From contig CAIWHK010000018.1 in the NCBI GenBank assembly GCA_903912525.1, forward strand, positions 62,001 to 126,000: a stretch of DNA of 64,000 bases, written 5' to 3'. A model generated the notes under the pieces. That model was not told where the DNA came from. It ran no database searches and saw only the letters and a list, made by a program, of their open reading frames with translations. Position 1 is the first letter of the stretch. Each line of letters begins with the position of its first letter. The position numbers were made by a program, and so were the translations under genes. Shown here in pieces: positions 1 to 64,000 of this stretch. This DNA comes from an uncultured bacterium. GTDB lineage: Bacteria; Krumholzibacteriota; Krumholzibacteriia; LZORAL124-64-63.

Positions 1-2021
1 CGGGCCAGGGTCAAGGTCCCGCCCGCGGCGCCCACCGCGCCACCACCGCTGCGCGCCCGGTTGCCCTGCAGGCTCACATCGGCCAGCGTCGCCGCACCGC
101 CGCTCAGGTAAACGGCGCCGCCCCGGTAGCACGAACCGTTGCCGGTCAGTGAACCGCCGCTGATGTCGAGCTGCGCCGACTGGCCGTAGACCGCGGCGCC
201 GAGGAATCCGTCGGTGCTGTCGGCGCAGGCGTTGCCGGTGAAGGTGCAGCCGACCACGGCGACCGTCGCGCCGATGGCGCTGATCGCGCCGCCGCGCGTC
301 GCCCGGTTGCCGCTGAAGGTGCAGGATTCCACACGCGACTGGCCGCCGACCACGCAGATCGCGCCGCCGTAGCCGACGTTCGCGCCGAGCGAGGCGCGGT
401 TGTTGCGGAACTCGCAGTTCGTGATCGTCGGCGAGGCGTCCTGGATAAAGACGGCGCCCCCGTGCTGGCCGGGCACCGGCGAGGACCCGTTGCCGCCATA
501 GCAGCTCTCGAACACGAAGTTGTCGACCGACGAGAACGTCCCCGCGCCTTCGTTGAAGCGCAGCGCGGTGTTGCCGCACTGCACGCGGGTCGGGTAGCTT
601 GCGCGGTCCTGGACCGTGAACGACGGGTTCCAGCTGCCGCGCAGGCGCACGGTCGAGCTGACGCTGATCCTCGACGTGTAATCGCCGCCGGCAACCAGGA
701 CCGTATCCTGGCCGGAACAGGCGGCCACCGCATCGGCGATCGAATGCGCCGCCGTCGCAGGCGAAGTGTAAGGGGCCGTGTTGTTGCCCGCGGCGCTGAC
801 ATAACGCGTGGCGTGGCCGACGATCTCCAGCGGGTGCGGCGCGAACCTGAACCCGTAGCGCGTGCCGTTCGACGAGCTGATCAGCATCCGCGCGGCAGTA
901 GCCGAATGGTTGGGGACCAGCCAGTTGTAGGCACCGGTATTGGGGATGCCGGCGGCGATCACGGTATCGCTGCACTCCCCGTCCCAGCCCAGCCGCAGGT
1001 CGACCGTCGAAGTGCCGATGCCGGTGGTCGTCCAGGTCACGGGAACCACCGTACCGGCCGTCAGCGGCGTGGTCCCGAACTGCGGGGAAAACGTGAATGC
1101 CGTCGTCGGCGATGCACACGTCAGCTGGGTGACACTGTTGCCGGTCAGGGCCGCGCCGTACTGGATCCAGGCGTAGCCCGACTCGCCGAACCCGGGTCCC
1201 CAGCTGTTCTTGATCCGCCAGGCGCCGACGCCGCCGCACGCGCGGTCGTCGTAACCGACGATCAGGACCAGATGGTTCACCGTGCTGCCCGGCGCATCGA
1301 AACAACCGGTCACATAGGCCTGCAGGGCGTCGCTGCCGTCGATGCCGGTGCACACCGGGCCGTCCAACAGGGCGGTCTTGATCTGCGTCACGTCGTTCGC
1401 GATGTACCGCCAGCCCGAGATCCACCCGAATTTCAGGAACTGGTTCTGCAGGCACGGCGCTGCCGGGGGGTCGTTCGCCAGGTACGGGTGGCAATCCTCG
1501 AGGGCGGCGCCCGTCGTCTGGAAGATGTTGTAGGCGGCCGAGGCCCAGCCGCCGCCGCAGCCCGCGCCGTAGGTGTTGCACGAGACGACCTGCTGCTCGG
1601 AGAAGTCCAGCGATGCGCCGTACCTGATGAGCATGTGCGACTCGAGCTCCGCCGTCGCGGCGAAGGCCCAGCAACTCCCGCAGGTGCTCTGGTTACGCAC
1701 GGGCGTCACGCCGCCCTGGTCGACCCAGCTGAAGCTGGACGGCAGCGCCTTGTCGACGGGCAGGATGACCAGGTGCTTGTCGAGTTCCTGCTGGTAGCCC
1801 GGCGGCGGCACGAACCCGTTCAGCGACCGGCGCTGTTCGGCGGTCAGCGTCGATGTGAAGTGGTCGTCGACGCTGAAGGACCACCCGTTGTCCCGGATCT
1901 GGTCGCGCAGTGCGTCGATATCGACAGGGCCTGCAGCCAGGGCCGGCGCAAAGGCGCCGAGGGCCAGGATGAGCAGCAGGGCCGAAACAGGGAGGGCCAG
2001 CGGGCGAAGGGCATGCGGCAT
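1..2021 (-). CDS. Secreted papain-like (C1A) cysteine protease with beta-helix tail, 3' end cut by window
   Basis: Translating the minus strand from ATG at 2021 gives at least 673 residues and runs off the window. A signal peptide (about 1-30, ending ALA-A) is followed by a short pro-region and a C1A peptidase domain. The catalytic set is visible: oxyanion Gln111, Cys117 in CGSCWAF, His250 in NHLVLIVGYDD, and Asn272 in KNSWGPGFGESGY. After a linker, from about residue 410, come short repeats of the type GGAI / CTFSGN, typical of right-handed parallel beta-helices and resembling Chlamydia Pmp repeats. An AAAGGAAG ribosome site lies just upstream of the ATG. The protein is probably exported and perhaps surface-attached through its missing C-terminus. 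Family assignment of the protease domain is secure; the role of the helix (adhesion or substrate binding) is inference. Confidence 0.93.
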   Translation of the reverse strand, partial: MPHALRPLALPVSALLLILALGAFAPALAAGPVDIDALRDQIRDNGWSFSVDDHFTSTLTAEQRRSLNGFVPPPGYQQELDKHLVILPVDKALPSSFSWVDQGGVTPVRNQSTCGSCWAFAATAELESHMLIRYGASLDFSEQQVVSCNTYGAGCGGGWASAAYNIFQTTGAALEDCHPYLANDPPAAPCLQNQFLKFGWISGWRYIANDVTQIKTALLDGPVCTGIDGSDALQAYVTGCFDAPGSTVNHLVLIVGYDDRACGGVGAWRIKNSWGPGFGESGYAWIQYGAALTGNSVTQLTCASPTTAFTFSPQFGTTPLTAGTVVPVTWTTTGIGTSTVDLRLGWDGECSDTVIAAGIPNTGAYNWLVPNHSATAARMLISSSNGTRYGFRFAPHPLEIVGHATRYVSAAGNNTAPYTSPATAAHSIADAVAACSGQDTVLVAGGDYTSRISVSSTVRLRGSWNPSFTVQDRASYPTRVQCGNTALRFNEGAGTFSSVDNFVFESCYGGNGSSPVPGQHGGAVFIQDASPTITNCEFRNNRASLGANVGYGGAICVVGGQSRVESCTFSGNRATRGGAISAIGATVAVVGCTFTGNACADSTDGFLGAAVYGQSAQLDISGGSLTGNGSCYRGGAVYLSGGAATLADVSLQGNRARSGGGAVGAAGGTLTLA

Positions 2022-2114
2022 CTGGGCTTCCTTTCGCGCCGGCCGGGCGGCGCGCGCAGGCACACGGTGGCCGCTCCCTCGGGGAACGACACGGCCACTC
2101 CTTCATCAGACGGA

Positions 2115-2142
2115 TTGACGTTTGATCATACCATACCGTCAA
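2115..2142. promoter_or_regulatory. Inverted repeat upstream of the protease gene
   Basis: TTGACG and CGTCAA form 6-base arms around a 16-base AT-rich spacer containing TGATCA, in the gap between priA and the protease start. It could be an operator for the protease promoter. The arms are short and no clear -35/-10 pair with normal spacing is visible, so this is weak. Confidence 0.25.
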
Positions 2143-2149
2143 AAGGGGT

Positions 2150-2173
2150 GTCATCCGCAAAGCTGCGGATGAC
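2150..2173 (-). terminator. Hairpin terminator downstream of priA
   Basis: A perfect 10-base stem (GTCATCCGCA / TGCGGATGAC) with a 4-base loop sits 12 bases past the priA stop. On the minus strand it is followed by ACACCCCTTTT, a weak U-rich tail. Confidence 0.6.
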
Positions 2174-2184
2174 GCAACCTGTTG

Positions 2185-4260
2185 TCAATATGACGATACC
2201 GGGTCGATGTCCAGCATCGCATCGACGCCCGGGAACGACTCCGCGAGCGAGCGCAGGCAGCCCGCCAGCCATTCCTTCTGGCGCACGGTGAGGTCCCCCT
2301 TGACGAGGATCTGGAACCGGTACCGGTCCATCAGGCGCTCGAAGACGGCCGGGGCCGGCCCCAGCAGCGTCACCGCACCACCGGCGAAGCCTTCGCGAAG
2401 CGCGCCGGCCAGGGCGGCCGCGGCGCCGGCCGCATCGGCCTGCCGCCGCGCCGCGATCCCGATGCGTGCCAGCCGGCGGTGCGGCGGATACCCCAACTGG
2501 CGGCGCATGTCGAGTTCGGTGGCGGCGAACGCCGCGAAATCGTGCGCCGCGACGGCCAGGATGACCGGATGCTCCGGCTGCCACGTCTGCAGCAGCACCC
2601 TGCCGGCCGCGGTGCGCCCGGCCCGCCCGGCCACCTGGGACAGCAACTGGAAGGAGCGCTCGGCGGCGCGGAAGTCGGGCATGCCCAGTCCGTCGTCCGC
2701 GGCCAGGACGCCGACCAGCGAGACGCCCGGGAAGTGATGGCCCTTCGCCACCATCTGCGTGCCGAGCAGGATGTCGGCCTCGCCGCGCGCGAACGCCCCG
2801 AGGATGCGGTGGTGGCTGTCGCGCCCGGTGGTCGTGTCGCGATCAAGGCGCAGCAGGCGTGCCTGCGGGAAGCGCCCCTGCAACTGCAGCTCGATGCGCT
2901 CGGTGCCCGCGCCCGAGGGCAGGAACGTGGCGTGCCCGCACGACTCGCACGACGACGGCACCGGGCGCATGTGGCCGCAGTAATGGCAGAGCAGGCGACG
3001 CGGGCGCAGGTGGTACGTGACGGCGATGTCGCAATCGGGGCAGGCAGCCGCAGCGCCGCAGGCCGCGCACTGCAGCGACCGCGCGAAACCGCGGCGATTG
3101 TAGAAGATGATCGCCTGCTCGCCGCGCCCGAGCGCTTCTTCGAGCGCCTGTTCGAGCGCCGGCGACAGGCCGTCGGTCGCCGTGCCGCCGCGCACGTCGA
3201 TGACCTCGATCGTGGGCATCGGAGCACCCAGGCGCTCGGGCAGTTCCCACAACCCGTAGCGGCCGGCGCGGGCGTTGGCGAGCGACTCGAGATCGGGGGT
3301 CGCCGAACCCAGGACCACCAGCGCGCCGCACTCGCGCCCCCGCACGAGCGCCGCGTGGCGGGCATGGTACCGCGGCTTCTCGTCCTGCTTGTACGAGGTC
3401 TCGTGCTCTTCGTCGACGACGATCAGGCCGAGGTCGCCGACCGGCGCGAACAGCGCCGAGCGCGGGCCGACGACGACGCGCGTCTCTCCCCTGGCCGCCT
3501 GCTCGTGCACGCGGCAACGCTGGCCGGCCGAAAGCCCGCTGTGGATCGCCGCCACGCGGTCGCCGAACCGCGCGGCGATCCGCGACAGTGTCTGGGGCGT
3601 CAGCGCGATCTCCGGCAACAGGAACAGCGCGCCCCGCCCGGCCTCAAGCGCCGCGGCGATCAGCGTCAGGTAGACCTCGGTCTTTCCGCTGCCGGTCACC
3701 CCGTGCAGGAGCATGGCCGAAAAGGTGCGCTCCGCCAGTCGCCGGCGGCCATCCTCAACCGCCACGACCTGGGCAGGCGTCAGCGCGGTGATCGCTGCGT
3801 CGACCGACGGGTAGCGCGCCGGGGCGGCGCGGCCGCCCTTGCCCAGGGCGGTGCCCGGGGCGGGCGGATGGAACAGCGGCAGGACTTCGCCGAGCGGCAA
3901 CGCGTAGTACGCAGCGATCCAGTCCGCGAGTCGCCGACGTTCACCGTCGATGCGGTACTCGCGGGGCAGCACGCGCGTGATGTCCCGCAGGCGCCGGGGG
4001 GCTCCCGCAGCGGGTTCGCCGTCGGCTTCGTCGAGCGGCGCGGCAGGCTCGGTGGCCAGGACCACCAGGCCGGAAACGCTTCGCCGCCGGCCGAACACGA
4101 CCTCGACCAGGTCGCCCGCGGTGGCGACGCGAGCCTCCTCCGCATCCCCCGGCAGGTGCAGATAGGTGAAGGTCTGCGGCAACGGCACCGGCAGCGCCAC
4201 CTCCAGGCGCTGCACCGACCGCGGCCCGGCGGCCTTCTCGCTGTCCCTGACCGCCGCCAT
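2185..4260 (-). CDS. priA: PriA, replication restart helicase
   Basis: 691 residues from the ATG at 4260, chosen because AAAGGGAG lies 9 bases upstream; an in-frame start further upstream would run through a terminator hairpin. PriA is a superfamily 2 DNA helicase that reloads DnaB at stalled forks. Visible features are the N-terminal DNA-binding region, Walker A GVTGSGKTE (about residue 190), the DEEH box in VVDEEHETSYKQ, the paired zinc-binding cysteines (CAACGAAAACPDC ... CHYCG ... CESCG), and the helicase C domain with GTQMVAKGHHFP and QVAGRAGR. Length fits the family. It ends in a hairpin terminator and appears monocistronic. Confidence 0.96.
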   Translation of the reverse strand: MAAVRDSEKAAGPRSVQRLEVALPVPLPQTFTYLHLPGDAEEARVATAGDLVEVVFGRRRSVSGLVVLATEPAAPLDEADGEPAAGAPRRLRDITRVLPREYRIDGERRRLADWIAAYYALPLGEVLPLFHPPAPGTALGKGGRAAPARYPSVDAAITALTPAQVVAVEDGRRRLAERTFSAMLLHGVTGSGKTEVYLTLIAAALEAGRGALFLLPEIALTPQTLSRIAARFGDRVAAIHSGLSAGQRCRVHEQAARGETRVVVGPRSALFAPVGDLGLIVVDEEHETSYKQDEKPRYHARHAALVRGRECGALVVLGSATPDLESLANARAGRYGLWELPERLGAPMPTIEVIDVRGGTATDGLSPALEQALEEALGRGEQAIIFYNRRGFARSLQCAACGAAAACPDCDIAVTYHLRPRRLLCHYCGHMRPVPSSCESCGHATFLPSGAGTERIELQLQGRFPQARLLRLDRDTTTGRDSHHRILGAFARGEADILLGTQMVAKGHHFPGVSLVGVLAADDGLGMPDFRAAERSFQLLSQVAGRAGRTAAGRVLLQTWQPEHPVILAVAAHDFAAFAATELDMRRQLGYPPHRRLARIGIAARRQADAAGAAAALAGALREGFAGGAVTLLGPAPAVFERLMDRYRFQILVKGDLTVRQKEWLAGCLRSLAESFPGVDAMLDIDPVSSY

Positions 4261-4351
4261 TGCGCCGCTCCCTTTGGTCGTCCTGTCTTCGGGGGCGGTA
4301 TGGTAGCGCGCCGGGGCGCGGGCGTCCATCGCCGGCCCCGGGGACGCGAAA

Positions 4352-4376
4352 GCCCGATGATCGACGACCATCGGGC
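4352..4376 (-). terminator. Hairpin terminator after the receiver gene
   Basis: GCCCGATG / CATCGGGC form an 8-base stem around a 9-base loop, followed on the minus strand by TTT. It lies about 27 bases beyond the stop of the single-receiver gene and separates it from priA. Confidence 0.65.
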
Positions 4377-4402
4377 CTTCTGCCGTTTCCCGTCGGACGG
4401 AG

Positions 4403-4777
4403 CTACTCGTGCGCCACGCCGAGGATGGACTGCACCAGGTCGATCACCTTCTGCGGACTGAACGGTTTGGTCACGTACTCGGCCGCGCCGGCGGCCTCGC
4501 CGGCCTCGCGATCCTCGCGGGTCGAGCGCGCGGTCAGCAGGATGACCGGGATGTGTTTCGTGCGCTGGTTCTGCTTCAGCTGACGGCAGGCCTCGATGCC
4601 GCCGCAGCCGGGCATCATCACGTCCATGATGATCAGGTCCGGTGACTCGCTGGCCGCCATGGCCATGGCTTCCTCGCCATCCTGCGCCACCAGGACATCG
4701 AAGCCCTCGGCATGCAGGCTGAAATCGAGAATGTGGCGGATGTTGTGTTCGTCGTCGGCAATCAGGATCCTGCGCAC
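4403..4777 (-). CDS. Single-domain response regulator (CheY-like receiver)
   Basis: 124 residues forming only a receiver domain: acidic pair DDE near residue 8, phospho-acceptor Asp in MDVMMPG (about 51), Thr in LLTARS and Lys in TKPFSP. No output domain is present, so it probably acts by protein contact or as a phosphorelay shuttle. The GTG start has AGGAGG 9 bases upstream. It lies 89 bases downstream of a histidine kinase on the same strand and is the last gene of the signalling block, so that kinase is the likely partner (inference). Confidence 0.9.
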   Translation of the reverse strand: MRRILIADDEHNIRHILDFSLHAEGFDVLVAQDGEEAMAMAASESPDLIIMDVMMPGCGGIEACRQLKQNQRTKHIPVILLTARSTREDREAGEAAGAAEYVTKPFSPQKVIDLVQSILGVAHE

Positions 4778-4866
4778 GTCAGCGGCCTCCTAGCCAGCGT
4801 TACCATGTTCGGTACCATATCGGCAGTTGCGGCACGGCATTAAGCCCAGAGATCGACCGGCACCCG

Positions 4867-7536
4867 TCACCCGCGGATCGAGACCATGCCTTCCCGGTCC
4901 AGCAGGGGGCGCCGCAGGTCCTGCCCGTCGCAACCGTCGGCCTGAAGGGCCAGAATACGGTCCCGCCGCGCCTCCACTTCCTCCAGGAACACCGGCAGCA
5001 GGCGCGGGCAATAGCAGCGCCCGGACTGCTCCGACAGCTCCCTGACGGACTGGTCCAGGGTCCAGGCGCCCCGCCACGGCCGGCGGCTGAGCAGCGCGGC
5101 CAGCGTGTCGGTCAGGCGCAACAGACGCGCACCGGCCGGGATCGCCTCTCCAGCCAGCCCGGTCGGATACCCGCTGCCGTCGATGTTCTCGTGGTGGTGA
5201 CCGATGATCCGCAGCACCAGCGCGTCAACCGCCAGCGGGGCCAGGATCTCGAGACCGGCCGCCACATGCCCCTGCACCAGACGCTCTTCGTCGCGGTCGA
5301 GCCGGCCTGCACGTGCCAACAGCTGCGGCGGCACGCGGCTAAGCCCGACGTCGTAGTTCACCAGTGCGAAGGCCAGCGCCGCCAGTTCCTGACGTTCGAA
5401 GGCCGAGCGGCGAGCCGTGGCCAGGCAGATCTCGCGACACAGGCCGTGCAGGCTCTCGCGCCGTGGCTGCCCGACGGTCGTCATCGCGCGCAGCGCGAGG
5501 CGGACCCGCTGCAGTTCGAGGCCCTCGTCGTGCCACGCCGCGTAGCGGGTCAGCAGCCCGGCCAATCGCGGCGCCAGCCCTTCGAGCAGCAGCCGGTCGT
5601 CATCGTCCAGCGAGCTGCCGTCGACCTTGTTGTTGACCGTCACCACCCCGACGCACCGCTCACCGTCGCGCAGCGGCACGCACAGGAGGGACGGGGTCGT
5701 GTAGCGGGGCTCGTTCACGTCGCGCAGGGCGGCCGCATCGGTCGTCACGTCTTCGACGAGCAGCGTGCCGCCGGTAGCCCATGCCCGCCCCGCGAATCCC
5801 GCGCCGCGCCGCAGGCGCGTCCCCTGCACCACGGTCCCAGGCAGGCCGACGGCCGCGCGGATCACCAGTGCCTGGTCCTCGTCATCGGGTAGCATCAGCG
5901 CTGCGGACTGGACACCGAGGCTCTCGACCACCCAGTGCATCAGGCGCTGCAGGAATTCCCCGGGCTCGAGCCCGCCGGCGGCGGTATTCCCGCCCTCGCG
6001 ATTGAGCACAACCGGTGCGCGGCGCGGCAGCAGCACAGTGAACCGCGTGCCCCGCGGTTCGACGTTCTCCGCCCAGATGCGCCCGTCGTGGTGCTGCACG
6101 ATGTCGTGGCAGATCGTCAGCCCGACTCCCTGGCCGCTGTGCATGCGCGTGGCCGAGCCGTCGACCTGGAAGAACGACTGGAAGATCTCGCCCAGGTGGT
6201 CGTCGGGAACGCCGATGCCCGTGTCCTCGACGACGACGCGCGCGGCCGTTCCCGACTCGCCGACCGTCACCCGGACCGTGCCGCCGGCCGGGGTAAACTT
6301 GATCGCGTTGTCCAGCAGGTGGTCGAACAGCTGGCGCAGGAGCACATGGTCGGCCGACAGAGGGACGGGTGAATCGCCGGTCTCGATCACGAGTTGCAGG
6401 TCCTGCGAAGCGGCGCGCGGCAGCCAGCCCTCGGCCTGCCGCCGGATGAGGTGGGCCAGGTCAACCTCGGACGTGTTCAACGCCGGGCGCCCCTGCTCCA
6501 TGCTGTTGATCTCGAGGATGTCGCTGATCACGCCGCTCAGGCGCTGGCTCTCGCTGTGGATAACGCCCAGGAACTCCGTCAGCGCGTCGCCCGACAGGTT
6601 GCCGAGGTTGGACTGCAGCAACTCGCTGTAGGCCGAGATCGAGGTCAGCGGCGTGCGCAGTTCGTGGCTCACGTTGGCGACGAAATTGCGCTTCATCTTC
6701 GCGAGGCTGTCAAGGCGACGCGAGGCGATCGAGAGTTCGGCATTGCGCTCGGCCAGGCGTTCATAGATCCCCGCCGCCTCCAGCGCCGTGGCGGCCTGGC
6801 GCACGAGGAATTCCAACAGCCGGATACCTTCGGGGTCGGGCACACGGCCGTCGACCGGCTTGTCCAGGCTCAGGAAGCCCAACCTCTCGCCGGACGACGC
6901 CACCAACGGAGCGATCAACTCGAGTCCTGCGGTCCAGGGCCCTGCCGACGGCGCCGGCGAGTGACGGTCCCCGCTGCCCGCGTCCGCCGGCACGAGAAAG
7001 CAGTCGGAGTAGCGGCGCGACGGCGCCGCCAGTTCCGCGAAATCCTCGCTCGAAAGCGGGACCGCCGTCAGCACGGCGACTTCCTGCGGAGCGTGTCCGA
7101 CGAACGCCCGCGGCACGAATGCATCGACAGCATCGTCCCACAGGCTCAACCGGACGCGACCGAAGCCGCCCAGTTCGGCAGCCGCCGCCACGATGCCCTC
7201 GGCCAGCTCCGCGCGACCCCGGGTGGCGCTGAGCCGGTTCGCCGACGCCAGTATGCGTTCGAGCATCCGCACCCGCGCACGCGCGGGATCGGGCACCGGT
7301 TCCACGATTTCACGCAGGTCGACCTCGGGCAGGGAGATTTCCGCGCTCGCTGCGGCCTGGACGTCGGCCTCCAGTGCCCGCAACAGGCGGCGGTGCATCC
7401 AACCGGTCACGGCCAGGATGAGTCCGCCGGCAAAAGCCAGCCACATCGCGCGCAGGGCGACACCGAGCAACACGGCCGCAACCGCCAGCATGGCCAGCGG
7501 GCCGACGAGGCGTTGCACGGCGCGCACGGGGTTCAT
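4867..7536 (-). CDS. Hybrid sensor histidine kinase with GAF domains and a degenerate HD-GYP-like C-terminus
   Basis: 889 residues from ATG 7536, which overlaps the preceding receiver's stop (TGATG). Order: two membrane segments (about 13-55), a GAF-like region, HisKA with phospho-His in SHELRTPLTS (about 289), HATPase with DNAIKFTPAGG, DTGIGVPDD and GQGVGLTICH, a second GAF-like domain (about 520-660), then an HD-GYP-like domain. The latter keeps HHHENIDGSGYP (about 787), but the HD pair reads NYD instead of LHD and the following Lys is lost, so phosphodiesterase activity against c-di-GMP is doubtful; it may be a binding or regulatory domain. An intact kinase and a diverged HD-GYP in one chain is unusual, and the next kinase has the same architecture. 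Confidence 0.88.
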   Translation of the reverse strand: MNPVRAVQRLVGPLAMLAVAAVLLGVALRAMWLAFAGGLILAVTGWMHRRLLRALEADVQAAASAEISLPEVDLREIVEPVPDPARARVRMLERILASANRLSATRGRAELAEGIVAAAAELGGFGRVRLSLWDDAVDAFVPRAFVGHAPQEVAVLTAVPLSSEDFAELAAPSRRYSDCFLVPADAGSGDRHSPAPSAGPWTAGLELIAPLVASSGERLGFLSLDKPVDGRVPDPEGIRLLEFLVRQAATALEAAGIYERLAERNAELSIASRRLDSLAKMKRNFVANVSHELRTPLTSISAYSELLQSNLGNLSGDALTEFLGVIHSESQRLSGVISDILEINSMEQGRPALNTSEVDLAHLIRRQAEGWLPRAASQDLQLVIETGDSPVPLSADHVLLRQLFDHLLDNAIKFTPAGGTVRVTVGESGTAARVVVEDTGIGVPDDHLGEIFQSFFQVDGSATRMHSGQGVGLTICHDIVQHHDGRIWAENVEPRGTRFTVLLPRRAPVVLNREGGNTAAGGLEPGEFLQRLMHWVVESLGVQSAALMLPDDEDQALVIRAAVGLPGTVVQGTRLRRGAGFAGRAWATGGTLLVEDVTTDAAALRDVNEPRYTTPSLLCVPLRDGERCVGVVTVNNKVDGSSLDDDDRLLLEGLAPRLAGLLTRYAAWHDEGLELQRVRLALRAMTTVGQPRRESLHGLCREICLATARRSAFERQELAALAFALVNYDVGLSRVPPQLLARAGRLDRDEERLVQGHVAAGLEILAPLAVDALVLRIIGHHHENIDGSGYPTGLAGEAIPAGARLLRLTDTLAALLSRRPWRGAWTLDQSVRELSEQSGRCYCPRLLPVFLEEVEARRDRILALQADGCDGQDLRRPLLDREGMVSIRG

Positions 7537-7937
7537 CAGCGGCCTTCCTGCACCTGTCCCGACCTGGCGGTGAGCATGCGGCCCACGCGGTCGACGAGCT
7601 TGGCGATCACGAATGGCTTGCGCATGAACAAGTCGGCGCCGGCTTCCTTCATGCGACCCCGCGTCTCCTCGTCCGCGCGCGCCGACAGGGCCACGATGAG
7701 CGTGCCGTTCTGCAGCCGATTGCGGCGGATCAGGCGCGTGGCATCGACGCCGTCCAGCCGCGGCATCATGATGTCCATGATGACGACGTCGGGCTGGAAC
7801 GAGGCGATCTTGTTCATGCAATCGATGCCGTCGTGGGCATTGGCCACCTCGTAGCCTTCGGCCACGAAGGTCTGTGCGAGCAGCGTGGCGATCGGCTTCT
7901 CGTCGTCGACGATCAGGATGCGCGGACGGGGCGGCAT
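7536..7937 (-). CDS. Single-domain response regulator
   Basis: 133 residues, a receiver domain alone: DDE near residue 11, phospho-acceptor Asp in MDIMMPRLDG (about 56), Ser in ALSAR and Lys in RKPF. GGAGGAG lies 5 bases before the ATG. It sits between the two kinase/HD-GYP proteins, with 20 bases to the upstream gene and a one-base stop/start overlap with the downstream kinase, so it is almost certainly co-translated with them and part of the same relay. There is no DNA-binding output domain. Confidence 0.9.
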   Translation of the reverse strand: MPPRPRILIVDDEKPIATLLAQTFVAEGYEVANAHDGIDCMNKIASFQPDVVIMDIMMPRLDGVDATRLIRRNRLQNGTLIVALSARADEETRGRMKEAGADLFMRKPFVIAKLVDRVGRMLTARSGQVQEGR

Positions 7938-7957
7938 TGGGCTCCTCCGGGTTCGTT

Positions 7958-10249
7958 TCAGGTTCGCGGCGCTGTCGCGCCATCGGGATCCACCAGGGTG
8001 GCGAAGATCTCCACCACGTTTGCGTCGAATTGCGTGCCGGCGTGCCCGCGGATCTCCGCCAGCGCCGCCGCGTGGTCCAACCCGCTCCGATAGGGCCGAT
8101 CCTTCGTCAGCGAGAACCAGGCGTCGATGACCGCCAGCACGCGGGCCCCCAGCGGGATCCGCTCGCCGACCAGGCCGTCGGGGTGCCCGGTGCCGTCCAT
8201 GCGTTCATGATGGTGACGAATGAAGCCGCGCACGGCCGGATCCTGCACCAGCGGGGCGACCAGTTCGCAGCCCTGCTCGACATGACGGTCAACCTCGTCC
8301 CGCTCGTCCCAGCTGAGCGGGGCCGCGCCGAGCACGATCTCGTCTTCAACCCGCGCCATGCCGGCATCGTGCAGCGTCGCCGCGTACAGCAGTCGTCGCG
8401 TATCGGCCGGGCCGAGTCCCAGCGCGCGCGCCAGTTTCGCGGTCAGGTGCAGGGCCTCGGGCGTCGAGGTGGGAATACCGGTGCGGCGCGTCTGCAGCAA
8501 CACCTGCAGCGCCTCCAGCACGCGCGCCTCCTGGCCCTCGAGATGGCGCAGCGCCGTCGCGACAATGCGCGTCAGCACTTCGAGCTGGTGACGCTCCGAT
8601 TCGCCGTAGCCCGCTTCGCCGGCGCGCCGGGCGGCGACGACCAGGCCGAGGGGCTCCTCCCCGTAGACGAGCGGGCAGTAAAGGCGATCCCCGCGGCCCG
8701 CCCACGGGCCCGCCAGGGCGTCACCGGCCACGACCGCCGGTTCGGCCTGCGCGCGGCCGTCCAGCAGGAAGCGCTGCCATCCCCCGGTGAGGATCACCGG
8801 TTGCAGCCGGCGCGCATCCGGCGGCAGGCCCATCGACCCGACCGGCACGAGCGCACCGTGGTCATCGACGAGCAGCAACACTACGGACGGCGACCCGGTC
8901 AGCTCGCCGATCGCCCGCAGCACCACCGAGATCACCTGCGAGGCCCTCTCCGGCGCCACATCCAGCGCGGTTCCCTGCGGCAACTGCGACAGCTCACCCA
9001 GTTCCTTCGGCACCAGGAAGCGGAACTCGCTGCCGCCCTGGGGCAGGCGCCGCGCCTCGATGTGCCCGCCGTGAAGTTGCACGATGTGGCGGGCGATGCT
9101 CAGTCCAAGCCCCGTGCCTTCCGCCTGCTGCGCCGCGCCCTCGGCGCGGTAGAACTCGCGGAAGATGCGGCGGATATCCTCGCTGGGGATCCCGGGGCCG
9201 TCGTCCTGCACGCTCACCACGACCGACGATTCCTCCTCGGTCAGCGCGATGCGGATGTGACCGCCGGGCGGGGTGTATTTGACCGCGTTGCCAAGCAGGT
9301 TCACGATGACCTGCCGGATGAGATCGGCATCGACCTCGGCGCGCGGCAGGTACTCCGGCGCATCGACCACCACTGAAAGATGCCGCGCCACGGCAACCGG
9401 GGCGAGCGCGCGCACGGCCTCGTGGACCAGGTCCGTCATCATCACCGGCGCCAGCGTCATCAACTGGGGGCCGAACTCGACGCGCGTGAAGTCGAGGATG
9501 CGGTCGACCATGCGCAGCAGCCGCGCCGCTTCCGAGCGGATGACGCCAAGGAACTCGACCGACTGCGGAAATGCCTCGTTGCCCGGTTGCCCGAGCAACA
9601 CCTCGGTATAGGCGGTGATCGCCGTGAGCGGCGCCTTGAAGTCGTGGCTGGCCATGGCCACGAACCGCCCCTGCAGGCGGTTGAGCCGGCCAAGCGCATG
9701 GTTCTCGCCCGCCAGCCGCACGACCTCCGACTGCAGGGCGGACAGCGTCGCCAACGCGCTCAGGGCCGCCGATGCCGATGCCGCCACCGGGTACAGGGCC
9801 GCACGGCGCGCCGCCTCGGCTTCCTGACCGCACGGGCCGGCGAGGGCCAGCGCCAGCGCGACCTGCCCCGAGGGACCGATCACCGGCATCAACGTCACGG
9901 TGCCGTCGACCGGGGCCTGCGCCCACGCGCCACGCCCCGCGAGCGCCGGCTGCAGCAGCACCCAGCCCCCGGCCGGACTGCACCAGCGCGGGTCCGCGGC
10001 ACCGGGACCGGCCGCGACACACCACGGCGCGCCGCCGTCCCAGGCGGCGTCGAGCATCGGGGCCAGTGTGGAGTCGACCGCGACGGCGGCACCGGTGTTT
10101 CCCGCCACCGTGCGCAATGCCTCGAGGGCCGCTTCCATCGTCCCGACCACCGCCGAAGTCTCGCCCGCCAGCGACAGGCGCGACCAGAAGACGCCGACCG
10201 GGTCGATCTCCCGCGCGCGTTCGGTCGAACGGTGAATGACGGTGTGCAT
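7958..10249 (-). CDS. Sensor histidine kinase fused to an HD-GYP-like domain
   Basis: 763 residues. The N-terminal sensor region (about 1-180, GAF-like, no clear membrane segment) is followed by HisKA with ASHDFKAPLTAI (His about 203), HATPase with GNAVKYTPPGG, DDGPGIPSED and GTGLGLSIARH, a GAF-like domain (about 420-580) and an HD-GYP-like domain. Here the HD pair is present (LHDAGM, about 628), but GYP reads GHP in HHHERMDGTGHPDG (about 683). The downstream RPYR and FDANVVEIF elements of the family remain. It is probably cytoplasmic. It lies 11 bases after the receiver-GGDEF gene and 20 bases before a receiver gene on the same strand. A c-di-GMP hydrolysis role is possible but the changed signature leaves it open. 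Confidence 0.88.
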   Translation of the reverse strand: MHTVIHRSTERAREIDPVGVFWSRLSLAGETSAVVGTMEAALEALRTVAGNTGAAVAVDSTLAPMLDAAWDGGAPWCVAAGPGAADPRWCSPAGGWVLLQPALAGRGAWAQAPVDGTVTLMPVIGPSGQVALALALAGPCGQEAEAARRAALYPVAASASAALSALATLSALQSEVVRLAGENHALGRLNRLQGRFVAMASHDFKAPLTAITAYTEVLLGQPGNEAFPQSVEFLGVIRSEAARLLRMVDRILDFTRVEFGPQLMTLAPVMMTDLVHEAVRALAPVAVARHLSVVVDAPEYLPRAEVDADLIRQVIVNLLGNAVKYTPPGGHIRIALTEEESSVVVSVQDDGPGIPSEDIRRIFREFYRAEGAAQQAEGTGLGLSIARHIVQLHGGHIEARRLPQGGSEFRFLVPKELGELSQLPQGTALDVAPERASQVISVVLRAIGELTGSPSVVLLLVDDHGALVPVGSMGLPPDARRLQPVILTGGWQRFLLDGRAQAEPAVVAGDALAGPWAGRGDRLYCPLVYGEEPLGLVVAARRAGEAGYGESERHQLEVLTRIVATALRHLEGQEARVLEALQVLLQTRRTGIPTSTPEALHLTAKLARALGLGPADTRRLLYAATLHDAGMARVEDEIVLGAAPLSWDERDEVDRHVEQGCELVAPLVQDPAVRGFIRHHHERMDGTGHPDGLVGERIPLGARVLAVIDAWFSLTKDRPYRSGLDHAAALAEIRGHAGTQFDANVVEIFATLVDPDGATAPRT

Positions 10250-10260
10250 ACGTCCCCGCC

Positions 10261-11292
10261 TTAACTGCGCGTTTGGGGTTCGAGGTCGTCGCCAGTCGCC
10301 GTCGGGACCACGGTCCCGGTGACGGCGCTGCCGGACATGATCAATTCGGGGTCGCTTCCGCGCTGGCGGCGTTCGCGCACGACCACGCTGCGCGGTGTCG
10401 CCTTGCCGTAGCGCTTCAACTCGGCCAGCGTGTCGCTCAACTCGGCCGGGTGCGCGAATCGCCCCTGCACGCCGGGGATGAGGGCGACCGTCAGCGAGAT
10501 CAGCGGGAAACGCTCGCGCGCGCCGGCACGATTCTCGACTTCCAGCCAGCCCCGCTGCGCGTCCTCGGCGTCGTGCAGCGCCACGACGCCGGCATCGAAA
10601 TCCTCGATGATGCGCCGCGAGAGCGTGTCACAGGCCGTCGTGCCTGTGGCCAGGACGAAGTCGTCGCCGCCGACGTGGCCGATGAAGTCGCCGCCGACGC
10701 CGTACTTGTGCGCGCACGCCACCAGGACGCCGGCCAGGAACGAGATGGCGCGATCGCCCCGCGAGTACCCGTAGTGGTCGTTGAAGCTCTTGAAGCGGTC
10801 GATGTCGATGTACATCAGGGCGAAGTCCGTGCCGGCGGTCAGCCGCGACTGGACTTCCCGTTCGATGGCGAGATTGCCCGGCAGTCCGGTCAGGGGATTG
10901 GCTTCGCGCTCGCGCCGGGTGGCTTCGAGCAGGTTGGTCACCCGCAGAAGCAACTCTTCGTGATTGAAGGGCTTGACGATGTAGTCGTTCGCGCCGCCCT
11001 TCAGCCCGGTCACCTTGTCGACCGAATCGCTCTTGGCTGTCAGCATGATGACCGGCAGGCGCGCGGTCTCGAACCCGGCACGAATGATCTCCAGGACGGA
11101 AAATCCGTCCCTGCGGGGCATCATGACGTCCAGAAGGACCAGGTCCGGTCGAAAGCTGGCCACGGCTTGCCAGGCGGCCTCGCCGTCTTCAGCCAGGCCG
11201 ACCTCGTAACCGTCCTGCTCGAGCAGGAACTGCAGGATCCGGCGGATGTGCGGTTCGTCATCCGCAACCAGAATCCGGGCTTTGGCGACCAT
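10261..11292 (-). CDS. Response regulator with GGDEF domain (diguanylate cyclase-like)
   Basis: 343 residues from ATG 11292, preceded by GGGGGATCGAGA; an earlier in-frame start would add 25 residues without family support. A receiver (about 1-120; DDE, LLDVMMPRRDG, LTAKS, KPFN) is followed by a GGDEF domain opening NPLTGLPGN, with metal-binding DIDRFKSFNDHYG and active-site loop GGDDF (about 211), an acceptable but non-canonical form of GGDEF. A product-inhibition RxxD site is not evident just before the loop. The C-terminal 50 residues are rich in Ser, Thr and Arg and unassigned. First gene of the block with the two kinase/HD-GYP proteins, it is the likely c-di-GMP producer controlled by them. 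Confidence 0.9.
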   Translation of the reverse strand: MVAKARILVADDEPHIRRILQFLLEQDGYEVGLAEDGEAAWQAVASFRPDLVLLDVMMPRRDGFSVLEIIRAGFETARLPVIMLTAKSDSVDKVTGLKGGANDYIVKPFNHEELLLRVTNLLEATRREREANPLTGLPGNLAIEREVQSRLTAGTDFALMYIDIDRFKSFNDHYGYSRGDRAISFLAGVLVACAHKYGVGGDFIGHVGGDDFVLATGTTACDTLSRRIIEDFDAGVVALHDAEDAQRGWLEVENRAGARERFPLISLTVALIPGVQGRFAHPAELSDTLAELKRYGKATPRSVVVRERRQRGSDPELIMSGSAVTGTVVPTATGDDLEPQTRS

Positions 11293-11421
11293 TCTCGATC
11301 CCCCGACTGATAGGCACGGCGTGAACGGTCCCTGGGCGGGAACCGTCTTCCGCCCGACGGAACGCAAAGCTCATGCCATCAGGTCAAGTCGGTCCGGAGG
11401 AAGGCGGAAGGGCCGGCAGGA

Positions 11422-12447
11422 TCAGGAAGGGGACCCTTCGCGCCAGGAAGCCAGCGGGGCGCGGGCGAAGCTGTCGAGATTCAGGGCGTCACGGCGGCCG
11501 GCGGCCAGGTGGCACCAGCCCGCGTAGGCGATCATCGCCGCGTTGTCGGTGCAATACACCCGCTCGGGCGGCACGAAATGCAGGCCGCGCCTGGCTGCTT
11601 CGGCGGCCACGCGCTCGCGCAACCGTCCGTTCGCAGCCACGCCCCCGGCCACATAGACTGCGCGCGCATGCTTGCGGCGGGCAGCCTGGAACAACCGGTG
11701 GCAGAGCACATCGGCGATGGCTTCCTGGGCTTCGTAGCAGACGTCCGCGATCGTCTGTTCGTCGAGCGGGCGCGGCAATTCCTCGACGACCGTGCGCACT
11801 GCGGTCTTCAGGCCGCTGAAGCTGAACACCGTGCGCTGGTCGGCCAGCAGGGGGCGCGGAAAGCGGAAACGGCCGGGTGTCCCCCGCTTCGCCGCAGCGT
11901 CAATGTGCGGCCCGCCGGGATACGGCAGGCCCAGCAGCTTGGCTGTCTTGTCGAAGGCCTCGCCGGCGGCGTCGTCCAGCGTGCCGCCCAAGCGTTCGTA
12001 CACGCCGACTTCCGGCATGTGCACGACTTCGGTGTGGCCGCCCGAGACAATGAGGACGGTGGCCGGCAGCACCAGTTCGGCCGTCAGTGCGTTGGCCAGG
12101 ATGTGGCCCTCGAGGTGGTGTACCCCGACGAGCGGAAGGTCGGCTGCGAAACAGATCGCCTTGGCGGTCGACAGCCCGACCAGGAGCGCCCCCAGCAGGC
12201 CGGGGCCGGCCGTGACCGCGACACCGTCGAGGTCGGCCAGCCGCAACTGCTGCTGTTTCATCAGCAGGTCCACCATCGGCAGCAGGTTCACCAGGTGGGC
12301 CCGGCTGGCCAGCTCGGGCACGACGCCGCCGAACACGCCATGGAGGTCGACCTGCGAACTGAGCAGGTTGGCGGCCACGCCCCGCTCACTGTCGTAGAGC
12401 GCCACCGACGTGTCGTCGCACGACGTCTCGATGCCCAGGACCCTCAC
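11422..12447 (-). CDS. tsaD: TsaD, tRNA threonylcarbamoyladenosine transferase subunit
   Basis: 341 residues from GTG 12447, which overlaps the nnr stop as GTGA and has GGAGG 7 bases upstream. TsaD transfers the threonylcarbamoyl group to A37 of ANN-decoding tRNAs, together with TsaB and TsaE. The ASKHA ATPase fold is clear: N-terminal VLGIETSCDDTSVA, iron-binding HHLEGH (about 110), SGGHTEVV, and GGVAANGRLR near the C-terminus. Length matches bacterial TsaD. It is the last gene of a coupled HAD-nnr-tsaD run; tsaB and tsaE are not in the window. Confidence 0.95.
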   Translation of the reverse strand: MRVLGIETSCDDTSVALYDSERGVAANLLSSQVDLHGVFGGVVPELASRAHLVNLLPMVDLLMKQQQLRLADLDGVAVTAGPGLLGALLVGLSTAKAICFAADLPLVGVHHLEGHILANALTAELVLPATVLIVSGGHTEVVHMPEVGVYERLGGTLDDAAGEAFDKTAKLLGLPYPGGPHIDAAAKRGTPGRFRFPRPLLADQRTVFSFSGLKTAVRTVVEELPRPLDEQTIADVCYEAQEAIADVLCHRLFQAARRKHARAVYVAGGVAANGRLRERVAAEAARRGLHFVPPERVYCTDNAAMIAYAGWCHLAAGRRDALNLDSFARAPLASWREGSPS

Positions 12448-14171
12448 CGCGCGGCCTCCGGGGGCGCCGATGGCCACAGGCGCTCGCGCAGCGCGGCATC
12501 GCTGCTCGCCTCACGCTCCATCGCCAACCACTGCGGGCCGATCGCGGCGGCGACCTCGCGAACGAGCACGCCGCGACTGGACATCTCGCGCGCCGCTGCC
12601 GTCCCGGCCAGCCCGTGCACGTAGCAGCCCAGCAGGGCCGCCTCGCGGGCGCCGAGCCCCTGCGCCAGCAGGCCGCCGATGAGCCCGGCCAGCACGTCGC
12701 CCGAGCCGCCGCGCGCCAGCGCATCATCCCCGCTCGCGTTCACGTACACGCCCTCGCCGGGCACGCCGATGACCGCCGGCGAGCCCTTCAGCACGACGAC
12801 GCAGCCCCAGCGGTCGGCCGCCTCGGCCGCCAGTTCGAGCCGACGTGCCGCAACATCAGCGGTCGACATGCCCAGCAGTCGCGCGAACTCGCCCGGGTGC
12901 GGCGTCAGCACGACCTCGCGCGAAGCGAAGGCCGGCGCCCGGCCGCCGCGCGCCAGCGCATTGAGCCCGTCGGCGTCCAGCACGAGCGGCTTCGCCAATC
13001 CCGGCAGCAGGTCGCGCACCCAGGCATCGGTCGTCGGGTCGTCCCCGAGTCCCGGGCCGATCACGACCGCATCGGCGCCCGCCACAAGGCCGGCGACCTC
13101 GTCGGCAACCGGCGCCGCCAGCGTCCCGGCAGCGGTCTCGGGCCACGCGCGGATCAGCGCTTCGGGCAGCGCAACACGCAGCGGGACTTCGAGGCCAGCC
13201 GGGGCCACCAGCGTCAGCAGCCCGATCCCCGAACGTAACCCGCCGAGGCCGGCCAGATGCGCGGCGCCGCCGTAGGCGCGTGAGCCGGCCAGGACCAGAA
13301 GCCGCCCGCACTGGCCCTTGTGCACGTAAGTCGGGCGCGGCGGCAGCAGTCCCAGGTAGTCGCCGCGCTTGAGCCAGTGCCAGGGCCCGGCCTGGCGTTC
13401 GCAAAGGCCGGAATCGAAGCCGATGTCGGCGACCTCGACCTGTCCCGAGTAGTCGCGCCCGGGCGGAAGCAGCAGCCCCAGCTTGGGCAGGCCGAGGGTG
13501 ACGGTCAGGTCGGCGGCCACGGCGACCGGGTCGACGCGGCCGTCGTCGCCCGACACGCCCGAAGGGATGTCGATGGCGAGGGTGGGAACGGCGCTGTCGT
13601 TCATCACCCGCAGCAGGTTCGCCAGGTCCGCGGGCAACGGCAGGCGCGCCCCGGTGCCCAGCACCGCATCGATGGCGATGGCGCAACCGGACGCCAACTC
13701 GCGATAGACGTCGGGCCAGTCGTCCGGCCGCGGCGCCACGACCTCGACGCCTTCCGGCAGCCGCTCGAGGTTCGCGCGCGCATCAGCGGACAATTCCTTC
13801 GGCCCGGCCAGCAGCATCACGACGACAGGCGCGCCCTCCTCGGCCAGCATTCGCGCGACGACCAGGCCGTCGCCGCCGTTGTTGCCGCGGCCACAGACGA
13901 CCAGGACGGCATCGTCAGGCTGTTCATGTCCGCCCGCGTCGTCACACTCAGGATCGCCGCAGCCCTCGGGGCCGCAGCCGCACGGATGGCCCTGATCATG
14001 ATCATGAGCGTGGTCGTGACCATGCCCCCCGCCGGCGTGCTCGGACAGGAATTCCAGCGCGTAATCGGCCACCACACGGCCCGCGCGCTCCATCAGTTCC
14101 AGCGAGGGCACGCCCCCGTCGATGGTCGCGCGGTCGATCGCCGCCATCTGCTTCGCGGTGCACACCCTCAT
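12444..14171 (-). CDS. nnr: Bifunctional NAD(P)H-hydrate epimerase/dehydratase (Nnr) with His/Cys-rich insert
   Basis: 575 residues from ATG 14171 (GGAAAGG upstream, ATGA overlap with the HAD gene). The N-terminal YjeF_N domain repairs the R-epimer of NAD(P)HX (CGRGNNGGDGLVVAR, AIDAVLGTG, DIPSGVSGDDG). The C-terminal ribokinase-like domain is the nucleotide-dependent dehydratase (HKGQCGRLLVLAGS, VIGPGLGDDP, TPHPGEFARLLG, NASGDDALARGGSGDVLAG). Residues about 46-84 hold an insertion with HGHDHAHDHD followed by CGCGPEGCGDPEC, absent from the family as I know it and resembling a metal-binding loop of Ni/Zn/Co chaperones. It lies just before the nucleotide-binding glycine loop of the epimerase domain. 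Confidence 0.94.
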   Translation of the reverse strand: MRVCTAKQMAAIDRATIDGGVPSLELMERAGRVVADYALEFLSEHAGGGHGHDHAHDHDQGHPCGCGPEGCGDPECDDAGGHEQPDDAVLVVCGRGNNGGDGLVVARMLAEEGAPVVVMLLAGPKELSADARANLERLPEGVEVVAPRPDDWPDVYRELASGCAIAIDAVLGTGARLPLPADLANLLRVMNDSAVPTLAIDIPSGVSGDDGRVDPVAVAADLTVTLGLPKLGLLLPPGRDYSGQVEVADIGFDSGLCERQAGPWHWLKRGDYLGLLPPRPTYVHKGQCGRLLVLAGSRAYGGAAHLAGLGGLRSGIGLLTLVAPAGLEVPLRVALPEALIRAWPETAAGTLAAPVADEVAGLVAGADAVVIGPGLGDDPTTDAWVRDLLPGLAKPLVLDADGLNALARGGRAPAFASREVVLTPHPGEFARLLGMSTADVAARRLELAAEAADRWGCVVVLKGSPAVIGVPGEGVYVNASGDDALARGGSGDVLAGLIGGLLAQGLGAREAALLGCYVHGLAGTAAAREMSSRGVLVREVAAAIGPQWLAMEREASSDAALRERLWPSAPPEAAR

Positions 14172-14923
14172 GATTGGGCCTTTCCATCGATCGCCGTTCC
14201 GTTCAGGCGCGCCAGCACATCCAGCAGCTGCAGCAGGTCGTCGACCACATCGTCCGGCTCGGGTCCCTGCCCGGCCACCTTGTCGGCGTACTGCGAGTAG
14301 AGGTCGCCGTAGCGCGCATAGACCGTGTGCAGGCCGGCGTTGCGGCCGCCCAGGATGTCGCGCTCCTTCCAGTCGCCGATCACGATCGCGCGGTCGGCCG
14401 AAACGCCCAGCTTCTCGAGCGCCATCCGGAATCCTTCCGGATCCGGCTTGCGATGCCCGGTGTCGTCGAACGTCAGGACCACGTCGAACGCGTGCTGCAG
14501 CCCGAGCGCCGTCAGCCGCAGCCACGCCTCGAAGCGCGGCGCGTCGCTGACCACGGCCAGCTTGTAGCCGTCCTTCAGCAGGCGATTGAGCACGAGCCTC
14601 GCGTGCGGATAGAGGATCAGCGAGGCGTCGCGCGCGCGCCGGTAGGCGATGACCGCTGCGGCGAGCATGCGGTCGTCCGAGCGGCCCACGGCTTTCTCCA
14701 GGAAGAAGTTGAACACGCGCTGGTGCTCGATGCCCTTCTCCTTGTAGATCGCGAAAATCGCGTCGATCGCGTCGCGTCGCCCCATCACCAGGCCCGCGTC
14801 GATCATGGCGTCGACGGCGGCGGCGATGGAGTCCTCCTTCGCCTTCATGAAATCGGTCAGGGTGTTGTCGAGGTCGAAGATCACCGCATCAATCGCGCGC
14901 GCTGCCACATCGGCACCTTTCAT
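14168..14923 (-). CDS. HAD-superfamily hydrolase (subfamily IA)
   Basis: 251 residues with all four HAD motifs: nucleophile Asp in IFDLDNTLTD, the motif II Ser in VVSDAPR, Lys in GHRKPDPEG, and acidic motif IV in VIGDWKERDILGG. A helical cap (about 20-95) fits phosphatases of the phosphoglycolate/TIGR02253-like group. The substrate cannot be read from sequence. The stop overlaps the nnr start (ATGA). No strong ribosome site precedes the ATG. It is divergent from the CPBP protease gene across 95 bases. Confidence 0.88.
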   Translation of the reverse strand: MKGADVAARAIDAVIFDLDNTLTDFMKAKEDSIAAAVDAMIDAGLVMGRRDAIDAIFAIYKEKGIEHQRVFNFFLEKAVGRSDDRMLAAAVIAYRRARDASLILYPHARLVLNRLLKDGYKLAVVSDAPRFEAWLRLTALGLQHAFDVVLTFDDTGHRKPDPEGFRMALEKLGVSADRAIVIGDWKERDILGGRNAGLHTVYARYGDLYSQYADKVAGQGPEPDDVVDDLLQLLDVLARLNGTAIDGKAQS

Positions 14924-15018
14924 TGGCGAATCCCGCCGGCCATACTAACCTTTTCCAGCGACGAATGCACACACCCGGCTTCCGGCGGCTCCCGCGCCGC
15001 GACCAAGGACCCCGCCGC

Positions 15019-15828
15019 ATGCTGAACGAGCCGTCCCCGCCGCCTGCAGGCCTGCCTGCCCTGTGGGAAACCTGGAGCCGCGGGCGCCTGCTGGCGCTGG
15101 CCGCGATCCTGATGCTGGGCAACTTCACCTGCCAGTTGCTGTGGTACGAAATCCAACCCGGCCTTTTCGCGCCGGTCCTGGTTGGCGCCGTCGGCGGGGT
15201 CTTTCTGCCCCTTCTGATCCTGGCACGTCGCTGGCACTGGCAACCGGCCCGCGACTTCGGCCGCGACCGCCCCGGGCCGGTCGTCCTGGTGGGCGTCGTG
15301 CTGATGGCCCTGGCGGCCCTCGCCCCGGGGTCCCTGCTCGCCGAACTGTCCCTGCGCCTGCACCCGGCCGACCCGCAATGGCTGGCCCACTATGCAAAGA
15401 ACCTGCCGACGACGCCCGGGGCCATCGCGGTGGCCGTCGTGGCCGTCGTGTTCGCGGGACCCCTGGCCGAGGAACTGATCTTCCGCGGCCTGGTCCACCG
15501 CGTCTTCAGCCGTACCTGGGGGCCATGGCCCGCCATCATCGCGTCGTCGCTGGTGTTCGGACTGATCCACGGGGAACCGTGGTACCTCTTTGGCCTGGTC
15601 GCCGTGGGATTGATGCTGGCGTTCGTCTGGGAGGCGACCGGGTCGCTGACCGCGTGCTGGCTGGCGCATGCCGTCCACAACGGGGTGTCGCTGGCGGTCA
15701 TGATCGCGCAGGGGCCTGCCGGCGCCAGTCCGCAGGAGATCGAGCCCGCCGACATCGCGCTTTCGGCGGCCTCGCTGGTCATGCTGGTCCTGGTCGGCCG
15801 GTGGCTCCGGCGGGCGACGCGGCGCTGA
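15019..15828 (+). CDS. CPBP-family intramembrane metalloprotease
   Basis: 269 residues from ATG 15019 (AGGA 9 bases upstream); the frame is open further upstream but that segment is Arg-rich and lacks support. Several hydrophobic segments and the three family motifs are present: EEtype motif 1 GPLAEELIFRGLVHR, motif 2 FGLIHGEPWY, and motif 3 LAHAVHNG. These enzymes (Rce1/Abi type) cleave substrates within or near the membrane, and in many bacteria the target is unknown. It is divergent from the HAD/nnr/tsaD run and converges with the zinc-ribbon gene, 14 bases away. Confidence 0.88.
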   Translation: MLNEPSPPPAGLPALWETWSRGRLLALAAILMLGNFTCQLLWYEIQPGLFAPVLVGAVGGVFLPLLILARRWHWQPARDFGRDRPGPVVLVGVVLMALAALAPGSLLAELSLRLHPADPQWLAHYAKNLPTTPGAIAVAVVAVVFAGPLAEELIFRGLVHRVFSRTWGPWPAIIASSLVFGLIHGEPWYLFGLVAVGLMLAFVWEATGSLTACWLAHAVHNGVSLAVMIAQGPAGASPQEIEPADIALSAASLVMLVLVGRWLRRATRR

Positions 15829-15842
15829 GCCGGGCGACGCCC

Positions 15843-16028
15843 CTACTTCACGGACTCGCGCAGGCCCTTGCCGAAACTGATCTCCCCGTTGTCGATGCGG
15901 AGACTGAACCCGCACCCGGGGTTGTGGCAGACCCAGGCCTTGAAATGGATGGCCGCGCCGTCACGGCCGTAATCGGACAGCGGCAGAAGGACGCCTTCGC
16001 CGCATTTCCTGCATTCCGGATATTCCAT
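15843..16028 (-). CDS. Small zinc-ribbon protein
   Basis: 61 residues from ATG 16028, chosen because GGGAGG lies 7 bases upstream, whereas the earlier in-frame GTG would abut that site. CRKCG near the N-terminus and CHNPGC in the middle could bind one zinc ion. The rest (GEISFGKGL at the C-terminus) has no assigned function. Upstream lies an AT-rich stretch to 16136, with no neighbour close enough for an operon on that strand. The function is unknown. Confidence 0.65.
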   Translation of the reverse strand: MEYPECRKCGEGVLLPLSDYGRDGAAIHFKAWVCHNPGCGFSLRIDNGEISFGKGLRESVK

Positions 16029-16136
16029 CCCACACACCTCCCTCGGCCCGCCGGGGTCATGGGGGCCGGCCGGCCGGTCAATAACATAGCAAATTACTCA
16101 GGTATTGCGCCCCCCAAAATAACGCGCCCCGGCAGC

Positions 16137-17450
16137 CTACGTCTTCTGGGGCTTCTGGCGCGCCGCCGGGAACAGGATGTTGTTGAGGATCAACCGGTAA
16201 CCCGGCGAAGTCGGATACAGGTCCAGGTCCGTCGCCGGGTCCCCCACGCGGTGCTGGTAGTCCTCGGGGTCGTGCCCGCCCAGGAACGTGAAGGTGCCCT
16301 GCCCGCACTTGCCGTGCAGGTACTTCACCTCGTCGGTGCCTTCGACCTGCGCCAGGGGAATCGCCGCGCGCTTGATGAGGCCCGCGTGATAGCCCGTCGT
16401 CTGGCCGAGGAAGCCGTTGATCACGCTGACATGGTTCTGCGTGAGCATCGCCGGCACCGGGTCGTATTTGGCGGCGAACCCGAAGAGCGTGAAGTAGTCG
16501 GCCTCGGCGCCGCGCATCTGGGAGTAGTTGCTCGTGTCGAGGTCCGAGTACTCGTACACCATCGGGTTGGTGGTCAGTTTCAGTTTCTCGAAGGCGAACG
16601 TGCGCGAGAAATCGGCCTTCTGCCGGTACCCGGAATCGACCGGGGTACCGTCGTAGGGCTCGCCGACGATGTCGGCCCCCAGCCAGGCCAGGGCGATATC
16701 GATCGAATCGGTCGCCGAGCACATCGCGAACAGGAACCCCCCGCCCTCGACATACTGGTGGATGGTCAGCGCCACCGCGTGTTTCTGCTGCCAGACCGTC
16801 GCGTAACCGAGCTTTCGCGCCAGCTCCTCCTGGAAGTGCTTCTGCTCCAGGTACCATGGTTCGAGCCCGAAGCTGGAATAGAACTTCCCGTACTGCCCCG
16901 TGAAATCCTCGTGATGCAGGTGCAGCCAGTCGTAGTCGCCGAGCTTGCCCGAGAGCACATCGTCGTCGTACACGGTGTCGTAAGGGACATCGGCATACGT
17001 CAGCGCCAGCGTGACGGCGTCGTCCCACGGTTGCATGTACGGCGGGCTGTAGACGGCGATGCGCGGCGGCGTCTCCAGCAGCACGTCGTCCATGTTCTCC
17101 TGCGCCACCACCGCCCGGATCGACGCCACGCCGGCATCGCCCAGTTCCTCGAAGTCGACGCCCAGCAGGCGCGCATCCATCCGCGCGCGCTCGGTATCCT
17201 TGAGCAGGAAGCTGCCGCCACGGTAGTTGAGCAGCCAGTTGACCTTGTCGCCCGCCTGCAGTGTGTGAAACGCCACGCCGTAGGCGCGCAGGTGGTTGTG
17301 CTGCGTGAGGTCCATCGGCAGCAGCAGCCAGCGCTCGGCGCGGGCCGGCGACGCGGCCGCGCCCGCCAGGAGCGCCGGGATCAACAACGCGATGCTCGCC
17401 CGCGCCAGCCGGCGACCGGTCGCCGACAGGAAGTCGCTCCAGGTGGTCAA
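16137..17450 (-). CDS. Secreted protein of the family often labelled 'asparagine synthetase B' (function unknown)
   Basis: 437 residues from TTG 17450, which overlaps the TPR gene stop as TTGA and has GGAGG 8 bases upstream. A signal peptide (about 1-38, ending ARA-E) precedes RWLLLPMDLTQHNHLRAYGVAF and WLLNYRGGSFL, which I recognise from exported Bacteroidota proteins annotated as asparagine synthetase B. No asparagine synthetase catalytic Cys or ATP-binding motif is visible, so that name is probably wrong. The middle (RIAVYSPPYMQPWDDAV ... YDWLHLHHEDF ... GGGFLFAMCSATDSID) looks like a glutamine-amidotransferase-like fold as in DUF4159/BPL-N proteins. It is last in the envelope operon, where a DUF4159 protein also occurs. 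Confidence 0.75.
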   Translation of the reverse strand: MTTWSDFLSATGRRLARASIALLIPALLAGAAASPARAERWLLLPMDLTQHNHLRAYGVAFHTLQAGDKVNWLLNYRGGSFLLKDTERARMDARLLGVDFEELGDAGVASIRAVVAQENMDDVLLETPPRIAVYSPPYMQPWDDAVTLALTYADVPYDTVYDDDVLSGKLGDYDWLHLHHEDFTGQYGKFYSSFGLEPWYLEQKHFQEELARKLGYATVWQQKHAVALTIHQYVEGGGFLFAMCSATDSIDIALAWLGADIVGEPYDGTPVDSGYRQKADFSRTFAFEKLKLTTNPMVYEYSDLDTSNYSQMRGAEADYFTLFGFAAKYDPVPAMLTQNHVSVINGFLGQTTGYHAGLIKRAAIPLAQVEGTDEVKYLHGKCGQGTFTFLGGHDPEDYQHRVGDPATDLDLYPTSPGYRLILNNILFPAARQKPQKT

Positions 17451-19462
17451 TGCGGCAGCCTCCGCAGGTCGTCTCGAACGTCATCGTTGAACAGGAAGCC
17501 CGGGTACTGCGACAGCAGGCGTTGCCAGGCGTCGCGCGCCAGGTCGAACTGCCCGTCCTCGGTCAGCAGTTGCCCCTTCAGTTGCAGCGCCGCCGCCGGG
17601 AAACGCCCGCCCGGATGTCGCGCCACCAGTTCGTCCAGCTGCGCCAACGCGTCGGCGCGGCGATCGGCGGCCACCAGCGCGTGCGCGAACTCCCAGCGGC
17701 CGCGCTCGAGCAGGTGCTGCGGCTCGGCCGGGTCCAGCCGCGCGGACGCCTCCGCCACGAAACGCTCAAGCGCCTGCAACCGCACCGTCGGCTGCGCGGT
17801 CAGGTCGGCGTACACCGCCGCCGCGTACCACTGCATGATCGTCGGGCCGCCCCCGGGGTTCTCCAGTTCCTCGGCCAGTGCCAATCCGAGGTCCAGCGCG
17901 TCGTTGGCGTAGGGCGCCGCCGGGTTGTCCATCGCGATCACGGCGAAACGGTCGCGCGCGGTGGCATAGTTGCCCTCGGCCAGGTCGAGCCGGGCCAGGT
18001 GATAGTGGGCATTGCCCCCGGCCTGCCGGAATTCCGGATCGCGCCCCAGCGAGGTGAGCACCTGCCGGCCGCGCGCCGTATCCCCGGCAGCCAGGTAGCA
18101 CTCGCCCAACGTCAGGCGCACCAGGGCCAGGCCCTCGGTCGGCAGGTTCATGTCGGTAGCCAGCCGCTCGAGGCCCCGCGCCGCCTCGGCCGCCTCGTGC
18201 AGCACGTCGCGCCGGTAGGCAGCGAGCCTGATGCGCGACGAATAGAGGTACTCGCTTCCCGGGTTCGCCGCGCGCACACGCCCGAGCAGATCGTCGAAAC
18301 GGACAACCGCGGCGCGCGGATCGGGTCCCAGCAGGCCGCGCGTGAGCGCCAGTTCGCAGGTCTCGGCGAGCACGTCCGCCGCGCGCACTCGCAGGCTCGG
18401 CGCGCCGCCTTCGACCATCAGGCGGTCGAGCAGGGGCAACAGGTAGTCGATCGTCGCCTGCGCCTCGACCGACTTCGCGACCTCCGGCAAGTCCTGGTTC
18501 CGCTCGCGCAGCAGCACCACGGCGTTCTGCAGAAGGAGCGCCGCGCCCTCGGGCCGCGTGACCAGCGGGGCCGCCAGCGCTAACGCTGCCCCGGCCCTTC
18601 CTTCGACCACCTCGAGGTCAGCGGCCAGGACGAGGACTGCCGACGAGCCGCCAGGCTGCGCCGCCAGCGTTTGCAGACGGGCCAGGAAACGGCCGGACTT
18701 GCCGGTCCTGTAGGCCCCCTCGAGCAGGCTCGTGCGCACCAAGGCCAGGTTGTAGGGGCCAGCCGCGAGCTCGGCGTGGGACTCGTCCGCCGCCTCCTCC
18801 TGCCGGTCGACCGCCAGCAGGACGGCAGCGCGCTCGATGCCCATGAAATGCGGTTCGCGCAGGACGCCGCGCAGGGAATCGATCACCGCCAGGGCAGCCA
18901 GGGGACGCGAGGCGCCACGCAACATGTCCACCGCGACGATGCCGGAACTGCGTGTGTTGGGGCTGAAGACCAGGAACCGGTCGAGGGCGAGCCGCGCCGA
19001 ATCGGGCTTGTCGAGCGCAAGCAGTGATGTCGCCAGTTCGCGCCACAAGCCGCCGTTGCGCGGCTCGGCGGCCACGGCCTGGCGACACAACTCGACAGCT
19101 GCCGCATGGTCGCCCCGCAACTGCTCGAGCCTGATGCGCCGCGGCACCAGTTCACGCTCCAGCGCCGAGTGCTGGGCCAGGTCCTCGAGCATGGCCTCGG
19201 CGCGCGCCGCGCTCCCCAGCAGCAGCAGGCGGTCCAGTTCGCCCAGCCGACGGCGCAATTCCATGATGTCCACGCTGCCCATGGCGGCGCCCTTCGGCAG
19301 GCGCTCGGAAAGCGGCGGGCGGGTCGGCAGTGGCGGCAGGCCCGGACCACCGGGGGGCACGTCGCCCGGCTGGGCGCGCAACGTGACGGGAGTCGTCGCC
19401 AGGACAGCGACAGCAGCGGCCGCGAAAATGCGGCGGACGGCCTGGGGTATGTGCAGCGTCAC
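17447..19462 (-). CDS. Secreted TPR-repeat protein
   Basis: 671 residues from GTG 19462, overlapping the DUF4175 gene stop (GTGA). A signal peptide (about 1-32, ending LRA-Q) and a Pro-rich linker are followed by helical repeats with TPR-like spacing, for example LCRQAVAAEPRNGGLWRELATSLLALDKPDSARLAL and a C-terminal stretch resembling YbgF/BamD-type repeats (LAQLDELVARHPGGRFPAAALQLKGQL cut across two helices). The likely role is periplasmic scaffolding for its operon partners. The stop overlaps the downstream gene's TTG start. No enzymatic motif is seen. Confidence 0.82.
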   Translation of the reverse strand: MTLHIPQAVRRIFAAAAVAVLATTPVTLRAQPGDVPPGGPGLPPLPTRPPLSERLPKGAAMGSVDIMELRRRLGELDRLLLLGSAARAEAMLEDLAQHSALERELVPRRIRLEQLRGDHAAAVELCRQAVAAEPRNGGLWRELATSLLALDKPDSARLALDRFLVFSPNTRSSGIVAVDMLRGASRPLAALAVIDSLRGVLREPHFMGIERAAVLLAVDRQEEAADESHAELAAGPYNLALVRTSLLEGAYRTGKSGRFLARLQTLAAQPGGSSAVLVLAADLEVVEGRAGAALALAAPLVTRPEGAALLLQNAVVLLRERNQDLPEVAKSVEAQATIDYLLPLLDRLMVEGGAPSLRVRAADVLAETCELALTRGLLGPDPRAAVVRFDDLLGRVRAANPGSEYLYSSRIRLAAYRRDVLHEAAEAARGLERLATDMNLPTEGLALVRLTLGECYLAAGDTARGRQVLTSLGRDPEFRQAGGNAHYHLARLDLAEGNYATARDRFAVIAMDNPAAPYANDALDLGLALAEELENPGGGPTIMQWYAAAVYADLTAQPTVRLQALERFVAEASARLDPAEPQHLLERGRWEFAHALVAADRRADALAQLDELVARHPGGRFPAAALQLKGQLLTEDGQFDLARDAWQRLLSQYPGFLFNDDVRDDLRRLPH

Positions 19463-22400
19463 GGCAGCACCCCCGGCTCGCCCGGGCCGCGCGCTTCGTT
19501 GCGTCGCAGCGAATCGATGGCGGAGAAGTAGCGCCGCACGAGCTCGCGATATTCCAGGGGAGCATCCTCCAGGCGCCGATAGCGCTGGCGCGCATCCGGG
19601 CCGGCCTCGCCCTCGCCGGATCCCGTGCGCCCCGACTGCGGCCCGAATGTACGCGTCGCCGCGCGGCTCTCGCGCCGTGCGCTGTAGTTGCGCTCGCGGA
19701 CGGAATTGCGGGCATCGAGCAAGCGACCGAGGATCCGGTCCTGCCGCTGCAGCGTCTCCTGGTCCACCTGGCCGTCCCCGAGGTCACCACCGACGCGCTC
19801 CATCTGCCGCCCCAGTTCGCCGACGTCCCCGAGCAGGCGCGCGCCGTCGCCCTCGGGCCGCTTGCGCTCGTCCTCGGCGATGCGGCCGAGCTCCTGGCCC
19901 AGGCGCGCCTGTTCCTGGCCCAGGCGCTGCATCTGCGCGCGCGCCGACTGGCTGATGCCCCGGTCGGCGAGCATCTGCCGCAACTCTTCGGTCGCGCCAT
20001 TGAGCTGCGCCTGCTGGCGCGCCAACTCCTGGAGTTGCTCGCTGGCCGATTGTTGTCCCCCGCCGCCGCCACCGCCGCCGCTGCTGGACATCTGCGCCTC
20101 GGTCAACAACCCGATGACGATGCGGTTGCACTCGGCCAGGCTGCGCCCGGCCGACTCGCGGGCGGCCGCAGCACGGCCTTCATCGAGCGCGCGGACGCCG
20201 CCGCCCATTTCCTCGATCAGGCCGTCGAGCTTCTCGAGCAGCTTGAGGATCCGGTTGGGCGCCTCGCGGGTCAGCTCGCTCAGCCGCTCCCGGGTGCCGA
20301 CCGCCGCCTTCTGCAGCCGATGCTGCTGGCGCGTCAGCTCGACGTTGCGCACATCCTGCAACTGCGCCGGGATACGCGTGCCCAGCTCCTCCTGGCGCCC
20401 GGAGAGGGCGAGCAGGTCCGCGGCCAGGCCCCGCAGGGAAGAGACCTGTTCCATCTTCAGCGCGGACTGCATGGCCTGCTGCGATGCCACGAGCACGCTG
20501 TAGAGCGAACCGAGGTCGCGAAGCGCCTGCTGCTGCATGCGCGCAGCCTCCTTGGGGTCCATCTGCTGGAGCGCACGCGAGGCCTTGTCCATGCTTCCTT
20601 CGGACTGCTGCTTCTTCAGCTTGTCGAGGGCTTCGCGCAGGGCCTTCTCCTGCGCCGAGGACGATTTCGATGCCGACTTTGACGAAGGCGATTCGGATGG
20701 CGGCGCGGACGGGGACTTTTCGCCGGGTTCGCTTTCATTCCCGCCGTCCTTCTCCTCGCCGTTCTGGGCCAGCGCCTGCTCGAGCTTGCTGCGCAGTTCG
20801 TCGAGTTCGCGGGCAAGGGCCTCCTGCCGACGGGCGATTTCGGCGTTCGCTTCCGCCCGGTCGGACGGAGGCGACTTCTCCATCTCACGACTCAGGTCGG
20901 CGAGTTCCTGCTGCTTGCGCATCAGGTCCTCGAGCAGCGCCGTCATGCCTTCGAGATTCTGTTCCTCGGCCATGCGCTTCATCACCGCGAGCGCCGCGTC
21001 GAGCCGGCGGGCCAGGTCCTTCTGGGCCTGGGTAACTTCTTCCATGGCACGCGCGACGTCGTCGGGCGCCAGCTTGCCGTCCGCGGCCTCGAGCCTTTTC
21101 AGCAGGTCCTCGAGCGGCTCGGACGTCGGCGGCGTCAGCAGGTCGGCCAGCTGTTCGGAGCGTTCCATCTGGGACTCGGAGGTCAGGCCGCCGCGCGCCA
21201 GTTCCTCCATCCGGCGCCGGAGTTCCTCGGCGACCCGCGCCAGTTCCTTCTGCATCGCCTGCTGGCGCGTCAGCGCCGCCTCTATCTCCTGCTGTCTCGC
21301 CCAGTCGGTGACGGGGTTCTTCAGCAACTCGCGCGTCAGGCGTTGGAGATCGTCGTCCAGCCGGCGGCTGCGTTCGCGCGCGTCCTCGAGCTGGTCCCGG
21401 CTCGCGCGCGCCGAGTCCGCCTGCGCGGCCAGCACGCTCGAAGCCGACGGCAGCGCCAGCCGCAGCACGGTCGAGCGCGTGGCCTGGCCCTCGCCCGGGG
21501 CCCGGTTGTCGCGTGCCTCGACCAAGATCTCCAGGACGTCGCCGGGCACCAGGTCCATAGCCCCGGCCTCAATGTCGAGCGCCACGGTGGCGCGCAGCGG
21601 GAGCCCCGTTCCGTCAAGGACCTGCGCGCGCATCCGCAGGTCACCGGCCGCGGTGTGCACCACCTGCCACTCGCCCTTCGCCCGGGGCCCGAACGCGACG
21701 GGCGCACCGGCAGCCGCGCCGCCCGGGCCGGCGATCAGGTCGAGGCGTCGCAGCCCGAAATCGTCGCCGGCCTCGACCAGAAGGCTGATCTTCCCGTCCA
21801 GCGGCAGGCGCCCGTCGTCACCCGGGCGCGTCAGCAGCACCCCGGGCGGCTGGTCGGCCAACGCACCGAGTCGGTACTCGAGGGGATCACGCGTCTGGAG
21901 ACCGAACCCGTCGCGCAGCCCGACCGTGAAGCTGACGTCCGTTGCGACGACCAGCGAGGCCTTCGCGCTGGTCCGGTCGACCTTCATCGCCAGGCTGTCG
22001 CCGCCGGACAGCGCCAGCCAGGCTGCCACCAGGTCATGACCCGCGCGACCGGTCAGCGTGACACGGCTGCCGGCAGGCACTTCGCTCAAAGCCGGCAGGC
22101 GCTCGACCTCGGTGGCCGGGAGTCCCGTATAGGCCGGCGGCTCCACACGCGCCGACAACTGCGCCAGCAGGGGCGGCCGCCGCACGGCGACCTGTCCGGT
22201 CGCCGTGACCACGTCGCCGCGCCGGAAACGCCAACTGAAGTCTTCGCGCACATCCGAAACGGTGCTCGTCCAGCGCCGCCCGGCAGAAGGCAGGCCTGGC
22301 GCGCCGGGCTCCCCGGCGGGCGCAGCGCCGGAACGGGCGACGAACGTGGTCCAGGCCGCCTCGCCGAACCGCACCTCGCAGCGCACCGATTGCGGGTCCA

Positions 22401-23067
22401 CCGCGAAGTCGCTGGCCGCCAGCGTGACCTCGCTCCCGAAGAGCACCCACGCCGGGGCCGGTTCGGCAAAAAGACCCGCCGCCACGCGCGCGCCGCCGGC
22501 GCCCAGCGGATCGGACAGCAGGGTGAGTCCACGGACCACCGTTGCCGGCGAGATGGCGGCCAGGGACACGGCCGCCGCGAGGCCCGCCCCGAGCGCGAGC
22601 GAGCGCAGACGCAGGCCCCGCAACGGGTGGACCTGCGCAGGCGTGACTGCGACAAGCAGTTCCCTCGCGCGCGCGTCGAGGCGACGGGCCAGCTCGCGGG
22701 CCACGGCATCGTCGGCCGGCCAGCGCCCGGGCGACCGGGCCGCTTCCTCGGCCGCGACGAGCAGGTTGTCGAACTGCCCGCTCGCTTCCACCCGCAGGGC
22801 AAAGGCGCGCAGCCCGGCGTAGCGCCGCCACGGCCGCCACAAGTAGTGGAACGCCGCCCCCAGGAGGGCGGCCAGCAGCGAGACGCTCAATCCCGCGGCG
22901 ATGAATCCCCCGCGCACCGCCTCCCCGCCCGCAAGCCAGACGGTCGCCGTCCCGAGCGGCACCGCCGTCGCGCACCAGCCGAACAGCCCGAACGCGAGCG
23001 CACGCCGGCGCACGCGCCGCTGCAGGCGCTTCAGTTCGTGCACGGCGGAGTGCGTCATGTGTTCCAT
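19459..23067 (-). CDS. DUF4175-like large membrane-anchored coiled-coil protein
   Basis: 1,202 residues. Two or three membrane segments near the N-terminus (about 25-75 and again near 160-185) precede beta-rich domains (about 190-500) and a long coiled-coil half (about 560-1,190) rich in Glu, Gln, Arg and Lys. A poly-Gly run (SSSGGGGGGGG, about 985) separates two helical parts. The pattern and length match DUF4175 proteins. The extracytoplasmic beta part plus coiled coil suggests an envelope-spanning scaffold or tension element, but the family's function is unknown to me. It sits between the DUF4159 and TPR genes: 15 bases after the former, 4-base overlap with the latter. Confidence 0.8.
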   Translation of the reverse strand: MEHMTHSAVHELKRLQRRVRRRALAFGLFGWCATAVPLGTATVWLAGGEAVRGGFIAAGLSVSLLAALLGAAFHYLWRPWRRYAGLRAFALRVEASGQFDNLLVAAEEAARSPGRWPADDAVARELARRLDARARELLVAVTPAQVHPLRGLRLRSLALGAGLAAAVSLAAISPATVVRGLTLLSDPLGAGGARVAAGLFAEPAPAWVLFGSEVTLAASDFAVDPQSVRCEVRFGEAAWTTFVARSGAAPAGEPGAPGLPSAGRRWTSTVSDVREDFSWRFRRGDVVTATGQVAVRRPPLLAQLSARVEPPAYTGLPATEVERLPALSEVPAGSRVTLTGRAGHDLVAAWLALSGGDSLAMKVDRTSAKASLVVATDVSFTVGLRDGFGLQTRDPLEYRLGALADQPPGVLLTRPGDDGRLPLDGKISLLVEAGDDFGLRRLDLIAGPGGAAAGAPVAFGPRAKGEWQVVHTAAGDLRMRAQVLDGTGLPLRATVALDIEAGAMDLVPGDVLEILVEARDNRAPGEGQATRSTVLRLALPSASSVLAAQADSARASRDQLEDARERSRRLDDDLQRLTRELLKNPVTDWARQQEIEAALTRQQAMQKELARVAEELRRRMEELARGGLTSESQMERSEQLADLLTPPTSEPLEDLLKRLEAADGKLAPDDVARAMEEVTQAQKDLARRLDAALAVMKRMAEEQNLEGMTALLEDLMRKQQELADLSREMEKSPPSDRAEANAEIARRQEALARELDELRSKLEQALAQNGEEKDGGNESEPGEKSPSAPPSESPSSKSASKSSSAQEKALREALDKLKKQQSEGSMDKASRALQQMDPKEAARMQQQALRDLGSLYSVLVASQQAMQSALKMEQVSSLRGLAADLLALSGRQEELGTRIPAQLQDVRNVELTRQQHRLQKAAVGTRERLSELTREAPNRILKLLEKLDGLIEEMGGGVRALDEGRAAAARESAGRSLAECNRIVIGLLTEAQMSSSGGGGGGGGQQSASEQLQELARQQAQLNGATEELRQMLADRGISQSARAQMQRLGQEQARLGQELGRIAEDERKRPEGDGARLLGDVGELGRQMERVGGDLGDGQVDQETLQRQDRILGRLLDARNSVRERNYSARRESRAATRTFGPQSGRTGSGEGEAGPDARQRYRRLEDAPLEYRELVRRYFSAIDSLRRNEARGPGEPGVLP

Positions 23068-23082
23068 CGTCGTTCGCCGTTC

Positions 23083-23784
23083 CTAGGGTCGCGTCAAGGC
23101 GTAGGTCAGGACGTTGACGGCCATCCGCGCCGCCGACTCGCGCACATCGGCCGGGTCCCCGTGGACACCGGGGTCCTCCAGCCCGTCGCCGATATCCGAA
23201 GACCAGCTGTAGAAGATCACCAGCCGACCGTTGCGCACGACGCCGAAGCCCTGGGCAGGATCGCCGTCATGCTCGTGGATCTTCGGCAGCCCCGGCAGGT
23301 CGTAGAAGCAATGATAGAGCGGATGATCGCCGCCCAGCGGCACCAGCTTCCCGTCCGGATACAACCGGGACACCGTCTCGCGGAACGAGGCGTCCAGCCC
23401 GTAGTTGTCATCCGCCCACAGGAAACCGCCCGCGTCCAGGTAGCGGCGCAGCGCCTCCAGTTCGGCCGTCGTCAGCGCGATGCGTCCGTGGCCCGACATG
23501 TAGAGCAACGGATGGCGGTGCAGGTCCTCGCTGTCGAGCGTCACGACCGCCTCGCGCGGTGCGACCGGGATGCCGGTGCGCTGGCTGAACAGCGCGAGCC
23601 AGTTCGGCAGGCTGGTCGGGTTGCAGTACCAGTCGCCACCACCGCCGTATTGCAGGCGCGCGACGCCGACCAGGCCCGACTCGCTTCCCGTCGCGGCGAA
23701 CACGCTCCCACTGCAGGCAGCCAATGACAGCAGCAGGACCACCACGCCAAGGGGGCCCGAGCAGCGTCGCACGATCGTTGTCAC
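23083..23784 (-). CDS. DUF4159 lipoprotein
   Basis: 233 residues from GTG 23784 (GGAGG just upstream; GTGA overlap with the kinase stop). A hydrophobic leader with lipobox LAAC (Cys about 24) indicates a lipoprotein. The body matches DUF4159: LQYGGGGDWYCNPTSL, then LYMSGHGRIALTTAELEALRRYLDAGGFLWADDNYG and LGGDHPLYHCFYDLPGLPK, a glutamine-amidotransferase-like fold without an obvious nucleophile. In other bacteria such proteins cluster with MoxR/VWA/BatA genes; here the partners are the NtrY-type kinase and the DUF4175 protein. Confidence 0.85.
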   Translation of the reverse strand: MTTIVRRCSGPLGVVVLLLSLAACSGSVFAATGSESGLVGVARLQYGGGGDWYCNPTSLPNWLALFSQRTGIPVAPREAVVTLDSEDLHRHPLLYMSGHGRIALTTAELEALRRYLDAGGFLWADDNYGLDASFRETVSRLYPDGKLVPLGGDHPLYHCFYDLPGLPKIHEHDGDPAQGFGVVRNGRLVIFYSWSSDIGDGLEDPGVHGDPADVRESAARMAVNVLTYALTRP

Positions 23785-26700
23785 GAAGCCTCCCCTGTGG
23801 CCGCCGCCAGTTCCAGGACAGCCTCGGCGCCCGGACCATCCGCGCGCCCGGCCAGGCTGATGTTCCCGCCCATCCGTTCGGCCAGGCTGCGACAGATGGC
23901 CAGGCCCAGCCCCGTGCCCTTGCTCTTGGTGGAAAAATACGGCTCGAAGAGCCGGGCAGCCACGTCGGCCCCCAGGCCCACGCCGTTGTCGCGCCAGATC
24001 AGCCGCACGCGACCATCGCCGTGGCTCCAGGCAAGGTCGATCACCGCCGGGACACCCGGCCGGGCGGCATCCAGGGAATTCTGCATCAGGTTGCCCAGGA
24101 TCTTCTGCAACGACTCTTCGTGGGCCAGCACCTGCGGCAGGTCGGCCGGCGGAGTGCCGCGCACTGTCACTTCCGCGCCCGCATACCCACCGACGACGCG
24201 CGACACGACCACCGGCAGGTCGAGCGACCGCCGCGCGAGCTCGTCAGGCCGGCCAAGCAGGCTGAACTCCGACGCAATCCGGCGCAGCAGGTTGACCTGC
24301 TCCAGGACCCGCTCGACGGTCTCCGGCACGATGCGCTCGAGTTGCGGGTGCCGGTCCTGCCAGGCCTGCCCCAGCAACTGGACCGACAGCTGGATCGGCG
24401 TCAGCGGGTTCTTGATCTCGTGCGCCACCTGCCGCGCCAACTCCGCGTTGAGCGCGAGCTTCTTGGTGGCCAGGAACTCGCTGATGTCCTCGAACACGAT
24501 CATCAGGTCGCCGTTCGCGGCGGCCTCGTCCAGCGGCGCCACGGCCCCGCGCAGCGTCGAACGGCCGTCGCCGACCGCGAGTTCCCCCGACACCGGCGCG
24601 CCGGCAGGACCGTGCGGGCCGAAGCCGTCGCGCAGCCGTCGCGCGGCCCCGTTGATCGGTTCGTGGGGCCAGGAGCGCGCAAGGATCGCCCGGCCCGCGG
24701 GGTTGACCACCAGCGGTTCGCCCTCGCCCGACAGCACGGCCACGCCGACCGGCACGCGCTCGAGCACGGTCGCAAGAAACCGCTCGCGCGCCGCCAGATC
24801 GTCGCGTGCATGCTGCAACTGGCCTCGCATGCGCCCGAACGCCGCCGCCAGCCGGCCGACCTCGTCGTGTCCGGGCGCCGGCAGCGGCGCGGTGTAGTCG
24901 CCCTCCGCCAGGGAGCGCGTTGCCCCCATCAGGACCCGCAGCGGACGCGAGAGGCTCCACGACATCAGCGCGGCCAACAGCAGCGCCGTAAGCAGGATCA
25001 GGTTGGCCAGGCCGGTCACGAACAAGAGGTTTGCCCGCCGCTGCGCGGCGAATTCGCGCTCGCGGCCCGGAAACGAGACACTCAATACCGCGGGCGCCTG
25101 CCGACGCACGAGGGCGCCGGTTTCGTCCCGCTTGAAGGCCGGCAACGGTTGCCCCGCATCGCAGGCGAACGGCCGGCCCGCCGGAGAGGACAGGCCCGGC
25201 CCCTGCGGATGGTCGAACAATGTGGCCATCAGCCCCGCGTCGACGAGCGGGGGCCGCGTGCCCTCGAACAGTCCCTCGGGGTGGCTGGTGAAGCGGGGCC
25301 GGCCGTCGAGGCTCAGGGTGACTTCACCCTGCAGCAGGTCCGACAGCCCCGAGACGAGGGCGCCGTCGAGGCGCTGCCGATAGAGCAGGAGACCATCGTT
25401 CGCCACACCCCCGTGTCCAGCATCCGTGACCGCACCGCGACCGAGCGCCACCGGCACCGCCACGCACGCCTGAACGTCACCCTGCTCCTGGACCAGCAGG
25501 ACCGGCGCCGTGCGCGCCGCCTCGAGCAGCGCCGAGGCCTCCGACAGGGACAGGGGCACCGGCGACCCGTCGAAGAGCAGGCGCCCGTCGCCGCCGAAGA
25601 GCACGACCGAGCGCAGGTCCACGTCCGTCGACGCGATGCCGACCGGCCCGCGCACGGCATCATCGAGCCGGCCGCTGTCGGCCAGCACGCGCGCCTGGTC
25701 GGACAGCAGGCCGCCAAGCTGCTGGAGGGCCATGGTCAGCCCGTCGCGCGCCTGCTGCCGGGCCTCGGCGCGCACGCGTTCGTAGCCGACGCGATCGACC
25801 GAAAGCCCGACCATCAGCAGCAGCACCAGGCCGAGGAACAGGTAGCCGGCCAGGAACTTCTCCTGGAAGCCGGGCTGCCAGCCGCCCCGCAGCGGCAGGC
25901 GCCACAACCGAACCAGCGCGGCCAGCACGACGAACACCAGCATGTCGATGAGCACCATCCGCGAGGCGTCGAGCAGCGTGTCGCCGAACGTCGGCCGCGC
26001 GACACCGATCAGGAAGCCTTCCCCGGGCGCGCGCGCCGCGCTCGCCGGCACGAAGGTCCAGCGGCACAGCCAGTCGTGCCCGCCGACGGGGATGAGGGCC
26101 CATTCGCGCAACCCGGTTCGCAATTGCGCCACGGGGGCGTCGCCGTCAGGCCCGGGAAAGCCCTCGGCGCCCGAACCGCGCCAGCCGCCGTCATCGGCCA
26201 GCAGCAGCAGGACCGGTCGGTCGACTTCCTGCCGGGGCCGGTAGCGGTTCCCGCCGGCGGCGTCCGGGTTGTCCTGCGGGGCCGTGAGCGTCGACACGCG
26301 CCAGGACCTGAGCGGAACCTCGACGCGGAGCCACCCGCGGCCCGAGCGGCGCGGCGCCTCGGCAACGAGGATGTCCTCCTGCCCGCCGGTGTACAGGCGG
26401 CGCTCGGACTGGAAGACGATGTCGTCGGCGGGGCCGGCAGGCACGCCGGCGGCGGTCAGCCAACCGGATCGGGCCATCGTCTCGTAGTGGAAATCGCGCA
26501 GGAAGCCGGCCGCGAACAGGCTCTCGCTGCGCTCGTCGCGGTCGAGGATCTCGACGAGCCCCGCGTAGCGCAGTCCGTACAACAGGGAACCGCGGTAGAG
26601 CCGCCAGGCCGCCTCGTCGCGCCACGGTTCGTCGAGTGGTTCCGCCGGCGCGGTGTCGTCGCCCTGCTGCATCTCGATCAGCACCGTCTGGATGAGGCTG

Positions 26701-28421
26701 CGGGACCATCCCGACTGGTCGTCGGTGATCTCGCCGGCGCGACGTTCGAGCCACGCGCGCTCAGCCGTGTCGTGCACATGTCGCAGCGAGGCGTAGTTCC
26801 ACAGGGCGGCCACCAGCACGAGCGCCGGCCAGGCCAGCCGGGCCCCGCGTCCGGACTCGGCCCGCGCCCAGGCCTGGAACCACCAGACCGCCGCCGCCAG
26901 CGACCCCGCGAGCAGGCAGGTCATCGCCCCTGTGCGCGCCAGCCACGCCCCCGCCCCCACCAGGGCAAAGACAACCACGCCACCGAGCCGCGCCGGCGTC
27001 GCGCCGCGCACCGACGAACGCGCCCCGACCGCGAGCAGGGCGAGCAGCCCGAGCCCGGACAGGGCCAACAGGAGCAGGACGATGTGCAGTCCCCAGAACG
27101 TCAGCAGCGAGAGCGTGACACCCGGGCCGATCAGGCGGGCGTTGGCGTTTTCCGCGAGCAGGATCACCAGCGAGCGCAGCGCCGGCAACAGGGCCGCGGC
27201 CCCCAGCCCGAAGGCCGCCACCGTCCACCATGAACCCGGATTGCCGGCGCGCAGGCGACGTTGCTCGAGCCGGTGCGCCAGGCGCGCATGGACCAGGCGC
27301 ACCCCCGAGGCCAGGAGCACCGCCGTCAGGAGCGCATCCGCCGTCGTCGCGAACCACCCGCCGCCGACCGGGGTTGCGAAGTAGGAAGGGTCGATCAGGC
27401 TGGACCAGGACCCGGGCGCGGTGGGCATCTCGACGGACGGGAACGAAGCGACCAGCCACTGGCGAAAGTCCACGGCCGCCAGGAACGCGCGGGCGACCAG
27501 GGCGGCCGCCAGCACCACCGGGGCGCGGCCGGACGATGCCGCAAGCGCCACGAGCAGAACGGACCAGACCAGCAGCATGATCGCCAGCAGGCGCGCCCCC
27601 GACGACGCTTTCTCGATCGCGGCGGACCCGGCCGGCGGCCGCACGCGCACCACCATCGGAGTGGCGTCGCCGTCCAGGTCCACGTCGCGATAGGAGGCGA
27701 CCGACCGGCCGTCGCCGATCGTTACTTCGATCTCGCACGCGAGGCGGGAATCGGCGGTCTTCGGCAATCGCCACTGCAGTTCCAGCAGCATCCCGCCCGG
27801 GCACGGCTGCAACCGGCGCAGCACCCAGTCATCGCGGTACGGCTCGAGCCTGGAGACCGCTTCGCCGGCCGCTCCCATCCAGGGCGACAGCGGCAGCATG
27901 CCCTCGGTCCAGGCGGCGATCTGGCCGTCGGACCAGAGGGCCGCGGCGATGTCCCCCCGCAGCGGCGCCGTGTCGCCGTCCCACGCTGCGGGGATCGGGG
28001 CAAGCAGGCGGAAGGCCTCGCCGCCTGCGGTGATGGTGTTCGCGAAGCGGGGTGCCTCGGCGGCCGCCAGCGCCGCCAGCCTGCCGGTTCCCCGCTCGAG
28101 GCCCGCCACCGCGGCCGCCAGCGCCCTGGGCGGTGCGGACGGCGCTGTTGCCGTCCGGGAGTCACGCATGGGCAGGAGCAGGGAGGCGACGGCCAGAATG
28201 CCCGCCGAAACCGCGACGCCGAGACCGGAGAGGCGGGTGGCCTTGCGCCGCGCCGTCGCGATGCCGCACAGGAGCAGGGCGACCGCCAGCGCCATGAAGG
28301 CGCCGCGCCACGGCAGGACAGCCGCGTCGGCGCCGCGGCTGGCCAGCGTCAGCAGGACACCCAGGGCCACCGCGCAGGTGGCTCCGGCCACGGCCGTCGC
28401 ATGGTGCCGGAACCAGCTCAT
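23781..28421 (-). CDS. Giant NtrY-type membrane sensor histidine kinase
   Basis: 1,546 residues from ATG 28421, with AGGAGG 5 bases upstream. Membrane segments occur at about 8-85, 275-310, several between 320 and 560, one near 855 and one near 1,140. Between them lie large soluble sensor regions. Then come HAMP (SLSRPLRVLMGATRSLAEGDYTAP, about 1,170), a PAS-like domain (VLERVPVGVAVLSGEGEPLVVNP), HisKA with HEIKNPLTPIQLSVQLL (His about 1,333) and HATPase (NLMQNSLDAARPG, DNGVGLGADV, GTGLGLAICRS). The HEIKNPLTP motif is characteristic of NtrY/nitrogen-type kinases. No response regulator is adjacent, so its partner lies elsewhere. At least twice the usual kinase length. Confidence 0.9.
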   Translation of the reverse strand: MSWFRHHATAVAGATCAVALGVLLTLASRGADAAVLPWRGAFMALAVALLLCGIATARRKATRLSGLGVAVSAGILAVASLLLPMRDSRTATAPSAPPRALAAAVAGLERGTGRLAALAAAEAPRFANTITAGGEAFRLLAPIPAAWDGDTAPLRGDIAAALWSDGQIAAWTEGMLPLSPWMGAAGEAVSRLEPYRDDWVLRRLQPCPGGMLLELQWRLPKTADSRLACEIEVTIGDGRSVASYRDVDLDGDATPMVVRVRPPAGSAAIEKASSGARLLAIMLLVWSVLLVALAASSGRAPVVLAAALVARAFLAAVDFRQWLVASFPSVEMPTAPGSWSSLIDPSYFATPVGGGWFATTADALLTAVLLASGVRLVHARLAHRLEQRRLRAGNPGSWWTVAAFGLGAAALLPALRSLVILLAENANARLIGPGVTLSLLTFWGLHIVLLLLALSGLGLLALLAVGARSSVRGATPARLGGVVVFALVGAGAWLARTGAMTCLLAGSLAAAVWWFQAWARAESGRGARLAWPALVLVAALWNYASLRHVHDTAERAWLERRAGEITDDQSGWSRSLIQTVLIEMQQGDDTAPAEPLDEPWRDEAAWRLYRGSLLYGLRYAGLVEILDRDERSESLFAAGFLRDFHYETMARSGWLTAAGVPAGPADDIVFQSERRLYTGGQEDILVAEAPRRSGRGWLRVEVPLRSWRVSTLTAPQDNPDAAGGNRYRPRQEVDRPVLLLLADDGGWRGSGAEGFPGPDGDAPVAQLRTGLREWALIPVGGHDWLCRWTFVPASAARAPGEGFLIGVARPTFGDTLLDASRMVLIDMLVFVVLAALVRLWRLPLRGGWQPGFQEKFLAGYLFLGLVLLLMVGLSVDRVGYERVRAEARQQARDGLTMALQQLGGLLSDQARVLADSGRLDDAVRGPVGIASTDVDLRSVVLFGGDGRLLFDGSPVPLSLSEASALLEAARTAPVLLVQEQGDVQACVAVPVALGRGAVTDAGHGGVANDGLLLYRQRLDGALVSGLSDLLQGEVTLSLDGRPRFTSHPEGLFEGTRPPLVDAGLMATLFDHPQGPGLSSPAGRPFACDAGQPLPAFKRDETGALVRRQAPAVLSVSFPGREREFAAQRRANLLFVTGLANLILLTALLLAALMSWSLSRPLRVLMGATRSLAEGDYTAPLPAPGHDEVGRLAAAFGRMRGQLQHARDDLAARERFLATVLERVPVGVAVLSGEGEPLVVNPAGRAILARSWPHEPINGAARRLRDGFGPHGPAGAPVSGELAVGDGRSTLRGAVAPLDEAAANGDLMIVFEDISEFLATKKLALNAELARQVAHEIKNPLTPIQLSVQLLGQAWQDRHPQLERIVPETVERVLEQVNLLRRIASEFSLLGRPDELARRSLDLPVVVSRVVGGYAGAEVTVRGTPPADLPQVLAHEESLQKILGNLMQNSLDAARPGVPAVIDLAWSHGDGRVRLIWRDNGVGLGADVAARLFEPYFSTKSKGTGLGLAICRSLAERMGGNISLAGRADGPGAEAVLELAAATGEAS

Positions 28422-28431
28422 GCGACGCCTC

Positions 28432-28941
28432 CTAGCGGATCATGTTGATTTCGGAAAGCCGCCAGCGGCCATCGTCGAGGGCCAGCACAAGGACGATCTG
28501 CAGTTCGACAACGCGATCGGAATCCACGCGCCGGCGCTTCCATTCGGCCATCGCGCGCGCGCGGCCGCCATCCACATCGTCCTGCGTCATCTTGTAGGCG
28601 AACAGCAGCGTGCGCTGCCCCTGGAACAGGTTCTTGAAGTAGTAGACCGCCTGGCTGGGGCTGTACTCGCTGGAGCGTTCGCCATGGTCGGTGACAGCCA
28701 GGCCCTCGCGGTGGACGAGCGCAGCGAGCGCCGAGGCATCGCCGGCCTCGAACGCCGCAGCCAGTCGACTGAACACCGCGCCCGGCGCATCTGCGGCCGG
28801 CCGTGCCGCCTGGTCCTTCGCGGCCCACACCGGGCGGGCGGGCGTCACGAGCAACGCCGCTCCGACCGCAACGATCGCCAACAATCCGGCAAGCCGGTTG
28901 TGGCGTCGCGCCCGCGCAGGTTGAGGTCGGCGGACTGGCAT
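28432..28941 (-). CDS. Secreted NTF2/SnoaL-like protein
   Basis: 169 residues with a signal peptide (about 1-40, ending VWA-A after a long Arg-rich start). The mature part (AVFSRLAAAFEAGDASALAALVHREGLAVTD ... SPSQAVYYFKNLFQG ... WRLSEINMIR) has the cone-shaped NTF2-like layout used by DUF4783/DUF4440/SnoaL-type proteins; no catalytic residues are assigned. First gene of the envelope operon, it ends 10 bases before the NtrY-type kinase, and may supply ligand sensing or scaffolding for it (inference). Confidence 0.72.
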   Translation of the reverse strand: MPVRRPQPARARRHNRLAGLLAIVAVGAALLVTPARPVWAAKDQAARPAADAPGAVFSRLAAAFEAGDASALAALVHREGLAVTDHGERSSEYSPSQAVYYFKNLFQGQRTLLFAYKMTQDDVDGGRARAMAEWKRRRVDSDRVVELQIVLVLALDDGRWRLSEINMIR

Positions 28942-29255
28942 CGAGGACCTTCATCGGGCTGGGTGGTGGGCCGCGGGCAGGCCCCGTCGATCTCACAACA
29001 AGTCAATGTCACGGCAAGCCCCTGCCGCAACAAATCACTGTCGCAATCCATGTGCCAGCCGACCCGGGATCCGCCGGGCGGCCCGGAAGCGGCAAGCCCC
29101 TGTCCGAACGGTGTTTCGCTTCCTTCCATGTTAACACGCATGCCTGCGTCCGTATCCCGCAGAATACACATTGTGCCCCCCGGGCGACGCCAGCAGGGGG
29201 CGCACAATATAACAAAAAACTAAAGTATTTGAGGAATGATCCGAAACCTTGCGAC
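28942..29255. other. Divergent intergenic region between the envelope operon and the cytochrome locus
   Basis: No convincing gene is seen. It must carry the promoters of both divergent units. An imperfect inverted repeat (TTGTGCCCCC at 29171-29180 and GGGGGCGCACAA at 29196-29207) is followed by an AT-rich segment with TATAAC at 29208-29213, a possible -10 element without a recognisable -35. Confidence 0.45.
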
Positions 29256-30107
29256 ATGAAGGTCATCTTGCGCACGCTCCCCGCCGTCCTGACGGCCCTG
29301 ATCCTGTCCGCAGCTCCCTTGGGCGCGAACGGGCTTTCGGCGTCGGATGCGGATCCCCACGAAGGGCTCGCCTGCGCGCGGTGCCATCTCGGCGCCACGG
29401 CCCGGGCGATCGCCACCGCCGGTCCGAACGACCCGGATCCCCGTTCCCGCACCTGCCGGACCTGCCACCGCGACCTCGGCACCCGGGGTTCGGCGGCCTC
29501 GCGTCAGCTGGGATTCCACGACGACCCGAAGGCTGACTGCGCAGGGTGCCACACGTTCCACGAACTCGGCCGGCTGAAGACAGCGGTCGGGGATCTGAAG
29601 ATGTCGGCGCAGGGGCTTGGCGAAGGCGTCCCGGCCCATTGCGCGGGCTGCCACGAGCCCGGGGCCGACCTCGGGACGTTGTCGCCGGCCCATCGCGCCG
29701 CCGCGGCCCTCTACCATCGCGACGCCGCCCTGCTGGTGGGCATGTCGCCCAGCCAGGGCTGCCTCAACTGCCACGCCGACGATTCCGGATCCACGTGGCA
29801 GGGCGAGGCAGGCGGCCAGACGCTGAAGTTCAACCAGCACGCGACCCATCCCCTCGGGGTCCTGGCGGTGGCGGGCAGCGGTCGCGACGAGCGCAAGCTC
29901 CGTTCGCCGATCGACCCGCGCCTGCGTTTGTTCGACGAGAAAGTCGAGTGCCTGACCTGCCACTCGCTGACCGGTGGGCAGCCCGATCTCCTGGTCGCCT
30001 TCCCTTCGCAGCCCGAGCTCTGCCTCGGCTGCCACCAGCTCAAGAACTCGAATCCGAGTCCCGCCCAGGACACGCGCCTGATGGCCGTCATGGCCGATGT
30101 CCCTTAG
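29256..30107 (+). CDS. Secreted heptaheme c-type cytochrome
   Basis: 283 residues with a signal peptide (about 1-24, ending GAN-G) and seven CXXCH heme sites: CARCH, CRTCH, CAGCH, CAGCH, CLNCH, CLTCH and CLGCH. Extra histidines are scattered between them (for example CAGCHTFHELG and HATHPLG), consistent with bis-His ligation. It does not match a cytochrome family I can name. It is the first gene of the plus-strand electron-transfer locus and lies 204 bases before the beta-barrel gene, so it is a candidate periplasmic electron carrier feeding the conduit. The ribosome site is weak (GAGGA is about 20 bases upstream), so the start is provisional but gives a good signal peptide. Confidence 0.9.
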   Translation: MKVILRTLPAVLTALILSAAPLGANGLSASDADPHEGLACARCHLGATARAIATAGPNDPDPRSRTCRTCHRDLGTRGSAASRQLGFHDDPKADCAGCHTFHELGRLKTAVGDLKMSAQGLGEGVPAHCAGCHEPGADLGTLSPAHRAAAALYHRDAALLVGMSPSQGCLNCHADDSGSTWQGEAGGQTLKFNQHATHPLGVLAVAGSGRDERKLRSPIDPRLRLFDEKVECLTCHSLTGGQPDLLVAFPSQPELCLGCHQLKNSNPSPAQDTRLMAVMADVP

Positions 30108-30311
30108 TTCTCCGGGTATTTTCTAACCCCCCGTGATTCCTCAAGTTCATGATTGCTTATTTTCGTCCGATTTGTTATTTTTTTAACTCGTGACGTCCGA
30201 AATCCATAGGCGGACAAGGACTTACACGCGCCGCCGAAGGTCCGCAGGCCGGACGCTCCGACGCGCGGATCCCGCCGCCGGTACATCCCAGCCGAGGCTG
30301 CAGCCTTACCC

Positions 30312-32540
30312 ATGTCGCTCAGGATCACCCTGCCCCGGCCGTCGCGCCGCCGTACCGCCCCCGCCGTCCGCGCGGTGGTGACCGGCGCTGTCGTAGCCGG
30401 CGCTGTCGTGGCGGGCACTGTCGTGGCCCTGCTTCCCCTGCCGGCCGCCGCGCTGGACGGCCGCGTCGACCTGCGGACGCTGCACCAGGAAGGCGCCTCC
30501 GGCGGCGAAGGCTACAGCAGCGACAACCAGTGGCAGGCGTTCGGCGTCGACCAGTCCATCCGGCTTTCCACCCGGGCCTCCCTCCAGTTCCAGTACCTGG
30601 CGCGGCGCGAATTCCTGCGCGGCACGGCCGCCGGGACCTCGGTCGACAACCGGTTGATCGCGCTGTCCCCTTCGAGCAGCCTTTCGTGGCAGGCCAAGGG
30701 TTGGCGCTTCAACGCATTCGCCCGGGGCAACCGCTCGGACCAGGATTTCGCCGGCACCCCCGCGATGCGCGACGACAGCCTCGAATACGGGCTGTGGTCC
30801 AGCGGGCGCTTCGGTTTCTTCTCCGGCGACGCCAACTACCAGGACAACACCTCATGGCGGCGCGGCGAGGGTGAGGATCGCGAGAACCGCGACCGGATCG
30901 GCAGCGGGCGGGTGCGCCTGGACCTGACGAAGCACGACGATGTGCAATACAACGTCTCGATCGTCGAACAGAACGCCGTCACGAACAACCGGCTGACGGA
31001 GTACACCACGCAGCACCTGCAGTACCACGGCGACCGGCCCCTGGCCGGCTCCCGCGCGCGGGCCACGTGGACGGTCGGCCATCGCCGGTTCGAGCAGAGC
31101 GACGCGTTCACCGGCGACATCACCACACAATACGTGCAGCCGGCCTCCGGCGGATTCTGGCTGGACGATACGCCGTCCTTCCTCGACCCGCTCGAGACCC
31201 AGCCCGAATACGTGCCGGCGCTGTTCGACAACGATCGCCTCTCGCCGACGGTCATCAACATCGGCGACAACGCGCCGGTCGGGCGCGACTACGGGGGCGA
31301 CTACCGGAATATCCAACTCGACTTCGGCGAGCCGGTGGCCATGACGTCCGCGTTCCTGTACGTCGACCGGAAGCTCGGCAGCCTGCCCGCCATGTTCCAG
31401 TGGGACCTGTATTTCTGCGACGAGGCCGAAGGGCGCGACTGGGGCAGCGCCGTGCCGGCGGGAACCTGGAGCGCCCGCTACGTGGAACTCGAGTCCGGGC
31501 GGCAGGGCTGGGAGATCTCGTTCACGGGCGGCGTCACGCACCGTCGCCTGAAGCTCGTCGACCGCAAGCTCGGGCCCACGCTCGGTGACCTGTTCATCAC
31601 CGAATTCGAAGTCTACCGGCCGATCGGCGAGGGCCAGTCCAAACGCACCGCGCGCCAGGAACGCACCACCCTCGCGGGCGCACTCGAACTGAGCCCGTTC
31701 TCCAACCTGCAGCTGCGCGTCGACGGCGCGATCGACCGGCGCGACCAGGTCGGGAGCGGGCGCCTCGAGCGGGTCAACCAGAGCGCGCTGGCCAGTTGGC
31801 GCGTGAAGGGCTGGATGCTGTCGGGCCAGGTCCAGTCGAACTCCGAGGAAAGCCCGTCGCGACTGCGGACGGAATCCAATTCCCGGCAGGTGTCCCTGGC
31901 GCGACGCGCCCCGGGGCCGCTTTCGGGGCGCGTCTCCTGGATGCGCGCCAACGACAACACCTACAGCGTCCGGCAGGTCACCGAATCGGTGACGGCCGAC
32001 GCCACCTGGCAGCCCGCGCCGCTCCTGTCCTTCATCCAGAAGGTGTCGCGCGGCTGGCGCACCAGCGAATACGGCGCCGGTGATTCCGATTCGTGGGTCC
32101 TGGCCTCGGAGATGCGCAGCGTGCCGCGCCCGGGCCTGCGCCTCGATGTCCGGCGGACCGAGCGCTGGGTGAGCCAGGAGGCCGGCGCGGGCTTCACCTC
32201 GTTCGGCGAAGCCGAGATCGATGCCTCGTGGGAGATCAGGCCCCTGCTTTCGTGGTCGTGCCAGGCCACGAGCCAGCGGCGGGAACAGACCGATTGGATC
32301 CTGCGCAACACGCTGTCGTGGAGTCCGGTCCGCGGCGGCAGCATGCTGTTCTCCCTTCAGGCGAACGACTATCAGGACTCGCGCATGGACCAGCTCCGGC
32401 GCGGCGGGAGCGTCAGTCTCGACTGGCAGGCGCGCGCCCGGCTGTCGCTGGCCGGCAGCGTTGAGAAGAGCTACGAGCGGCTGGGTAGCCGTGAAAGCTG
32501 GCCCTTGGGCTTCCAGATGCGGGCATATTGGACATTTTGA
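30312..32540 (+). CDS. Outer-membrane beta-barrel with inserted discoidin-like domain (porin-cytochrome candidate)
   Basis: 742 residues. The signal peptide contains a short repeated AVVAG stretch and ends near AAALD. The body has alternating-residue beta strands with many aromatic and charged turns, and the last residue is Phe (MRAYWTF), the usual barrel-assembly signal. Between about residues 295 and 440 the pattern changes to a compact beta-sandwich (NIQLDFGEPVAMTSAFLYVD ... ISFTGGVTHRRLKLVDRKLG ... FITEFEVYRP) resembling F5/8-type-C/discoidin domains. In this position between cytochrome genes it is analogous to MtrB/PioB/OmbB-type porins that sheath cytochromes, though I see no direct family motif. 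A 204-base AT-rich spacer precedes it. Confidence 0.8.
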   Translation: MSLRITLPRPSRRRTAPAVRAVVTGAVVAGAVVAGTVVALLPLPAAALDGRVDLRTLHQEGASGGEGYSSDNQWQAFGVDQSIRLSTRASLQFQYLARREFLRGTAAGTSVDNRLIALSPSSSLSWQAKGWRFNAFARGNRSDQDFAGTPAMRDDSLEYGLWSSGRFGFFSGDANYQDNTSWRRGEGEDRENRDRIGSGRVRLDLTKHDDVQYNVSIVEQNAVTNNRLTEYTTQHLQYHGDRPLAGSRARATWTVGHRRFEQSDAFTGDITTQYVQPASGGFWLDDTPSFLDPLETQPEYVPALFDNDRLSPTVINIGDNAPVGRDYGGDYRNIQLDFGEPVAMTSAFLYVDRKLGSLPAMFQWDLYFCDEAEGRDWGSAVPAGTWSARYVELESGRQGWEISFTGGVTHRRLKLVDRKLGPTLGDLFITEFEVYRPIGEGQSKRTARQERTTLAGALELSPFSNLQLRVDGAIDRRDQVGSGRLERVNQSALASWRVKGWMLSGQVQSNSEESPSRLRTESNSRQVSLARRAPGPLSGRVSWMRANDNTYSVRQVTESVTADATWQPAPLLSFIQKVSRGWRTSEYGAGDSDSWVLASEMRSVPRPGLRLDVRRTERWVSQEAGAGFTSFGEAEIDASWEIRPLLSWSCQATSQRREQTDWILRNTLSWSPVRGGSMLFSLQANDYQDSRMDQLRRGGSVSLDWQARARLSLAGSVEKSYERLGSRESWPLGFQMRAYWTF

Positions 32541-32612
32541 CGGCGGTATCGCAGATTTTCCGGGCGACCGCTGCCGGCAGGCGATGCGGTCAGGCCGGCG
32601 AAAGGACAAACG

Positions 32613-33194
32613 ATGAGGAATTCGAGGCACGCGGCCCTGGGCACGACCCTCCTGTTGGTGGTCCTGTGCACGATGTGGGCCGGCTGCGGCCCCCGCGCCA
32701 GCCAGTACATCCGCGAAGACGTCGACTTCAGCTTCATCCGCCGCGTTGCGGTCTTCCCCTTCTATAACCTGACCCAGGACACCTTCGCTGCCCAGCGTGT
32801 GCAGTCGATCTTCGTGACCGAGATCCTGAAGACCGGCCAGGTCGAGGTGGCCGACCGCGGTGAGACCCTGTCGATCGTGGCCTCGATGAAGCTGCCGCCC
32901 GACCGCGTCATCAGCCCCGAGCAGGTCATGGAACTGGGCAAGCAGTTGCAGGTCGACGGCATCTTCTTCGCGACCGTCGAGGAATACGGCACCGAGCGCT
33001 CGGCGCGCGACCCGGCGCAGGTCGTCACGTGCGTCTACCAGCTCCACGAGACCCAGACCGGTCGCATGATCTGGTCATCCCAGACGCGCACGGATGGAAC
33101 CTCGCTCATGCGGAAGCTGTTCGGTGGCGGGACGGCCGGGATCTACCAAGTCGCCCGGGCCAACGTGCGCGCTGCGCTGGAGACCCTGTTCTGA
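32613..33194 (+). CDS. CsgG/LpoB-like outer-membrane lipoprotein
   Basis: 193 residues from ATG 32613 (AAAGGA 7 bases upstream). The leader ends in lipobox WAGC (Cys about 25). The mature part (FIRRVAVFPFYNLTQDTFAAQRVQSIFVTEIL ... VEVADRG ... GKQLQVDGIFFATVEEYG ... TGRMIWSSQTR) follows the TolB-N/CsgG/GNA1162-like alpha-beta plan of lipoproteins that assist envelope machines. Its stop overlaps the next start (TGATG), so the two proteins are co-translated. In an electron-transfer locus it may help assemble or export the cytochrome filament, by analogy to CsgG in curli secretion (inference). Confidence 0.78.
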   Translation: MRNSRHAALGTTLLLVVLCTMWAGCGPRASQYIREDVDFSFIRRVAVFPFYNLTQDTFAAQRVQSIFVTEILKTGQVEVADRGETLSIVASMKLPPDRVISPEQVMELGKQLQVDGIFFATVEEYGTERSARDPAQVVTCVYQLHETQTGRMIWSSQTRTDGTSLMRKLFGGGTAGIYQVARANVRAALETLF

Positions 33195-34249
33195 TGAAGA
33201 CCCGCGGCCACAGATGGCGGCTGTTGCCCGTAGCCGGGTTGTTCCTGGCGACGGGCCTTCGGGCCGAGCCTGTGACCGAGCCTGCCGGATTCTCGCCGGC
33301 TGTCGCCGTCGTCCTGCACATCGAGGGCGAGCCCGTGCCCGGCCTGGACATCGACGTCGCCGGGCTGCGGCGCACCACGCTTGACATGGCCACGGCCATG
33401 GTCGGCGCCTCGGGGGCGCCGCTGGCCGACCGCGCCGCGACCGAGGAACTGGTCCGCCGCCACCGCGTCCGCTCGGGTGCGGCGTTGCCCCCCGCCTTCC
33501 TGGCCGGCCTTCACGACTCGCTGGGCGCCGGTCGCCTCATGGCCGTGACTCTCCTGGTCGGGAACGGACGGATCACCGCCACGGCGCGCGCCATCGAGAC
33601 CGGCAGCGGGCGGCTGGCCTCCGTGGGGATCGCCGAGACCGTCGTCGTCGGGAAGGAGTGGCAGCACGCCCTGATGGCCTCGCTGCGCGACGCCATGCCC
33701 GCACTGCGCGACCCGCTGCCGCCCGGCACTACCTTGCTGGTCCTGCCCGCCACCGGCGTCGGCCTCGATGTGCTGGTGATCCGCCAGGCGACCGCCAGCC
33801 TGCTGGCCGCCGCGACCGCGGACACGAAGTGGGCCGTCGTCGACCCCGCGCTGGCGACGGGCGCCGCCCTGGCCTCGGGACAGGACCTGGCGCGACTGGC
33901 CCGCAGCGACCGCGCCCTGCTGGCCGAGAAATTCGGCGTGTCGTGGGCCGTCGAAGCGGAAGTCGTCTCGTTCGGCCGGGACAACGCCGCCGCCGCGCTG
34001 GCGATACCCGCCGAGCTCGACGAGATCGCGGGCGCCGCTGCTCCCGTGGGCGACCTGACGATGACGTTGCGTATCCTCGACCTGGGCACCGGGCGGATCC
34101 GCGCGGCGGAGACGGTCATGGTGCCGGGCTCGCCGCACACCGGATGGTTCGGCGTGACCCATGCCCCGACCCTGCTGGAACAGATGCGCAAAGGCGCCGG
34201 ACAACTTTGGCCCAACCTGCAACGCCTTCTGGAGGAGCCCACCTCATGA
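33194..34249 (+). CDS. Secreted protein with two CsgG/TolB-N-like halves, function unknown
   Basis: 351 residues from ATG 33194, one base inside the preceding stop. It has a signal peptide (about 1-23, ending LRA-E). Both halves show the same loose plan: a strand such as AVAVVLHIEG or LLVLPATGVGLDVL, helices, then GAGRLMAVTLLVGNGRITATARAIETGSGRL or GVSWAVEAEVVSFGRD with LTMTLRILDLGTGRIRAAETV. This resembles tandem TolB-N/CsgG-like domains and would make it a partner of the lipoprotein upstream. No lipobox is seen. It overlaps the downstream isomerase gene by 4 bases (ATGA). Confidence 0.6.
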   Translation: MKTRGHRWRLLPVAGLFLATGLRAEPVTEPAGFSPAVAVVLHIEGEPVPGLDIDVAGLRRTTLDMATAMVGASGAPLADRAATEELVRRHRVRSGAALPPAFLAGLHDSLGAGRLMAVTLLVGNGRITATARAIETGSGRLASVGIAETVVVGKEWQHALMASLRDAMPALRDPLPPGTTLLVLPATGVGLDVLVIRQATASLLAAATADTKWAVVDPALATGAALASGQDLARLARSDRALLAEKFGVSWAVEAEVVSFGRDNAAAALAIPAELDEIAGAAAPVGDLTMTLRILDLGTGRIRAAETVMVPGSPHTGWFGVTHAPTLLEQMRKGAGQLWPNLQRLLEEPTS

Positions 34250-35580
34250 ACCCGAGACCGATGCGCCTCGCCCTGCTGACCATCACGTTCGCGCTGGCCT
34301 TTGCCGCCCCGTGCCGGGCGGATGCCGACCGCGAGATCGCGCTGGCCCTGGTCGGGCCGGACACCGTGACCACGCTCGAGCTCCACATCGAGCTCGGCCT
34401 GATGCAGGTCCGCAACGCCGATAATATTGCGCTGAGCTTCGGGGAACCGAAGACGATCCTCAAGCGCCTGACCCAGAACCACCTGATCATCCAGGAAGGC
34501 TTCCGGATGGGCCTGGACCAGGAGTTCACGGTCCGGAACCAGTGCGAAGAAGTCGTGCGCCACGAGTGCATGAAGGCACTGCTCGACTCGGTGGCGCTGA
34601 ACATCCCCGCCGAGACGCCGGGCGTGCAGGACAAGCGCAAGGCCGCCGTCCAGTCGTACCTCGACGGGCTCTTCCGCCGCTACGGGGTCGTCGTGGACTC
34701 GACGGTGCTGCGTTCGCTGGACTACGGTTCGAAGGACGCGGCGATGCAGAAGCGCCTGCAGTCCAGCACCGAGGTCCTGGCCCGGATCGGCGGCGGGCGC
34801 AGCCTGACGATCGCCGATTTCTCGCGCGAACTGCGGTTCACGGAATTCCACGGCCTGGTCGGCAAAGCCGACGCGGCCGAGCGGCGCGACAACATCCTGC
34901 GCGACCACCTGGCCCAGGTCGCGGTCAACCGCCAGCTCAAGGCCCAGAAGATGGACCAGACGCCCCAGATGCTGATGCTGCGCGCCCGGTTCGAGCGCAG
35001 CACGATCCTCGAGGAAGCCCTGCGCGTGCTGCTCCAGTTCGACTTCTCGCCGACCGACCCGGAAATTTCGCACTACTACCGCGCCCACACGCTTGAAGTG
35101 ACAGCCCCGCCCCGCTTCAAGATGGCGAGCCTGAAGGCGCCGTCCGAAGAGGTCGCAAACCAGCTGCGCGACAAGATCATGGGCGGCGCCGCGGTGCGCT
35201 GGCTGGCCGAGAACGACAAGCGCGTCGTGAAGGGGCCGCCGCCGTTCCCCGACACGTGGCTGCGCCCCGAGGAAATGGGCATGAAGCCCGAGGATGCGAA
35301 ACAGAACTTCGTGCCCGCCCCGTACCAGGTGCCCGACGGCTGGGTCGTGGCCCAGATCACGGTCCTGGAACCGGGCCTGCCCCTGCCGCTCGAGCAGTGC
35401 CGCGAACAGGTCCTCGGAATGATGAAGCGTGATGCGATGCGCGACCACATGGTCGACATCATCGCGCGGCTCGAGAAGGAATCGCCGATCGTCATCCTGC
35501 CCGGCGCCGAGGAAGAAGTCGCGCGGGTCGTGGCCGACGTCGTGAAGGCCGCAGCCACCAACGGCGCGGCCTCCAAGTGA
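34246..35580 (+). CDS. SurA/PpiC-like periplasmic chaperone-isomerase of the cytochrome locus
   Basis: 444 residues with a signal peptide (about 1-26, ending CRA-D). The N-terminal helices (IALALVGPDTVTTLELHIELGL ... ILKRLTQNHLIIQEGFRMGL) follow SurA/PrsA-type chaperones, with an insertion-rich middle and a parvulin-like C-terminal part (SHYYRAHTLEVTAPPRFKMASLKAPSEEVANQLRDKIMGGAAVRWLA ... YQVPDGWVVAQITVLEPGLPLPLEQ, quoted here only in part). The parvulin signature is weak, so isomerase activity is uncertain while the chaperone plan is clear. Coupling (ATGA) to the lipoprotein genes and 20 bases to the 42-heme gene suggest a dedicated folding factor for these cytochromes. Confidence 0.72.
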   Translation: MNPRPMRLALLTITFALAFAAPCRADADREIALALVGPDTVTTLELHIELGLMQVRNADNIALSFGEPKTILKRLTQNHLIIQEGFRMGLDQEFTVRNQCEEVVRHECMKALLDSVALNIPAETPGVQDKRKAAVQSYLDGLFRRYGVVVDSTVLRSLDYGSKDAAMQKRLQSSTEVLARIGGGRSLTIADFSRELRFTEFHGLVGKADAAERRDNILRDHLAQVAVNRQLKAQKMDQTPQMLMLRARFERSTILEEALRVLLQFDFSPTDPEISHYYRAHTLEVTAPPRFKMASLKAPSEEVANQLRDKIMGGAAVRWLAENDKRVVKGPPPFPDTWLRPEEMGMKPEDAKQNFVPAPYQVPDGWVVAQITVLEPGLPLPLEQCREQVLGMMKRDAMRDHMVDIIARLEKESPIVILPGAEEEVARVVADVVKAAATNGAASK

Positions 35581-35600
35581 TCGAAGCAGGAGGCTTGAAC

Positions 35601-38600
35601 GTGGATCGCTTCATTGCTGTTCGCCCCGGAAGCGCTCGCGCCTTGAAGGCGGCCCTGGTCCTCGCGCTGGTGGCGTGCCTGCACGCCGTCCCCGCTGGCG
35701 CCGCCGGCTTCAAGACCAAGGGCTGCGTCGACTGCCACCAGGAAGCGCTCAAGAAGACGCCGGCGAAGAACGCGCACCAGCCGTTCGCGGCGCGCGATTG
35801 CGAGGGCTGCCACCGCCGGCACGGCGTCATCGGCAAGCTGGTGCTCAAGAACACGGGCAAGGACCTGTGCCTCGAGTGCCACAAGGACCTGGTCGGCGTG
35901 ACCAAGCGCGCCGTCGTGCACGACCCCCTGCGCAAGGGAGACTGCACGGGCTGCCACTCCCCCCACGGCTCGGGCCAGCCGAACCTGCTGCCGGCGGCCG
36001 GCGCAGCATCCTGTTACAAGTGCCACGACGCGAAGCCGTACCAGCGCAAGAACGTACACCAGCCCCTGGCCAAGGGCGGCTGCGCGGCCTGCCACGACCC
36101 GCACGGCTCGGAGAACGCCGGGCTGCTGAAGCTGCCGGGCGACCAGATGTGCCTGTCGTGCCACGCGGACGCGGGCAAGCTCGCCAAGTCCCACAAGGTG
36201 CAGGGCGCCGTCACCGGCTGCGTCTCGTGCCACGATCCCCACAGCGCGGACGGCGAGTACCTGCAGTACGCGGTGCTCCATGCCCCGATGGCCGACGGCG
36301 ACTGCGCCCAGTGCCATGACGTCTCGCCCGGCGCCGCGTCGGGCGCGCTGGTTGTTCCCGCAGCCGAGCTCTGCGTGCAGTGCCACGACGATCCGGCGAC
36401 CCGCACGGTCGCCCACCCGCCTGCGGCCGAGCACGAATGCCTGCAGTGCCACGCGCCGCACGGCAGCGCGCGCCCTGCGCTCCTGGTGGCCGGCGAGCGC
36501 AAGGTCTGCCTCGACTGCCACGACAAGCCGCCCTTCGAGCGGTCGGTGCAGCACGCGCCGGCGGCCGAGGGCGCCTGCACCACGTGCCATGACCCGCACG
36601 GCGGCGAGCGGCCCAAGCTGCTGAAGGACGAGACCAACACCATCTGCGCGAGTTGCCACGACGGCATCCTGCCGGCGGCGACGGCGACAGGCGTCGTGGT
36701 CCACGCCCCGCTGGCCAAGCAGGCCTGCTCGGTGTGCCACGAACCCCACAGCGCGAACCACAAGGCCCTGCTGCGCCGGGAAGCCGGGACCCTGTGCCTG
36801 GGCTGCCATACCAAGGTCCAGATGGAACTCGCAGCCGAGTACACGCACGACGTTGTCGCGCGCGGCGAGTGCCTGGCCTGCCACAAGCCCCACACTTCCG
36901 ACCAGCCGGGACTGCTGACGAAGGCCCCCGCTGCTTTGTGCGCCGGCTGCCACGCGGACCTGTCCAAGCAGCCGGAGGGCGGCACGTTGCATGCGCCGGC
37001 GGCCGACGGCGCCTGCCTGGACTGCCACCTGCCGCACGGCGGCGACGAACGGGCGCTGCTGCGCCAGGCCGTAGCCCCGACCTGCGCGGCCTGCCACGAG
37101 GTCGGCAAGCCCTCGGGTGCCGCCTGGCAGGGCCACAAGCCGGTCGCCGACGGCGCCTGCACGGCCTGCCACGACCCGCACCGCTCGACCCGCAAGGTCC
37201 TCCTGGTGGCCGACAAGGACAAGCTGTGCGGCCTGTGCCACGAGGACATCGCCGCTCCGAAGGGCGCCGCCTCGATCCACCCGCCCAGCCAGGGCGAGTG
37301 CCTGGAGTGCCACCTGCCGCATGGCGGCCAGGGCCCCGCGTTCCTGCGCGAGGCCGCGCCGGCGCTGTGCTTCCGCTGCCACGACGAGAAGGGCGCCGAC
37401 TTCGTCGAGAAGCACCGGGGCCGCGATGCGGCGAAGATGGACTGCCTGGGCTGCCACGAGCCGCACAACGCGACCATGCCCGGCCTGCTGGTCGCCAAGG
37501 CCCACCCACCGTTCGCCGACCGCGATTGCGCCAGCTGCCACCAGTCGCCCGAGCCGATCGTGAACCAGACCCCGGTCTGCGCGCAGTGCCATGACAGCCT
37601 GCCCGACGCTGCGGCGAAGGGCCAGACCGTCCACGCGCCGTTCGGGGAAGGCGACTGCAGCGCCTGCCACAACCCGCACGTGTCGCGTGGCGAGCACTTC
37701 CTGAAGAAGGCCACGACCGCTGCGGTCTGCGCGGCCTGCCACGACCCGGCGGACCTGACGCCGAAGCCGGAGCTGGCCCATACGCCGGTGCGTGAGGGCC
37801 GCTGCGAGGCCTGCCACAGCCCCCACGCGTCGGCGCAGCCGAAGCTGCTGCGGCTGCCGGCCGGCGAGCTGTGCACGAGCTGCCACAAGCCGATCGAGGA
37901 GCTCAAGAAGCTGCCGGTCGTGCACGCGCCGCTGAAGACGGGCGCCTGCACGCGCTGCCACGACCCGCACGGCGGGCCGGTGGCGATGAACCTGATCGCC
38001 GAGACGAAGGTCCTCTGCGTCAAGTGCCACGCGCCGGCGGCGCTGCCGGCCAAGCACAAGGGCTTCCCGGTCGCCGATGCCGACTGCGCGGGATGCCACA
38101 CGCCCCACGCGTCGAAGCGGGCGAATCTGCCGCACCCGAACATGCACCAGCCGTACGCGCAGGGTAACTGCGCGGCCTGCCATGTCGGCGCGACGAAGGC
38201 CACCAAGGCCGCGCAGCCCGCTCTGTGCTTCGGCTGCCACGCGGCAATGAAGGAGGACCTGAAGTCCGGGACGCTGCACGCCCCGCTGACCGGCGAAAAG
38301 GCCTGCACGGTCTGCCATTCGCCGCACACCGCACCGAACGAACCGCTGCTGCCGAGGCCGCAGGCGGCCGTGTGCGGCGCGTGTCACCAGGACAAGGTCG
38401 ACACCAACCGCAAGGCGGCGCACCGCCACCCGGAGACGGACGGGAAGTTGTGCACCATCTGCCATGACCCGCACCTGGCGGCCGAGAACGCCGCGGACGG
38501 CAGCAAGGCGCCTGAGGTGTGCCTGAACTGCCATACCTACCGCGACCACACGGACCACCCGATGGGCGAGAAGACCATCGACCCGCGCACGGGCCAGAAG

Positions 38601-38729
38601 ATGACCTGCGACAGCTGCCATGACCCGCACGGGACGCAGTTCGTGCGGTTCCTGCGCGAGGATCCCGAAGGCAAGCTCTGCGTCGGTTGCCACACCGACA
38701 AGCTGCGTCCGAAGCGGACTGGTTCGTAG
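35601..38729 (+). CDS. Giant 42-heme c-type cytochrome (doubled-CXXCH repeats)
   Basis: 1,042 residues from GTG 35601, chosen because AGGAGG lies 7 bases upstream; GTG 35577 (GTGA overlap) is an alternative adding 8 residues. After the signal peptide (ending AGA-A) I count 42 CXXCH motifs, the first CVDCH and the last CVGCH. Most follow a repeating doubled-CXXCH unit of about 45-50 residues: CxxCHDPHG, a short basic/Leu stretch, LCxxCH, then a VHAPLA-type segment leading to the next CxxCH. The extra His of DPHG and VHAP probably serve as distal ligands. There is no membrane anchor after the signal peptide. The repeats suggest growth by duplication. The last part (TYRDHTDHPMGEKTIDPRTG) breaks the pattern. 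It likely forms a long multiheme wire in the periplasm or outside the cell. Confidence 0.95.
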   Translation: MDRFIAVRPGSARALKAALVLALVACLHAVPAGAAGFKTKGCVDCHQEALKKTPAKNAHQPFAARDCEGCHRRHGVIGKLVLKNTGKDLCLECHKDLVGVTKRAVVHDPLRKGDCTGCHSPHGSGQPNLLPAAGAASCYKCHDAKPYQRKNVHQPLAKGGCAACHDPHGSENAGLLKLPGDQMCLSCHADAGKLAKSHKVQGAVTGCVSCHDPHSADGEYLQYAVLHAPMADGDCAQCHDVSPGAASGALVVPAAELCVQCHDDPATRTVAHPPAAEHECLQCHAPHGSARPALLVAGERKVCLDCHDKPPFERSVQHAPAAEGACTTCHDPHGGERPKLLKDETNTICASCHDGILPAATATGVVVHAPLAKQACSVCHEPHSANHKALLRREAGTLCLGCHTKVQMELAAEYTHDVVARGECLACHKPHTSDQPGLLTKAPAALCAGCHADLSKQPEGGTLHAPAADGACLDCHLPHGGDERALLRQAVAPTCAACHEVGKPSGAAWQGHKPVADGACTACHDPHRSTRKVLLVADKDKLCGLCHEDIAAPKGAASIHPPSQGECLECHLPHGGQGPAFLREAAPALCFRCHDEKGADFVEKHRGRDAAKMDCLGCHEPHNATMPGLLVAKAHPPFADRDCASCHQSPEPIVNQTPVCAQCHDSLPDAAAKGQTVHAPFGEGDCSACHNPHVSRGEHFLKKATTAAVCAACHDPADLTPKPELAHTPVREGRCEACHSPHASAQPKLLRLPAGELCTSCHKPIEELKKLPVVHAPLKTGACTRCHDPHGGPVAMNLIAETKVLCVKCHAPAALPAKHKGFPVADADCAGCHTPHASKRANLPHPNMHQPYAQGNCAACHVGATKATKAAQPALCFGCHAAMKEDLKSGTLHAPLTGEKACTVCHSPHTAPNEPLLPRPQAAVCGACHQDKVDTNRKAAHRHPETDGKLCTICHDPHLAAENAADGSKAPEVCLNCHTYRDHTDHPMGEKTIDPRTGQKMTCDSCHDPHGTQFVRFLREDPEGKLCVGCHTDKLRPKRTGS

Positions 38730-38786
38730 TCAAAACGCCCCTGCGGCAGGGCTCTGGAACCCTGCCGCATGGCTTTCCAACCCCCT

Positions 38787-38815
38787 GCGGCAGGCCGGCA
38801 AACACGGCCTGCCGC
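38787..38815 (+). terminator. Rho-independent terminator after the 42-heme gene
   Basis: A perfect 10-base stem (GCGGCAGGCC / GGCCTGCCGC) with a 9-base loop is followed by TTTCTCTTTCT. It closes the first transcript of the locus and separates it from the propeller/OmcS-like genes. Confidence 0.88.
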
Positions 38816-38839
38816 TTTCTCTTTCTGAATAACCCCGTT

Positions 38840-38868
38840 AAATGTAGGATATATCACAAGTTACATTT
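38840..38868. promoter_or_regulatory. Palindromic operator candidate upstream of the propeller/OmcS unit
   Basis: AAATGTA and TACATTT form 7-base arms around a 15-base spacer that contains GGATATATCA (38847-38856). The reverse complement of that decamer, TGATATATCC, occurs at 38949-38958 on top of the -10 region of the promoter. The paired sites are about 102 bases apart, close to ten helical turns, as for a looping repressor or activator. Confidence 0.45.
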
Positions 38869-38924
38869 TGAGACCGAAAGTCATATGCTCCACCCGAATC
38901 CACGTTTATTTTTTGGCGTATCGG

Positions 38925-38952
38925 TTGACATCGTCCGCGCGTGTGATATGAT
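38925..38952 (+). promoter_or_regulatory. Sigma70-type promoter for the propeller/OmcS-like genes
   Basis: TTGACA at 38925-38930 and TATGAT at 38947-38952, 16 bases apart, are an almost perfect sigma70 -35/-10 pair. They lie after the terminator of the 42-heme gene and about 66 bases before the propeller start, placing transcription start near 38959. Confidence 0.75.
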
Positions 38953-39017
38953 ATATCCGTGACAAGTGAGCCGGGATTACCGGCCGAGCCACGGGCCCCA
39001 TGACAAGAGCGTGACGA

Positions 39018-40004
39018 GTGAACCCCCTGCACCCGAAAAACCATCCCGCGAAGGCCGCCATGGGTGTTGCTGTGTTAACAGCAGTGCTCGGCGCAGCCTC
39101 GTTCGCGATGGCTTCGGGGACCACCGGGATGGTCACCATCCGTTACGAAGGCGCGCTCGCACTGTCCCAGAACCACGATGGGCGCGCCCGCCCGGCCGCC
39201 GTCACCTGCGATGCCTTTGCCGGCGAGATCTGCGTGACCGATGCCGCCTACAGCGCGCTGCACCTCTTCAACGCGGCCGGCGCCGAGACCTTCCGCACCG
39301 GGGGCTTTGCGAACGTCACCGCACCCAACGACGGCGCGGTCGATCATGAAGGCCGCCTGGTCGCCATCTCGCTGGTCGACGGGCAATCGTCGGCGATCGC
39401 CCGCCTCGACGTCTACGGCGAGCCCGACGGCTACCGCGTCGAGCGGCCCGCCACGGATTGGCGCCCGACCCACCTGCTCGTCACCCGCGACGGCCACTAT
39501 GTCACGGTCGACGGTACGTCCGGCCTGATGGCCAAGCACGATGCGGACACCGGCGCCGTGCTGTGGGCCAGGACCATCGGCGGCGGCGTGGGCGATGACG
39601 CCTCGCTGGACATGAACCTGGGCCGCCCCGCGCAGATGCCCGACGGAACATTCAGCGTGCCCGGCGGCAACCTGCACGTGATGCTCGTGGTCAGCGAAGA
39701 CGGCGAGCAGCTGGAGACCTTCGGCCGCGTGGGCTCGTCCCCCGGTCGCATGGTGTACCCGGTCGCCGCCGCCGCGGGCCCGGGCGGGACGCTGCTGGTG
39801 CTCGACCAGCTGCGCCACAAGATCATGGCCTTCGACGGCCAGCATGAGTTCCTGAGCGAATACGGTTCGATCGGCGACACGCCGGGCGCCTTCTATTACC
39901 CGGCATCGATGGCGACGGACGGCAACGGCCACCTCTACGTGGCGCAGTCCTTCCGCAGCCTGGTTCAGGTATTCAACGTCCAGGCTGACGGGACGGCTGA
40001 ATAG
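39018..40004 (+). CDS. Secreted NHL-repeat (six-bladed beta-propeller) protein
   Basis: 328 residues from GTG 39018, with a leader ending MAS-G; ATG 39060 (AAGG 5 bases upstream) is an alternative start that would leave a shorter leader without basic residues. The repeats are NHL/SMP-30-like: FAGEICVTDAAYSALHLFN, HLLVTRDGHYVTVDG, GGTLLVLDQLRHKIMAFDG and NGHLYVAQSFRSLVQVFN. No heme site is present. I recall an NHL-repeat gene next to omcS in Geobacter, and the same arrangement here suggests a role in filament assembly, attachment or export (inference). It is transcribed from the strong promoter just upstream. Confidence 0.85.
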   Translation: MNPLHPKNHPAKAAMGVAVLTAVLGAASFAMASGTTGMVTIRYEGALALSQNHDGRARPAAVTCDAFAGEICVTDAAYSALHLFNAAGAETFRTGGFANVTAPNDGAVDHEGRLVAISLVDGQSSAIARLDVYGEPDGYRVERPATDWRPTHLLVTRDGHYVTVDGTSGLMAKHDADTGAVLWARTIGGGVGDDASLDMNLGRPAQMPDGTFSVPGGNLHVMLVVSEDGEQLETFGRVGSSPGRMVYPVAAAAGPGGTLLVLDQLRHKIMAFDGQHEFLSEYGSIGDTPGAFYYPASMATDGNGHLYVAQSFRSLVQVFNVQADGTAE

Positions 40005-40008
40005 ATAT

Positions 40009-40026
40009 GCCCGGCCTCGGCCGGGC
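40009..40026 (+). terminator. Compact hairpin between the propeller and OmcS-like genes
   Basis: GCCCGGC / GCCGGGC with a 4-base loop lies 4 bases after the propeller stop, followed by TGGTTTGG. It may act as a partial terminator or an mRNA-stabilising end; the T-run is poor. Confidence 0.4.
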
Positions 40027-40185
40027 TGGTTTGGGGAGAGGTTCGTGGAAGGCATCGTTGCTAGGTGGATGGCTCGTTCAGCGTCGATCCTGCCTGGCCT
40101 TCCGGCAACGGATCGGCAAAGTGTCACTCGTAACGGGACCGCGCCGTCGTGCGGGACCAGCAAACTTGCTCCTGGAGGCTCACTC

Positions 40186-41274
40186 GTGAAGACTTTCATC
40201 AAGATCGCCCTGGTGCTGACGCTCGCCCTTTCGGCCAGCTCCGTGCTCGCGTTCCATGATGGTGGCGTCGCCTACTGCGCCGGCTGCCATACCATGCACA
40301 ACAGCCAGAACGGCGCTGTCGTCGACGCCCTGCATCCGGCCGGCAACGAGTTCCTGCTGAACACCGGCACCCCCTCCGACACCTGCCTGCGCTGCCATGC
40401 CAACTACGGCCAGTTCATGAACGGCCAGGGCTTCGGCGCCGGCGGCGACTTCTACTGGGTGACGCGCACGTTCACCTGGGGTTCGACGGGCATCAGCAAG
40501 GGCGACAGCCACGGCCACAACGTCGTCGCCCCCACCAAGGGCATCGCGGCGGACGTGACGCTGACCACGGCTCCTGGCGGCACCTTCTCCGGCGCCAACC
40601 TGGGCTGCACCAGCTGCCACGACCCCCACGGCAACGAGAACTTCCGCCTGCTGTACGGCAGCGACCTGGGCCCCTTCTACGCGGGTGGCCGTTATGACTT
40701 CGCGAAGCCGGCCCCGATCGCCAAGGGCAACAGCCGTCGCACCTACTCGGGCACGGGCATCGAGACCAACGGCGCGCACACCGTGTACATCAGCGGCATG
40801 AGCGACTGGTGCGCGAACTGCCACCAGAACTTCCACGATGACAACACGACCAACTTCGTGCACCCGACGCACGAGCTGGGTTCGTCGATCGCCGCCGCGT
40901 ACAACGCGTACGTGAGCTCCGACGACATGACCAGCGGCACGTCCGCCACGTCGTACATGGGCCTGGTCCCGTTCGAAGACGTGCAGGCTGACGTCGCGAC
41001 CGTGAACACGCTGACGAACACCGCCGGCCCCGACGGCGCCGACGAAGTCATGTGCCTGACCTGCCACCGCGCCCACGCCTCGCCGTTCGCGGATGCCGCG
41101 CGCTGGGACAACAGCGTCATGCTGATCTCGCAGTCGCACCCGCTGGCCACCGACACCGGTTTCATCCAGACCGACGTCGACCGGAAGTACTATGGCTACA
41201 CGTTCTCCGCGAACCAGCGTTCGCTGTGCAACAAGTGCCATGCCAAGGACTACAACGACCACAAGCTCTACTAG
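40186..41274 (+). CDS. omcS: OmcS-like hexaheme cytochrome (nanowire subunit)
   Basis: 362 residues from GTG 40186 (TGGAGG 7 bases upstream) with a clean signal peptide ending VLA-F. The mature protein starts FHDGGVAYCAGCHTMHNS, which I recognise as the N-terminus of Geobacter OmcS. Further matches along its length are GGDFYWVTRTFTW, GHNVVA, LTTAPGGTF, CTSCHDPHG, GMSDWCANCH, CLTCHRAHAS and LCNKCHAKD at the C-terminus. Six CXXCH sites are present, as in OmcS. In the OmcS filament, His16 of one subunit (the last His of CHTMH) ligates a heme of its neighbour; that His is conserved here. It therefore probably polymerises into an extracellular heme wire. The length is shorter than OmcS (about 432 residues), so loops are trimmed. 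Confidence 0.92.
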   Translation: MKTFIKIALVLTLALSASSVLAFHDGGVAYCAGCHTMHNSQNGAVVDALHPAGNEFLLNTGTPSDTCLRCHANYGQFMNGQGFGAGGDFYWVTRTFTWGSTGISKGDSHGHNVVAPTKGIAADVTLTTAPGGTFSGANLGCTSCHDPHGNENFRLLYGSDLGPFYAGGRYDFAKPAPIAKGNSRRTYSGTGIETNGAHTVYISGMSDWCANCHQNFHDDNTTNFVHPTHELGSSIAAAYNAYVSSDDMTSGTSATSYMGLVPFEDVQADVATVNTLTNTAGPDGADEVMCLTCHRAHASPFADAARWDNSVMLISQSHPLATDTGFIQTDVDRKYYGYTFSANQRSLCNKCHAKDYNDHKLY

Positions 41275-41306
41275 GAGCCGACTGGTCTGATTGTTGACCT
41301 TGTGGC

Positions 41307-41335
41307 GGGCCCCGCGGAGGAATTCCGCGGGGCCC
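41307..41335 (+). terminator. Strong hairpin after the OmcS-like gene
   Basis: A perfect 12-base GC-rich stem (GGGCCCCGCGGA / TCCGCGGGGCCC) with a 5-base loop, 33 bases past the stop. No U-run follows, so it may stall or protect the transcript rather than fully terminate it. Confidence 0.6.
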
Positions 41336-41422
41336 GTCCGCTTGACAGGGCTGGCCGGAATGCCTTCTATCGTGGTAGAATTGTGCGACAGGGCTGTACC
41401 GTATCCCCGTGAGGATCCATCG

Positions 41423-42571
41423 ATGACGCTGATCCGTCCGGAATCATCACCCCGCCCGGGCACCACCTGGATGCGACCCATCGTCATTGCCCTGGTCGGC
41501 GTGGGCAGCCTTTGCGCCGCGGAGCCGGTTACGGCCGCCCCCGTGCACGGGGGCGGCGTCGGCTCGTGCGGCCTGTGCCATATCATGCACGACGCCGCCG
41601 CCGGCGAAATCGCCCTCGACGGAACACGGCCGCTGCTGGTCGCCGCCTCGGCCACCGACCTGTGCCTGACCTGCCACGGGAACAACGGGGTCTTCGGACT
41701 GGCCCCGACCCTGCCGCCGGCCGAGCGCGGGGCCGGAAACTTCACCTGGCTGCTCGAGGACAACCTGAACGATGCCGCCGGCGGCGCCGCGGCCCCCATC
41801 CGGGGCCAGGCGGCCGGCCACAGCATCGCCTCCCCGGCCCGCGGCACCAATGCCGACACGCGCTGGGACCACGCCCCGGGCGGCACGTTCCCGTCCGCCC
41901 TGCTCGGCTGCACCAGCTGCCACGACCCGCATGGAACCGACAGCTTTCGCATGCTCAACGGGGCGGGCCCCGTCCAGAACGGCGCCACCACGTTCCTCTA
42001 TCCCGCACCGGTGGCCGAGGGCCTGGACATCACCAATGCCGGCGCGACGGAATCCCGGACCCAGCACACCGCCTACCGGTCCGGCATGACGCAGTGGTGC
42101 GCCAACTGCCACGGCTTCTACCACGACGAAGGCAGCGGCGCCGCGTTCGAGCATCCGGTCGACGGCAACCTCGACGGCGACGTCCGTGAACGCTACAACC
42201 GCTACGAGGGCGATGTGAGCCCGGGGACAGGTTCCAGCGCGATGGCGTACATCCCGCAGGTGCCCTTCGAGGGATCAACGACGTCCGTGACGGGCACGAA
42301 TGGGCCCACCTCGAGCGATCGCATCATGTGCCTGACCTGCCACCGCGTGCACGGTTCGTCCGCCCCCGCGTCCGGACGCTGGGATTTCCGGGTGTACCGA
42401 CTGGCCGATGACGGGGTCGTCTCCGGCTCGTATCCGCTGCCGAGTCCGTATCCCGGTGTTGGGCAGGGGCAGCTTTGCAAGAAGTGTCATGCCGTGAGCC
42501 ACGAAGAGGGGCGCGCATGCGTGAGCTGCCACGGGCGTACCGGGGCGTCACCCTTCCCGGCGATCCGTTAG
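41423..42571 (+). CDS. OmcS-family heptaheme cytochrome, paralogue of the preceding gene
   Basis: 382 residues from ATG 41423 (GAGGAT upstream). The signal peptide (about 1-36, ending VTA-A) is followed by VHGGGVGSCGLCHIMHD, equivalent to the OmcS N-terminus including the distal His, and by GGTFPSALLGCTSCHDPHG, MTQWCANCH, MCLTCHRVH and LCKKCH. The seven CXXCH sites are CGLCH, CLTCH, CTSCH, CANCH, CLTCH, CKKCH and an extra C-terminal CVSCH. Tandem OmcS-type genes recall the omcS-omcT pair. The stop codon touches the left end of an insertion sequence, so the original 3' end may have been altered; the extra heme lies only 14 residues before the stop. Confidence 0.9.
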   Translation: MTLIRPESSPRPGTTWMRPIVIALVGVGSLCAAEPVTAAPVHGGGVGSCGLCHIMHDAAAGEIALDGTRPLLVAASATDLCLTCHGNNGVFGLAPTLPPAERGAGNFTWLLEDNLNDAAGGAAAPIRGQAAGHSIASPARGTNADTRWDHAPGGTFPSALLGCTSCHDPHGTDSFRMLNGAGPVQNGATTFLYPAPVAEGLDITNAGATESRTQHTAYRSGMTQWCANCHGFYHDEGSGAAFEHPVDGNLDGDVRERYNRYEGDVSPGTGSSAMAYIPQVPFEGSTTSVTGTNGPTSSDRIMCLTCHRVHGSSAPASGRWDFRVYRLADDGVVSGSYPLPSPYPGVGQGQLCKKCHAVSHEEGRACVSCHGRTGASPFPAIR

Positions 42572-42635
42572 TTGTGCCGCCATGATTGTGTCCGGCCGCG
42601 CTGCAGATCGGCGCGGCTGGTTCTCTACCGCCCGC

Positions 42636-43751
42636 TTACGCCGCGTATCGCAGGTCATGCCGCCGCTGCCGCGGCAACGCCCGCGTGATGACATCCCGCC
42701 AGTAGTATTCCACCCAACGCTGCGGCAGGCTGGTCCGACTGACAAACAACCGCCGCTCCAGCAATTCATCGATGGTGACACGGTGATCGATTGATCCCCG
42801 CGCCTGACCGGGCGTCGGGCTCCGGGGTCGTTTCTCCCGCCGGCTCTTCATGTAGTTCCGCCACACCAGGAACACAGCCAGTCGCTCGGCGCTCGCCTGC
42901 CGACGTTTCGACCATGCGATCGTCTCCCGCTTGTGGTTCGCGCTGCTGTGCCGCAACACGAGATCTGCCAAGTTGACCGGGAACAGCAGGTTGTTGGCAT
43001 CGCGACGATCCTTGCTCGAAGTCACCAGGTGCATCACTTCGCATCTGAGTGCCTTGATTGCCTGCGGATAGGCCCGATGATCATCGCTCAACACGGTCAA
43101 TCGAGGCTGGGAGCCGGCAACCACCTCAAGGAGGTGCTTCACATCCTTGAACACGGCCTTGGGATCCGGTCGGCCAAGAGCCGCTTCCAGCCGCTCCCGC
43201 TTGCACTTCTGGTCCGTCGTCATCTTCCCAGATCGGCGGACCTCGCTGTCGGTGAAATAGACGATGAAGTCGGACTCGGGCTCGATGGCCAGGTGGTGGT
43301 GGAACGGCCAGTACTGGGAGTGCTCGAAGGTGACGAAGCCGTCGATGGCCACCCGCTGGGCCGGCTGGGCTGCCTGCATCGCGGCGGCGTGGTAAAGCAG
43401 GCAATGGCGGCCAAGGCGGGCGAGCTGGCGGTCGATGGTGGAAGGGGCCACACGGAGGTCCCTGGCGATCTGGCGATTGGCCATGCACCCGGTGGTTTTG
43501 GTCAGGAGCTGCGGCAGGACATCGGGCCGCTTGAGCCAGTATGAGGTGGCAAAGGTCTGGGTGCTGAAGGACCGATGGCAATGAAGACAGAGGAACCGCT
43601 GGATACGGTGCGGGGCCACCTGTCTACCGAAGGTGCCAATGCGCTTGAAGCGCCACTGTGCACCCAACTGCAAGTGATACTTACAGTTGGCATTGGGGCA
43701 ATGGGGCGGAACCAAGACTTCGCTGGAATTGTGCATGCCCGACCGGGGCAT
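42636..43751 (-). CDS. DDE-type transposase with N-terminal zinc ribbon
   Basis: About 371 residues from ATG 43751; no good ribosome site is visible and ATG 43736 is equally possible. The N-terminal zinc ribbon (CPNANC ... CLHCH) precedes a helix-turn-helix-like stretch (MANRQIARDLRVAPSTIDRQLARLGRH). The catalytic core shows candidate DDE residues in VAIDGFVTFE, VLSDDHRAYP and a Glu near HKRETIAWSKRRQASAE. The C-terminus is basic. It is carried between the inverted repeats of the insertion sequence. I cannot assign the IS family firmly (IS1595- and ISL3-like features both occur). The CXXCH in it is a zinc site, not heme. Confidence 0.78.
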   Translation of the reverse strand: MPRSGMHNSSEVLVPPHCPNANCKYHLQLGAQWRFKRIGTFGRQVAPHRIQRFLCLHCHRSFSTQTFATSYWLKRPDVLPQLLTKTTGCMANRQIARDLRVAPSTIDRQLARLGRHCLLYHAAAMQAAQPAQRVAIDGFVTFEHSQYWPFHHHLAIEPESDFIVYFTDSEVRRSGKMTTDQKCKRERLEAALGRPDPKAVFKDVKHLLEVVAGSQPRLTVLSDDHRAYPQAIKALRCEVMHLVTSSKDRRDANNLLFPVNLADLVLRHSSANHKRETIAWSKRRQASAERLAVFLVWRNYMKSRREKRPRSPTPGQARGSIDHRVTIDELLERRLFVSRTSLPQRWVEYYWRDVITRALPRQRRHDLRYAA

Positions 43752-43768
43752 GGACCAGGCCAGACACA

Positions 43769-43802
43769 ATTTCGATGGCACAACCATTTCGATGGCACAA
43801 CC
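43769..43802. repeat. 17-base tandem duplication at the right IS end
   Basis: Two identical adjacent 17-base units starting ATTTCGATGG (43769-43785 and 43786-43802). Each contains the outer part of the right terminal repeat, so the transposon end is duplicated. Confidence 0.85.
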
Positions 43803-43811
43803 AAGAAAGAA

Positions 43812-43837
43812 GGCCGCGCCATTTTCATGGCGCGGCC
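43812..43837 (-). terminator. Terminator downstream of secF
   Basis: A perfect 11-base stem (GGCCGCGCCAT / ATGGCGCGGCC) with a 4-base loop lies 30 bases past the secF stop. On the minus strand it is followed by TTCTTTCTT. Confidence 0.85.
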
Positions 43838-43866
43838 TTTGTCGAGTTACAGCGGCAACCGCCGGA

Positions 43867-44805
43867 TCACATCCCCGGCGCAGTACGCTTGTCGGCGATC
43901 TGCCGCTCATACCACCACACGAGCAGCGGGGCAGCGATGAACACCGAACTGTAGGTACCGACGATGACGCCGAAGCACAGCGTGAAGGCGAAATCCCGGA
44001 TGACCGGGCCGCCCATGACCCAAAGCATGGTCGAGACCGCGAACGTCGCGGTCGAGGTCAGGATCGTCCGGCTCAGCGTCTCGTTGATCGACCGATTGAC
44101 GACCTCACGGTAGCTTTCCTTGCGCCGCAATTTCATGTTCTCGCGGATACGGTCGAACACGACGATGGTGTCGTTGAGCGAGTATCCGATAATCGTCAGC
44201 AGCGCCGCGATGATCTGAAGACTGATCTCGATGTTGAGGACCGAGAACACGCCGAGCGTCAGGATCACGTCGTGGGTCAGCGCGAGAATCGCCGCCATGC
44301 CGTAACGGAACACGAAGCGAACCCAGATGTAGATGGAAATGAGCACCAGGCCGGCGATGATCGAGTTGAACGCCGCCGTCCGCAACTCCGCACCGATCTT
44401 GGGGCCCACCGTCTCGACCCGCCGCATCTCGACCTGCGAAGTGGGGAAGCCGGCCTTGAGGTCGTTGACCAGCTTCTGGGCCACTGAACCGGTGCTGCCG
44501 TTGGCGACGGACTGCGCGCCTTCCGCGAGGGGCAGGTTGATCATGAACTCGTCCGTGGCGCCGAATTCAGTCACCTGCACGCCGCCGTAACCGCGGTTCG
44601 CGACCTCCTGGCGGATCGCGTTGATCGCGGGCGCCGGTGTGACCTTCACCTGCACCATGGTGCCGCCGGTGAAATCGACGCTCTGCCGGAACCCGCCCTT
44701 GGCGAGGACAAGCAGCAGGCTGGCCACGCACAGGGTGCCGGAGATGATGAAGGCGATCTTCATGGCTCCGGTGAAGTTGTAGTTGGCGTTCTTGAAGAAT
44801 TCCAT
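43867..44805 (-). CDS. secF: SecF, protein translocase accessory subunit
   Basis: 312 residues with six membrane segments: one at about 15-37, then five between about 155 and 300. The first periplasmic domain has SVDFTGGTMVQVKV, and the core has SIIAGLVLISIYIWVRF, ALTHDVILTLGVFS, GYSLNDTIVVFDRIREN and SINETLSRTILTS, all SecF signatures. With SecD it uses the proton-motive force to complete export through SecYEG. It follows secD by 75 bases and ends in a strong terminator. Every cytochrome, barrel and chaperone in the window with a signal peptide depends on this pathway. Confidence 0.97.
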   Translation of the reverse strand: MEFFKNANYNFTGAMKIAFIISGTLCVASLLLVLAKGGFRQSVDFTGGTMVQVKVTPAPAINAIRQEVANRGYGGVQVTEFGATDEFMINLPLAEGAQSVANGSTGSVAQKLVNDLKAGFPTSQVEMRRVETVGPKIGAELRTAAFNSIIAGLVLISIYIWVRFVFRYGMAAILALTHDVILTLGVFSVLNIEISLQIIAALLTIIGYSLNDTIVVFDRIRENMKLRRKESYREVVNRSINETLSRTILTSTATFAVSTMLWVMGGPVIRDFAFTLCFGVIVGTYSSVFIAAPLLVWWYERQIADKRTAPGM

Positions 44806-44880
44806 CTCGGACTTGACCTTTCCCGGGTGAAGAGCCCGGCAACTAGCGTGCCTTGCGGCACTACACCAGCGCGAGTTCCG

Positions 44881-46475
44881 TCAGATGCTCAGCTTCTGCC
44901 GATTCGGATTGCGCGTCATGAGCTCCATGATGACGTGGGTCATCACCAGCGCGGTGAACACGCTCGTCAGGATGCCGATGCACAGCGTGATCGCAAAGCC
45001 CTTGATCGGACCGGTCCCGAACCACAGCAGGATGCCACCGGCGATCATCGTCGTCATGTTCGAGTCGACGATGGTCCGCGTCGCGATGCTGTAACCGGCT
45101 TCCACTGCGGCCCGAACCGATCTGCCCTTCCGCAGCTCTTCACGAATGCGCTCATTGATGAGCACGTTGGCGTCCACCGCCATGCCGACCGTCAAGGCGA
45201 CACCCGCAAGGCCGGGCAGCGTCAGCACCAGGTCGAATTGCGCCAGTACTGCCAGAAGCAGGATGACGTTGGCGCCCAGTGCGATCACCGCGACGATTCC
45301 GGTCAGGCGGTAGACGAAGACGATGAAGATGACGACGAAGAGGCCACCCCACAGCGAGGCGGAAACGCCCATGCGGATCGAATCGGAACCGAGGCTCGGA
45401 CCGACCGTGCGTTCTCCGCGATGGTGATCGACGTCGGCAGCGCGCCCGCGCGCAGCAGGAGCGCAAGGTCGGTCGCCTCTGCATTGGCGAAGTTGCCGCT
45501 GATGGTGCCCGTTCCGGCAATGCGCGACTGGATGACCGGGGCCGAAGAGATGCGGCCGTCCAGCGAGATGGCCAGGTAGCGACCGACGTTTTCGCCGGTC
45601 AGGCGCGCGAATTCGCGGGCGCCGCGGCTGTTCAGGCTGAAATTGACCTGCCACATGCCAGGGCGCTCGTTGTCGGCGCTGGCCTGCGCTTCGGTCAACT
45701 GGTCACCGCTGACGGAAGCCGCCCCATCCACCAGGTAGAGAGGGCGCAACTTGCGCGAACCGACGGTCATGGGTTCCATGCCCAACTGGAACTCGACACC
45801 GCGCAGCCGCGCCGCCGTGCGCGGATCCTCGAGCATGGCCGACATGCGTTCCACGTCCTGCTCGTCGACGAAGATCGGCGTGCTCGAGACGCCGGGCTGC
45901 GTCACCAGCAGGCCCGAGAACGGGAGGTTCGCCAGCTGGTCGCCCATCAACGAGGTGTCTGCCGCGGCGGCGAGGGGATTGTCGCCCATGAAGGCCTGAT
46001 CCAGCCGCGCCAGCGCATCGGTCAGTTCCTCGGGCTGCCGCACGAGGCGGAACTCGAGCTTGGCCGTCTTGCCCAGAAGTGCCTTGGCGCGCTCGGGGTC
46101 CTGCAGGCCCGGCAGCTTGACGACGATGCGGTTGCTGCCGAACGTGGTGATCTCCGGCTCGGAGACGCCGAACTTGTCGATGCGGTTGGTCAGGATCTCC
46201 TTGACCCTTTTCAGGGAATCGGCAGCCTGGCCCGGGTCCATCCCGGTCTGGTCGACTTCCAGCACGATGTACATGCCGCCCTTGAGGTCGAGTCCGCGGC
46301 GGATGGCCTTGGCATCGATCTTCTCGATCTGCGCCATGCGCGTCGGGTTGGCCTTGGCGGCATCCCTGTCGGCTTGCGAAATCGAAAGAGCCTGGAAAGT
46401 CGGATACAGGCCGTAGATCGCCAGCAGAAGGACGACCACACACAGTCCTGCCCGCAGCTGCAGGGAACGGTTCAT
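44881..46475 (-). CDS. secD: SecD, protein translocase subunit, interrupted by a one-base frameshift
   Basis: About 531 residues if repaired. The first frame, from ATG 46475 (GGGGAG 7 bases upstream), encodes the membrane segment, GLDLKGGMYIVLEV, DKFGVSEPEITTFG, VKLPGLQDPERAK and ISLDGRISSAPVI. Near 45412-45417 the sequence reads ATC-GCG-GAG-AAC-GCA, where the family expects an EERTVGPSLG segment. Adding one G restores IAEERTVGPSLGSDSIRMG, and the other frame continues with all C-terminal membrane helices to the stop at 44881. No other damage is visible. Since secD is rarely dispensable, a sequencing or assembly error is more likely than a true pseudogene. Confidence 0.9.
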
Positions 46476-46637
46476 CTTGGCACTCCCCGGACATCAAGCC
46501 CAACCGTGTTCACGACAAAAGAAGCACAACAAAAAAAAGCACGCCGTTGTTCGCACGCATCGGCATGCCTGCCGGCGTGAACGCCACGAACCACAGGGTC
46601 CGCGGAACCCGGCCTTGCGCCTTAAATGGCGGTGAAC

Positions 46638-46646
46638 ATGATAGCA
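46638..46646 (-). promoter_or_regulatory. Possible extended -10 element for secDF
   Basis: On the minus strand TGCTATCAT fits an extended -10 (TGnTAtnaT), about 165 bases before the secD start. No recognisable -35 accompanies it, so this is weak. Confidence 0.3.
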
Positions 46647-46682
46647 CAACGGCGGCGGGGAATCCAGAAATTCAGCCGTGGC

Positions 46683-47798
46683 TCAGACTTCCCTCATCCG
46701 GTGCTCCCGCCGGCCCAGTCCCAGGGCCTCGGCCCGGGCCAGGAGCGCCCCCGGCCCCTGGGCATATCCGGTCCATTCGGGTAGGGGTGCCCCCAGGCGA
46801 TCCTCCAGGACAGCGAACGTCGCCGCATCGAGGGCCACGGGGTCCCGGGACGCCAGGATCCCGATACCAACGGGAGATGGACGCCGTCGCGCCTTGGCCG
46901 CCGTTGTCTGGGTGCCCAGATGAACAAGGAAGTTCAAATAAAGGGCTGCTGCGGCGCCCCCCGCTGCGACCGGCAAGGCCCGCGATGTGGCCACGGCAGC
47001 CTCCGCGACGTCTTCCTGGAATGCCACCAGCCCGCCGGCGTCGTCCGGGGCGATACCCGCCATGAAGCACACGCCCATGCACTCGCCACAGCCGGTGCAG
47101 GCCTGATGGTCGATCGTGGCGCGACCCGCACGGATCACGATGGCGTCGTAGATGCAAACATCCAGACAACTTCCGCAGCCGGCGCAAAGCGGAGTGTCAA
47201 CCTGCGGGCGGATGCCGGCGTGCAGGCGCAGCTTGGCCTGCCGGTCGGCCAACTCCAGCCCGAGGGCCGCCACCGCCCCGACAACGCCGAGGTGCGGGTG
47301 GGCCCGGACGGGATTCAGCAGGATGAGGCTGCCCGCGCCCCGCAGGACGCCGGCCAGGGTATGGCCGACCAGGCGACCGCCAGGGACGTCGCCCGCCGCC
47401 AAACTCACCGGCCCGGCCGGGTCGTCCCCCACGATGAACGGCAACCCGGCATCGGCCCCGCTGCCGAACCCCTTGGCCGCCGCTGCGGCGCGCAGGGCCT
47501 CGGCGGTGTCCAGCCCTCGAGTGCCGATGCTGAGGGTCTCGGTCGCCAACGCACCCGGCCCGCGAGACGCCCCTCCTGCTGCCGCCAGCGCAGCCTCGCG
47601 CGCCCAGGACGGCGCGATGACGGCCGGTCGCGCCGGGGCCCCCAGATGGATCTTGAGCACGCAGGGGCCTCCCCCGGCGCCGGAGGGATGGGGCGCGGTT
47701 GCCTCGAGCAGGCGACGCACGCCCGGCCGCGGGTCTGCCGGCGCCAGTTCGGAGCCCGGCTGCGCGGGCAACCGCCACAGGAAGACGTCAGCGGCCAT
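46683..47798 (-). CDS. DUF362 protein with two 4Fe-4S ferredoxin sites
   Basis: 371 residues from ATG 47798 (GGAGGT 7 bases upstream; the in-frame GTG 9 bases earlier lacks spacing). DUF362-type features are TLSIGTRGLDTAEALRAAA near 90 and a C-terminal GIGILASRDPVALDAATF. Between them lie CAGCGSCLDVC and CTGCGECMGVC, two four-cysteine ferredoxin motifs (the final Cys-Pro is absent from both). The protein probably binds two iron-sulfur clusters; its reaction is unknown. No signal peptide is seen, so it is probably cytoplasmic. It overlaps the upstream deacetylase-family gene by 11 bases. Confidence 0.82.
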   Translation of the reverse strand: MAADVFLWRLPAQPGSELAPADPRPGVRRLLEATAPHPSGAGGGPCVLKIHLGAPARPAVIAPSWAREAALAAAGGASRGPGALATETLSIGTRGLDTAEALRAAAAAKGFGSGADAGLPFIVGDDPAGPVSLAAGDVPGGRLVGHTLAGVLRGAGSLILLNPVRAHPHLGVVGAVAALGLELADRQAKLRLHAGIRPQVDTPLCAGCGSCLDVCIYDAIVIRAGRATIDHQACTGCGECMGVCFMAGIAPDDAGGLVAFQEDVAEAAVATSRALPVAAGGAAAALYLNFLVHLGTQTTAAKARRRPSPVGIGILASRDPVALDAATFAVLEDRLGAPLPEWTGYAQGPGALLARAEALGLGRREHRMREV

Positions 47799-48834
47799 CG
47801 GCCACACCTCCGCCGCCGGGAGCTCCGGGCGCCGTGTACGCCATCAACTCGGACACCGTGACGAAACGGACGCCCTCGGCCTCGTAGCGCCCGAGTTCGC
47901 GCGCGAGCACGTCCGCGGTCGCGACATACGGGTGGGCGATGCCGACAGCGGCGCCGTGAAGGCGCGCCCAGGCCACCAGCGTGGCCAGGTTCGCCGCGAT
48001 GGCGTCCTCGCTGCTGCGGTCGGCGTCCAGGAAGATGCGGTTGCGCAGGGCCGGCACCCCGGCGCGCTGCGCCGCGCCGAATGCGATCGACGCGGGCGAC
48101 GTCAGGCTGTCGACGAAAAACAGGTGCCGTCGGGCCAGAAGACCCATGAATACGGCCATCAGCGCCGAGTCGGCGGTGGCGGCGCTACCCATGTGGTTGT
48201 TCACGCCGCGCGCGCCCGGCACCGTCGCCAGCGACCGGGCCAGGCGCCGTTCCACCTCGGCGGCGTCCATGCCGGGCTCCAGAACCGGTTCGCCGGGGTT
48301 GCTCTCCGGGAAATCCACCGGGAGCATCGGCATGTGCAGGAGGATCTCGCGCCGGGCCGTGGCCGGGACCGGGCGTGCGAGCGGGGCCGCCACGCCGCCA
48401 GTGACTGTCGAAACGCCGGGTGCGTCACCCGGCAGGTCGAGGTCGGTCGCCAGCGCAGCGATCTCCCGCGAATGCGGCAGGCACGGCAGGACCGCCAGGG
48501 TCAGGGGCTGCGGCAGCGTCAGGATCACGGCCTGCGGCCCGGTGCGGGCCTGGCCCCAGTCATCGACGATGATCGCCACCAGCGGAACACCACCGGTGGC
48601 ACGGGCGTCGCCGGCCAGGCTGCCGACGAGCGCCGCCACGGGCCCGGCCGGATCCACCGAGTGCGGTTCTTCCGCTGTGGCCGCGATATTGCGCCTTGTG
48701 GCGTCGTCATCCGCCCGGCAGCCGGCCAGCCCCACGAGCGCGACAAGGGCCACCCATGCCGCCACGCGCGTCGACGACGCCCCGACGTGATGGTGCCCGG
48801 CGCGGGCAGGTCGACAGCGGAGGAAGGGTTTCAC
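47788..48834 (-). CDS. Divergent polysaccharide deacetylase family 2 (YibQ-like) lipoprotein
   Basis: 348 residues from GTG 48834 (GGAGAG upstream); the frame is open for 62 more codons, but that part covers a repeat tract and would spoil the leader. A lipobox LAGC (Cys about 38) follows a hydrophobic stretch. The catalytic-domain motifs match the divergent deacetylases: AIIVDDWGQ, LHMPMLPVDFP, GVNNHMGSAAT, FFVDSLTSP and AVGIAHPYVATADVL. In E. coli the YibQ relative sits with EnvC, but here EnvC lies 9 kb away. Likely a periplasmic or surface enzyme acting on glycans. It is coupled to the DUF362 gene. Confidence 0.85.
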   Translation of the reverse strand: MKPFLRCRPARAGHHHVGASSTRVAAWVALVALVGLAGCRADDDATRRNIAATAEEPHSVDPAGPVAALVGSLAGDARATGGVPLVAIIVDDWGQARTGPQAVILTLPQPLTLAVLPCLPHSREIAALATDLDLPGDAPGVSTVTGGVAAPLARPVPATARREILLHMPMLPVDFPESNPGEPVLEPGMDAAEVERRLARSLATVPGARGVNNHMGSAATADSALMAVFMGLLARRHLFFVDSLTSPASIAFGAAQRAGVPALRNRIFLDADRSSEDAIAANLATLVAWARLHGAAVGIAHPYVATADVLARELGRYEAEGVRFVTVSELMAYTAPGAPGGGGVADGR

Positions 48835-48931
48835 GGCGCTCTCCAGGCGGGACAGGCATGGCGAAGGACCGCGGCATACTAAGCCACGCCGGGCCGGCTG
48901 GCCAGCACGCGACTCAGACAGGATCCGTGGC

Positions 48932-49016
48932 GGGCCCGGCAAGACAACGGACCCGGCAAGACAACGGACCCAGCAAGACAACGGACCCAGCAAGACAACG
49001 GGCCCGGCGGCAACGG
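48932..49016. repeat. Tandem 17-base repeat, four units plus a decayed fifth
   Basis: Units at 48932, 48949, 48966 and 48983, differing only in single bases of GGACCCGGCAAGACAAC, followed by a diverged unit at 49000-49016. It lies in the gap between the deacetylase start and the next lipoprotein gene. Confidence 0.9.
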
Positions 49017-49027
49017 CCACCGGGCCC
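49000..49027 (-). terminator. Hairpin between the lipoprotein pair and the deacetylase gene
   Basis: GGGCCCGG / CCGGGCCC form an 8-base stem with a 12-base loop, 58 bases past the downstream lipoprotein stop. The T-run (TGTTCTTTT) is on the plus-strand side, so on the minus strand it is a weak terminator. Confidence 0.4.
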
Positions 49028-49084
49028 TGTTCTTTTCCACCGGCAACCCCGGTCGCGACCGGGTCAGGTGCTACTGGACCACAG

Positions 49085-49726
49085 CTACTGGGCCAACGCG
49101 ACCTTGGCCGGAGGATCGTCCGTCAAGTCAGCCTGTCCGCGCATCCGGAAGTACGGCTTGACCACGCCATTGACCAGCGAGTCACGCGACGTCACGTAGA
49201 ACCGGATATTGCCGGTGACCTTCAGCGTCGAATAGTTCTGCCCGCGGTCGAACAGGAACTGCACCGAGTACAAGGCATTGCGCGCGTTCGGAATCTGGTC
49301 GTTGGCCGGCGACGTCGCCCACACCCCGACGCGCTGGAACGTCTGGAACTGGATGGTCTGCACGGCGGCCACCAGGTCGCCGTCCGGGTCGGTCACGTCC
49401 TGCTTGGAGAACATGCGGTCGTGGATGCGCAGTTCCTCTTCCAGGTCGAGCGTCTCGCCCACGTCCGGGAACGTGTTGCGGGTGCTCTGCTGCAGGATCG
49501 TCACGTAATCCGGGTGCAGCATCTTACGGAACTCGTCGATGTCCATCGTCTCGTAGATGTACTGGAAGTTGGCCATCAACTTGTCTTCGGAGTCCGGAAA
49601 CTGGATCGTCGGGTCCACGTTGCAGTCCGTGCAGGGCGGGACCGGATCGGGCGAGAAGATGCAACCGCCCGCGGCCGCCAGCAACAGGATCAGGGTCACG
49701 AGACCCAACTTGTTTGTTCTCAACAT
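49085..49726 (-). CDS. Lipoprotein, NTF2-like candidate
   Basis: 213 residues from ATG 49726 (GGAGG 5 bases upstream). The leader has lipobox AGGC (Cys about 22), followed by IFSPDP and a Pro/Cys-rich linker. The body starts LMANFQYIYETMDIDEFRKMLHPDYVTIL and later has RNALYSVQFLFDRG and LKVTGNIRFYVTSRD, a helix-then-strands plan like NTF2/SnoaL proteins. A second lipoprotein with the same plan lies upstream in the same transcript, so they are probably paralogues. The function is unknown. Confidence 0.72.
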   Translation of the reverse strand: MLRTNKLGLVTLILLLAAAGGCIFSPDPVPPCTDCNVDPTIQFPDSEDKLMANFQYIYETMDIDEFRKMLHPDYVTILQQSTRNTFPDVGETLDLEEELRIHDRMFSKQDVTDPDGDLVAAVQTIQFQTFQRVGVWATSPANDQIPNARNALYSVQFLFDRGQNYSTLKVTGNIRFYVTSRDSLVNGVVKPYFRMRGQADLTDDPPAKVALAQ

Positions 49727-49833
49727 GTTGTCCTCCGCGTGGCCAGGGCTCCCCGGGGTGACAGGGATGCGATGGAAAAGGAAGCCTGCGTTTGCCTTCG
49801 GGGTCCATCCCCCGATTTTACCATATTGACAGA

Positions 49834-50472
49834 TTATTTGCTAGCAAAACTTCCCCGCAACACCCCCAAGGTTGACAGAAGCTGGCCCGAACCGGGATCG
49901 CTCTCACCCTGCCGGTCGTGCCACTCGCTAATATACCAAAAGTTTCCCTCCAGCGTAAACTTGATATCGGCCAATCCGCGATAACGGATCGTCGACGGCG
50001 GGTTCACGCTGGTCACCGTCACGTCGTAAATGACGTCCTCCCACAGCGATTCGCTGCCCGATGACGGCGGGACCACGAATTCCAGATTCCTCATCTGGGC
50101 CACGATCGTGACCTGCGAATTGTAGAGCCCGTTGATGAACGCAAGCTCGCGTTCGCGGTTCCAGCTCGCGAACACGCCGGGGAACTGGTTCTCGGTCGCC
50201 GAATCAGGTTCATAGAGGAACGACGACGAACTGATGGCGCCCTCCCACCCGGGCGTGTGCGTGGCGTTGAGCGAGGTCTCGAGGTTGTCCCACGTGTTCA
50301 CCGGCTCGTTCTGCGCAAGATAGCGCACGATGTCGCCGGTCTCCGGTGGTTCGGCATCCCGCGGCGCGAACAGGCAACCGCCCGCCGAAAGACAGACCAG
50401 GACGCAGGCCAGCAGTGGCGCCCCTCGACGCGCCGCGCCGCGCAGCCGGCTCAGAACATCCACTTGAACCAT
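49834..50472 (-). CDS. Lipoprotein, likely paralogue of the next gene
   Basis: 212 residues from ATG 50472 (GGGAGG 7 bases upstream), beginning 22 bases inside the end of the beta-barrel gene. The lipobox is AGGC (Cys about 33), followed by LFAPRD, similar to the start of its neighbour. The body (IVRYLAQNEPVNTWDNLETSLNATHTP ... VTIVAQMRNLEFVVPP ... IKFTLEGNFWYISEWHDRQG) follows a similar helix-then-strand order. Co-translation with the barrel suggests an outer-membrane complex. The function is unknown. Confidence 0.72.
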   Translation of the reverse strand: MVQVDVLSRLRGAARRGAPLLACVLVCLSAGGCLFAPRDAEPPETGDIVRYLAQNEPVNTWDNLETSLNATHTPGWEGAISSSSFLYEPDSATENQFPGVFASWNRERELAFINGLYNSQVTIVAQMRNLEFVVPPSSGSESLWEDVIYDVTVTSVNPPSTIRYRGLADIKFTLEGNFWYISEWHDRQGESDPGSGQLLSTLGVLRGSFASK

Positions 50473-52529
50473 ACGTCAGCCTCCCAGAAATCCGCGCTGC
50501 TGGCGGTCACGCTCGGACCGTAGGCGTTGATCTTCTTGATCATGGCCGAAACTTCGAAATCCTGCTTCGCGCCCAGGGTCCGGTCGACGCGCGTGCCGAT
50601 CACGAGTTCGCCCGAATCGGTGCGAGACGCCGTGGTGCTGCGGCCGAGCGACGTCTTGTCGTCGCGCGTGCGGTACGTGCCGCATTCGAACGAGACGCCC
50701 GGCGCGACGGTGTAGGTCATGTCGAGGCGGATCTTCGCGATGTCCTGCTCGAGATCCCGGTGATAGAAGGCGCTGCCGGCCGCATCCTCGAGGGACTTCG
50801 TGGCGTTGAAGCGGCGGTTGAAGTCGTGGCGGATGGTGATCCGCAGGCGCTGGTTCGGCACCAGCAACACCTTGGTCACCAGATCGCCGCGCTTGTTGTA
50901 GTCGTCCTTGCGCGTGACCGTCGGCAGGTACGAGTACAGGTAGTCGGTGTACTGGATGTACAGGCGGTAATTCTGGTCGAACGTGATCCACGGGGTCACG
51001 TTCCACGAGAATCCCGGCACCAGTTCGTAGGAATCCTTGAGGTTGTTGTTCGACGAACTGCTGCCCCGGATCGAGATGTCCTGCGTTTGCCGGTAGCTGA
51101 AGACCATGTTCGTGCGGAATTTCCCGGCCCACGCGCGTTCGACCTTGCCGGCGAAGTCGATCTGCAGGCGATCCTTGTCGTTCTCGTTGAAGCGGTTCTC
51201 GGCCACGTCCTGCGTGAGTTCCTCGTGGTACTGCAGGTTCATCCGCGTGGCCTTGAACAGTGTCCGGTACCAGTTGAGCTGGAACTCGCGGCGCCGCACG
51301 TACTGGCGACCGCGGCTGGCCGTGGCGGCCTTGATGCGCTGGTCGTCCCAGCTTTCGCCGACCCTGGCGTAGGCCACCAGCGAATCGCGCCCGGCGTCGA
51401 AGGACAACGTCATGTCGGCGCTGTCCTGCGCGCGCTGCTTGAGGCCGGCGACTCCCGTCGCCAGTTTCTGGTCGTCGGTCGTGTGGCCGGCCTTCACCTC
51501 GCCGCCGAGGCGGCCGAGCTTGAACCGGTGCGCGAAGTCGAGGCTCACGGCATCGCGCGTCTCAAGTTCGGTGACGACCTTGTCGGCTTCATCCAGGCCG
51601 ACGGTATCCACCAGGCCGTTCGCGTTGCGGCGGAACTCGAGGTACTTCTTGGCGAAGCTGCTGCGCGTCATCGCCACGAAGCCGGTGCCGACCCCGCGAT
51701 TGAAGTAGACGCCGACACCGAGGCTGTCGCCGTGCGCCGACGACGGACTGGTGGACCCGGCCAGCTCGCGCGTGCCCCCGGTCGCGGTGCCCGACAGGCG
51801 GCCGGCCACGACGACGCCCGGAGACAGGGCCCAGCCGCTCTGCAGGCCGCCCTGCGTCGTGCCCTCGCTGAACTTGCTGCGCTGGTTCTGGTTCAGGCCG
51901 GTCTGGTCGTTGAAGTTCGCGCCCAGCCGCACCGAGTTGACCAGGCCCAGCGCCTGGAACTTCTGCTGCGACGACGTCAGGTTGACGAGCTTGTTGTCCA
52001 TCTTGAACAGGTTGGCGTAGCCGGCGGTGTTGGTCGTGCGGTCCTCGCTCCAGTTCCAGCTGCCGTCGATGACCGTCACCAGCGGCAGCTGCTTGCCGAA
52101 GCTGTACCTGAGCCCGCCCTTGCGGCTGTCGACGGTCTTCTGCTGCTTGCGGTAGTTGTCCCAGGACCATTCGAGGCTGGAGACGGCCTGGGCCGAGGAC
52201 CGGAACAACCCGGTGGTCGTCAGCGTGCCGTACATCGAGTACTTCTGGACGTTCGCCTGCAGGCCCACTTTCGGCTCGCGGGTCATCCCCAGGTAGAACC
52301 GCCCGTCGTCGGGACCGAATTGGCCCGCCGCGGCCGCCGCCCCGGCCTCGGCCAGCGGGGAGGTGGTGGCCGTGGAATCTTCCGGCGCGTCGCCCTCGTC
52401 CTGCGCGCGGACCAGCGCCGGCGCGACCGCCAGCAGCAGCAGGACCAGCACCGACGCCACCGGCACACAGCGCGCGGCGCCATCGCGTCCCGGCAGGCAG
52501 GGGCTTCGCATCCACGCAGCAACGCGCAT
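50451..52529 (-). CDS. Outer-membrane beta-barrel protein
   Basis: 692 residues from ATG 52529, overlapping the rsmA stop (TGATG). The leader (about 1-43, ending VRA-Q) is followed by a low-complexity Ala/Thr segment and then regular alternating strands over the whole length (for example DSLVAYARVGESWDDQRIKA, MNLQYHEELTQDVAENRF), ending in VWFKWMF with terminal Phe. This fits a barrel of roughly 26 strands or more. It has no family name I can give and differs from the barrel in the cytochrome locus. It is followed in the same transcript by two lipoproteins, a possible surface assembly. Confidence 0.78.
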   Translation of the reverse strand: MRVAAWMRSPCLPGRDGAARCVPVASVLVLLLLAVAPALVRAQDEGDAPEDSTATTSPLAEAGAAAAAGQFGPDDGRFYLGMTREPKVGLQANVQKYSMYGTLTTTGLFRSSAQAVSSLEWSWDNYRKQQKTVDSRKGGLRYSFGKQLPLVTVIDGSWNWSEDRTTNTAGYANLFKMDNKLVNLTSSQQKFQALGLVNSVRLGANFNDQTGLNQNQRSKFSEGTTQGGLQSGWALSPGVVVAGRLSGTATGGTRELAGSTSPSSAHGDSLGVGVYFNRGVGTGFVAMTRSSFAKKYLEFRRNANGLVDTVGLDEADKVVTELETRDAVSLDFAHRFKLGRLGGEVKAGHTTDDQKLATGVAGLKQRAQDSADMTLSFDAGRDSLVAYARVGESWDDQRIKAATASRGRQYVRRREFQLNWYRTLFKATRMNLQYHEELTQDVAENRFNENDKDRLQIDFAGKVERAWAGKFRTNMVFSYRQTQDISIRGSSSSNNNLKDSYELVPGFSWNVTPWITFDQNYRLYIQYTDYLYSYLPTVTRKDDYNKRGDLVTKVLLVPNQRLRITIRHDFNRRFNATKSLEDAAGSAFYHRDLEQDIAKIRLDMTYTVAPGVSFECGTYRTRDDKTSLGRSTTASRTDSGELVIGTRVDRTLGAKQDFEVSAMIKKINAYGPSVTASSADFWEADVWFKWMF

Positions 52530-53365
52530 CAATCCACATCCTTCCTTCGCAACAGGCCGGCCAGCGACCGGTAGCCCTCGGGCGTGATCTGCTCCGGACG
52601 CGCCTCGTGGTCCAGCCCCGCTTCCCGGGCCAGGGACTCGGCCTCGGCCGGCTCCAGCGAAAATTGCGTCCGCAGCTGCGACACCAGCTTCTTGCGCCGC
52701 TGCCCGAAGACCTTCTTGACGACCTCACGCAAATGGTCGAACTCGTCGTCGCCCATGTCCCCTGCAGGGGTCAGGCTGACCACCGCCGACTGCACCTGGG
52801 GGCGCGGCCAGAACACGCTGGCCGGGACCGTCCTGACCATGCGGATATCGAACACCGACCCCATCAGGATCGAAAGTATGCCGTAGTCGCGGCCGCCGGG
52901 CGTGGCCGTCAGCCGTTCGGCGACCTCTTTCTGGATCATGAACACCGCGCCCGCGATGCGCGAGCGCAGTTCCGCAGCCTTGAACAGGACCAGGCTCGTC
53001 AACACATAGGGCAGGTTGCCGGCGATGACCGGCCGTTGCCCCGCCGCCGCGAGCGCGGCATCCCAATCGAGCTTCGTCAGGTCGCCGGCGACGGCCCGGA
53101 ACCCGGGGTGATCGCCGAACTCGGCCTGCAGCAAGGCGATCAGCTCGCGGTCGACCTCGACGCAGGCAACGCTGCGCGCGCCCGCCAGCAGGTGCACGGT
53201 CAGCGCCCCGCCCCCCGCCCCCAGTTCCAGCACCTCGTCGCCGAGGGCCAGCGCATCGCCGGCGATGGCCCGCGCCAGGTTGCCGTCCAGCAGGAAGTTC
53301 TGTCCCCGGCGCTTGACCGGACGGATCCCGTAGTGCCGGAGCACGTCCTGCTGGCTGCGGCTCAC
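52529..53365 (-). CDS. rsmA: RsmA (KsgA), 16S rRNA adenine dimethyltransferase
   Basis: 278 residues with the KsgA layout: KRRGQNFLLD at the N-terminus, SAM-binding VLELGAGGGALT, CVEVDRE, catalytic NLPYVLTS (about 116), FMIQKEVAERL and VFWPRPQVQSAVV. It dimethylates two adenines near the 3' end of 16S rRNA. The ATG overlaps the tatD stop (ATGA), and its own stop overlaps the barrel gene start, so it is the housekeeping gene inside an envelope operon. Length is typical. Confidence 0.96.
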   Translation of the reverse strand: MSRSQQDVLRHYGIRPVKRRGQNFLLDGNLARAIAGDALALGDEVLELGAGGGALTVHLLAGARSVACVEVDRELIALLQAEFGDHPGFRAVAGDLTKLDWDAALAAAGQRPVIAGNLPYVLTSLVLFKAAELRSRIAGAVFMIQKEVAERLTATPGGRDYGILSILMGSVFDIRMVRTVPASVFWPRPQVQSAVVSLTPAGDMGDDEFDHLREVVKKVFGQRRKKLVSQLRTQFSLEPAEAESLAREAGLDHEARPEQITPEGYRSLAGLLRRKDVD

Positions 53366-54168
53366 GGCGTGGAGGCCTTCCCGGGACGGAACAGTTCGGC
53401 GAACGTCGCGTCGGTGCGCCGCTCGACCGCGCCGGGTTCCATTTGCAAGATCCCGGCCACGGTGTCAAGCACCCGCCCCAGCCAGGCCGGCTCGTTCCGC
53501 TGCCCCCGGTGGGGCACCGGCGGCAGCCAGGGCGCGTCGGTCTCCAGCAGGAGCGCGTCGCAACCGGCGCGCGCGACCATCCCGGGCAGGGCGGACTGAC
53601 GATAGGTGACCACGCCGCCGATGCCCAGCCTGAAACCGCGCTCGAGGGCCCAATCGACAGCGGCGGCATCGCCGCTGAACGCGTGCAGGACGCCGCGGCG
53701 CGGCGGCAGGCCGACCTCGTCGACGAAGGTGAGCATGGGGTCCCAGGCGTCGCGCACGTGGAAGACGACGGGCAGGTCGAGCCGCGCGGCCAGTTCGAGC
53801 TGCGCCGCCAGGGCCGCATGCTGGGCCGGCCGGGGCGAGAGGTCGCGGAAGAAATCCAGGCCGATCTCCCCGACGGCCAGGACCTTCGGGTGGCGGCAGA
53901 GTTCCTCGAGTTCGGCCAGGCGCAGGCGGCCGTCGGCCGTCAGTTGGCCATGCTCGTCGGCCAGGAGCAGCGCGTCGTGCGGGTGGATGCCGACCGTGGC
54001 CCAGACATCGTCGTACCGGTCAGCCAGCGCCAGCGAGGCCCGGCTGGTCTCGAGGTCGTAGCCGACATTGAGGAAACCGGTCACGCCCGCGGCGCGGGCC
54101 CGCTCGACGACGGCCCCGGCCTCGTCGGCGAATTCCTGGCGGTTCAGGTGGACGTGGCTGTCGATCAC
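53362..54168 (-). CDS. tatD: TatD-family metal-dependent hydrolase
   Basis: 268 residues from GTG 54168, overlapping the ricT stop (GTGA). Metal-binding residues are in place: IDSHVHLN, GIHPHDA, AVGEIGLDFFRD, VVFHVRDAWD, LHAFSGD and ETDAPWLPP. TatD enzymes are DNases with DNA-repair and nuclease roles. TatD and RsmA are adjacent in many bacteria, which supports both calls. Overlaps rsmA by 4 bases. Confidence 0.95.
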   Translation of the reverse strand: MIDSHVHLNRQEFADEAGAVVERARAAGVTGFLNVGYDLETSRASLALADRYDDVWATVGIHPHDALLLADEHGQLTADGRLRLAELEELCRHPKVLAVGEIGLDFFRDLSPRPAQHAALAAQLELAARLDLPVVFHVRDAWDPMLTFVDEVGLPPRRGVLHAFSGDAAAVDWALERGFRLGIGGVVTYRQSALPGMVARAGCDALLLETDAPWLPPVPHRGQRNEPAWLGRVLDTVAGILQMEPGAVERRTDATFAELFRPGKASTP

Positions 54169-55151
54169 GCGGGCCCCCGGCGACAACCGCCGCCCTGGCA
54201 ACCCCCGCGCCCGCCGGCCGGCGGCGCTTCTTCCCAGCGGACGCTGTCGACCGGCCACTCCTGCAGGCTGCCGGGCTCGCGCCCGTCGACGGTGACCGTC
54301 TCGCGCAGGAGGTCGATCTGCCGCACCGTGGCCGTCCCGTCGGGCGTGACCACGGACAAGCCCACACGCGGCAGGCGGCGACGCGCCTCGCGGTAATGCT
54401 CCTCTTCAAAGGCCAGGCAGCAGCGCAGCCGCCCGCAGGGGCCCGAGAGCTTGGCCGGGTTGAGCGGCAGCTGCTGCGTCTTGGCCATCTTCAGCGTGAC
54501 GGGCGCGAATTCGTGCAGGAACCCCGAGCAGCAGTATTCACGTCCGCACACGGCGAGGCCGCCCTGCAGGCGTGTATCGTCGCGCACGCCGATCTGCCGC
54601 AATTCGATGCGGGTGCGGAACACCGCCGCCAGGTCCCGCACCAGGTCGCGGAAGTCGACGCGGCCCTCGGCCGTGAAGTAGAAGGTGATCTTGCGGCCGT
54701 CGTGCTGGCGCTCGACGGTCACCAGGTTCATGTCCAGGCCGCGCCGGACGATGCGCTCGCGGCAGGTGTCCCACAGCGAGGATTCCTCCTCGCGCGTCGC
54801 GCGCATGCGCACAAGGTCCGCTTCGACCGCCAGTTCGATGACGCCCTGGTGCTCGGCGACGGCCCACCAGTCCTCGCGACCGGGGCCGATGTAGAGGACC
54901 TTGCCGAGGTCGCGCCCCCGGTCGGCCTCGACCAGGCAATGGTCGCCGACCTTCAGCGCGACGCCGTGGCGATTGTGGTAGTAGCCCTTGCGCCTGCCCT
55001 TGAACTGGAGCAGGACGAGGTCCTCGTCGCGACCGGCAGTTGCAGCCCCGGGCGGCGACGCCGCGGAGTCGCCCGGGCCAGGCGAAGGCTCGCGCCGCGG
55101 GCGCCGGTGCGCGGGCTGGGCGGGTTCAGGATGCCGGTCAGGATCGACCAT
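54165..55151 (-). CDS. ricT: RicT (YaaT)/PSP1-domain protein
   Basis: 328 residues. After a Pro/Arg-rich, probably disordered N-terminus (about 1-45) comes the PSP1 domain (KVGDHCLVEADRGRDLGKVLYIG, LWDTCRERIVRRGLDMNLVTVERQHDGRKITFYFTAEGRVDFRDLVRDLA, cut here). The cysteine set is CGREYCCSGFL, SGPCGRLRCCL. In Bacillus, RicT acts with RicA/RicF in mRNA processing, and its cysteines bind an iron-sulfur cluster. The usual neighbour holB lies directly upstream with a 14-base overlap, the standard bacterial arrangement. Confidence 0.94.
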   Translation of the reverse strand: MVDPDRHPEPAQPAHRRPRREPSPGPGDSAASPPGAATAGRDEDLVLLQFKGRRKGYYHNRHGVALKVGDHCLVEADRGRDLGKVLYIGPGREDWWAVAEHQGVIELAVEADLVRMRATREEESSLWDTCRERIVRRGLDMNLVTVERQHDGRKITFYFTAEGRVDFRDLVRDLAAVFRTRIELRQIGVRDDTRLQGGLAVCGREYCCSGFLHEFAPVTLKMAKTQQLPLNPAKLSGPCGRLRCCLAFEEEHYREARRRLPRVGLSVVTPDGTATVRQIDLLRETVTVDGREPGSLQEWPVDSVRWEEAPPAGGRGGCQGGGCRRGPA

Positions 55152-56313
55152 GCGCCAGCAGCCCTTCGAAGAGAACGGCCATCACCAGGCCGATGTTGAG
55201 GTTGCGGTCGATCTCGCCGCAGGCGCCGTCGATCCGGGCCATGTCCGCCAGGAGTTCGGACGTCGATCGCGCGGCGGCCACCTGCCGGGCGACCGCGACC
55301 GCCTGCGGGAACCGCGGTTGCCAGGCGTCGCCGGCTTCCCGGCAGACCAGGGCATCACTGTAGTGGAGGTTGAGCAGTTCACACAAGCGGATGGCGCGGG
55401 ACCGGCGATCGGCCGCGCCCTGCTCGCCGGCCGCGCCCGACCCGCGCCGCGTCGGCGGAGCCTCGACCGCGTGCGAATAGGAACCGCGGTGCAGTTCGTC
55501 GGCCGCGATGGCGGCCTGGCCGCGGCGCCCTTCGGCGATCCAGGTGAACATGAGGCCGGCCCATTCGGCCAGTGCCTGCGACTCGGGCTGCAGCAGGTCG
55601 TGGGCCAGTCGCGCGTTGCCCTGCGCCAGCCGCGCCGCCCAGGCGGCGTGTTCCGGGGCGGCCCCGCCCAGGCGCGCCAGGTGCCCGGCCAGCTCTTCCT
55701 GGGGCCACGGCTCGAACCGCACCTTCTGGCAGCGCGAAAGGATCGTCGGCAGCATGCCCTCGGTGCCGGTCGTCGTCAGCATGATGACCGTGTCGGCCGG
55801 CGGCTCTTCGAGCGTCTTGAGGAAGGCGTTCGCCGCCGCGGTGTTCATGCGCTGCGCGTCGGCGACGACAGCCACCTTCCACGGTCCCTGGAACGCGCGC
55901 ACGCGCAGGAAACGGATGAGCGAGCGCACGGTGAGCGGGCCGGGATGCTCAGGGTCGCCGATGTTGACCTGCGATGTGGCCGACTCGGGCGTACGCGCGA
56001 ACGGCTCGGCGAGCTTGGCGTCCAGCAGGCGGCGCACGTCGTTCTCGTCGAAGGCCGCGGGCGCCGGCCCGATCCAGCGGATGTCCGGATGCTGGAAGCT
56101 CGCCGTCTTGACGCAGCTCTCGCACGGCTGCTCGTCGCGGCAGAGCCCCGGTCCGGCGCAGTTGAGCAGGCGGGCGAATTCGAGCGCCGTGCCTTCCTTG
56201 CCCGAACCCTCGGGACCGACCAGCAGCAGCGGCTGCGCCAGGCGGTCCTTGTCGCGCAGGCGCAGCAGGCGGGCCAGGATGTCGGGACGGGCGATGAAGG
56301 AAGATGCTGGCAC
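55138..56313 (-). CDS. holB: DNA polymerase III delta prime subunit
   Basis: 391 residues from GTG 56313 (GGGGGGAG upstream), well before which the frame stays open without family support. AAA+ clamp-loader features are the Walker A-like GPEGSGKEG (about 25), zinc-binding CAGPGLCRDEQPCESC, KVAVVADAQRMNTAAANAFLKTLEEPP and SRCQKVRFEPW. The helical C-terminus (about 220-391) is longer than usual and contains a charged linker, PTRRGSGAAGEQGAADRRSR (20 residues). It forms the clamp loader with the tau/gamma and delta subunits, which are not in the window. The envC gene lies 52 bases upstream. Confidence 0.9.
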   Translation of the reverse strand: MPASSFIARPDILARLLRLRDKDRLAQPLLLVGPEGSGKEGTALEFARLLNCAGPGLCRDEQPCESCVKTASFQHPDIRWIGPAPAAFDENDVRRLLDAKLAEPFARTPESATSQVNIGDPEHPGPLTVRSLIRFLRVRAFQGPWKVAVVADAQRMNTAAANAFLKTLEEPPADTVIMLTTTGTEGMLPTILSRCQKVRFEPWPQEELAGHLARLGGAAPEHAAWAARLAQGNARLAHDLLQPESQALAEWAGLMFTWIAEGRRGQAAIAADELHRGSYSHAVEAPPTRRGSGAAGEQGAADRRSRAIRLCELLNLHYSDALVCREAGDAWQPRFPQAVAVARQVAAARSTSELLADMARIDGACGEIDRNLNIGLVMAVLFEGLLAHGRS

Positions 56314-56365
56314 GCGGGCTCCCCCCGGGGCGATCGCCGCCCGCAGCGGCCGCACCGCGCGCCGC

Positions 56366-57646
56366 TCAGCGGGAACGCAGCCAGTCGGCGGGGTCCAGGG
56401 GCGTGCGACCGTGCCGGACCTCGAAGTAGAGCTGGGGCGGTTCGCCACCGCCGGGGCCACCGACCTCGGCGATCACCTGGCCCTGGGCCACGCGGGTTCC
56501 GCGGGCGACGAAGACGCCGTTCAGGTAGGCATAGAGGGTGTAGTACCCCTCGCCGTGGTCCAGAATAACGCATCGCCCGAAACCGGGCAAATTGTCACTG
56601 AACTCGACGGTTCCGGTTCCCACGGCCGCCACCGGCGCCCCCACTGAGGCGCTGATATTGATACCGTTGTTCAGCGTGACCGTCTTGAAGCGCGGGTGCA
56701 CCGAGCGCCCGAACGCGCGCAGGACCTCGCCCCGGACCGGCCATTCCAGGCGGCCGGCCAACTCTGCCAGCGGCTCGGTCTGCCCGATGACCACCTCGGG
56801 CGACTCCTGCAGGCGGCGGTCCTCCAGCCCGTCCAGGACCTCGAGAAGCCGCTGTTCGTTCCGCGAGAGCTCGAGCAGCCGGTTGTTGACCCCACGCCGG
56901 CGGTCATCCAGCTGCCGCAGCGAGGCCACCTGCTCGGCCTGCAGGCCCTCCAGCCGCGTGGCCTGCTGGGCGCTCTCCTCGCGCGTCTGCCGGATCTCCG
57001 ACAATGCGGCATCCAGGTCGTGGCGCTCGCGGACGACGGCCTGGCCTTCATCGCGCGTGCGCTCGACGAGCCCCGCGTTCAGGCGCGCCAGTGTGCGCTC
57101 GAACTTCACGCGCGACATCAGGTCCGAAAAACTTGTCGCCGTCAGCACCATCTCCAGGTCGTGGCGCTGGCCGCGGACGTACATCCGGCGCAGGCTGCGC
57201 GCGAGCGCGATCTTGCGCCCCTCATAGGTGTCGACGCGGTGCGAGAGCTCGTCCTCGAGCCTCCGGCTTTCGGACAGCAGCAGCGATTCCTTCCGCACCA
57301 TGCCGCCCACCAGGCGCTGCGTGGCCTCGATCTCCTGCGTGATCTCTTCGTTGTCCCGCCGCGCGTCGGCAGCCTGGGCGTTCAGGTTGCGGATGAGGTC
57401 CTGCTGGCGCTTGATCTCGGCGCGCACCTTGTCCAGTTGCGCGGCATTGTCCGGGTTGCGCGCCGGATCGGGGGTTCCCGCGAGCCCGGCGGCCGCGACG
57501 GACTGCGAGGGATCGACGCGAGTGCCCTGCGTGGTGGCGGCAGCCGTCCCCGGGGCCGCGGCAGGCGTTGTTTCCTGCGCCGCGACCGGCGAGAACGCCA
57601 GCGCCAGCGCACAGAGCAGGATCACCTTGTCCCTCGGTGTGCGCAT
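56366..57646 (-). CDS. envC: EnvC-like murein hydrolase activator with degenerate LytM domain
   Basis: 426 residues from ATG 57646, one base inside the ftsX stop. A signal peptide (about 1-23) is followed by a disordered Ala/Pro stretch, a long coiled coil (about 70-270, with RAEIKRQQDLIRNLNAQ and SRVKFERTLARLNAGLVERTRDEG) and a LytM (M23) domain (about 300-426) with VEFSDNLPGFGRCVILDHGEGYYTLYAYL, quoted only in part. The metallopeptidase ligands are lost: NNGINIS replaces HxGxD, YAYL replaces YAHL, and LYFEVR replaces HLHFE. Such a domain cannot hydrolyse peptidoglycan. As in E. coli EnvC, it probably activates an amidase under FtsEX control. FtsE and FtsX are encoded just upstream. Confidence 0.93.
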   Translation of the reverse strand: MRTPRDKVILLCALALAFSPVAAQETTPAAAPGTAAATTQGTRVDPSQSVAAAGLAGTPDPARNPDNAAQLDKVRAEIKRQQDLIRNLNAQAADARRDNEEITQEIEATQRLVGGMVRKESLLLSESRRLEDELSHRVDTYEGRKIALARSLRRMYVRGQRHDLEMVLTATSFSDLMSRVKFERTLARLNAGLVERTRDEGQAVVRERHDLDAALSEIRQTREESAQQATRLEGLQAEQVASLRQLDDRRRGVNNRLLELSRNEQRLLEVLDGLEDRRLQESPEVVIGQTEPLAELAGRLEWPVRGEVLRAFGRSVHPRFKTVTLNNGINISASVGAPVAAVGTGTVEFSDNLPGFGRCVILDHGEGYYTLYAYLNGVFVARGTRVAQGQVIAEVGGPGGGEPPQLYFEVRHGRTPLDPADWLRSR

Positions 57647-58522
57647 CAGATGTCGCTCCGCAGCGTCAGGTACTTGCGCATCGCGGCCCAGCTGCCGGCC
57701 AGGCCCAGCGTGACGCAGAACAGGACGAAGCCCATCAACTGCGCCGGCGAGAAGAAGACCAAGCCGCCCAGGCTGTGCCCGAGGATGCGGCCGGCGATCG
57801 CCAGCAGGCTCATCGCGAGGATGCCCGCGAGAAGACCCTGCACTGCGCCTTCGCACAGGAACGGCGTGCGGATGAACGCGTTGGTGGCGCCCACCAGCTT
57901 CTGGATCTGGATGATGCGGGCGCTCGAGGCGATGGTCAGCTTGACCGTGTTCGAGATGACGAAGATCGCGGCCAGGAAGACCATCAGCCCGGCCACCAGC
58001 GACGCCATCTGGAAGCGGAACGTCCAACGCTCCAGCGCGTCGACCCATTCCTGATTGAAGAGGATCTCCGACACCTCGTCCCAGCGCGACACCTCGTCGC
58101 GGACCGAGCGCACCGAATCGGGATTGCGCGCCTCGGTCGTGAACGTCACGTGGTACGACGACGGCAGCGGGTTGCGGTCGAGCAGGTCGAGCAGGGGCTC
58201 GTCGTCGCCCAACTGCTGCCGGAATTCGACCAGGGCCGCCTCCGAGTCGATCCAGGTGACCTGCTGCACCCCGGGCAGCGTCAGCAGACGGGGACGCAGT
58301 TCGGCCAGGCGCTCGGACGGCAGGTCGTCGCGCAGGTAGACCCGCAGGTCCAGGCCGCCGCGAGCCGTCTCGAGCAGGGTGCCGAGGTTCAGGGTGACCA
58401 GGGTCAGCACGGCCAGCACCATCAGGGCCGAGGCCATGATCAGGATCGTGACACCGGTGGTCAGCTTCCGGCGACTGAACCCGGCCAGCGATTCGCGGGC
58501 GAGGTAGGTCACCTGGGCCTTG

Positions 58523-58530
<8 letters not shown>
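57646..58530 (-). CDS. ftsX: FtsX, cell-division permease-like subunit
   Basis: 294 residues with four membrane segments (about 27-50, 175-198, 225-245, 265-285) and a large periplasmic loop between the first two (DLRVYLRDDLPSERL ... GVQQVTWIDSEAALVEFRQQLG). The C-terminal half has the family signature KLVGATNAFIRTPFLCEGAVQGLLAGILA. FtsX transmits ATP hydrolysis by FtsE to EnvC-type proteins. Its start lies 8 bases inside ftsE and its stop overlaps envC, forming a conserved triad. Confidence 0.95.
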
Positions 58531-59374
<844 letters not shown>

Positions 59375-59532
59375 GCTTGGGCTCCCCGCATGGAATCGGG
59401 CACGGCCGGAACGACCGGGCGGCACACCCCCGGCTCGTCTTTCCGGCCCCTGTTCGGCGCAGGTTTTGCACGTTCCGTGCCCAATGAACGGCCCACGGGC
59501 CTGCAAACAGTCGCCGCCACGAGGGTAAGACG

Positions 59533-61026
59533 TTGTCCGAACGCCTCTTGAGCCTGTGCATGATCATTCGTGACGAGGCCGCCATGCTGCCCGGATTCCT
59601 GGCGTCCGTGGCCGGCCTGTGGGACGAACTGGTCGTTGCCGACACAGGATCGACCGACGGGTCAGCGGCGCTGGTGCGGGCCGCGGGCGGGCACGTTGTG
59701 GATTTCCCCTGGGTCGACGACTTCGCGGCCGCCCGCAACGCTTCGCTGGGCGCAGCCACCGGGCGCTGGATCCTCTTCCTGGACGCGGACGAGCGGGTGG
59801 ACGCCGAACTGGCCGCAGCGGTCCGCGCGCTGGTCGCCGGCGACGATCGCGCCGGCGCGGCCACCGTGGTGATGCGCAACGCACTGCCCGGCGGCGGCCA
59901 CAGCGAGGCGCGGCTGCTCCGCCTGTTCCGCAACACGCCCGCGATTCGATTCCGGCACCGCGTCCACGAGGACGTCGCGGACGATGTCGCCACCTTCCTA
60001 GGCACCCGGCGCCTGGCGATGCGGCACCTGCCGGGCGGCGTCGACCACCTCGGTTATGCCCGCGCCGTGGCCTCGTCGCGGAACAAGAAGGACCGCGACC
60101 TGCGCCTGCTGCGCCTGGCGCTGGCCGACGACCCGCACGACCTCTACTGCCGGTTCAAGCTGCTGGAACTGGCGCGATTCTGGGATGATCGCGCCCTGTG
60201 GGAGGCCGAGGCCGGCGCCGCGCGCGAGGCCTTCGAGTCGGCGCCGGCGGCCATGCTGGCCGATCGCGCCTGGGCCGGCGACTGCGCCGCCCTCATTGCC
60301 CAGTTGCTGCCCGGGTCTCCGCGTGAAGCCCTGGAATGGCTCGAGCGCCAGGCCCCGCGCGCACCGGCCGGCCCGGCCTGGCACCTGCGCCATGGGGCGC
60401 TCCTGGAAGCCTGTGGCCGCCTTGCCGAAGCCGAACAGGCCTACGCGAGGTGCCTGCAACTGACCGGGGACCCGACCCGGGGCACAAGCATCGGGCAAGG
60501 GACCCGCCCCCTGCTCGGCCTCTGTCGCCTGGCTGCCCGACGCGGCAGGCTGGACAACGCGTCGGAACTGGCGCGGCGCGCCGCCGGGCTGGATCCGCTG
60601 GACGGCGAGGCCCTGCTGGCGGTGGCGGCCTTCGCGCCCCTGCCCGAAGCGACGGCATTCCTGACGGCGCACGCGCGCCGCGGCGACGACGTCGCCGTGG
60701 CGTCGGCGCAGGCGCTGCTGTCGGTCGGGGCGCCCGAGGCCGCGCTGGCCGTGCTTGCCGAACGGCTCGACGCACCGCGCCGCGCACTGGGCGCCGCCTT
60801 CGTCGCCCTTGTCCTCGGCGCCGAACTGGACGTTACGATCAACCTGGACGGGGCCGAAGCCGACGCCGAGATGCGCGTGTGGCTGCAAGCCCTGTGGAAC
60901 GCGCCGCGCGCCGGCCTGCGCGACGGTTTCGTCGAGCGGGCCGGCGCGCTGGCCGACGCATTCCCCTGGATGGCGACGTGGATCGCCGGGCGGAGGCCCG
61001 ATCCGGTCAGCCCTTCTCTTCGATGA
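59533..61026 (+). CDS. Family 2 glycosyltransferase with C-terminal TPR-like repeats
   Basis: 497 residues from TTG 59533 (GAGGG 8 bases upstream). The N-terminal 230 residues are a GT-A fold: SLCMIIRDEAAMLPGFLAS, ADTGSTDGS, metal-binding LDADERVD (about 87), and RLFRNTPAIRFRHRVHEDV. The rest is helical, with repeats such as HGALLEACGRLAEAEQAYARCLQL resembling TPRs. This matches SunS/SPBc2-type glycosyltransferases that often act on proteins or surface glycans; donor and acceptor are not readable. It converges with surA, the 3' ends overlapping by 20 bases. Confidence 0.88.
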   Translation: MSERLLSLCMIIRDEAAMLPGFLASVAGLWDELVVADTGSTDGSAALVRAAGGHVVDFPWVDDFAAARNASLGAATGRWILFLDADERVDAELAAAVRALVAGDDRAGAATVVMRNALPGGGHSEARLLRLFRNTPAIRFRHRVHEDVADDVATFLGTRRLAMRHLPGGVDHLGYARAVASSRNKKDRDLRLLRLALADDPHDLYCRFKLLELARFWDDRALWEAEAGAAREAFESAPAAMLADRAWAGDCAALIAQLLPGSPREALEWLERQAPRAPAGPAWHLRHGALLEACGRLAEAEQAYARCLQLTGDPTRGTSIGQGTRPLLGLCRLAARRGRLDNASELARRAAGLDPLDGEALLAVAAFAPLPEATAFLTAHARRGDDVAVASAQALLSVGAPEAALAVLAERLDAPRRALGAAFVALVLGAELDVTINLDGAEADAEMRVWLQALWNAPRAGLRDGFVERAGALADAFPWMATWIAGRRPDPVSPSLR

Positions 61027-62413
61027 AGAAGCGCTTGCGCAGGTCCTTGACGTAGGTCGCGAGCGCCGCCTCGATCTTCTGGGATTCCACCGCCTGCCGC
61101 AGCTGCTCGGCGATCTCGTCGTACGTGAACGTGTGCCCGTCCTTGCGGGCGACCATCTTGAACACATACCAGCCGGCAGGCGTCATGACGGGCTCGCTCA
61201 CGCCGTCGACCGGCAGGTCGACGAGGGCCTTCTGGAACGACTCGCTGAGGTCCTCGAGGCGGAACGTGCCGAGCGTCCCGCCGTTGCGGGCCGACGCCGC
61301 ATCGGCGCTCACGTCGGCGGCCACCAGCGAGAACGCCTCGCCGCCCGACACGCGCGCCCGCGCCGCCTCAGCCGCGGACTTTGCGGCGGCGACATCCTGT
61401 TCGGTGACGCTGATGGGCAGGAAGACCTGGCTGATCGCACGGCGCCCATCGGCCTGTTCGGCGTCGACACGGACGATGTGGACACCGCGCGTGGTCACGA
61501 CCGGCTCGCTGACCTGGCCGACCTTCAGGGTGAACACGGCCCGGGCCAGCCCGTCGTCGTACAGGTCACCCTTCGCCACCACGCCCACCACGCCGCCCCG
61601 GGCGGCCGCGGCATCCTCCGAGAAGGACTTGGCCGCTTCCGGGAAGGACATGCCGCGGGACAGGGCCGCCTGGATCCGCGAGACCTTCTGCTGCACCAGC
61701 TGGCGCGCCTCGCGCGACGGCTGCACCGCCACAAGGATGTCGGCGATGGTGACGCTGTCGGGTTCGGATGGCATCTCGGCAAGATGCGCCTGGTAGTAGT
61801 CGCGGACCTCGTTTTCCATCACCTCGATGTCGGGACGGATGAACTTGCCGACGACCAGGCGCAGGTACTGCTGGTCACGCAGTTGCGAAGCCATGCGCGC
61901 GCGATAGTCGGCCAGGTTCATGCCGCTGCGCGCCAGCTCGGCCTCGAGCGCCCCGAGGCTGCCGAAGCGCTCGACGAACTGCTGGATCTTCTCCTCGACG
62001 CTGCCGGCGATGGCTTCCTGGTCAACGCTCATGTCGGCCTGCTTGGCCGCGGCGATGATCAGCTTGCTCTCGATCAGGCGGTCGAGCACCTCGCGGCGCA
62101 CGGTGGCGTCGCTGGCGGTGATTTCCTCGCCGGCATACTGGCGCTCGAGCCGGTAGAGCTCGGTCTCGCGCTCGAGGTCGCTCTGCAGGATGGATTCCTC
62201 GTCGACGATCGCGACGATCCGGTCCACCAGGAGCGGCGTGTTCCCCTCGGCCGGCTTGGCTTCGGGGGCCGGAACGGCTTCAGCGGCCGGAACGGATTCG
62301 GGGGCCGGAACGGGCTCGGCGCCCGCCGCCGGACCCACGAGGGGCCCGGCGCCGAGCGCCAGCGCGAACAGGACGCTACTTGCCGACAGTCTCCGCAGTC
62401 TGGTTCGCCGCAT
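61007..62413 (-). CDS. surA: SurA-like periplasmic chaperone and peptidyl-prolyl isomerase
   Basis: 468 residues from ATG 62413 (GGAAGGA upstream). A signal peptide (about 1-32, ending AGA-E) precedes a Pro/Ala linker from an 18-base DNA repeat. Then come SurA_N (LLVDRIVAIVDEESILQSDLERE, LDRLIESKLI, cut here), and two parvulin domains: the first with SVTIADILVAVQ ... GGVVGVVAKGDLYDDGLARAVFTLKVGQVSEPV, the second with GGTLGTFRLEDLSESFQKALVDLPVDGVSEPVMTPAGWYVFKMV. The likely clients are the outer-membrane barrels. A second PpiC-type gene is immediately upstream (38-base overlap), so two chaperones are made together. Confidence 0.93.
   Translation of the reverse strand: MRRTRLRRLSASSVLFALALGAGPLVGPAAGAEPVPAPESVPAAEAVPAPEAKPAEGNTPLLVDRIVAIVDEESILQSDLERETELYRLERQYAGEEITASDATVRREVLDRLIESKLIIAAAKQADMSVDQEAIAGSVEEKIQQFVERFGSLGALEAELARSGMNLADYRARMASQLRDQQYLRLVVGKFIRPDIEVMENEVRDYYQAHLAEMPSEPDSVTIADILVAVQPSREARQLVQQKVSRIQAALSRGMSFPEAAKSFSEDAAAARGGVVGVVAKGDLYDDGLARAVFTLKVGQVSEPVVTTRGVHIVRVDAEQADGRRAISQVFLPISVTEQDVAAAKSAAEAARARVSGGEAFSLVAADVSADAASARNGGTLGTFRLEDLSESFQKALVDLPVDGVSEPVMTPAGWYVFKMVARKDGHTFTYDEIAEQLRQAVESQKIEAALATYVKDLRKRFFIEEKG
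62258..62311. repeat. 18-base in-frame tandem repeat in surA
   Basis: Three units at 62258, 62276 and 62294 differ by a few bases of GGCTTCGGGGGCCGGAAC and encode the PAPES/PAAEA/PAPEA-type linker of SurA. Variation in copy number would only change linker length. Confidence 0.8.
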
Positions 62414-64000
62414 CCGTCAGTTCCTTCCAAGAGCGGGTCTTGCTGAGCCGGTCCTCATGAATGACGACAGGCACCTGCTTCTTCCAGCCTTCAAGCGCGT
62501 CCTTGAACGCCTGTTCCCCGCGGGCGTTCCGGATACGCTTGACGATGATCTCGGCCACCTCTTCCATCGTCTGGCTGCGCGGAGGGTTCACGCTCTCGAG
62601 CAGGACGAGCTCCCAGCGGCCATCGCCGACCGGGAAAGGCTGGCTGAATTTGTCGGGCTGGAGCGCGAAAAGGGCATCGCGCTCGCCACCCTGCGAGTCG
62701 GCCCGCACACCGTCGATCTGCGGGCCGCCGGCGGCCATCGTCGCGTCGCCGCCGAACGTGTTCATCGCCTTGCGCCAGGCCATGCCCCCGCCCAGCGCAG
62801 CGAAGGCCTGGTCGGCCGTCGCCTGGTCGGCGAACACGATACGCTTGCCGCTGCGCGTCTCCGGCAGGTTGTACTGGTCCTTGAGGATGGCCCAGGCGGA
62901 GTCCAGCGCCGCCGGCCGGACGTCCTTGTCGTAGGCCACGCCTTCCTCGTACAGCTTCTGGACCAGCATCTGCTCGATCTTCTCGTCGACCTTGGCCAGG
63001 ACCTCCGGGTCCTTGTCCAGGCCGCGATCCTGCGCATCGAAATTGAGCAGGGCGCGATCGATCTCGTCGGTGACCTTCAGCTTCAGCCCACCGACCATCT
63101 CAGCCCATTTCGGGCGCTCGAAGACGTTCATGCGGTCATAGGCGGCCTTGAAATCGCCCAGCGTGTACTTGCGGGGTTCGCCCTTCACTTCGTAGCCGTA
63201 GAAGTCCATGTCCATGTCGCGCGGGTCCAGTTTCAACGGGAGCAGGTCCTCGCGCTTGACCGCGTCGGTGGTGCCCGGGTAGAACATCGACTCGTCGGGC
63301 GGCATGGCCTCGTACGCCTTCATCAGGGCGTCCTCGTTCACGTACATCTTGTACTTCGTGTGCAGTTCGTCCTTGAAGGCGTCGATCAGGCGCATCTGCT
63401 CGTGCGTGATGATGGACGCCGTGATGCTCTTGCGGGCTTCTTCCAGGGGGGGCTTCTTGCCCTGTTCCTCGCCGTCGACCTTCAGGATCCACCAGCCGTA
63501 GGCCGAAGGAACAGGCTCGGTGAAGTCACCGACCTTGGTGGCGAAGATGGGGTCCTCGAAATTGGCGATGAACCGGCCGTACGGGATATCGATGTTGTAC
63601 GACATCCCCGGCTTCTGCAGGCCGTCATGGTACTCGCGGAACAGGTCGTCCCAGTCGGCGCCGGCCAGCGCCTTCTCGCGTGCCTTCAACGCGTCGTCGC
63701 GGAGGTTCGTGATCAGGTACCGGCACTTGCGGATGCGGCCGAAATTCTCGTAGTAGGCGAGGATGTCCTGCTCGGACACGTCGGACGCCGGCTTGTTGAT
63801 GTAGCGCTCGCGGGCGGCCGCGACGGACTCGTAGGAGATGAGCGTCTTGCGCGCGGTCTCGATCCGCGGATCGCTGTCCATCCCGATCTTCTTGGCCGTC
63901 GCCACCATGACATCCTTGTTGATGATGGTGTTCAGGAACTTCAGCTTGCCGGGCAGTGCGGCCGTATCCAGCAACTCACCCTTGTCATCGCGCGGCAGGT
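62376..64000 (-). CDS. PpiC-type (SurA/PrsA-like) periplasmic isomerase, 5' end cut by window
   Basis: At least 541 residues; the frame is open to the window edge at 64000, so the true start and leader are missing. Features are an N-terminal chaperone part (LPGKLKFLNTIINKDVMVATAKKIG ... DILAYYENFGRIRKCRYLITNLRDDALKARE) and parvulin-like strands (YGRFIANFEDPIFATKVGDFTEPVPSAYGWWILKVDG, quoted in part), then a second such region (SQPFPVGDGRWELVLLESVNPP). The length is about twice that of E. coli PrsA-type proteins, suggesting a duplicated isomerase unit. The C-terminus overlaps surA by 38 bases. It is distinct from the shorter isomerase in the cytochrome locus. Confidence 0.85.
   Translation of the reverse strand, partial: LPRDDKGELLDTAALPGKLKFLNTIINKDVMVATAKKIGMDSDPRIETARKTLISYESVAAARERYINKPASDVSEQDILAYYENFGRIRKCRYLITNLRDDALKAREKALAGADWDDLFREYHDGLQKPGMSYNIDIPYGRFIANFEDPIFATKVGDFTEPVPSAYGWWILKVDGEEQGKKPPLEEARKSITASIITHEQMRLIDAFKDELHTKYKMYVNEDALMKAYEAMPPDESMFYPGTTDAVKREDLLPLKLDPRDMDMDFYGYEVKGEPRKYTLGDFKAAYDRMNVFERPKWAEMVGGLKLKVTDEIDRALLNFDAQDRGLDKDPEVLAKVDEKIEQMLVQKLYEEGVAYDKDVRPAALDSAWAILKDQYNLPETRSGKRIVFADQATADQAFAALGGGMAWRKAMNTFGGDATMAAGGPQIDGVRADSQGGERDALFALQPDKFSQPFPVGDGRWELVLLESVNPPRSQTMEEVAEIIVKRIRNARGEQAFKDALEGWKKQVPVVIHEDRLSKTRSWKELTDAANQTAETVGK

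Follow-up and report, generated by a model that had tools for sequence, protein, structure and literature searches.

Organization of the locus

The window, which comprises the whole analyzed stretch of 64,000 nucleotides from contig CAIWHK010000018.1, contains a tightly packed minus-strand operon of five genes (4403-11292) in the order REC-GGDDF regulator, kinase B, REC1, kinase A and REC2, placed between tsaD and priA (Table 1). The housekeeping neighbors are PriA, TsaD and an NAD(P)H-hydrate epimerase/dehydratase. Pfam models HisKA, HATPase_c, GAF and HD_5 matched both kinases, and Response_reg and GGDEF matched the regulator. A first-pass annotation, made from the sequence without database searches, had placed the genes correctly and recognized both the GGDDF regulator and two neighboring kinases ending in HD-GYP-like domains. 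Its description of two lone receivers in a block with no DNA-binding output also holds, since no DNA-binding response regulator is found in the five-gene block, but REC2 lies outside the range that it covered. The start of the kinase A gene, at 7536, coincides with the end of REC1. Other c-di-GMP components are present in the host genome, with matches to GGDEF (5), HD_5 (8) and PilZ (3).

Table 1. Features of the operon and its flanks, by position in the window.
Feature	Position	Strand	Evidence
REC-GGDEF regulator, GGDDF motif, without RxxD I-site, operon gene 1	10261..11292	-	Pfam Response_reg + GGDEF
Kinase B, 763 aa: N-terminal region, HisKA-HATPase_c, GAF, C-terminal HD-GYP	7958..10249	-	Pfam, orthologues
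HD-GYP domain of B, residues about 573-745	8015..8533	-	Pfam HD_5 8.9e-31, residue counts, model
B HD-GYP motifs: HDAGM (HD codons 8366-8371), HHHERMDG, GTGHP	within 8015..8533	-	
REC1, lone receiver between B and A	7536..7937	-	Pfam Response_reg 3.9e-26
Kinase A, 889 aa: hydrophobic N-terminus, GAF-like region, HisKA-HATPase_c, GAF, C-terminal HD-GYP	4867..7536	-	Pfam, orthologues
HD-GYP domain of A, residues about 693-842	5011..5460	-	Pfam HD_5 2.7e-30
A HD-GYP motifs: Tyr728-Asp729 at the HD place (codons 5350-5355), HHHENIDGSGYP	within 5011..5460	-	
REC2, lone receiver, operon end, adjoins priA	4403..4777	-	Pfam Response_reg 1.2e-30
tsaD, flank, outside the system	11422..12477	-	TIGR03723 above cut-off
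priA, flank, outside the system	2185..4371	-	TIGR00595 above cut-off

Signaling motifs of the kinases, receivers and regulator

The H-box His, the N-box Asn and the G1 and G2 glycines are kept in the aligned orthologues of A (50) and B (38), and the receiver motifs are kept in 35 aligned orthologues of REC1 and 48 of REC2. Minor changes in the aligned kinase cores fall only outside key residues. The regulator has the receiver Asp set, and its output motif departs from the GG[DE]EF pattern: it reads GGDDF in 43/43 aligned orthologues, GGDEF occurring in genome G035 only. A GGDDF motif can be active, as reported for GSU1937 of Geobacter sulfurreducens (PMC8835794). The RxxD I-site, a common but not universal trait of diguanylate cyclases, was seen in none of the 43 aligned regulator orthologues; it is present in three of the four other GGDEF domains of the host genome, namely those whose motif was recognized by the pattern.

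Residues lost and kept in the HD-GYP domains

Residues were counted over 47 A and 42 B orthologues and numbered according to PmGH, the GAF-HD-GYP phosphodiesterase of Persephonella marina (PMC4159591; PDB 4mcw). The motifs are those first read, NYDVG and GSGYP in A and HDAGM and GTGHP in B. A had been described as having lost the HD pair, but only the His is changed, to Tyr in 46/47 orthologues (His221 is kept in 1/47), and the Asp is kept in 47/47. B keeps HD in 42/42 orthologues, as described; its GHP is no old trait, the Tyr place being filled by Tyr in 34, His in 5 and Phe in 2 of 41 sequences. Given this variation we rejected GHP as a meaningful loss, and Ala at the same Tyr in PmGH is reported not to lower activity substantially (PMC4159591). 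The A protein of genome G017 carries HD.

Weightier departures had been missed: both kinases lack the HDxGK Lys as well as the His that is the first metal ligand. Lys225 is kept in 0/89 sequences of A and B together, with Met there in 42/42 B; His189, near which the alignment is weak, is kept in 2/88 (A 1/46, B 1/42), and Asp308 in 0/47 A and 4/41 B. The full metal motif (H...HD...H...HH...D) is absent from both domains, A being without His189 and His221, and B without His189 while keeping the other six ligands (His221, Asp222, His250, His276, His277 and Asp305) in every row with the position filled. The A proteins of genus g1 carry a His displaced by one position from His189, at the start of the modeled helix. 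A single origin of the Lys225 loss, shared with the RDxGM family, is possible, the tree having two changes, and one change in 36% of bootstraps.

The G-site ligands Asp222, His250, His276 and His277 are nearly invariant in both A and B, as are the residues that contact c-di-GMP (GYP, Ile294, Arg314 and Arg/Lys317). In a column test with column means of 0.583 in A and 0.596 in B, conservation reached 0.989 and 1.0 at the G-site and 0.943 and 0.951 at the contact residues. The set of His189/Arg192/Lys225/Asp308 type scored 0.444 in A and 0.562 in B versus 0.874 in the controls, a sample of 38 HD-GYPs of HDxGK type from the class, all of which (38/38) keep His189 and Arg192. Some A rows from f3/f7 have Gly at the Arg314 place (7/47) or Gln at the Lys317 place (6/47). 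Elsewhere in the class SQ-type HD-GYP domains occur, and 13 of 51 sampled non-cassette HD-GYPs also lack HDxGK, so that domain counts overstate the number of phosphodiesterases in these genomes.

Both domains combine the HD_5 match with an HD-GYP fold in their structure models. The top structural match of both models is PmGH, and their folds also match c-di-GMP-bound DvhD of Desulfovibrio vulgaris, whose HD-GYP is reported to be a non-catalytic c-di-GMP receptor (PMC13090378; PDB 9rbz, 9rc0). No fold other than HD-GYP/phosphodiesterase chains was listed for the HD part by VIA-align, in rows lying mostly over the GAF part. The combination that characterizes a receptor of the DvhD kind, hydrolysis residues lost and pocket kept, is found in both domains, clearly in A and less so in B.

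The pocket columns of A and B belong to the most conserved and match the control enzymes in strictness, which would not be needed by a mere docking module. We therefore consider it unlikely that the domains bind no nucleotide at all and serve in dimerization or docking, for example by holding REC-GGDDF near the kinases, even though HD-GYP domains are reported to dimerize (PMC13090378), contacts with GGDEF proteins have been associated with the GYP motif (PMC8177086) and some genomes that keep the regulator have no HD-GYP kinases.

Predicted loss of hydrolysis

According to the PmGH report, Ala mutants at His189, His221, Lys225 or Asp308 had their activity essentially abolished, and the protein bound c-di-GMP with G-site iron alone (PMC4159591). 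From the residue pattern we infer that the HD-GYP domain of A does not hydrolyze c-di-GMP and is a putative non-catalytic nucleotide receptor; the domain of B is probably a receptor of the same kind. Alternatively, B could be catalytically active as a phosphodiesterase, its two-metal site resembling that of RpfG, in which case A alone would be a receptor or regulator and the cassette would pair a cyclase with a kinase-fused hydrolase. RpfG, an active enzyme, is described as having Phe at the His189 place and, like B, as lacking equivalents of both His189 and Glu185 (PMC4159591), so the loss of His189 does not by itself settle the case of B, where six of the seven shared ligands are kept. However, Lys225 and Asp308, the former replaced by Met throughout B and the latter rarely kept, are both residues whose mutation essentially abolished PmGH activity, and His189 and Arg192 are kept by every control; hydrolysis by B seems to us unlikely.

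The Tyr of A, fixed beside four intact G-site ligands, would also suit a metal or redox sensor, in which it would serve as an extra ligand of the G-site metal and the domain would be no nucleotide receptor; redox-active iron is reported in other HD-domain families, such as oxygenases (PMC8177086). Yet the c-di-GMP-contact residues are kept too, and in PmGH the cluster is described as having the H-site on one side and the G-site on the other (PMC4159591), so that the metal that remains may be out of reach of the Tyr. We give this reading little credence.

Distribution and inheritance of the cassette

Whole or reduced, the operon recurs across one bacterial class, with A and B in tandem on one contig in 37/58 genomes. 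Of 55 fetched stretches, many of which are cut off by contig ends, 52 have PriA, TsaD or NNR next to the locus and 34 have both PriA and TsaD. A tandem pair that recurs class-wide beside the same neighbors is more than chance. With such flanks, transfer within the class is not favored; we read the cassette as a vertically inherited two-component/c-di-GMP unit of one class, probably Krumholzibacteriia. A related cassette lies on Eisenbacteria contig L131, where both kinases are present and retain HD. In a scan for such fusions in other phyla, at 76 further loci among the best 80 of 581 relatives, none of the nine HD-matching frames had the kinase-then-HD-GYP order.

All of the 13 diverse A proteins compared have Tyr728, Asp729 and Gly731. 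The Tyr is therefore maintained and not drifting, recent pseudogenization of A was rejected, and the His-to-Tyr change in the HD motif is, judging from the alignment, ancient. The A gene is broken into two frames in genomes G016 and G023, which may be an assembly error.

The two HD-GYP domains had initially been thought complementary, perhaps forming a pair. Tandem co-inheritance and the reported dimerization of HD-GYP domains (PMC13090378) would suit a hetero-dimer whose two degenerate domains jointly make up a single functional site. But the losses overlap: Lys225 is missing from both kinases and His189 nearly always, so neither supplies the other's missing part. Moreover, the metal ligands of PmGH are all listed from one HD-GYP domain (PMC4159591), and GHP in B is a local variant. 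A is found without a detected B in 9 genomes, keeping the Tyr in 9/9, a single HD-keeping kinase is found in 3, and some genomes keep the locus or its regulator without the HD-GYP kinases. Independent occurrence of the kinases, which the first-pass annotation had itself named as evidence against its proposal, is thus seen within the locus, and we regard complementation as hardly credible.

Discussion

We lean towards reading the locus as a class-wide cassette in which kinases carry receptor-type HD-GYP domains and A and B act as separate inputs. For these kinases c-di-GMP may be a signal to sense and not a substrate to degrade. A role as ligand sensors, originally offered as a fallback, is the best fit to the conservation pattern, the binding itself being predicted from sequence. 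The phosphorelay originally proposed to set the c-di-GMP level is plausible, since the cassette is inherited together, its kinase and receiver motifs are intact and its regulator is of c-di-GMP type. In such a relay, A and B would autophosphorylate and pass the phosphate to REC-GGDDF and the lone receivers, while nucleotide bound at the C-terminal GAF-HD-GYP module would tune kinase output, the two kinases providing separate inputs and not one split enzyme. The kinases probably feed the GGDDF regulator and, because this protein lacks the product-inhibition I-site, kinase-borne receptors may supply feedback in its place.

A more specific proposal, which we offer as speculation and consider rather doubtful, is that "half-site" HD-GYP receptors in kinases (G-site and contacts kept, H-site gone) give a cyclase operon the feedback that replaces its missing I-site, and that the fixed Tyr of A has a function of its own: it could contact the ligand, or bind iron as a tyrosinate, in which case the domain would sense metal or redox state.

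Several observations count against the receptor reading. RpfG is reported to be active with Phe at the His189 place (PMC4159591), and SgmT kinase activity is reported to be unchanged by c-di-GMP in vitro (PMC3509222). The alignment near His189 is weak, with the His of g1 A one place off; Gly and Gln stand at contact places in some f3/f7 A rows; in some genomes the locus persists without the kinases, and one A protein has HD. The HD-GYP domain also sits C-terminal to the kinase core.

It is well established that degenerate GGDEF and EAL domains give rise to receptors; a solved HD-GYP receptor, DvhD, is recent. If the receptor reading is true, a class-wide family of kinases has such domains, in a fixed operon beside a cyclase possibly under its control. 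One could then test which half of its metal site an HD-GYP domain needs for holding a nucleotide, and whether feedback on c-di-GMP synthesis runs via a kinase rather than via the cyclase's own I-site. A literature search, mostly at the level of listings, found no paper on the operon or on a kinase-fused HD-GYP receptor, and nothing that joins the name of the phylum to either c-di-GMP or histidine kinase.

Among known systems, RpfG differs in being a response regulator with phosphodiesterase activity and not a kinase. The cassette regulator keeps GD at what we take to be the place corresponding to the diagnostic Ser of GSU1937. The two proteins share the GGDDF motif, but GSU1937, a synthase, is described as a Hypr enzyme with that Ser and an N-terminal membrane part (PMC8835794), whereas the cassette regulator has an N-terminal receiver. 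PmGH has the same GAF and HD-GYP module as A and B and shares their G-site and contact residues; unlike them, it has the full set of eight metal ligands as well as Lys225 and Asp308 (PMC4159591), and A and B are fused to kinases. SgmT of Myxococcus xanthus is, like A and B, a kinase whose C-terminal domain of c-di-GMP enzyme type has turned receptor (PMC3509222), a role that is shown for SgmT and predicted for A and B; its domain is a degenerate GGDEF with an I-site and it controls a DNA-binding regulator, whereas A and B carry HD-GYP domains in an operon with a GGDDF regulator and lone receivers. DvhD resembles A and B in having an HD-GYP fold without the hydrolytic ligand set and a pocket proposed as receptor (PMC13090378), and the model of A matches it with Z 20.0 and rmsd 3.7 over 192 residues. 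It has SQ for HD and Met/Asn for HH and showed no metal, whereas A (YD) and B (HD) keep Asp222, His250 and HH; it is a PAS-HD-GYP membrane protein without a kinase that controls a protease, whereas A and B are kinases. Kinases with receptor-type HD-GYP domains would be a variant of the receptor kind known from DvhD and SgmT.

Gene content and conservation of the cassette

Five minus-strand genes packed in a tight row encode a REC-GGDEF regulator, two histidine kinases with C-terminal HD-GYP domains (B and A) and two lone receivers (REC1 and REC2); judging from this spacing, they presumably form one transcript. The row is flanked by PriA at one end and, at the other, by an NAD(P)H-hydrate epimerase/dehydratase (NNR) together with TsaD. 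In line with the first-pass annotation, which saw no DNA-binding output, the block holds no DNA-binding response regulator. The NNR, a bifunctional protein encoded upstream of tsaD, has a His/Asp-rich stretch near its N-terminus and is otherwise ordinary.

Coordinates of the cassette genes in the window and loci (L) of related features in other genomes (G; G000 is the window's own)
Feature	Location	Strand	Remarks
REC-GGDEF regulator	10261-11292	minus	Pfam Response_reg, GGDEF
Kinase B	7958-10249	minus	Pfam HisKA, HATPase_c, GAF, HD_5
REC1	7536-7937	minus	
Kinase A	4867-7536	minus	Pfam HisKA, HATPase_c, GAF, HD_5; start touches REC1 stop
REC2	4403-4777	minus	
NNR	12444-14525		
A orthologue with HD	L074 6753-9497 (G017)		
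Reduced cassettes beside PriA	L278 (G039), L279 (G035), L280 (G045)		
RDxG[ML] family	L212 (G048), L216 (G036), L217 (G040), L126, L238, L239, L243, L252		
SQ/CQ HD-GYPs	L003 (G000:C7:22631-23116), L228, L241, L253, L254		
LYDIGK HD-GYP	L204 4006-5916		Gastranaerophilales contig

The cassette is old and conserved. We searched 58 genomes (the window's own and 57 relatives) for A and B, fetched 55 cassette stretches and tallied the categories by hand. A and B stand in tandem on one contig in 37/58 genomes and are both present on broken contigs in two; eight have A with no B between it and the regulator, one (G056) has A and REC2 only, three have a single HD-keeping kinase at the locus (family f4), and in three the arrangement is obscured by contig ends. 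No HD-GYP kinase was found at the locus in four of the 58 (G035, G039, G045 and G018); in G018, whose short contig has PriA at its edge, the locus cannot be judged. The other three retain the REC-GGDEF regulator and REC2 beside PriA; REC1 is retained in G035 and G039, G039 also has a kinase without HD-GYP, and G035 and G045 have no kinase between regulator and lone receivers. These counts of full, reduced and kinase-less loci identify the regulator and REC2 as the most constant members and the kinases as variable input. PriA, TsaD or NNR adjoins the locus in 52/55 stretches.

The relay is rewired between families: REC1 is absent from f3, f6, f7 and f8 (L102, L103, L105, L107-L114), and most of their loci have an extra kinase of ~276 aa (HisKA and HATPase_c) before B. 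One Eisenbacteria contig carries a similar cassette whose two kinases both keep HD. The 16 A rows in a tree built from the kinase-to-HD-GYP stretch all fell in one clade (support 100/99).

All 43 aligned regulator orthologues have GGDDF, and no RxxD I-site was seen among them. GGDDF also occurs in the Eisenbacteria, f4 (L242), G039 and G045 copies, and GGDEF in G035. A GGDDF domain can be active, as described for GSU1937 (PMC8835794). Of the other GGDEF domains in the window's genome, four in all, three have GGEEF with RxxD; the motif pattern did not find the fourth. The receivers keep their motifs. In the window, the H-box of B reads HDFKAPL, its Ala taking the place of the Thr that most B have; with the HisKA phosphatase motif as yardstick for this position, the change may weaken phosphatase action.

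HD-GYP residues of A and B

We aligned 47 A, 42 B and 66 other HD-GYP domains, using the residue numbering of PmGH, the GAF-HD-GYP phosphodiesterase of Persephonella marina. The others comprise 61 comparator-locus matches, some of them cassette members, and five domains from the window's own genome; 51/66 come from the same class and lie outside the cassette. At the HD position B reads HDx[GA]M in 42/42 and A reads YDxG[LMVI] in 46/47. The sole A orthologue with HD (HDxGM, G017) is a reversal on the A tree and a natural test case.

Asp222, His250, His277 and Asp305 are kept in every A and B row with the position filled; so is His276, apart from two rows of genus g11 that have Ser. Lys225 is kept in 0/89, Asp308 in 0/47 A and 4/41 B, and His189 in 1/46 A and 1/42 B rows with the position filled, in a region where the alignment is weak (A of genus g1 has a His one place off, near the modelled helix start). 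According to the PmGH study (PMC4159591), Ala at His189, His221, Asp222, His250, His276 or His277, and likewise at Lys225, Asp308 or Asp183, left essentially no activity. Mutants at Glu185 or Asp305 had some activity left, and changes to GYP, Ile294, Arg314 or Lys317 had little effect. The c-di-GMP complex of PmGH was seen with the G-site iron as the only iron present. Together, the residue counts and these data indicate that A and B keep the half of the site seen with nucleotide in PmGH and have lost much of the other half. By homology to the PmGH mutants, the basis of all our statements on activity, the GAF-HD-GYP module of A very probably, and that of B probably, does not cut the cyclic dinucleotide that both would bind. 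The main rival, in which B is an active RpfG-like enzyme, draws on RpfG being itself without His189 (PMC4159591); it is the less probable reading of a domain that also lacks Lys225.

A test by column agrees with the residue counts: mean conservation of the G-site (0.989 in A, 1.0 in B) and of contact residues (0.943 and 0.951) is above that of random columns. For the His189/Arg192/Lys225/Asp308-type set, which also takes in the variable Glu185 position and had five of six positions counted, it is 0.444 (A) and 0.562 (B), measuring agreement among orthologues rather than identity to PmGH, versus 0.874 in 38 HDxGK-type controls; the controls were chosen for having His221 and Lys225, which makes those two residues non-independent in this group, and His189 and Arg192, kept in 38/38, are independent.

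The proposal that the two domains are complementary, perhaps as a pair or as ligand sensors, fails as regards pairing: the losses in A and B overlap, Tyr is retained in 9/9 genomes where A stands without B, and the GHP of B is a local variant (GYP Tyr kept in 34/41 B and 47/47 A).

AF2 models were built from nine sequences (from the window and L129-L132); that of B was good (pLDDT 85.1, pTM 0.84) and that of A fair (pLDDT 78.6, pTM 0.54). PmGH was the top structural match of both. Here, as in the DvhD match of A given below, a common fold by itself shows no function.

Other degenerate HD-GYP domains

Eight of the 51 non-cassette HD-GYPs have RDxG[ML] for HDxGK, with Glu at the Asp305 place and the G-site kept. 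In L212, L216 and L217 the gene adjoins a canonical HD-GYP gene, a degenerate and canonical pair of the sort that the first-pass annotation proposed for survey. Five of the 51, including one from the window's own genome, are DvhD-like in having SQ or CQ for HD; by their sequences, they are likely further receptors. An unrelated HD-GYP (L204) has LYDIGK, with Tyr at the HD position and Lys kept; the His-to-Tyr change thus arose elsewhere too.

Proposed mechanism and comparison with known systems

On the best reading, A and B would be sensor kinases that detect a cyclic dinucleotide, most likely c-di-GMP, by binding it in their C-terminal GAF-HD-GYP modules, and would relay this by phosphorylating the REC-GGDDF regulator and the lone receivers. 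The remainder of the c-di-GMP system in the genome comprises 5 GGDEF, 8 HD_5 and 3 PilZ matches. In a literature scan, with most subscription papers outside it, neither this operon nor HD-GYP receptors fused to kinases were found described; domain databases may well already list proteins joining kinase and HD-GYP domains.

For the domain, the precedent is DvhD, described in PMC13090378 as a non-catalytic HD-GYP receptor; the HD-GYP model of A matched c-di-GMP-bound DvhD with Z 20.0 and rmsd 3.7 over 192 residues. SgmT is the precedent for a degenerate c-di-GMP receptor on a kinase; in SgmT, according to PMC3509222, c-di-GMP altered localisation and not in vitro kinase activity.

Follow-up and report, generated by a model that had tools for sequence, protein, structure and literature searches.

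The osc (omcS-companion) cluster, devoted to nanowire assembly, has reportedly been studied in Geobacter sulfurreducens by Shen et al. (2025). According to published summaries, it comprises GSU2494-GSU2504 and has roles described for OscD to OscH (PMC13194489, PMC12977616), with OscE and OscF/OscG acting in the secretion of OmcS (PMC13194489); a 'nanowire secretion' gene block has also been delimited as GSU2500-GSU2493 and includes the 26-heme GSU2495 (PMC12977616). OmcS itself has 12 His ligands, one of which, on heme505, is donated by the neighbouring subunit (PMC6584659), and it is the only protein of its kind known to form wires, OmcT, OmcJ and GSU2501 not being so known (PMC12977616). In PelBC, an exporter of polysaccharide (9h80), a barrel of 16 strands carries a ring of twelve PelC subunits (PMC12141448).

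Gene content and order of the locus

The window, that is, the whole 64-kb stretch of DNA analysed here, is part of contig C18 in a genome of 4.29 Mb, whose host is assigned to Candidatus Krumholzibacteriota by kinship. Nine ORFs, all on the plus strand, occupy positions 29256-42571 and carry 7, 0, 0, 0, 0, 42, 0, 6 and 7 CXXCH motifs, 62 in total. They are lettered A to I and encode a 7-heme cytochrome (A), a barrel (B), OscF, OscG and OscH (C, D and E), a 42-heme cytochrome (F), an NHL protein (G) and two OmcS-family cytochromes (H and I). Pfam matches were obtained for LpoB in C, Rotamase_2 in E, NHL in G and multiheme families in A, F, H and I. The DNA pattern for CXXCH has 66 matches in the 64-kb window against 3.1 expected and a shuffle maximum of 8, so that the motif count is far above chance; the nine same-strand genes and their 62 motifs stand as an earlier, sequence-only reading had described them, with corrected likely starts at 33194 for D, 34246 for E, about 40186 for H and about 41423 for I.

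To judge by its genes, the locus is a rearranged variant of the described osc cluster. The letters OscD to OscJ were assigned by order, by size and from published summaries of the Geobacter cluster, and eight of the nine genes are osc members on this assignment: OscE, OscF, OscG, OscH, OscI and OscJ in one protein, the NHL propeller and the two OmcS-family cytochromes. Shared with Geobacter are the OmcS-family cytochromes, a propeller, an OscE-like barrel, OscF and OscG of lipoprotein type, OscH, the 26-heme OscI and OscJ. What sets the lineage apart is the fusion of OscI to OscJ (42 hemes), an OscH shortened by its first parvulin domain, a permuted order without a separate OscD, a split into what appear to be two units and an added 7-heme cytochrome; relative to Geobacter, the second OmcS-like protein of the window also has seven hemes.

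The sequence-only reading had taken the combination to be undescribed outside Geobacter-type bacteria. This was mistaken, for the osc cluster has been published, and similar clusters occur in many phyla, so the arrangement is not new outside Geobacter. Searching genome contigs gave 78 loci, spread over many phyla, and iterative profiles started with the barrel, C, D, E and the NHL protein of the window reached 46 to 64 loci each. Elsewhere the order is strongly conserved and runs NHL - OmcS (one to three copies) - OscD - OscE - OscF - OscG - OscH - OscI (26 hemes) - OscJ (16 hemes) - OmcS-like; the osc-type components were linked to these conserved-order genes in Geobacteraceae, Nitrospirota, Zixibacteria and others, either by iterative profiles or by heme-register alignment. 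In the window the order is E-F-G-H-IJ-NHL-S-S2, permuted relative to other osc clusters, although the OscE barrel, OscF and OscG keep the osc order, as judged from iterative profile orthology and PelC-fold matches. A separate OscD propeller-like gene is absent from the cluster in the window, where the NHL protein is the sole propeller; OscD is also missing in some relatives of the split type (L050, L057).

The search for the same gene order in other genomes found it conserved in relatives. Among 80 genomes of the class, OmcS-family matches occur in 27, and OscE is present in 25 of these as against none of the remaining 53 (Fisher p about 1e-18, with genomes counted without correction for kinship); in the two OmcS-positive genomes without OscE the OmcS matches are weak. 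Conserved order and co-occurrence together bear out the earlier idea that OmcS-family nanowire subunits and their assembly factors travel as one heritable cluster. In several Krumholzibacteriia the split-type clusters adjoin secDF, as does the fused type here, suggesting that the cluster has long stayed at one site while being rearranged internally. In three Desulfobacterota-type loci (L048, L099, L100), OscH-OscI-OscJ and NHL-OmcS are divergently oriented, a hint that OscHIJ travels as a unit, and a contig titled Heimdallarchaeota (L105:1405-5343) carries OscH-OscI-OscJ-NHL-OmcS-like genes, which is odd for an archaeon and probably a binning error.

The first gene of the locus, A (29256..30107), encodes a 7-heme c-type cytochrome of 283 aa with a signal peptide. 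Its homologues adjoin the osc cluster in Krumholzibacteriia relatives, often on the opposite strand, and the protein is a lineage-specific neighbour of the cluster and no osc gene. Profile searches aimed at placing it as an osc component collapsed onto heme-rich proteins in general, and only its position in relatives was therefore used. Divergent from the cluster lies a 1546-aa sensor histidine kinase (HAMP, HisKA, HATPase; 23781-28421, minus strand), a homologue of which is also found near the 7-heme gene in L023, L086 and L095; it is a possible regulator. At the other end, between the cluster and secF, a transposase-like ORF with a zinc-ribbon (42636-43910, minus strand) has no Pfam match at 1e-5; L024 and L025 have it at the corresponding position (71-74% identity), and L023 lacks it. 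SecD (44881-46475, minus strand) is read in two frames, 45303-46475 and 44881-45654, owing to a frameshift or an assembly error. Rfam gave no riboswitch, the only match being a sub-threshold Leu_leader in the secF region.

Export and electron-carrier genes

From C through F each gene shares one to four bases with the next, and 32613-38729 is therefore probably coupled in translation. Downstream of F lies a terminator-like hairpin (38787..38815) with an 11-pair stem and a T-rich tail, kept in two of three congeners, and then a candidate promoter (38904..38952) consisting of the block GTTTATTTTTTgGCG followed by TTGACA-N16-TATGAT (38925-38952). The promoter scan is by itself non-significant (one found, 1.0 expected) and the argument is conservation: the boxes and the upstream AT block, which is unique in the genome, are conserved in four congeneric genomes. 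Hairpin and conserved promoter together suggest two transcription units, one for export and electron carriers and one for the propeller and the OmcS-family proteins.

Gene B (30312..32540) encodes an OscE-type outer-membrane beta-barrel of 742 aa. The AlphaFold model has about 28 long strands at a mean pLDDT of 84, in keeping with the barrel called from sequence, and an iterative profile ties the protein to the gene preceding OscF in Geobacter, Nitrospirota and others. An insert at about residues 272-437 reads like a discoidin-like domain from its sequence and strand pattern, without a family match. By our own estimate from standard barrel geometry, a 28-strand barrel would have an inner width of roughly 4 nm, and the OmcS filament is close to this width.

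The next two genes had been read as a CsgG/LpoB-like lipoprotein pair. For OscF (gene C, 32613..33194; 193 aa, PelC/GNA1162/LpoB-like) this holds, given the lipobox AGC, the Pfam LpoB match and the orthologues, and the family profile matches PelC 5t11 (4.4e-9) and 9h80 (9.8e-8). OscG (gene D, 33194..34249; 351 aa), which overlaps gene C by one base, also shows PelC/CsgG-type likeness, its family profile matching PelC 9h80 (4.3e-13) and GNA1162, and the AlphaFold model resolving two tandem PelC/CsgG-N-like domains with structural matches to GNA1162, PelC, LpoB and CsgG; the OscG of the window has no lipobox. Both family profiles also match LpoB. The locus thus shares with PelBC (9h80) the PelC/GNA1162/LpoB fold next to a barrel gene and differs from it in that the PelB barrel has 16 strands, whereas OscE has about 28 and an inserted domain. 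Fold, gene neighbourhood and published genetics together suggest an exporter in which the OscE barrel would sit above a PelC-like ring of OscF and OscG.

OscH (gene E, 34246..35580; 444 aa) shares 4 bases with each of its neighbours, D and F. Its description as a SurA/PpiC-like chaperone is supported by profile matches of the family to SurA (6.6e-21) and PrsA, and the SurA-like core is orthologous in the window protein. By alignment there is a gap of about 125 aa, as also in L043, that corresponds to the first parvulin domain, a domain with matches to SurA and PrsA in the family profile, and OscH is equally short in L027, L028 and L029 (444-450 aa). The Rotamase_2 match is weak, and with the first parvulin domain lost the label of isomerase is doubtful.

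The 42 motifs of gene F (35577..38729; 1050 aa) are real. The protein had been presented as a single cytochrome; it is better described, on heme-register alignment, as a natural fusion of two known osc proteins, the 26-heme OscI and the 16-heme OscJ. Hemes 1-26 (35577..37541) and 27-42 (37578..38729) align one for one with the separate, neighbouring OscI and OscJ of Geobacter, Zixibacteria, Myxococcota and other Krumholzibacteriia; only a few motifs fall outside the register. Where OscI and OscJ are separate and both complete, their motif counts are almost without exception 26 and 16. Fusion proteins, with 41-42 hemes, are found in the window's genus and in some genera related to it within the family (L023-L029, L037, L038, L043). 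The fusion suggests that OscI and OscJ function together in the periplasm as a single wire of 42 hemes. We further propose, tentatively, that OscI and OscJ lie end to end as a wire of fixed length that plugs into the base of an exported OmcS-type filament. If true, the osc cluster would be exporter and electrical socket of the nanowire at once, a constraint on length would explain why 26 and 16 hemes hardly vary from phylum to phylum, and the fusion would be a hard-wired pair.

The genome contains further multiheme genes: some are NrfHA-like, other ORFs encode 8 to 20 hemes, and its contigs C36, C49 and C67 (L123, L124, L132) carry large ORFs with 19-20 CXXCH.

OmcS-family cytochromes and the reading of the locus

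The second unit begins with the NHL beta-propeller (gene G, 39018..40004; 328 aa), which has orthologues in more than 60 loci. This protein adjoins OmcS in most osc clusters, and its profile overlaps that of the separate OscD. Gene H (40186..41274) encodes an OmcS-family hexaheme cytochrome and likely nanowire subunit, and gene I (41423..42571) a second member of the family with an extra, seventh heme at the C-terminus. The likeness to OmcS noted from sequence is confirmed by matches to PDB 6ef8 (E 2.8e-55 for H, 1e-23 for I). With the OmcS nanowire (6ef8, 6nef) H shares six CXXCH, 44% identity in an alignment with OmcS and its relatives, and all 13 conserved His; the signal peptide ends SVLA|FHDGG, giving a mature N-terminus that agrees with OmcS. 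Both H and I keep all six motif His and seven other His that are invariant in the alignment set, including the His after the first heme motif, a candidate intersubunit ligand. In H this His is encoded at 40297..40299, and we take it to correspond to OmcS His16, the intersubunit ligand of heme 5.

In a tree of 87 OmcS-family proteins, made by a quick method, H groups with proteins of the window's family and its close relatives, and I joins a different clade, shared with Krumholzibacteriia, Zixibacteria and Calditrichota; neither lies within the Geobacter/Nitrospirota group to which OmcS (6ef8) belongs. This placement gives no support to one-to-one orthology of H with OmcS. Another OmcS-like hexaheme gene of the same genome (L035:5747-6925, contig C9) lies away from the osc genes, near apparent cbb3 oxidase and FixI-type genes. 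A scan of a viral collection with the OmcS-like H gave no match.

How the locus is read depends on the barrel and on these cytochromes. It had been proposed that the barrel and the cytochromes form a porin-cytochrome conduit. In an MtrCAB-like conduit the barrel would sheathe the 7-heme or 42-heme cytochrome and lead electrons across the outer membrane, with the OmcS-like proteins as outer partners. MtrB has 26 strands, near the about 28 of OscE; the barrel adjoins multiheme cytochromes, as do the large barrels of MtrCAB and OmbB-OmaB-OmcB, and MtrB (6r2q_B) is among the top Foldseek matches listed for it by TMq (0.33). This likeness is generic, however, with TM at most about 0.37 among the matches listed, and is common to TonB receptors and ushers. 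The whole genome has no match to PF11854 (MtrB/PioB), a search of unproven sensitivity in that the control genomes gave no positive over the cut-off, and the cluster has no clear MtrC-like outer cytochrome. A, H and I each match an Mtrc-MtrF domain below the cut-off, and the 42-heme protein has a heme-repeat match above it. The barrel has no Pfam match, carries an insert and is accompanied by PelC-like proteins and by a chaperone like SurA. Homologues of OscE, OscF and OscG are reported as secretion factors (PMC13194489), and relatives often have the 7-heme gene on the opposite strand. The lack of a PF11854 match, the generic barrel likeness and the strict association with secretion-type partners lead us to disfavour the conduit, which we regard as very improbable; the barrel belongs to the OscE family.

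A second possibility accepts the export function and supposes that the OmcS-family cytochromes act as periplasmic or surface monomers, forming no filaments. Filament formation is indeed not assured, since H and I lie outside the OmcS clade and wires are known for OmcS only, OmcT, OmcJ and GSU2501 not being known as wire formers (PMC12977616); the extra C-terminal heme of I might moreover disturb stacking. Against this stand the invariance of all candidate axial His, the intersubunit one included, the OmcS-like mature N-terminus of H and the co-occurrence of the assembly genes with OmcS-family genes, and we consider monomers unlikely. We read the locus, with considerable confidence, as an osc cluster for the assembly, export and charging of nanowires.

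A model for nanowire assembly and its implications

In the model that we favour, the OmcS-family subunits (H, perhaps also I) would reach the periplasm by Sec and be loaded with heme by the cytochrome c maturation system of the genome, in which Cytochrome-assembly (PF01578) matches are present. OscH would hold the subunits in the periplasm, from where they would pass the PelC-like OscF/OscG ring and then the OscE barrel, polymerising outside as each donates a His to a heme of the next subunit. The NHL propeller may shape or anchor the filament. The fused OscIJ would serve as a periplasmic heme chain that passes electrons towards the filament base; from knowledge of the family, periplasmic electron transfer via OscIJ is likely, and the 7-heme cytochrome may be an additional, lineage-specific carrier. 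We infer the formation of filaments in the Krumholzibacteriota host from the genes, and likewise the ring-plus-barrel architecture and the role of OscIJ. As the first parvulin domain of OscH, the lipobox of OscG and a separate OscD are all missing, the machinery may work differently here than in Geobacter.

The literature has yet to settle how nanowires are held in the envelope and by what route electrons reach them (PMC12307469). The match to PelC gives a concrete architecture for the nanowire exporter, and the OscIJ fusion, together with the near-constant heme counts, points to a single wire at its base; being one protein, OscIJ is suited to expression and measurement. The distribution of the cluster would extend the capacity for nanowires to Krumholzibacteriota and to other uncultured phyla.
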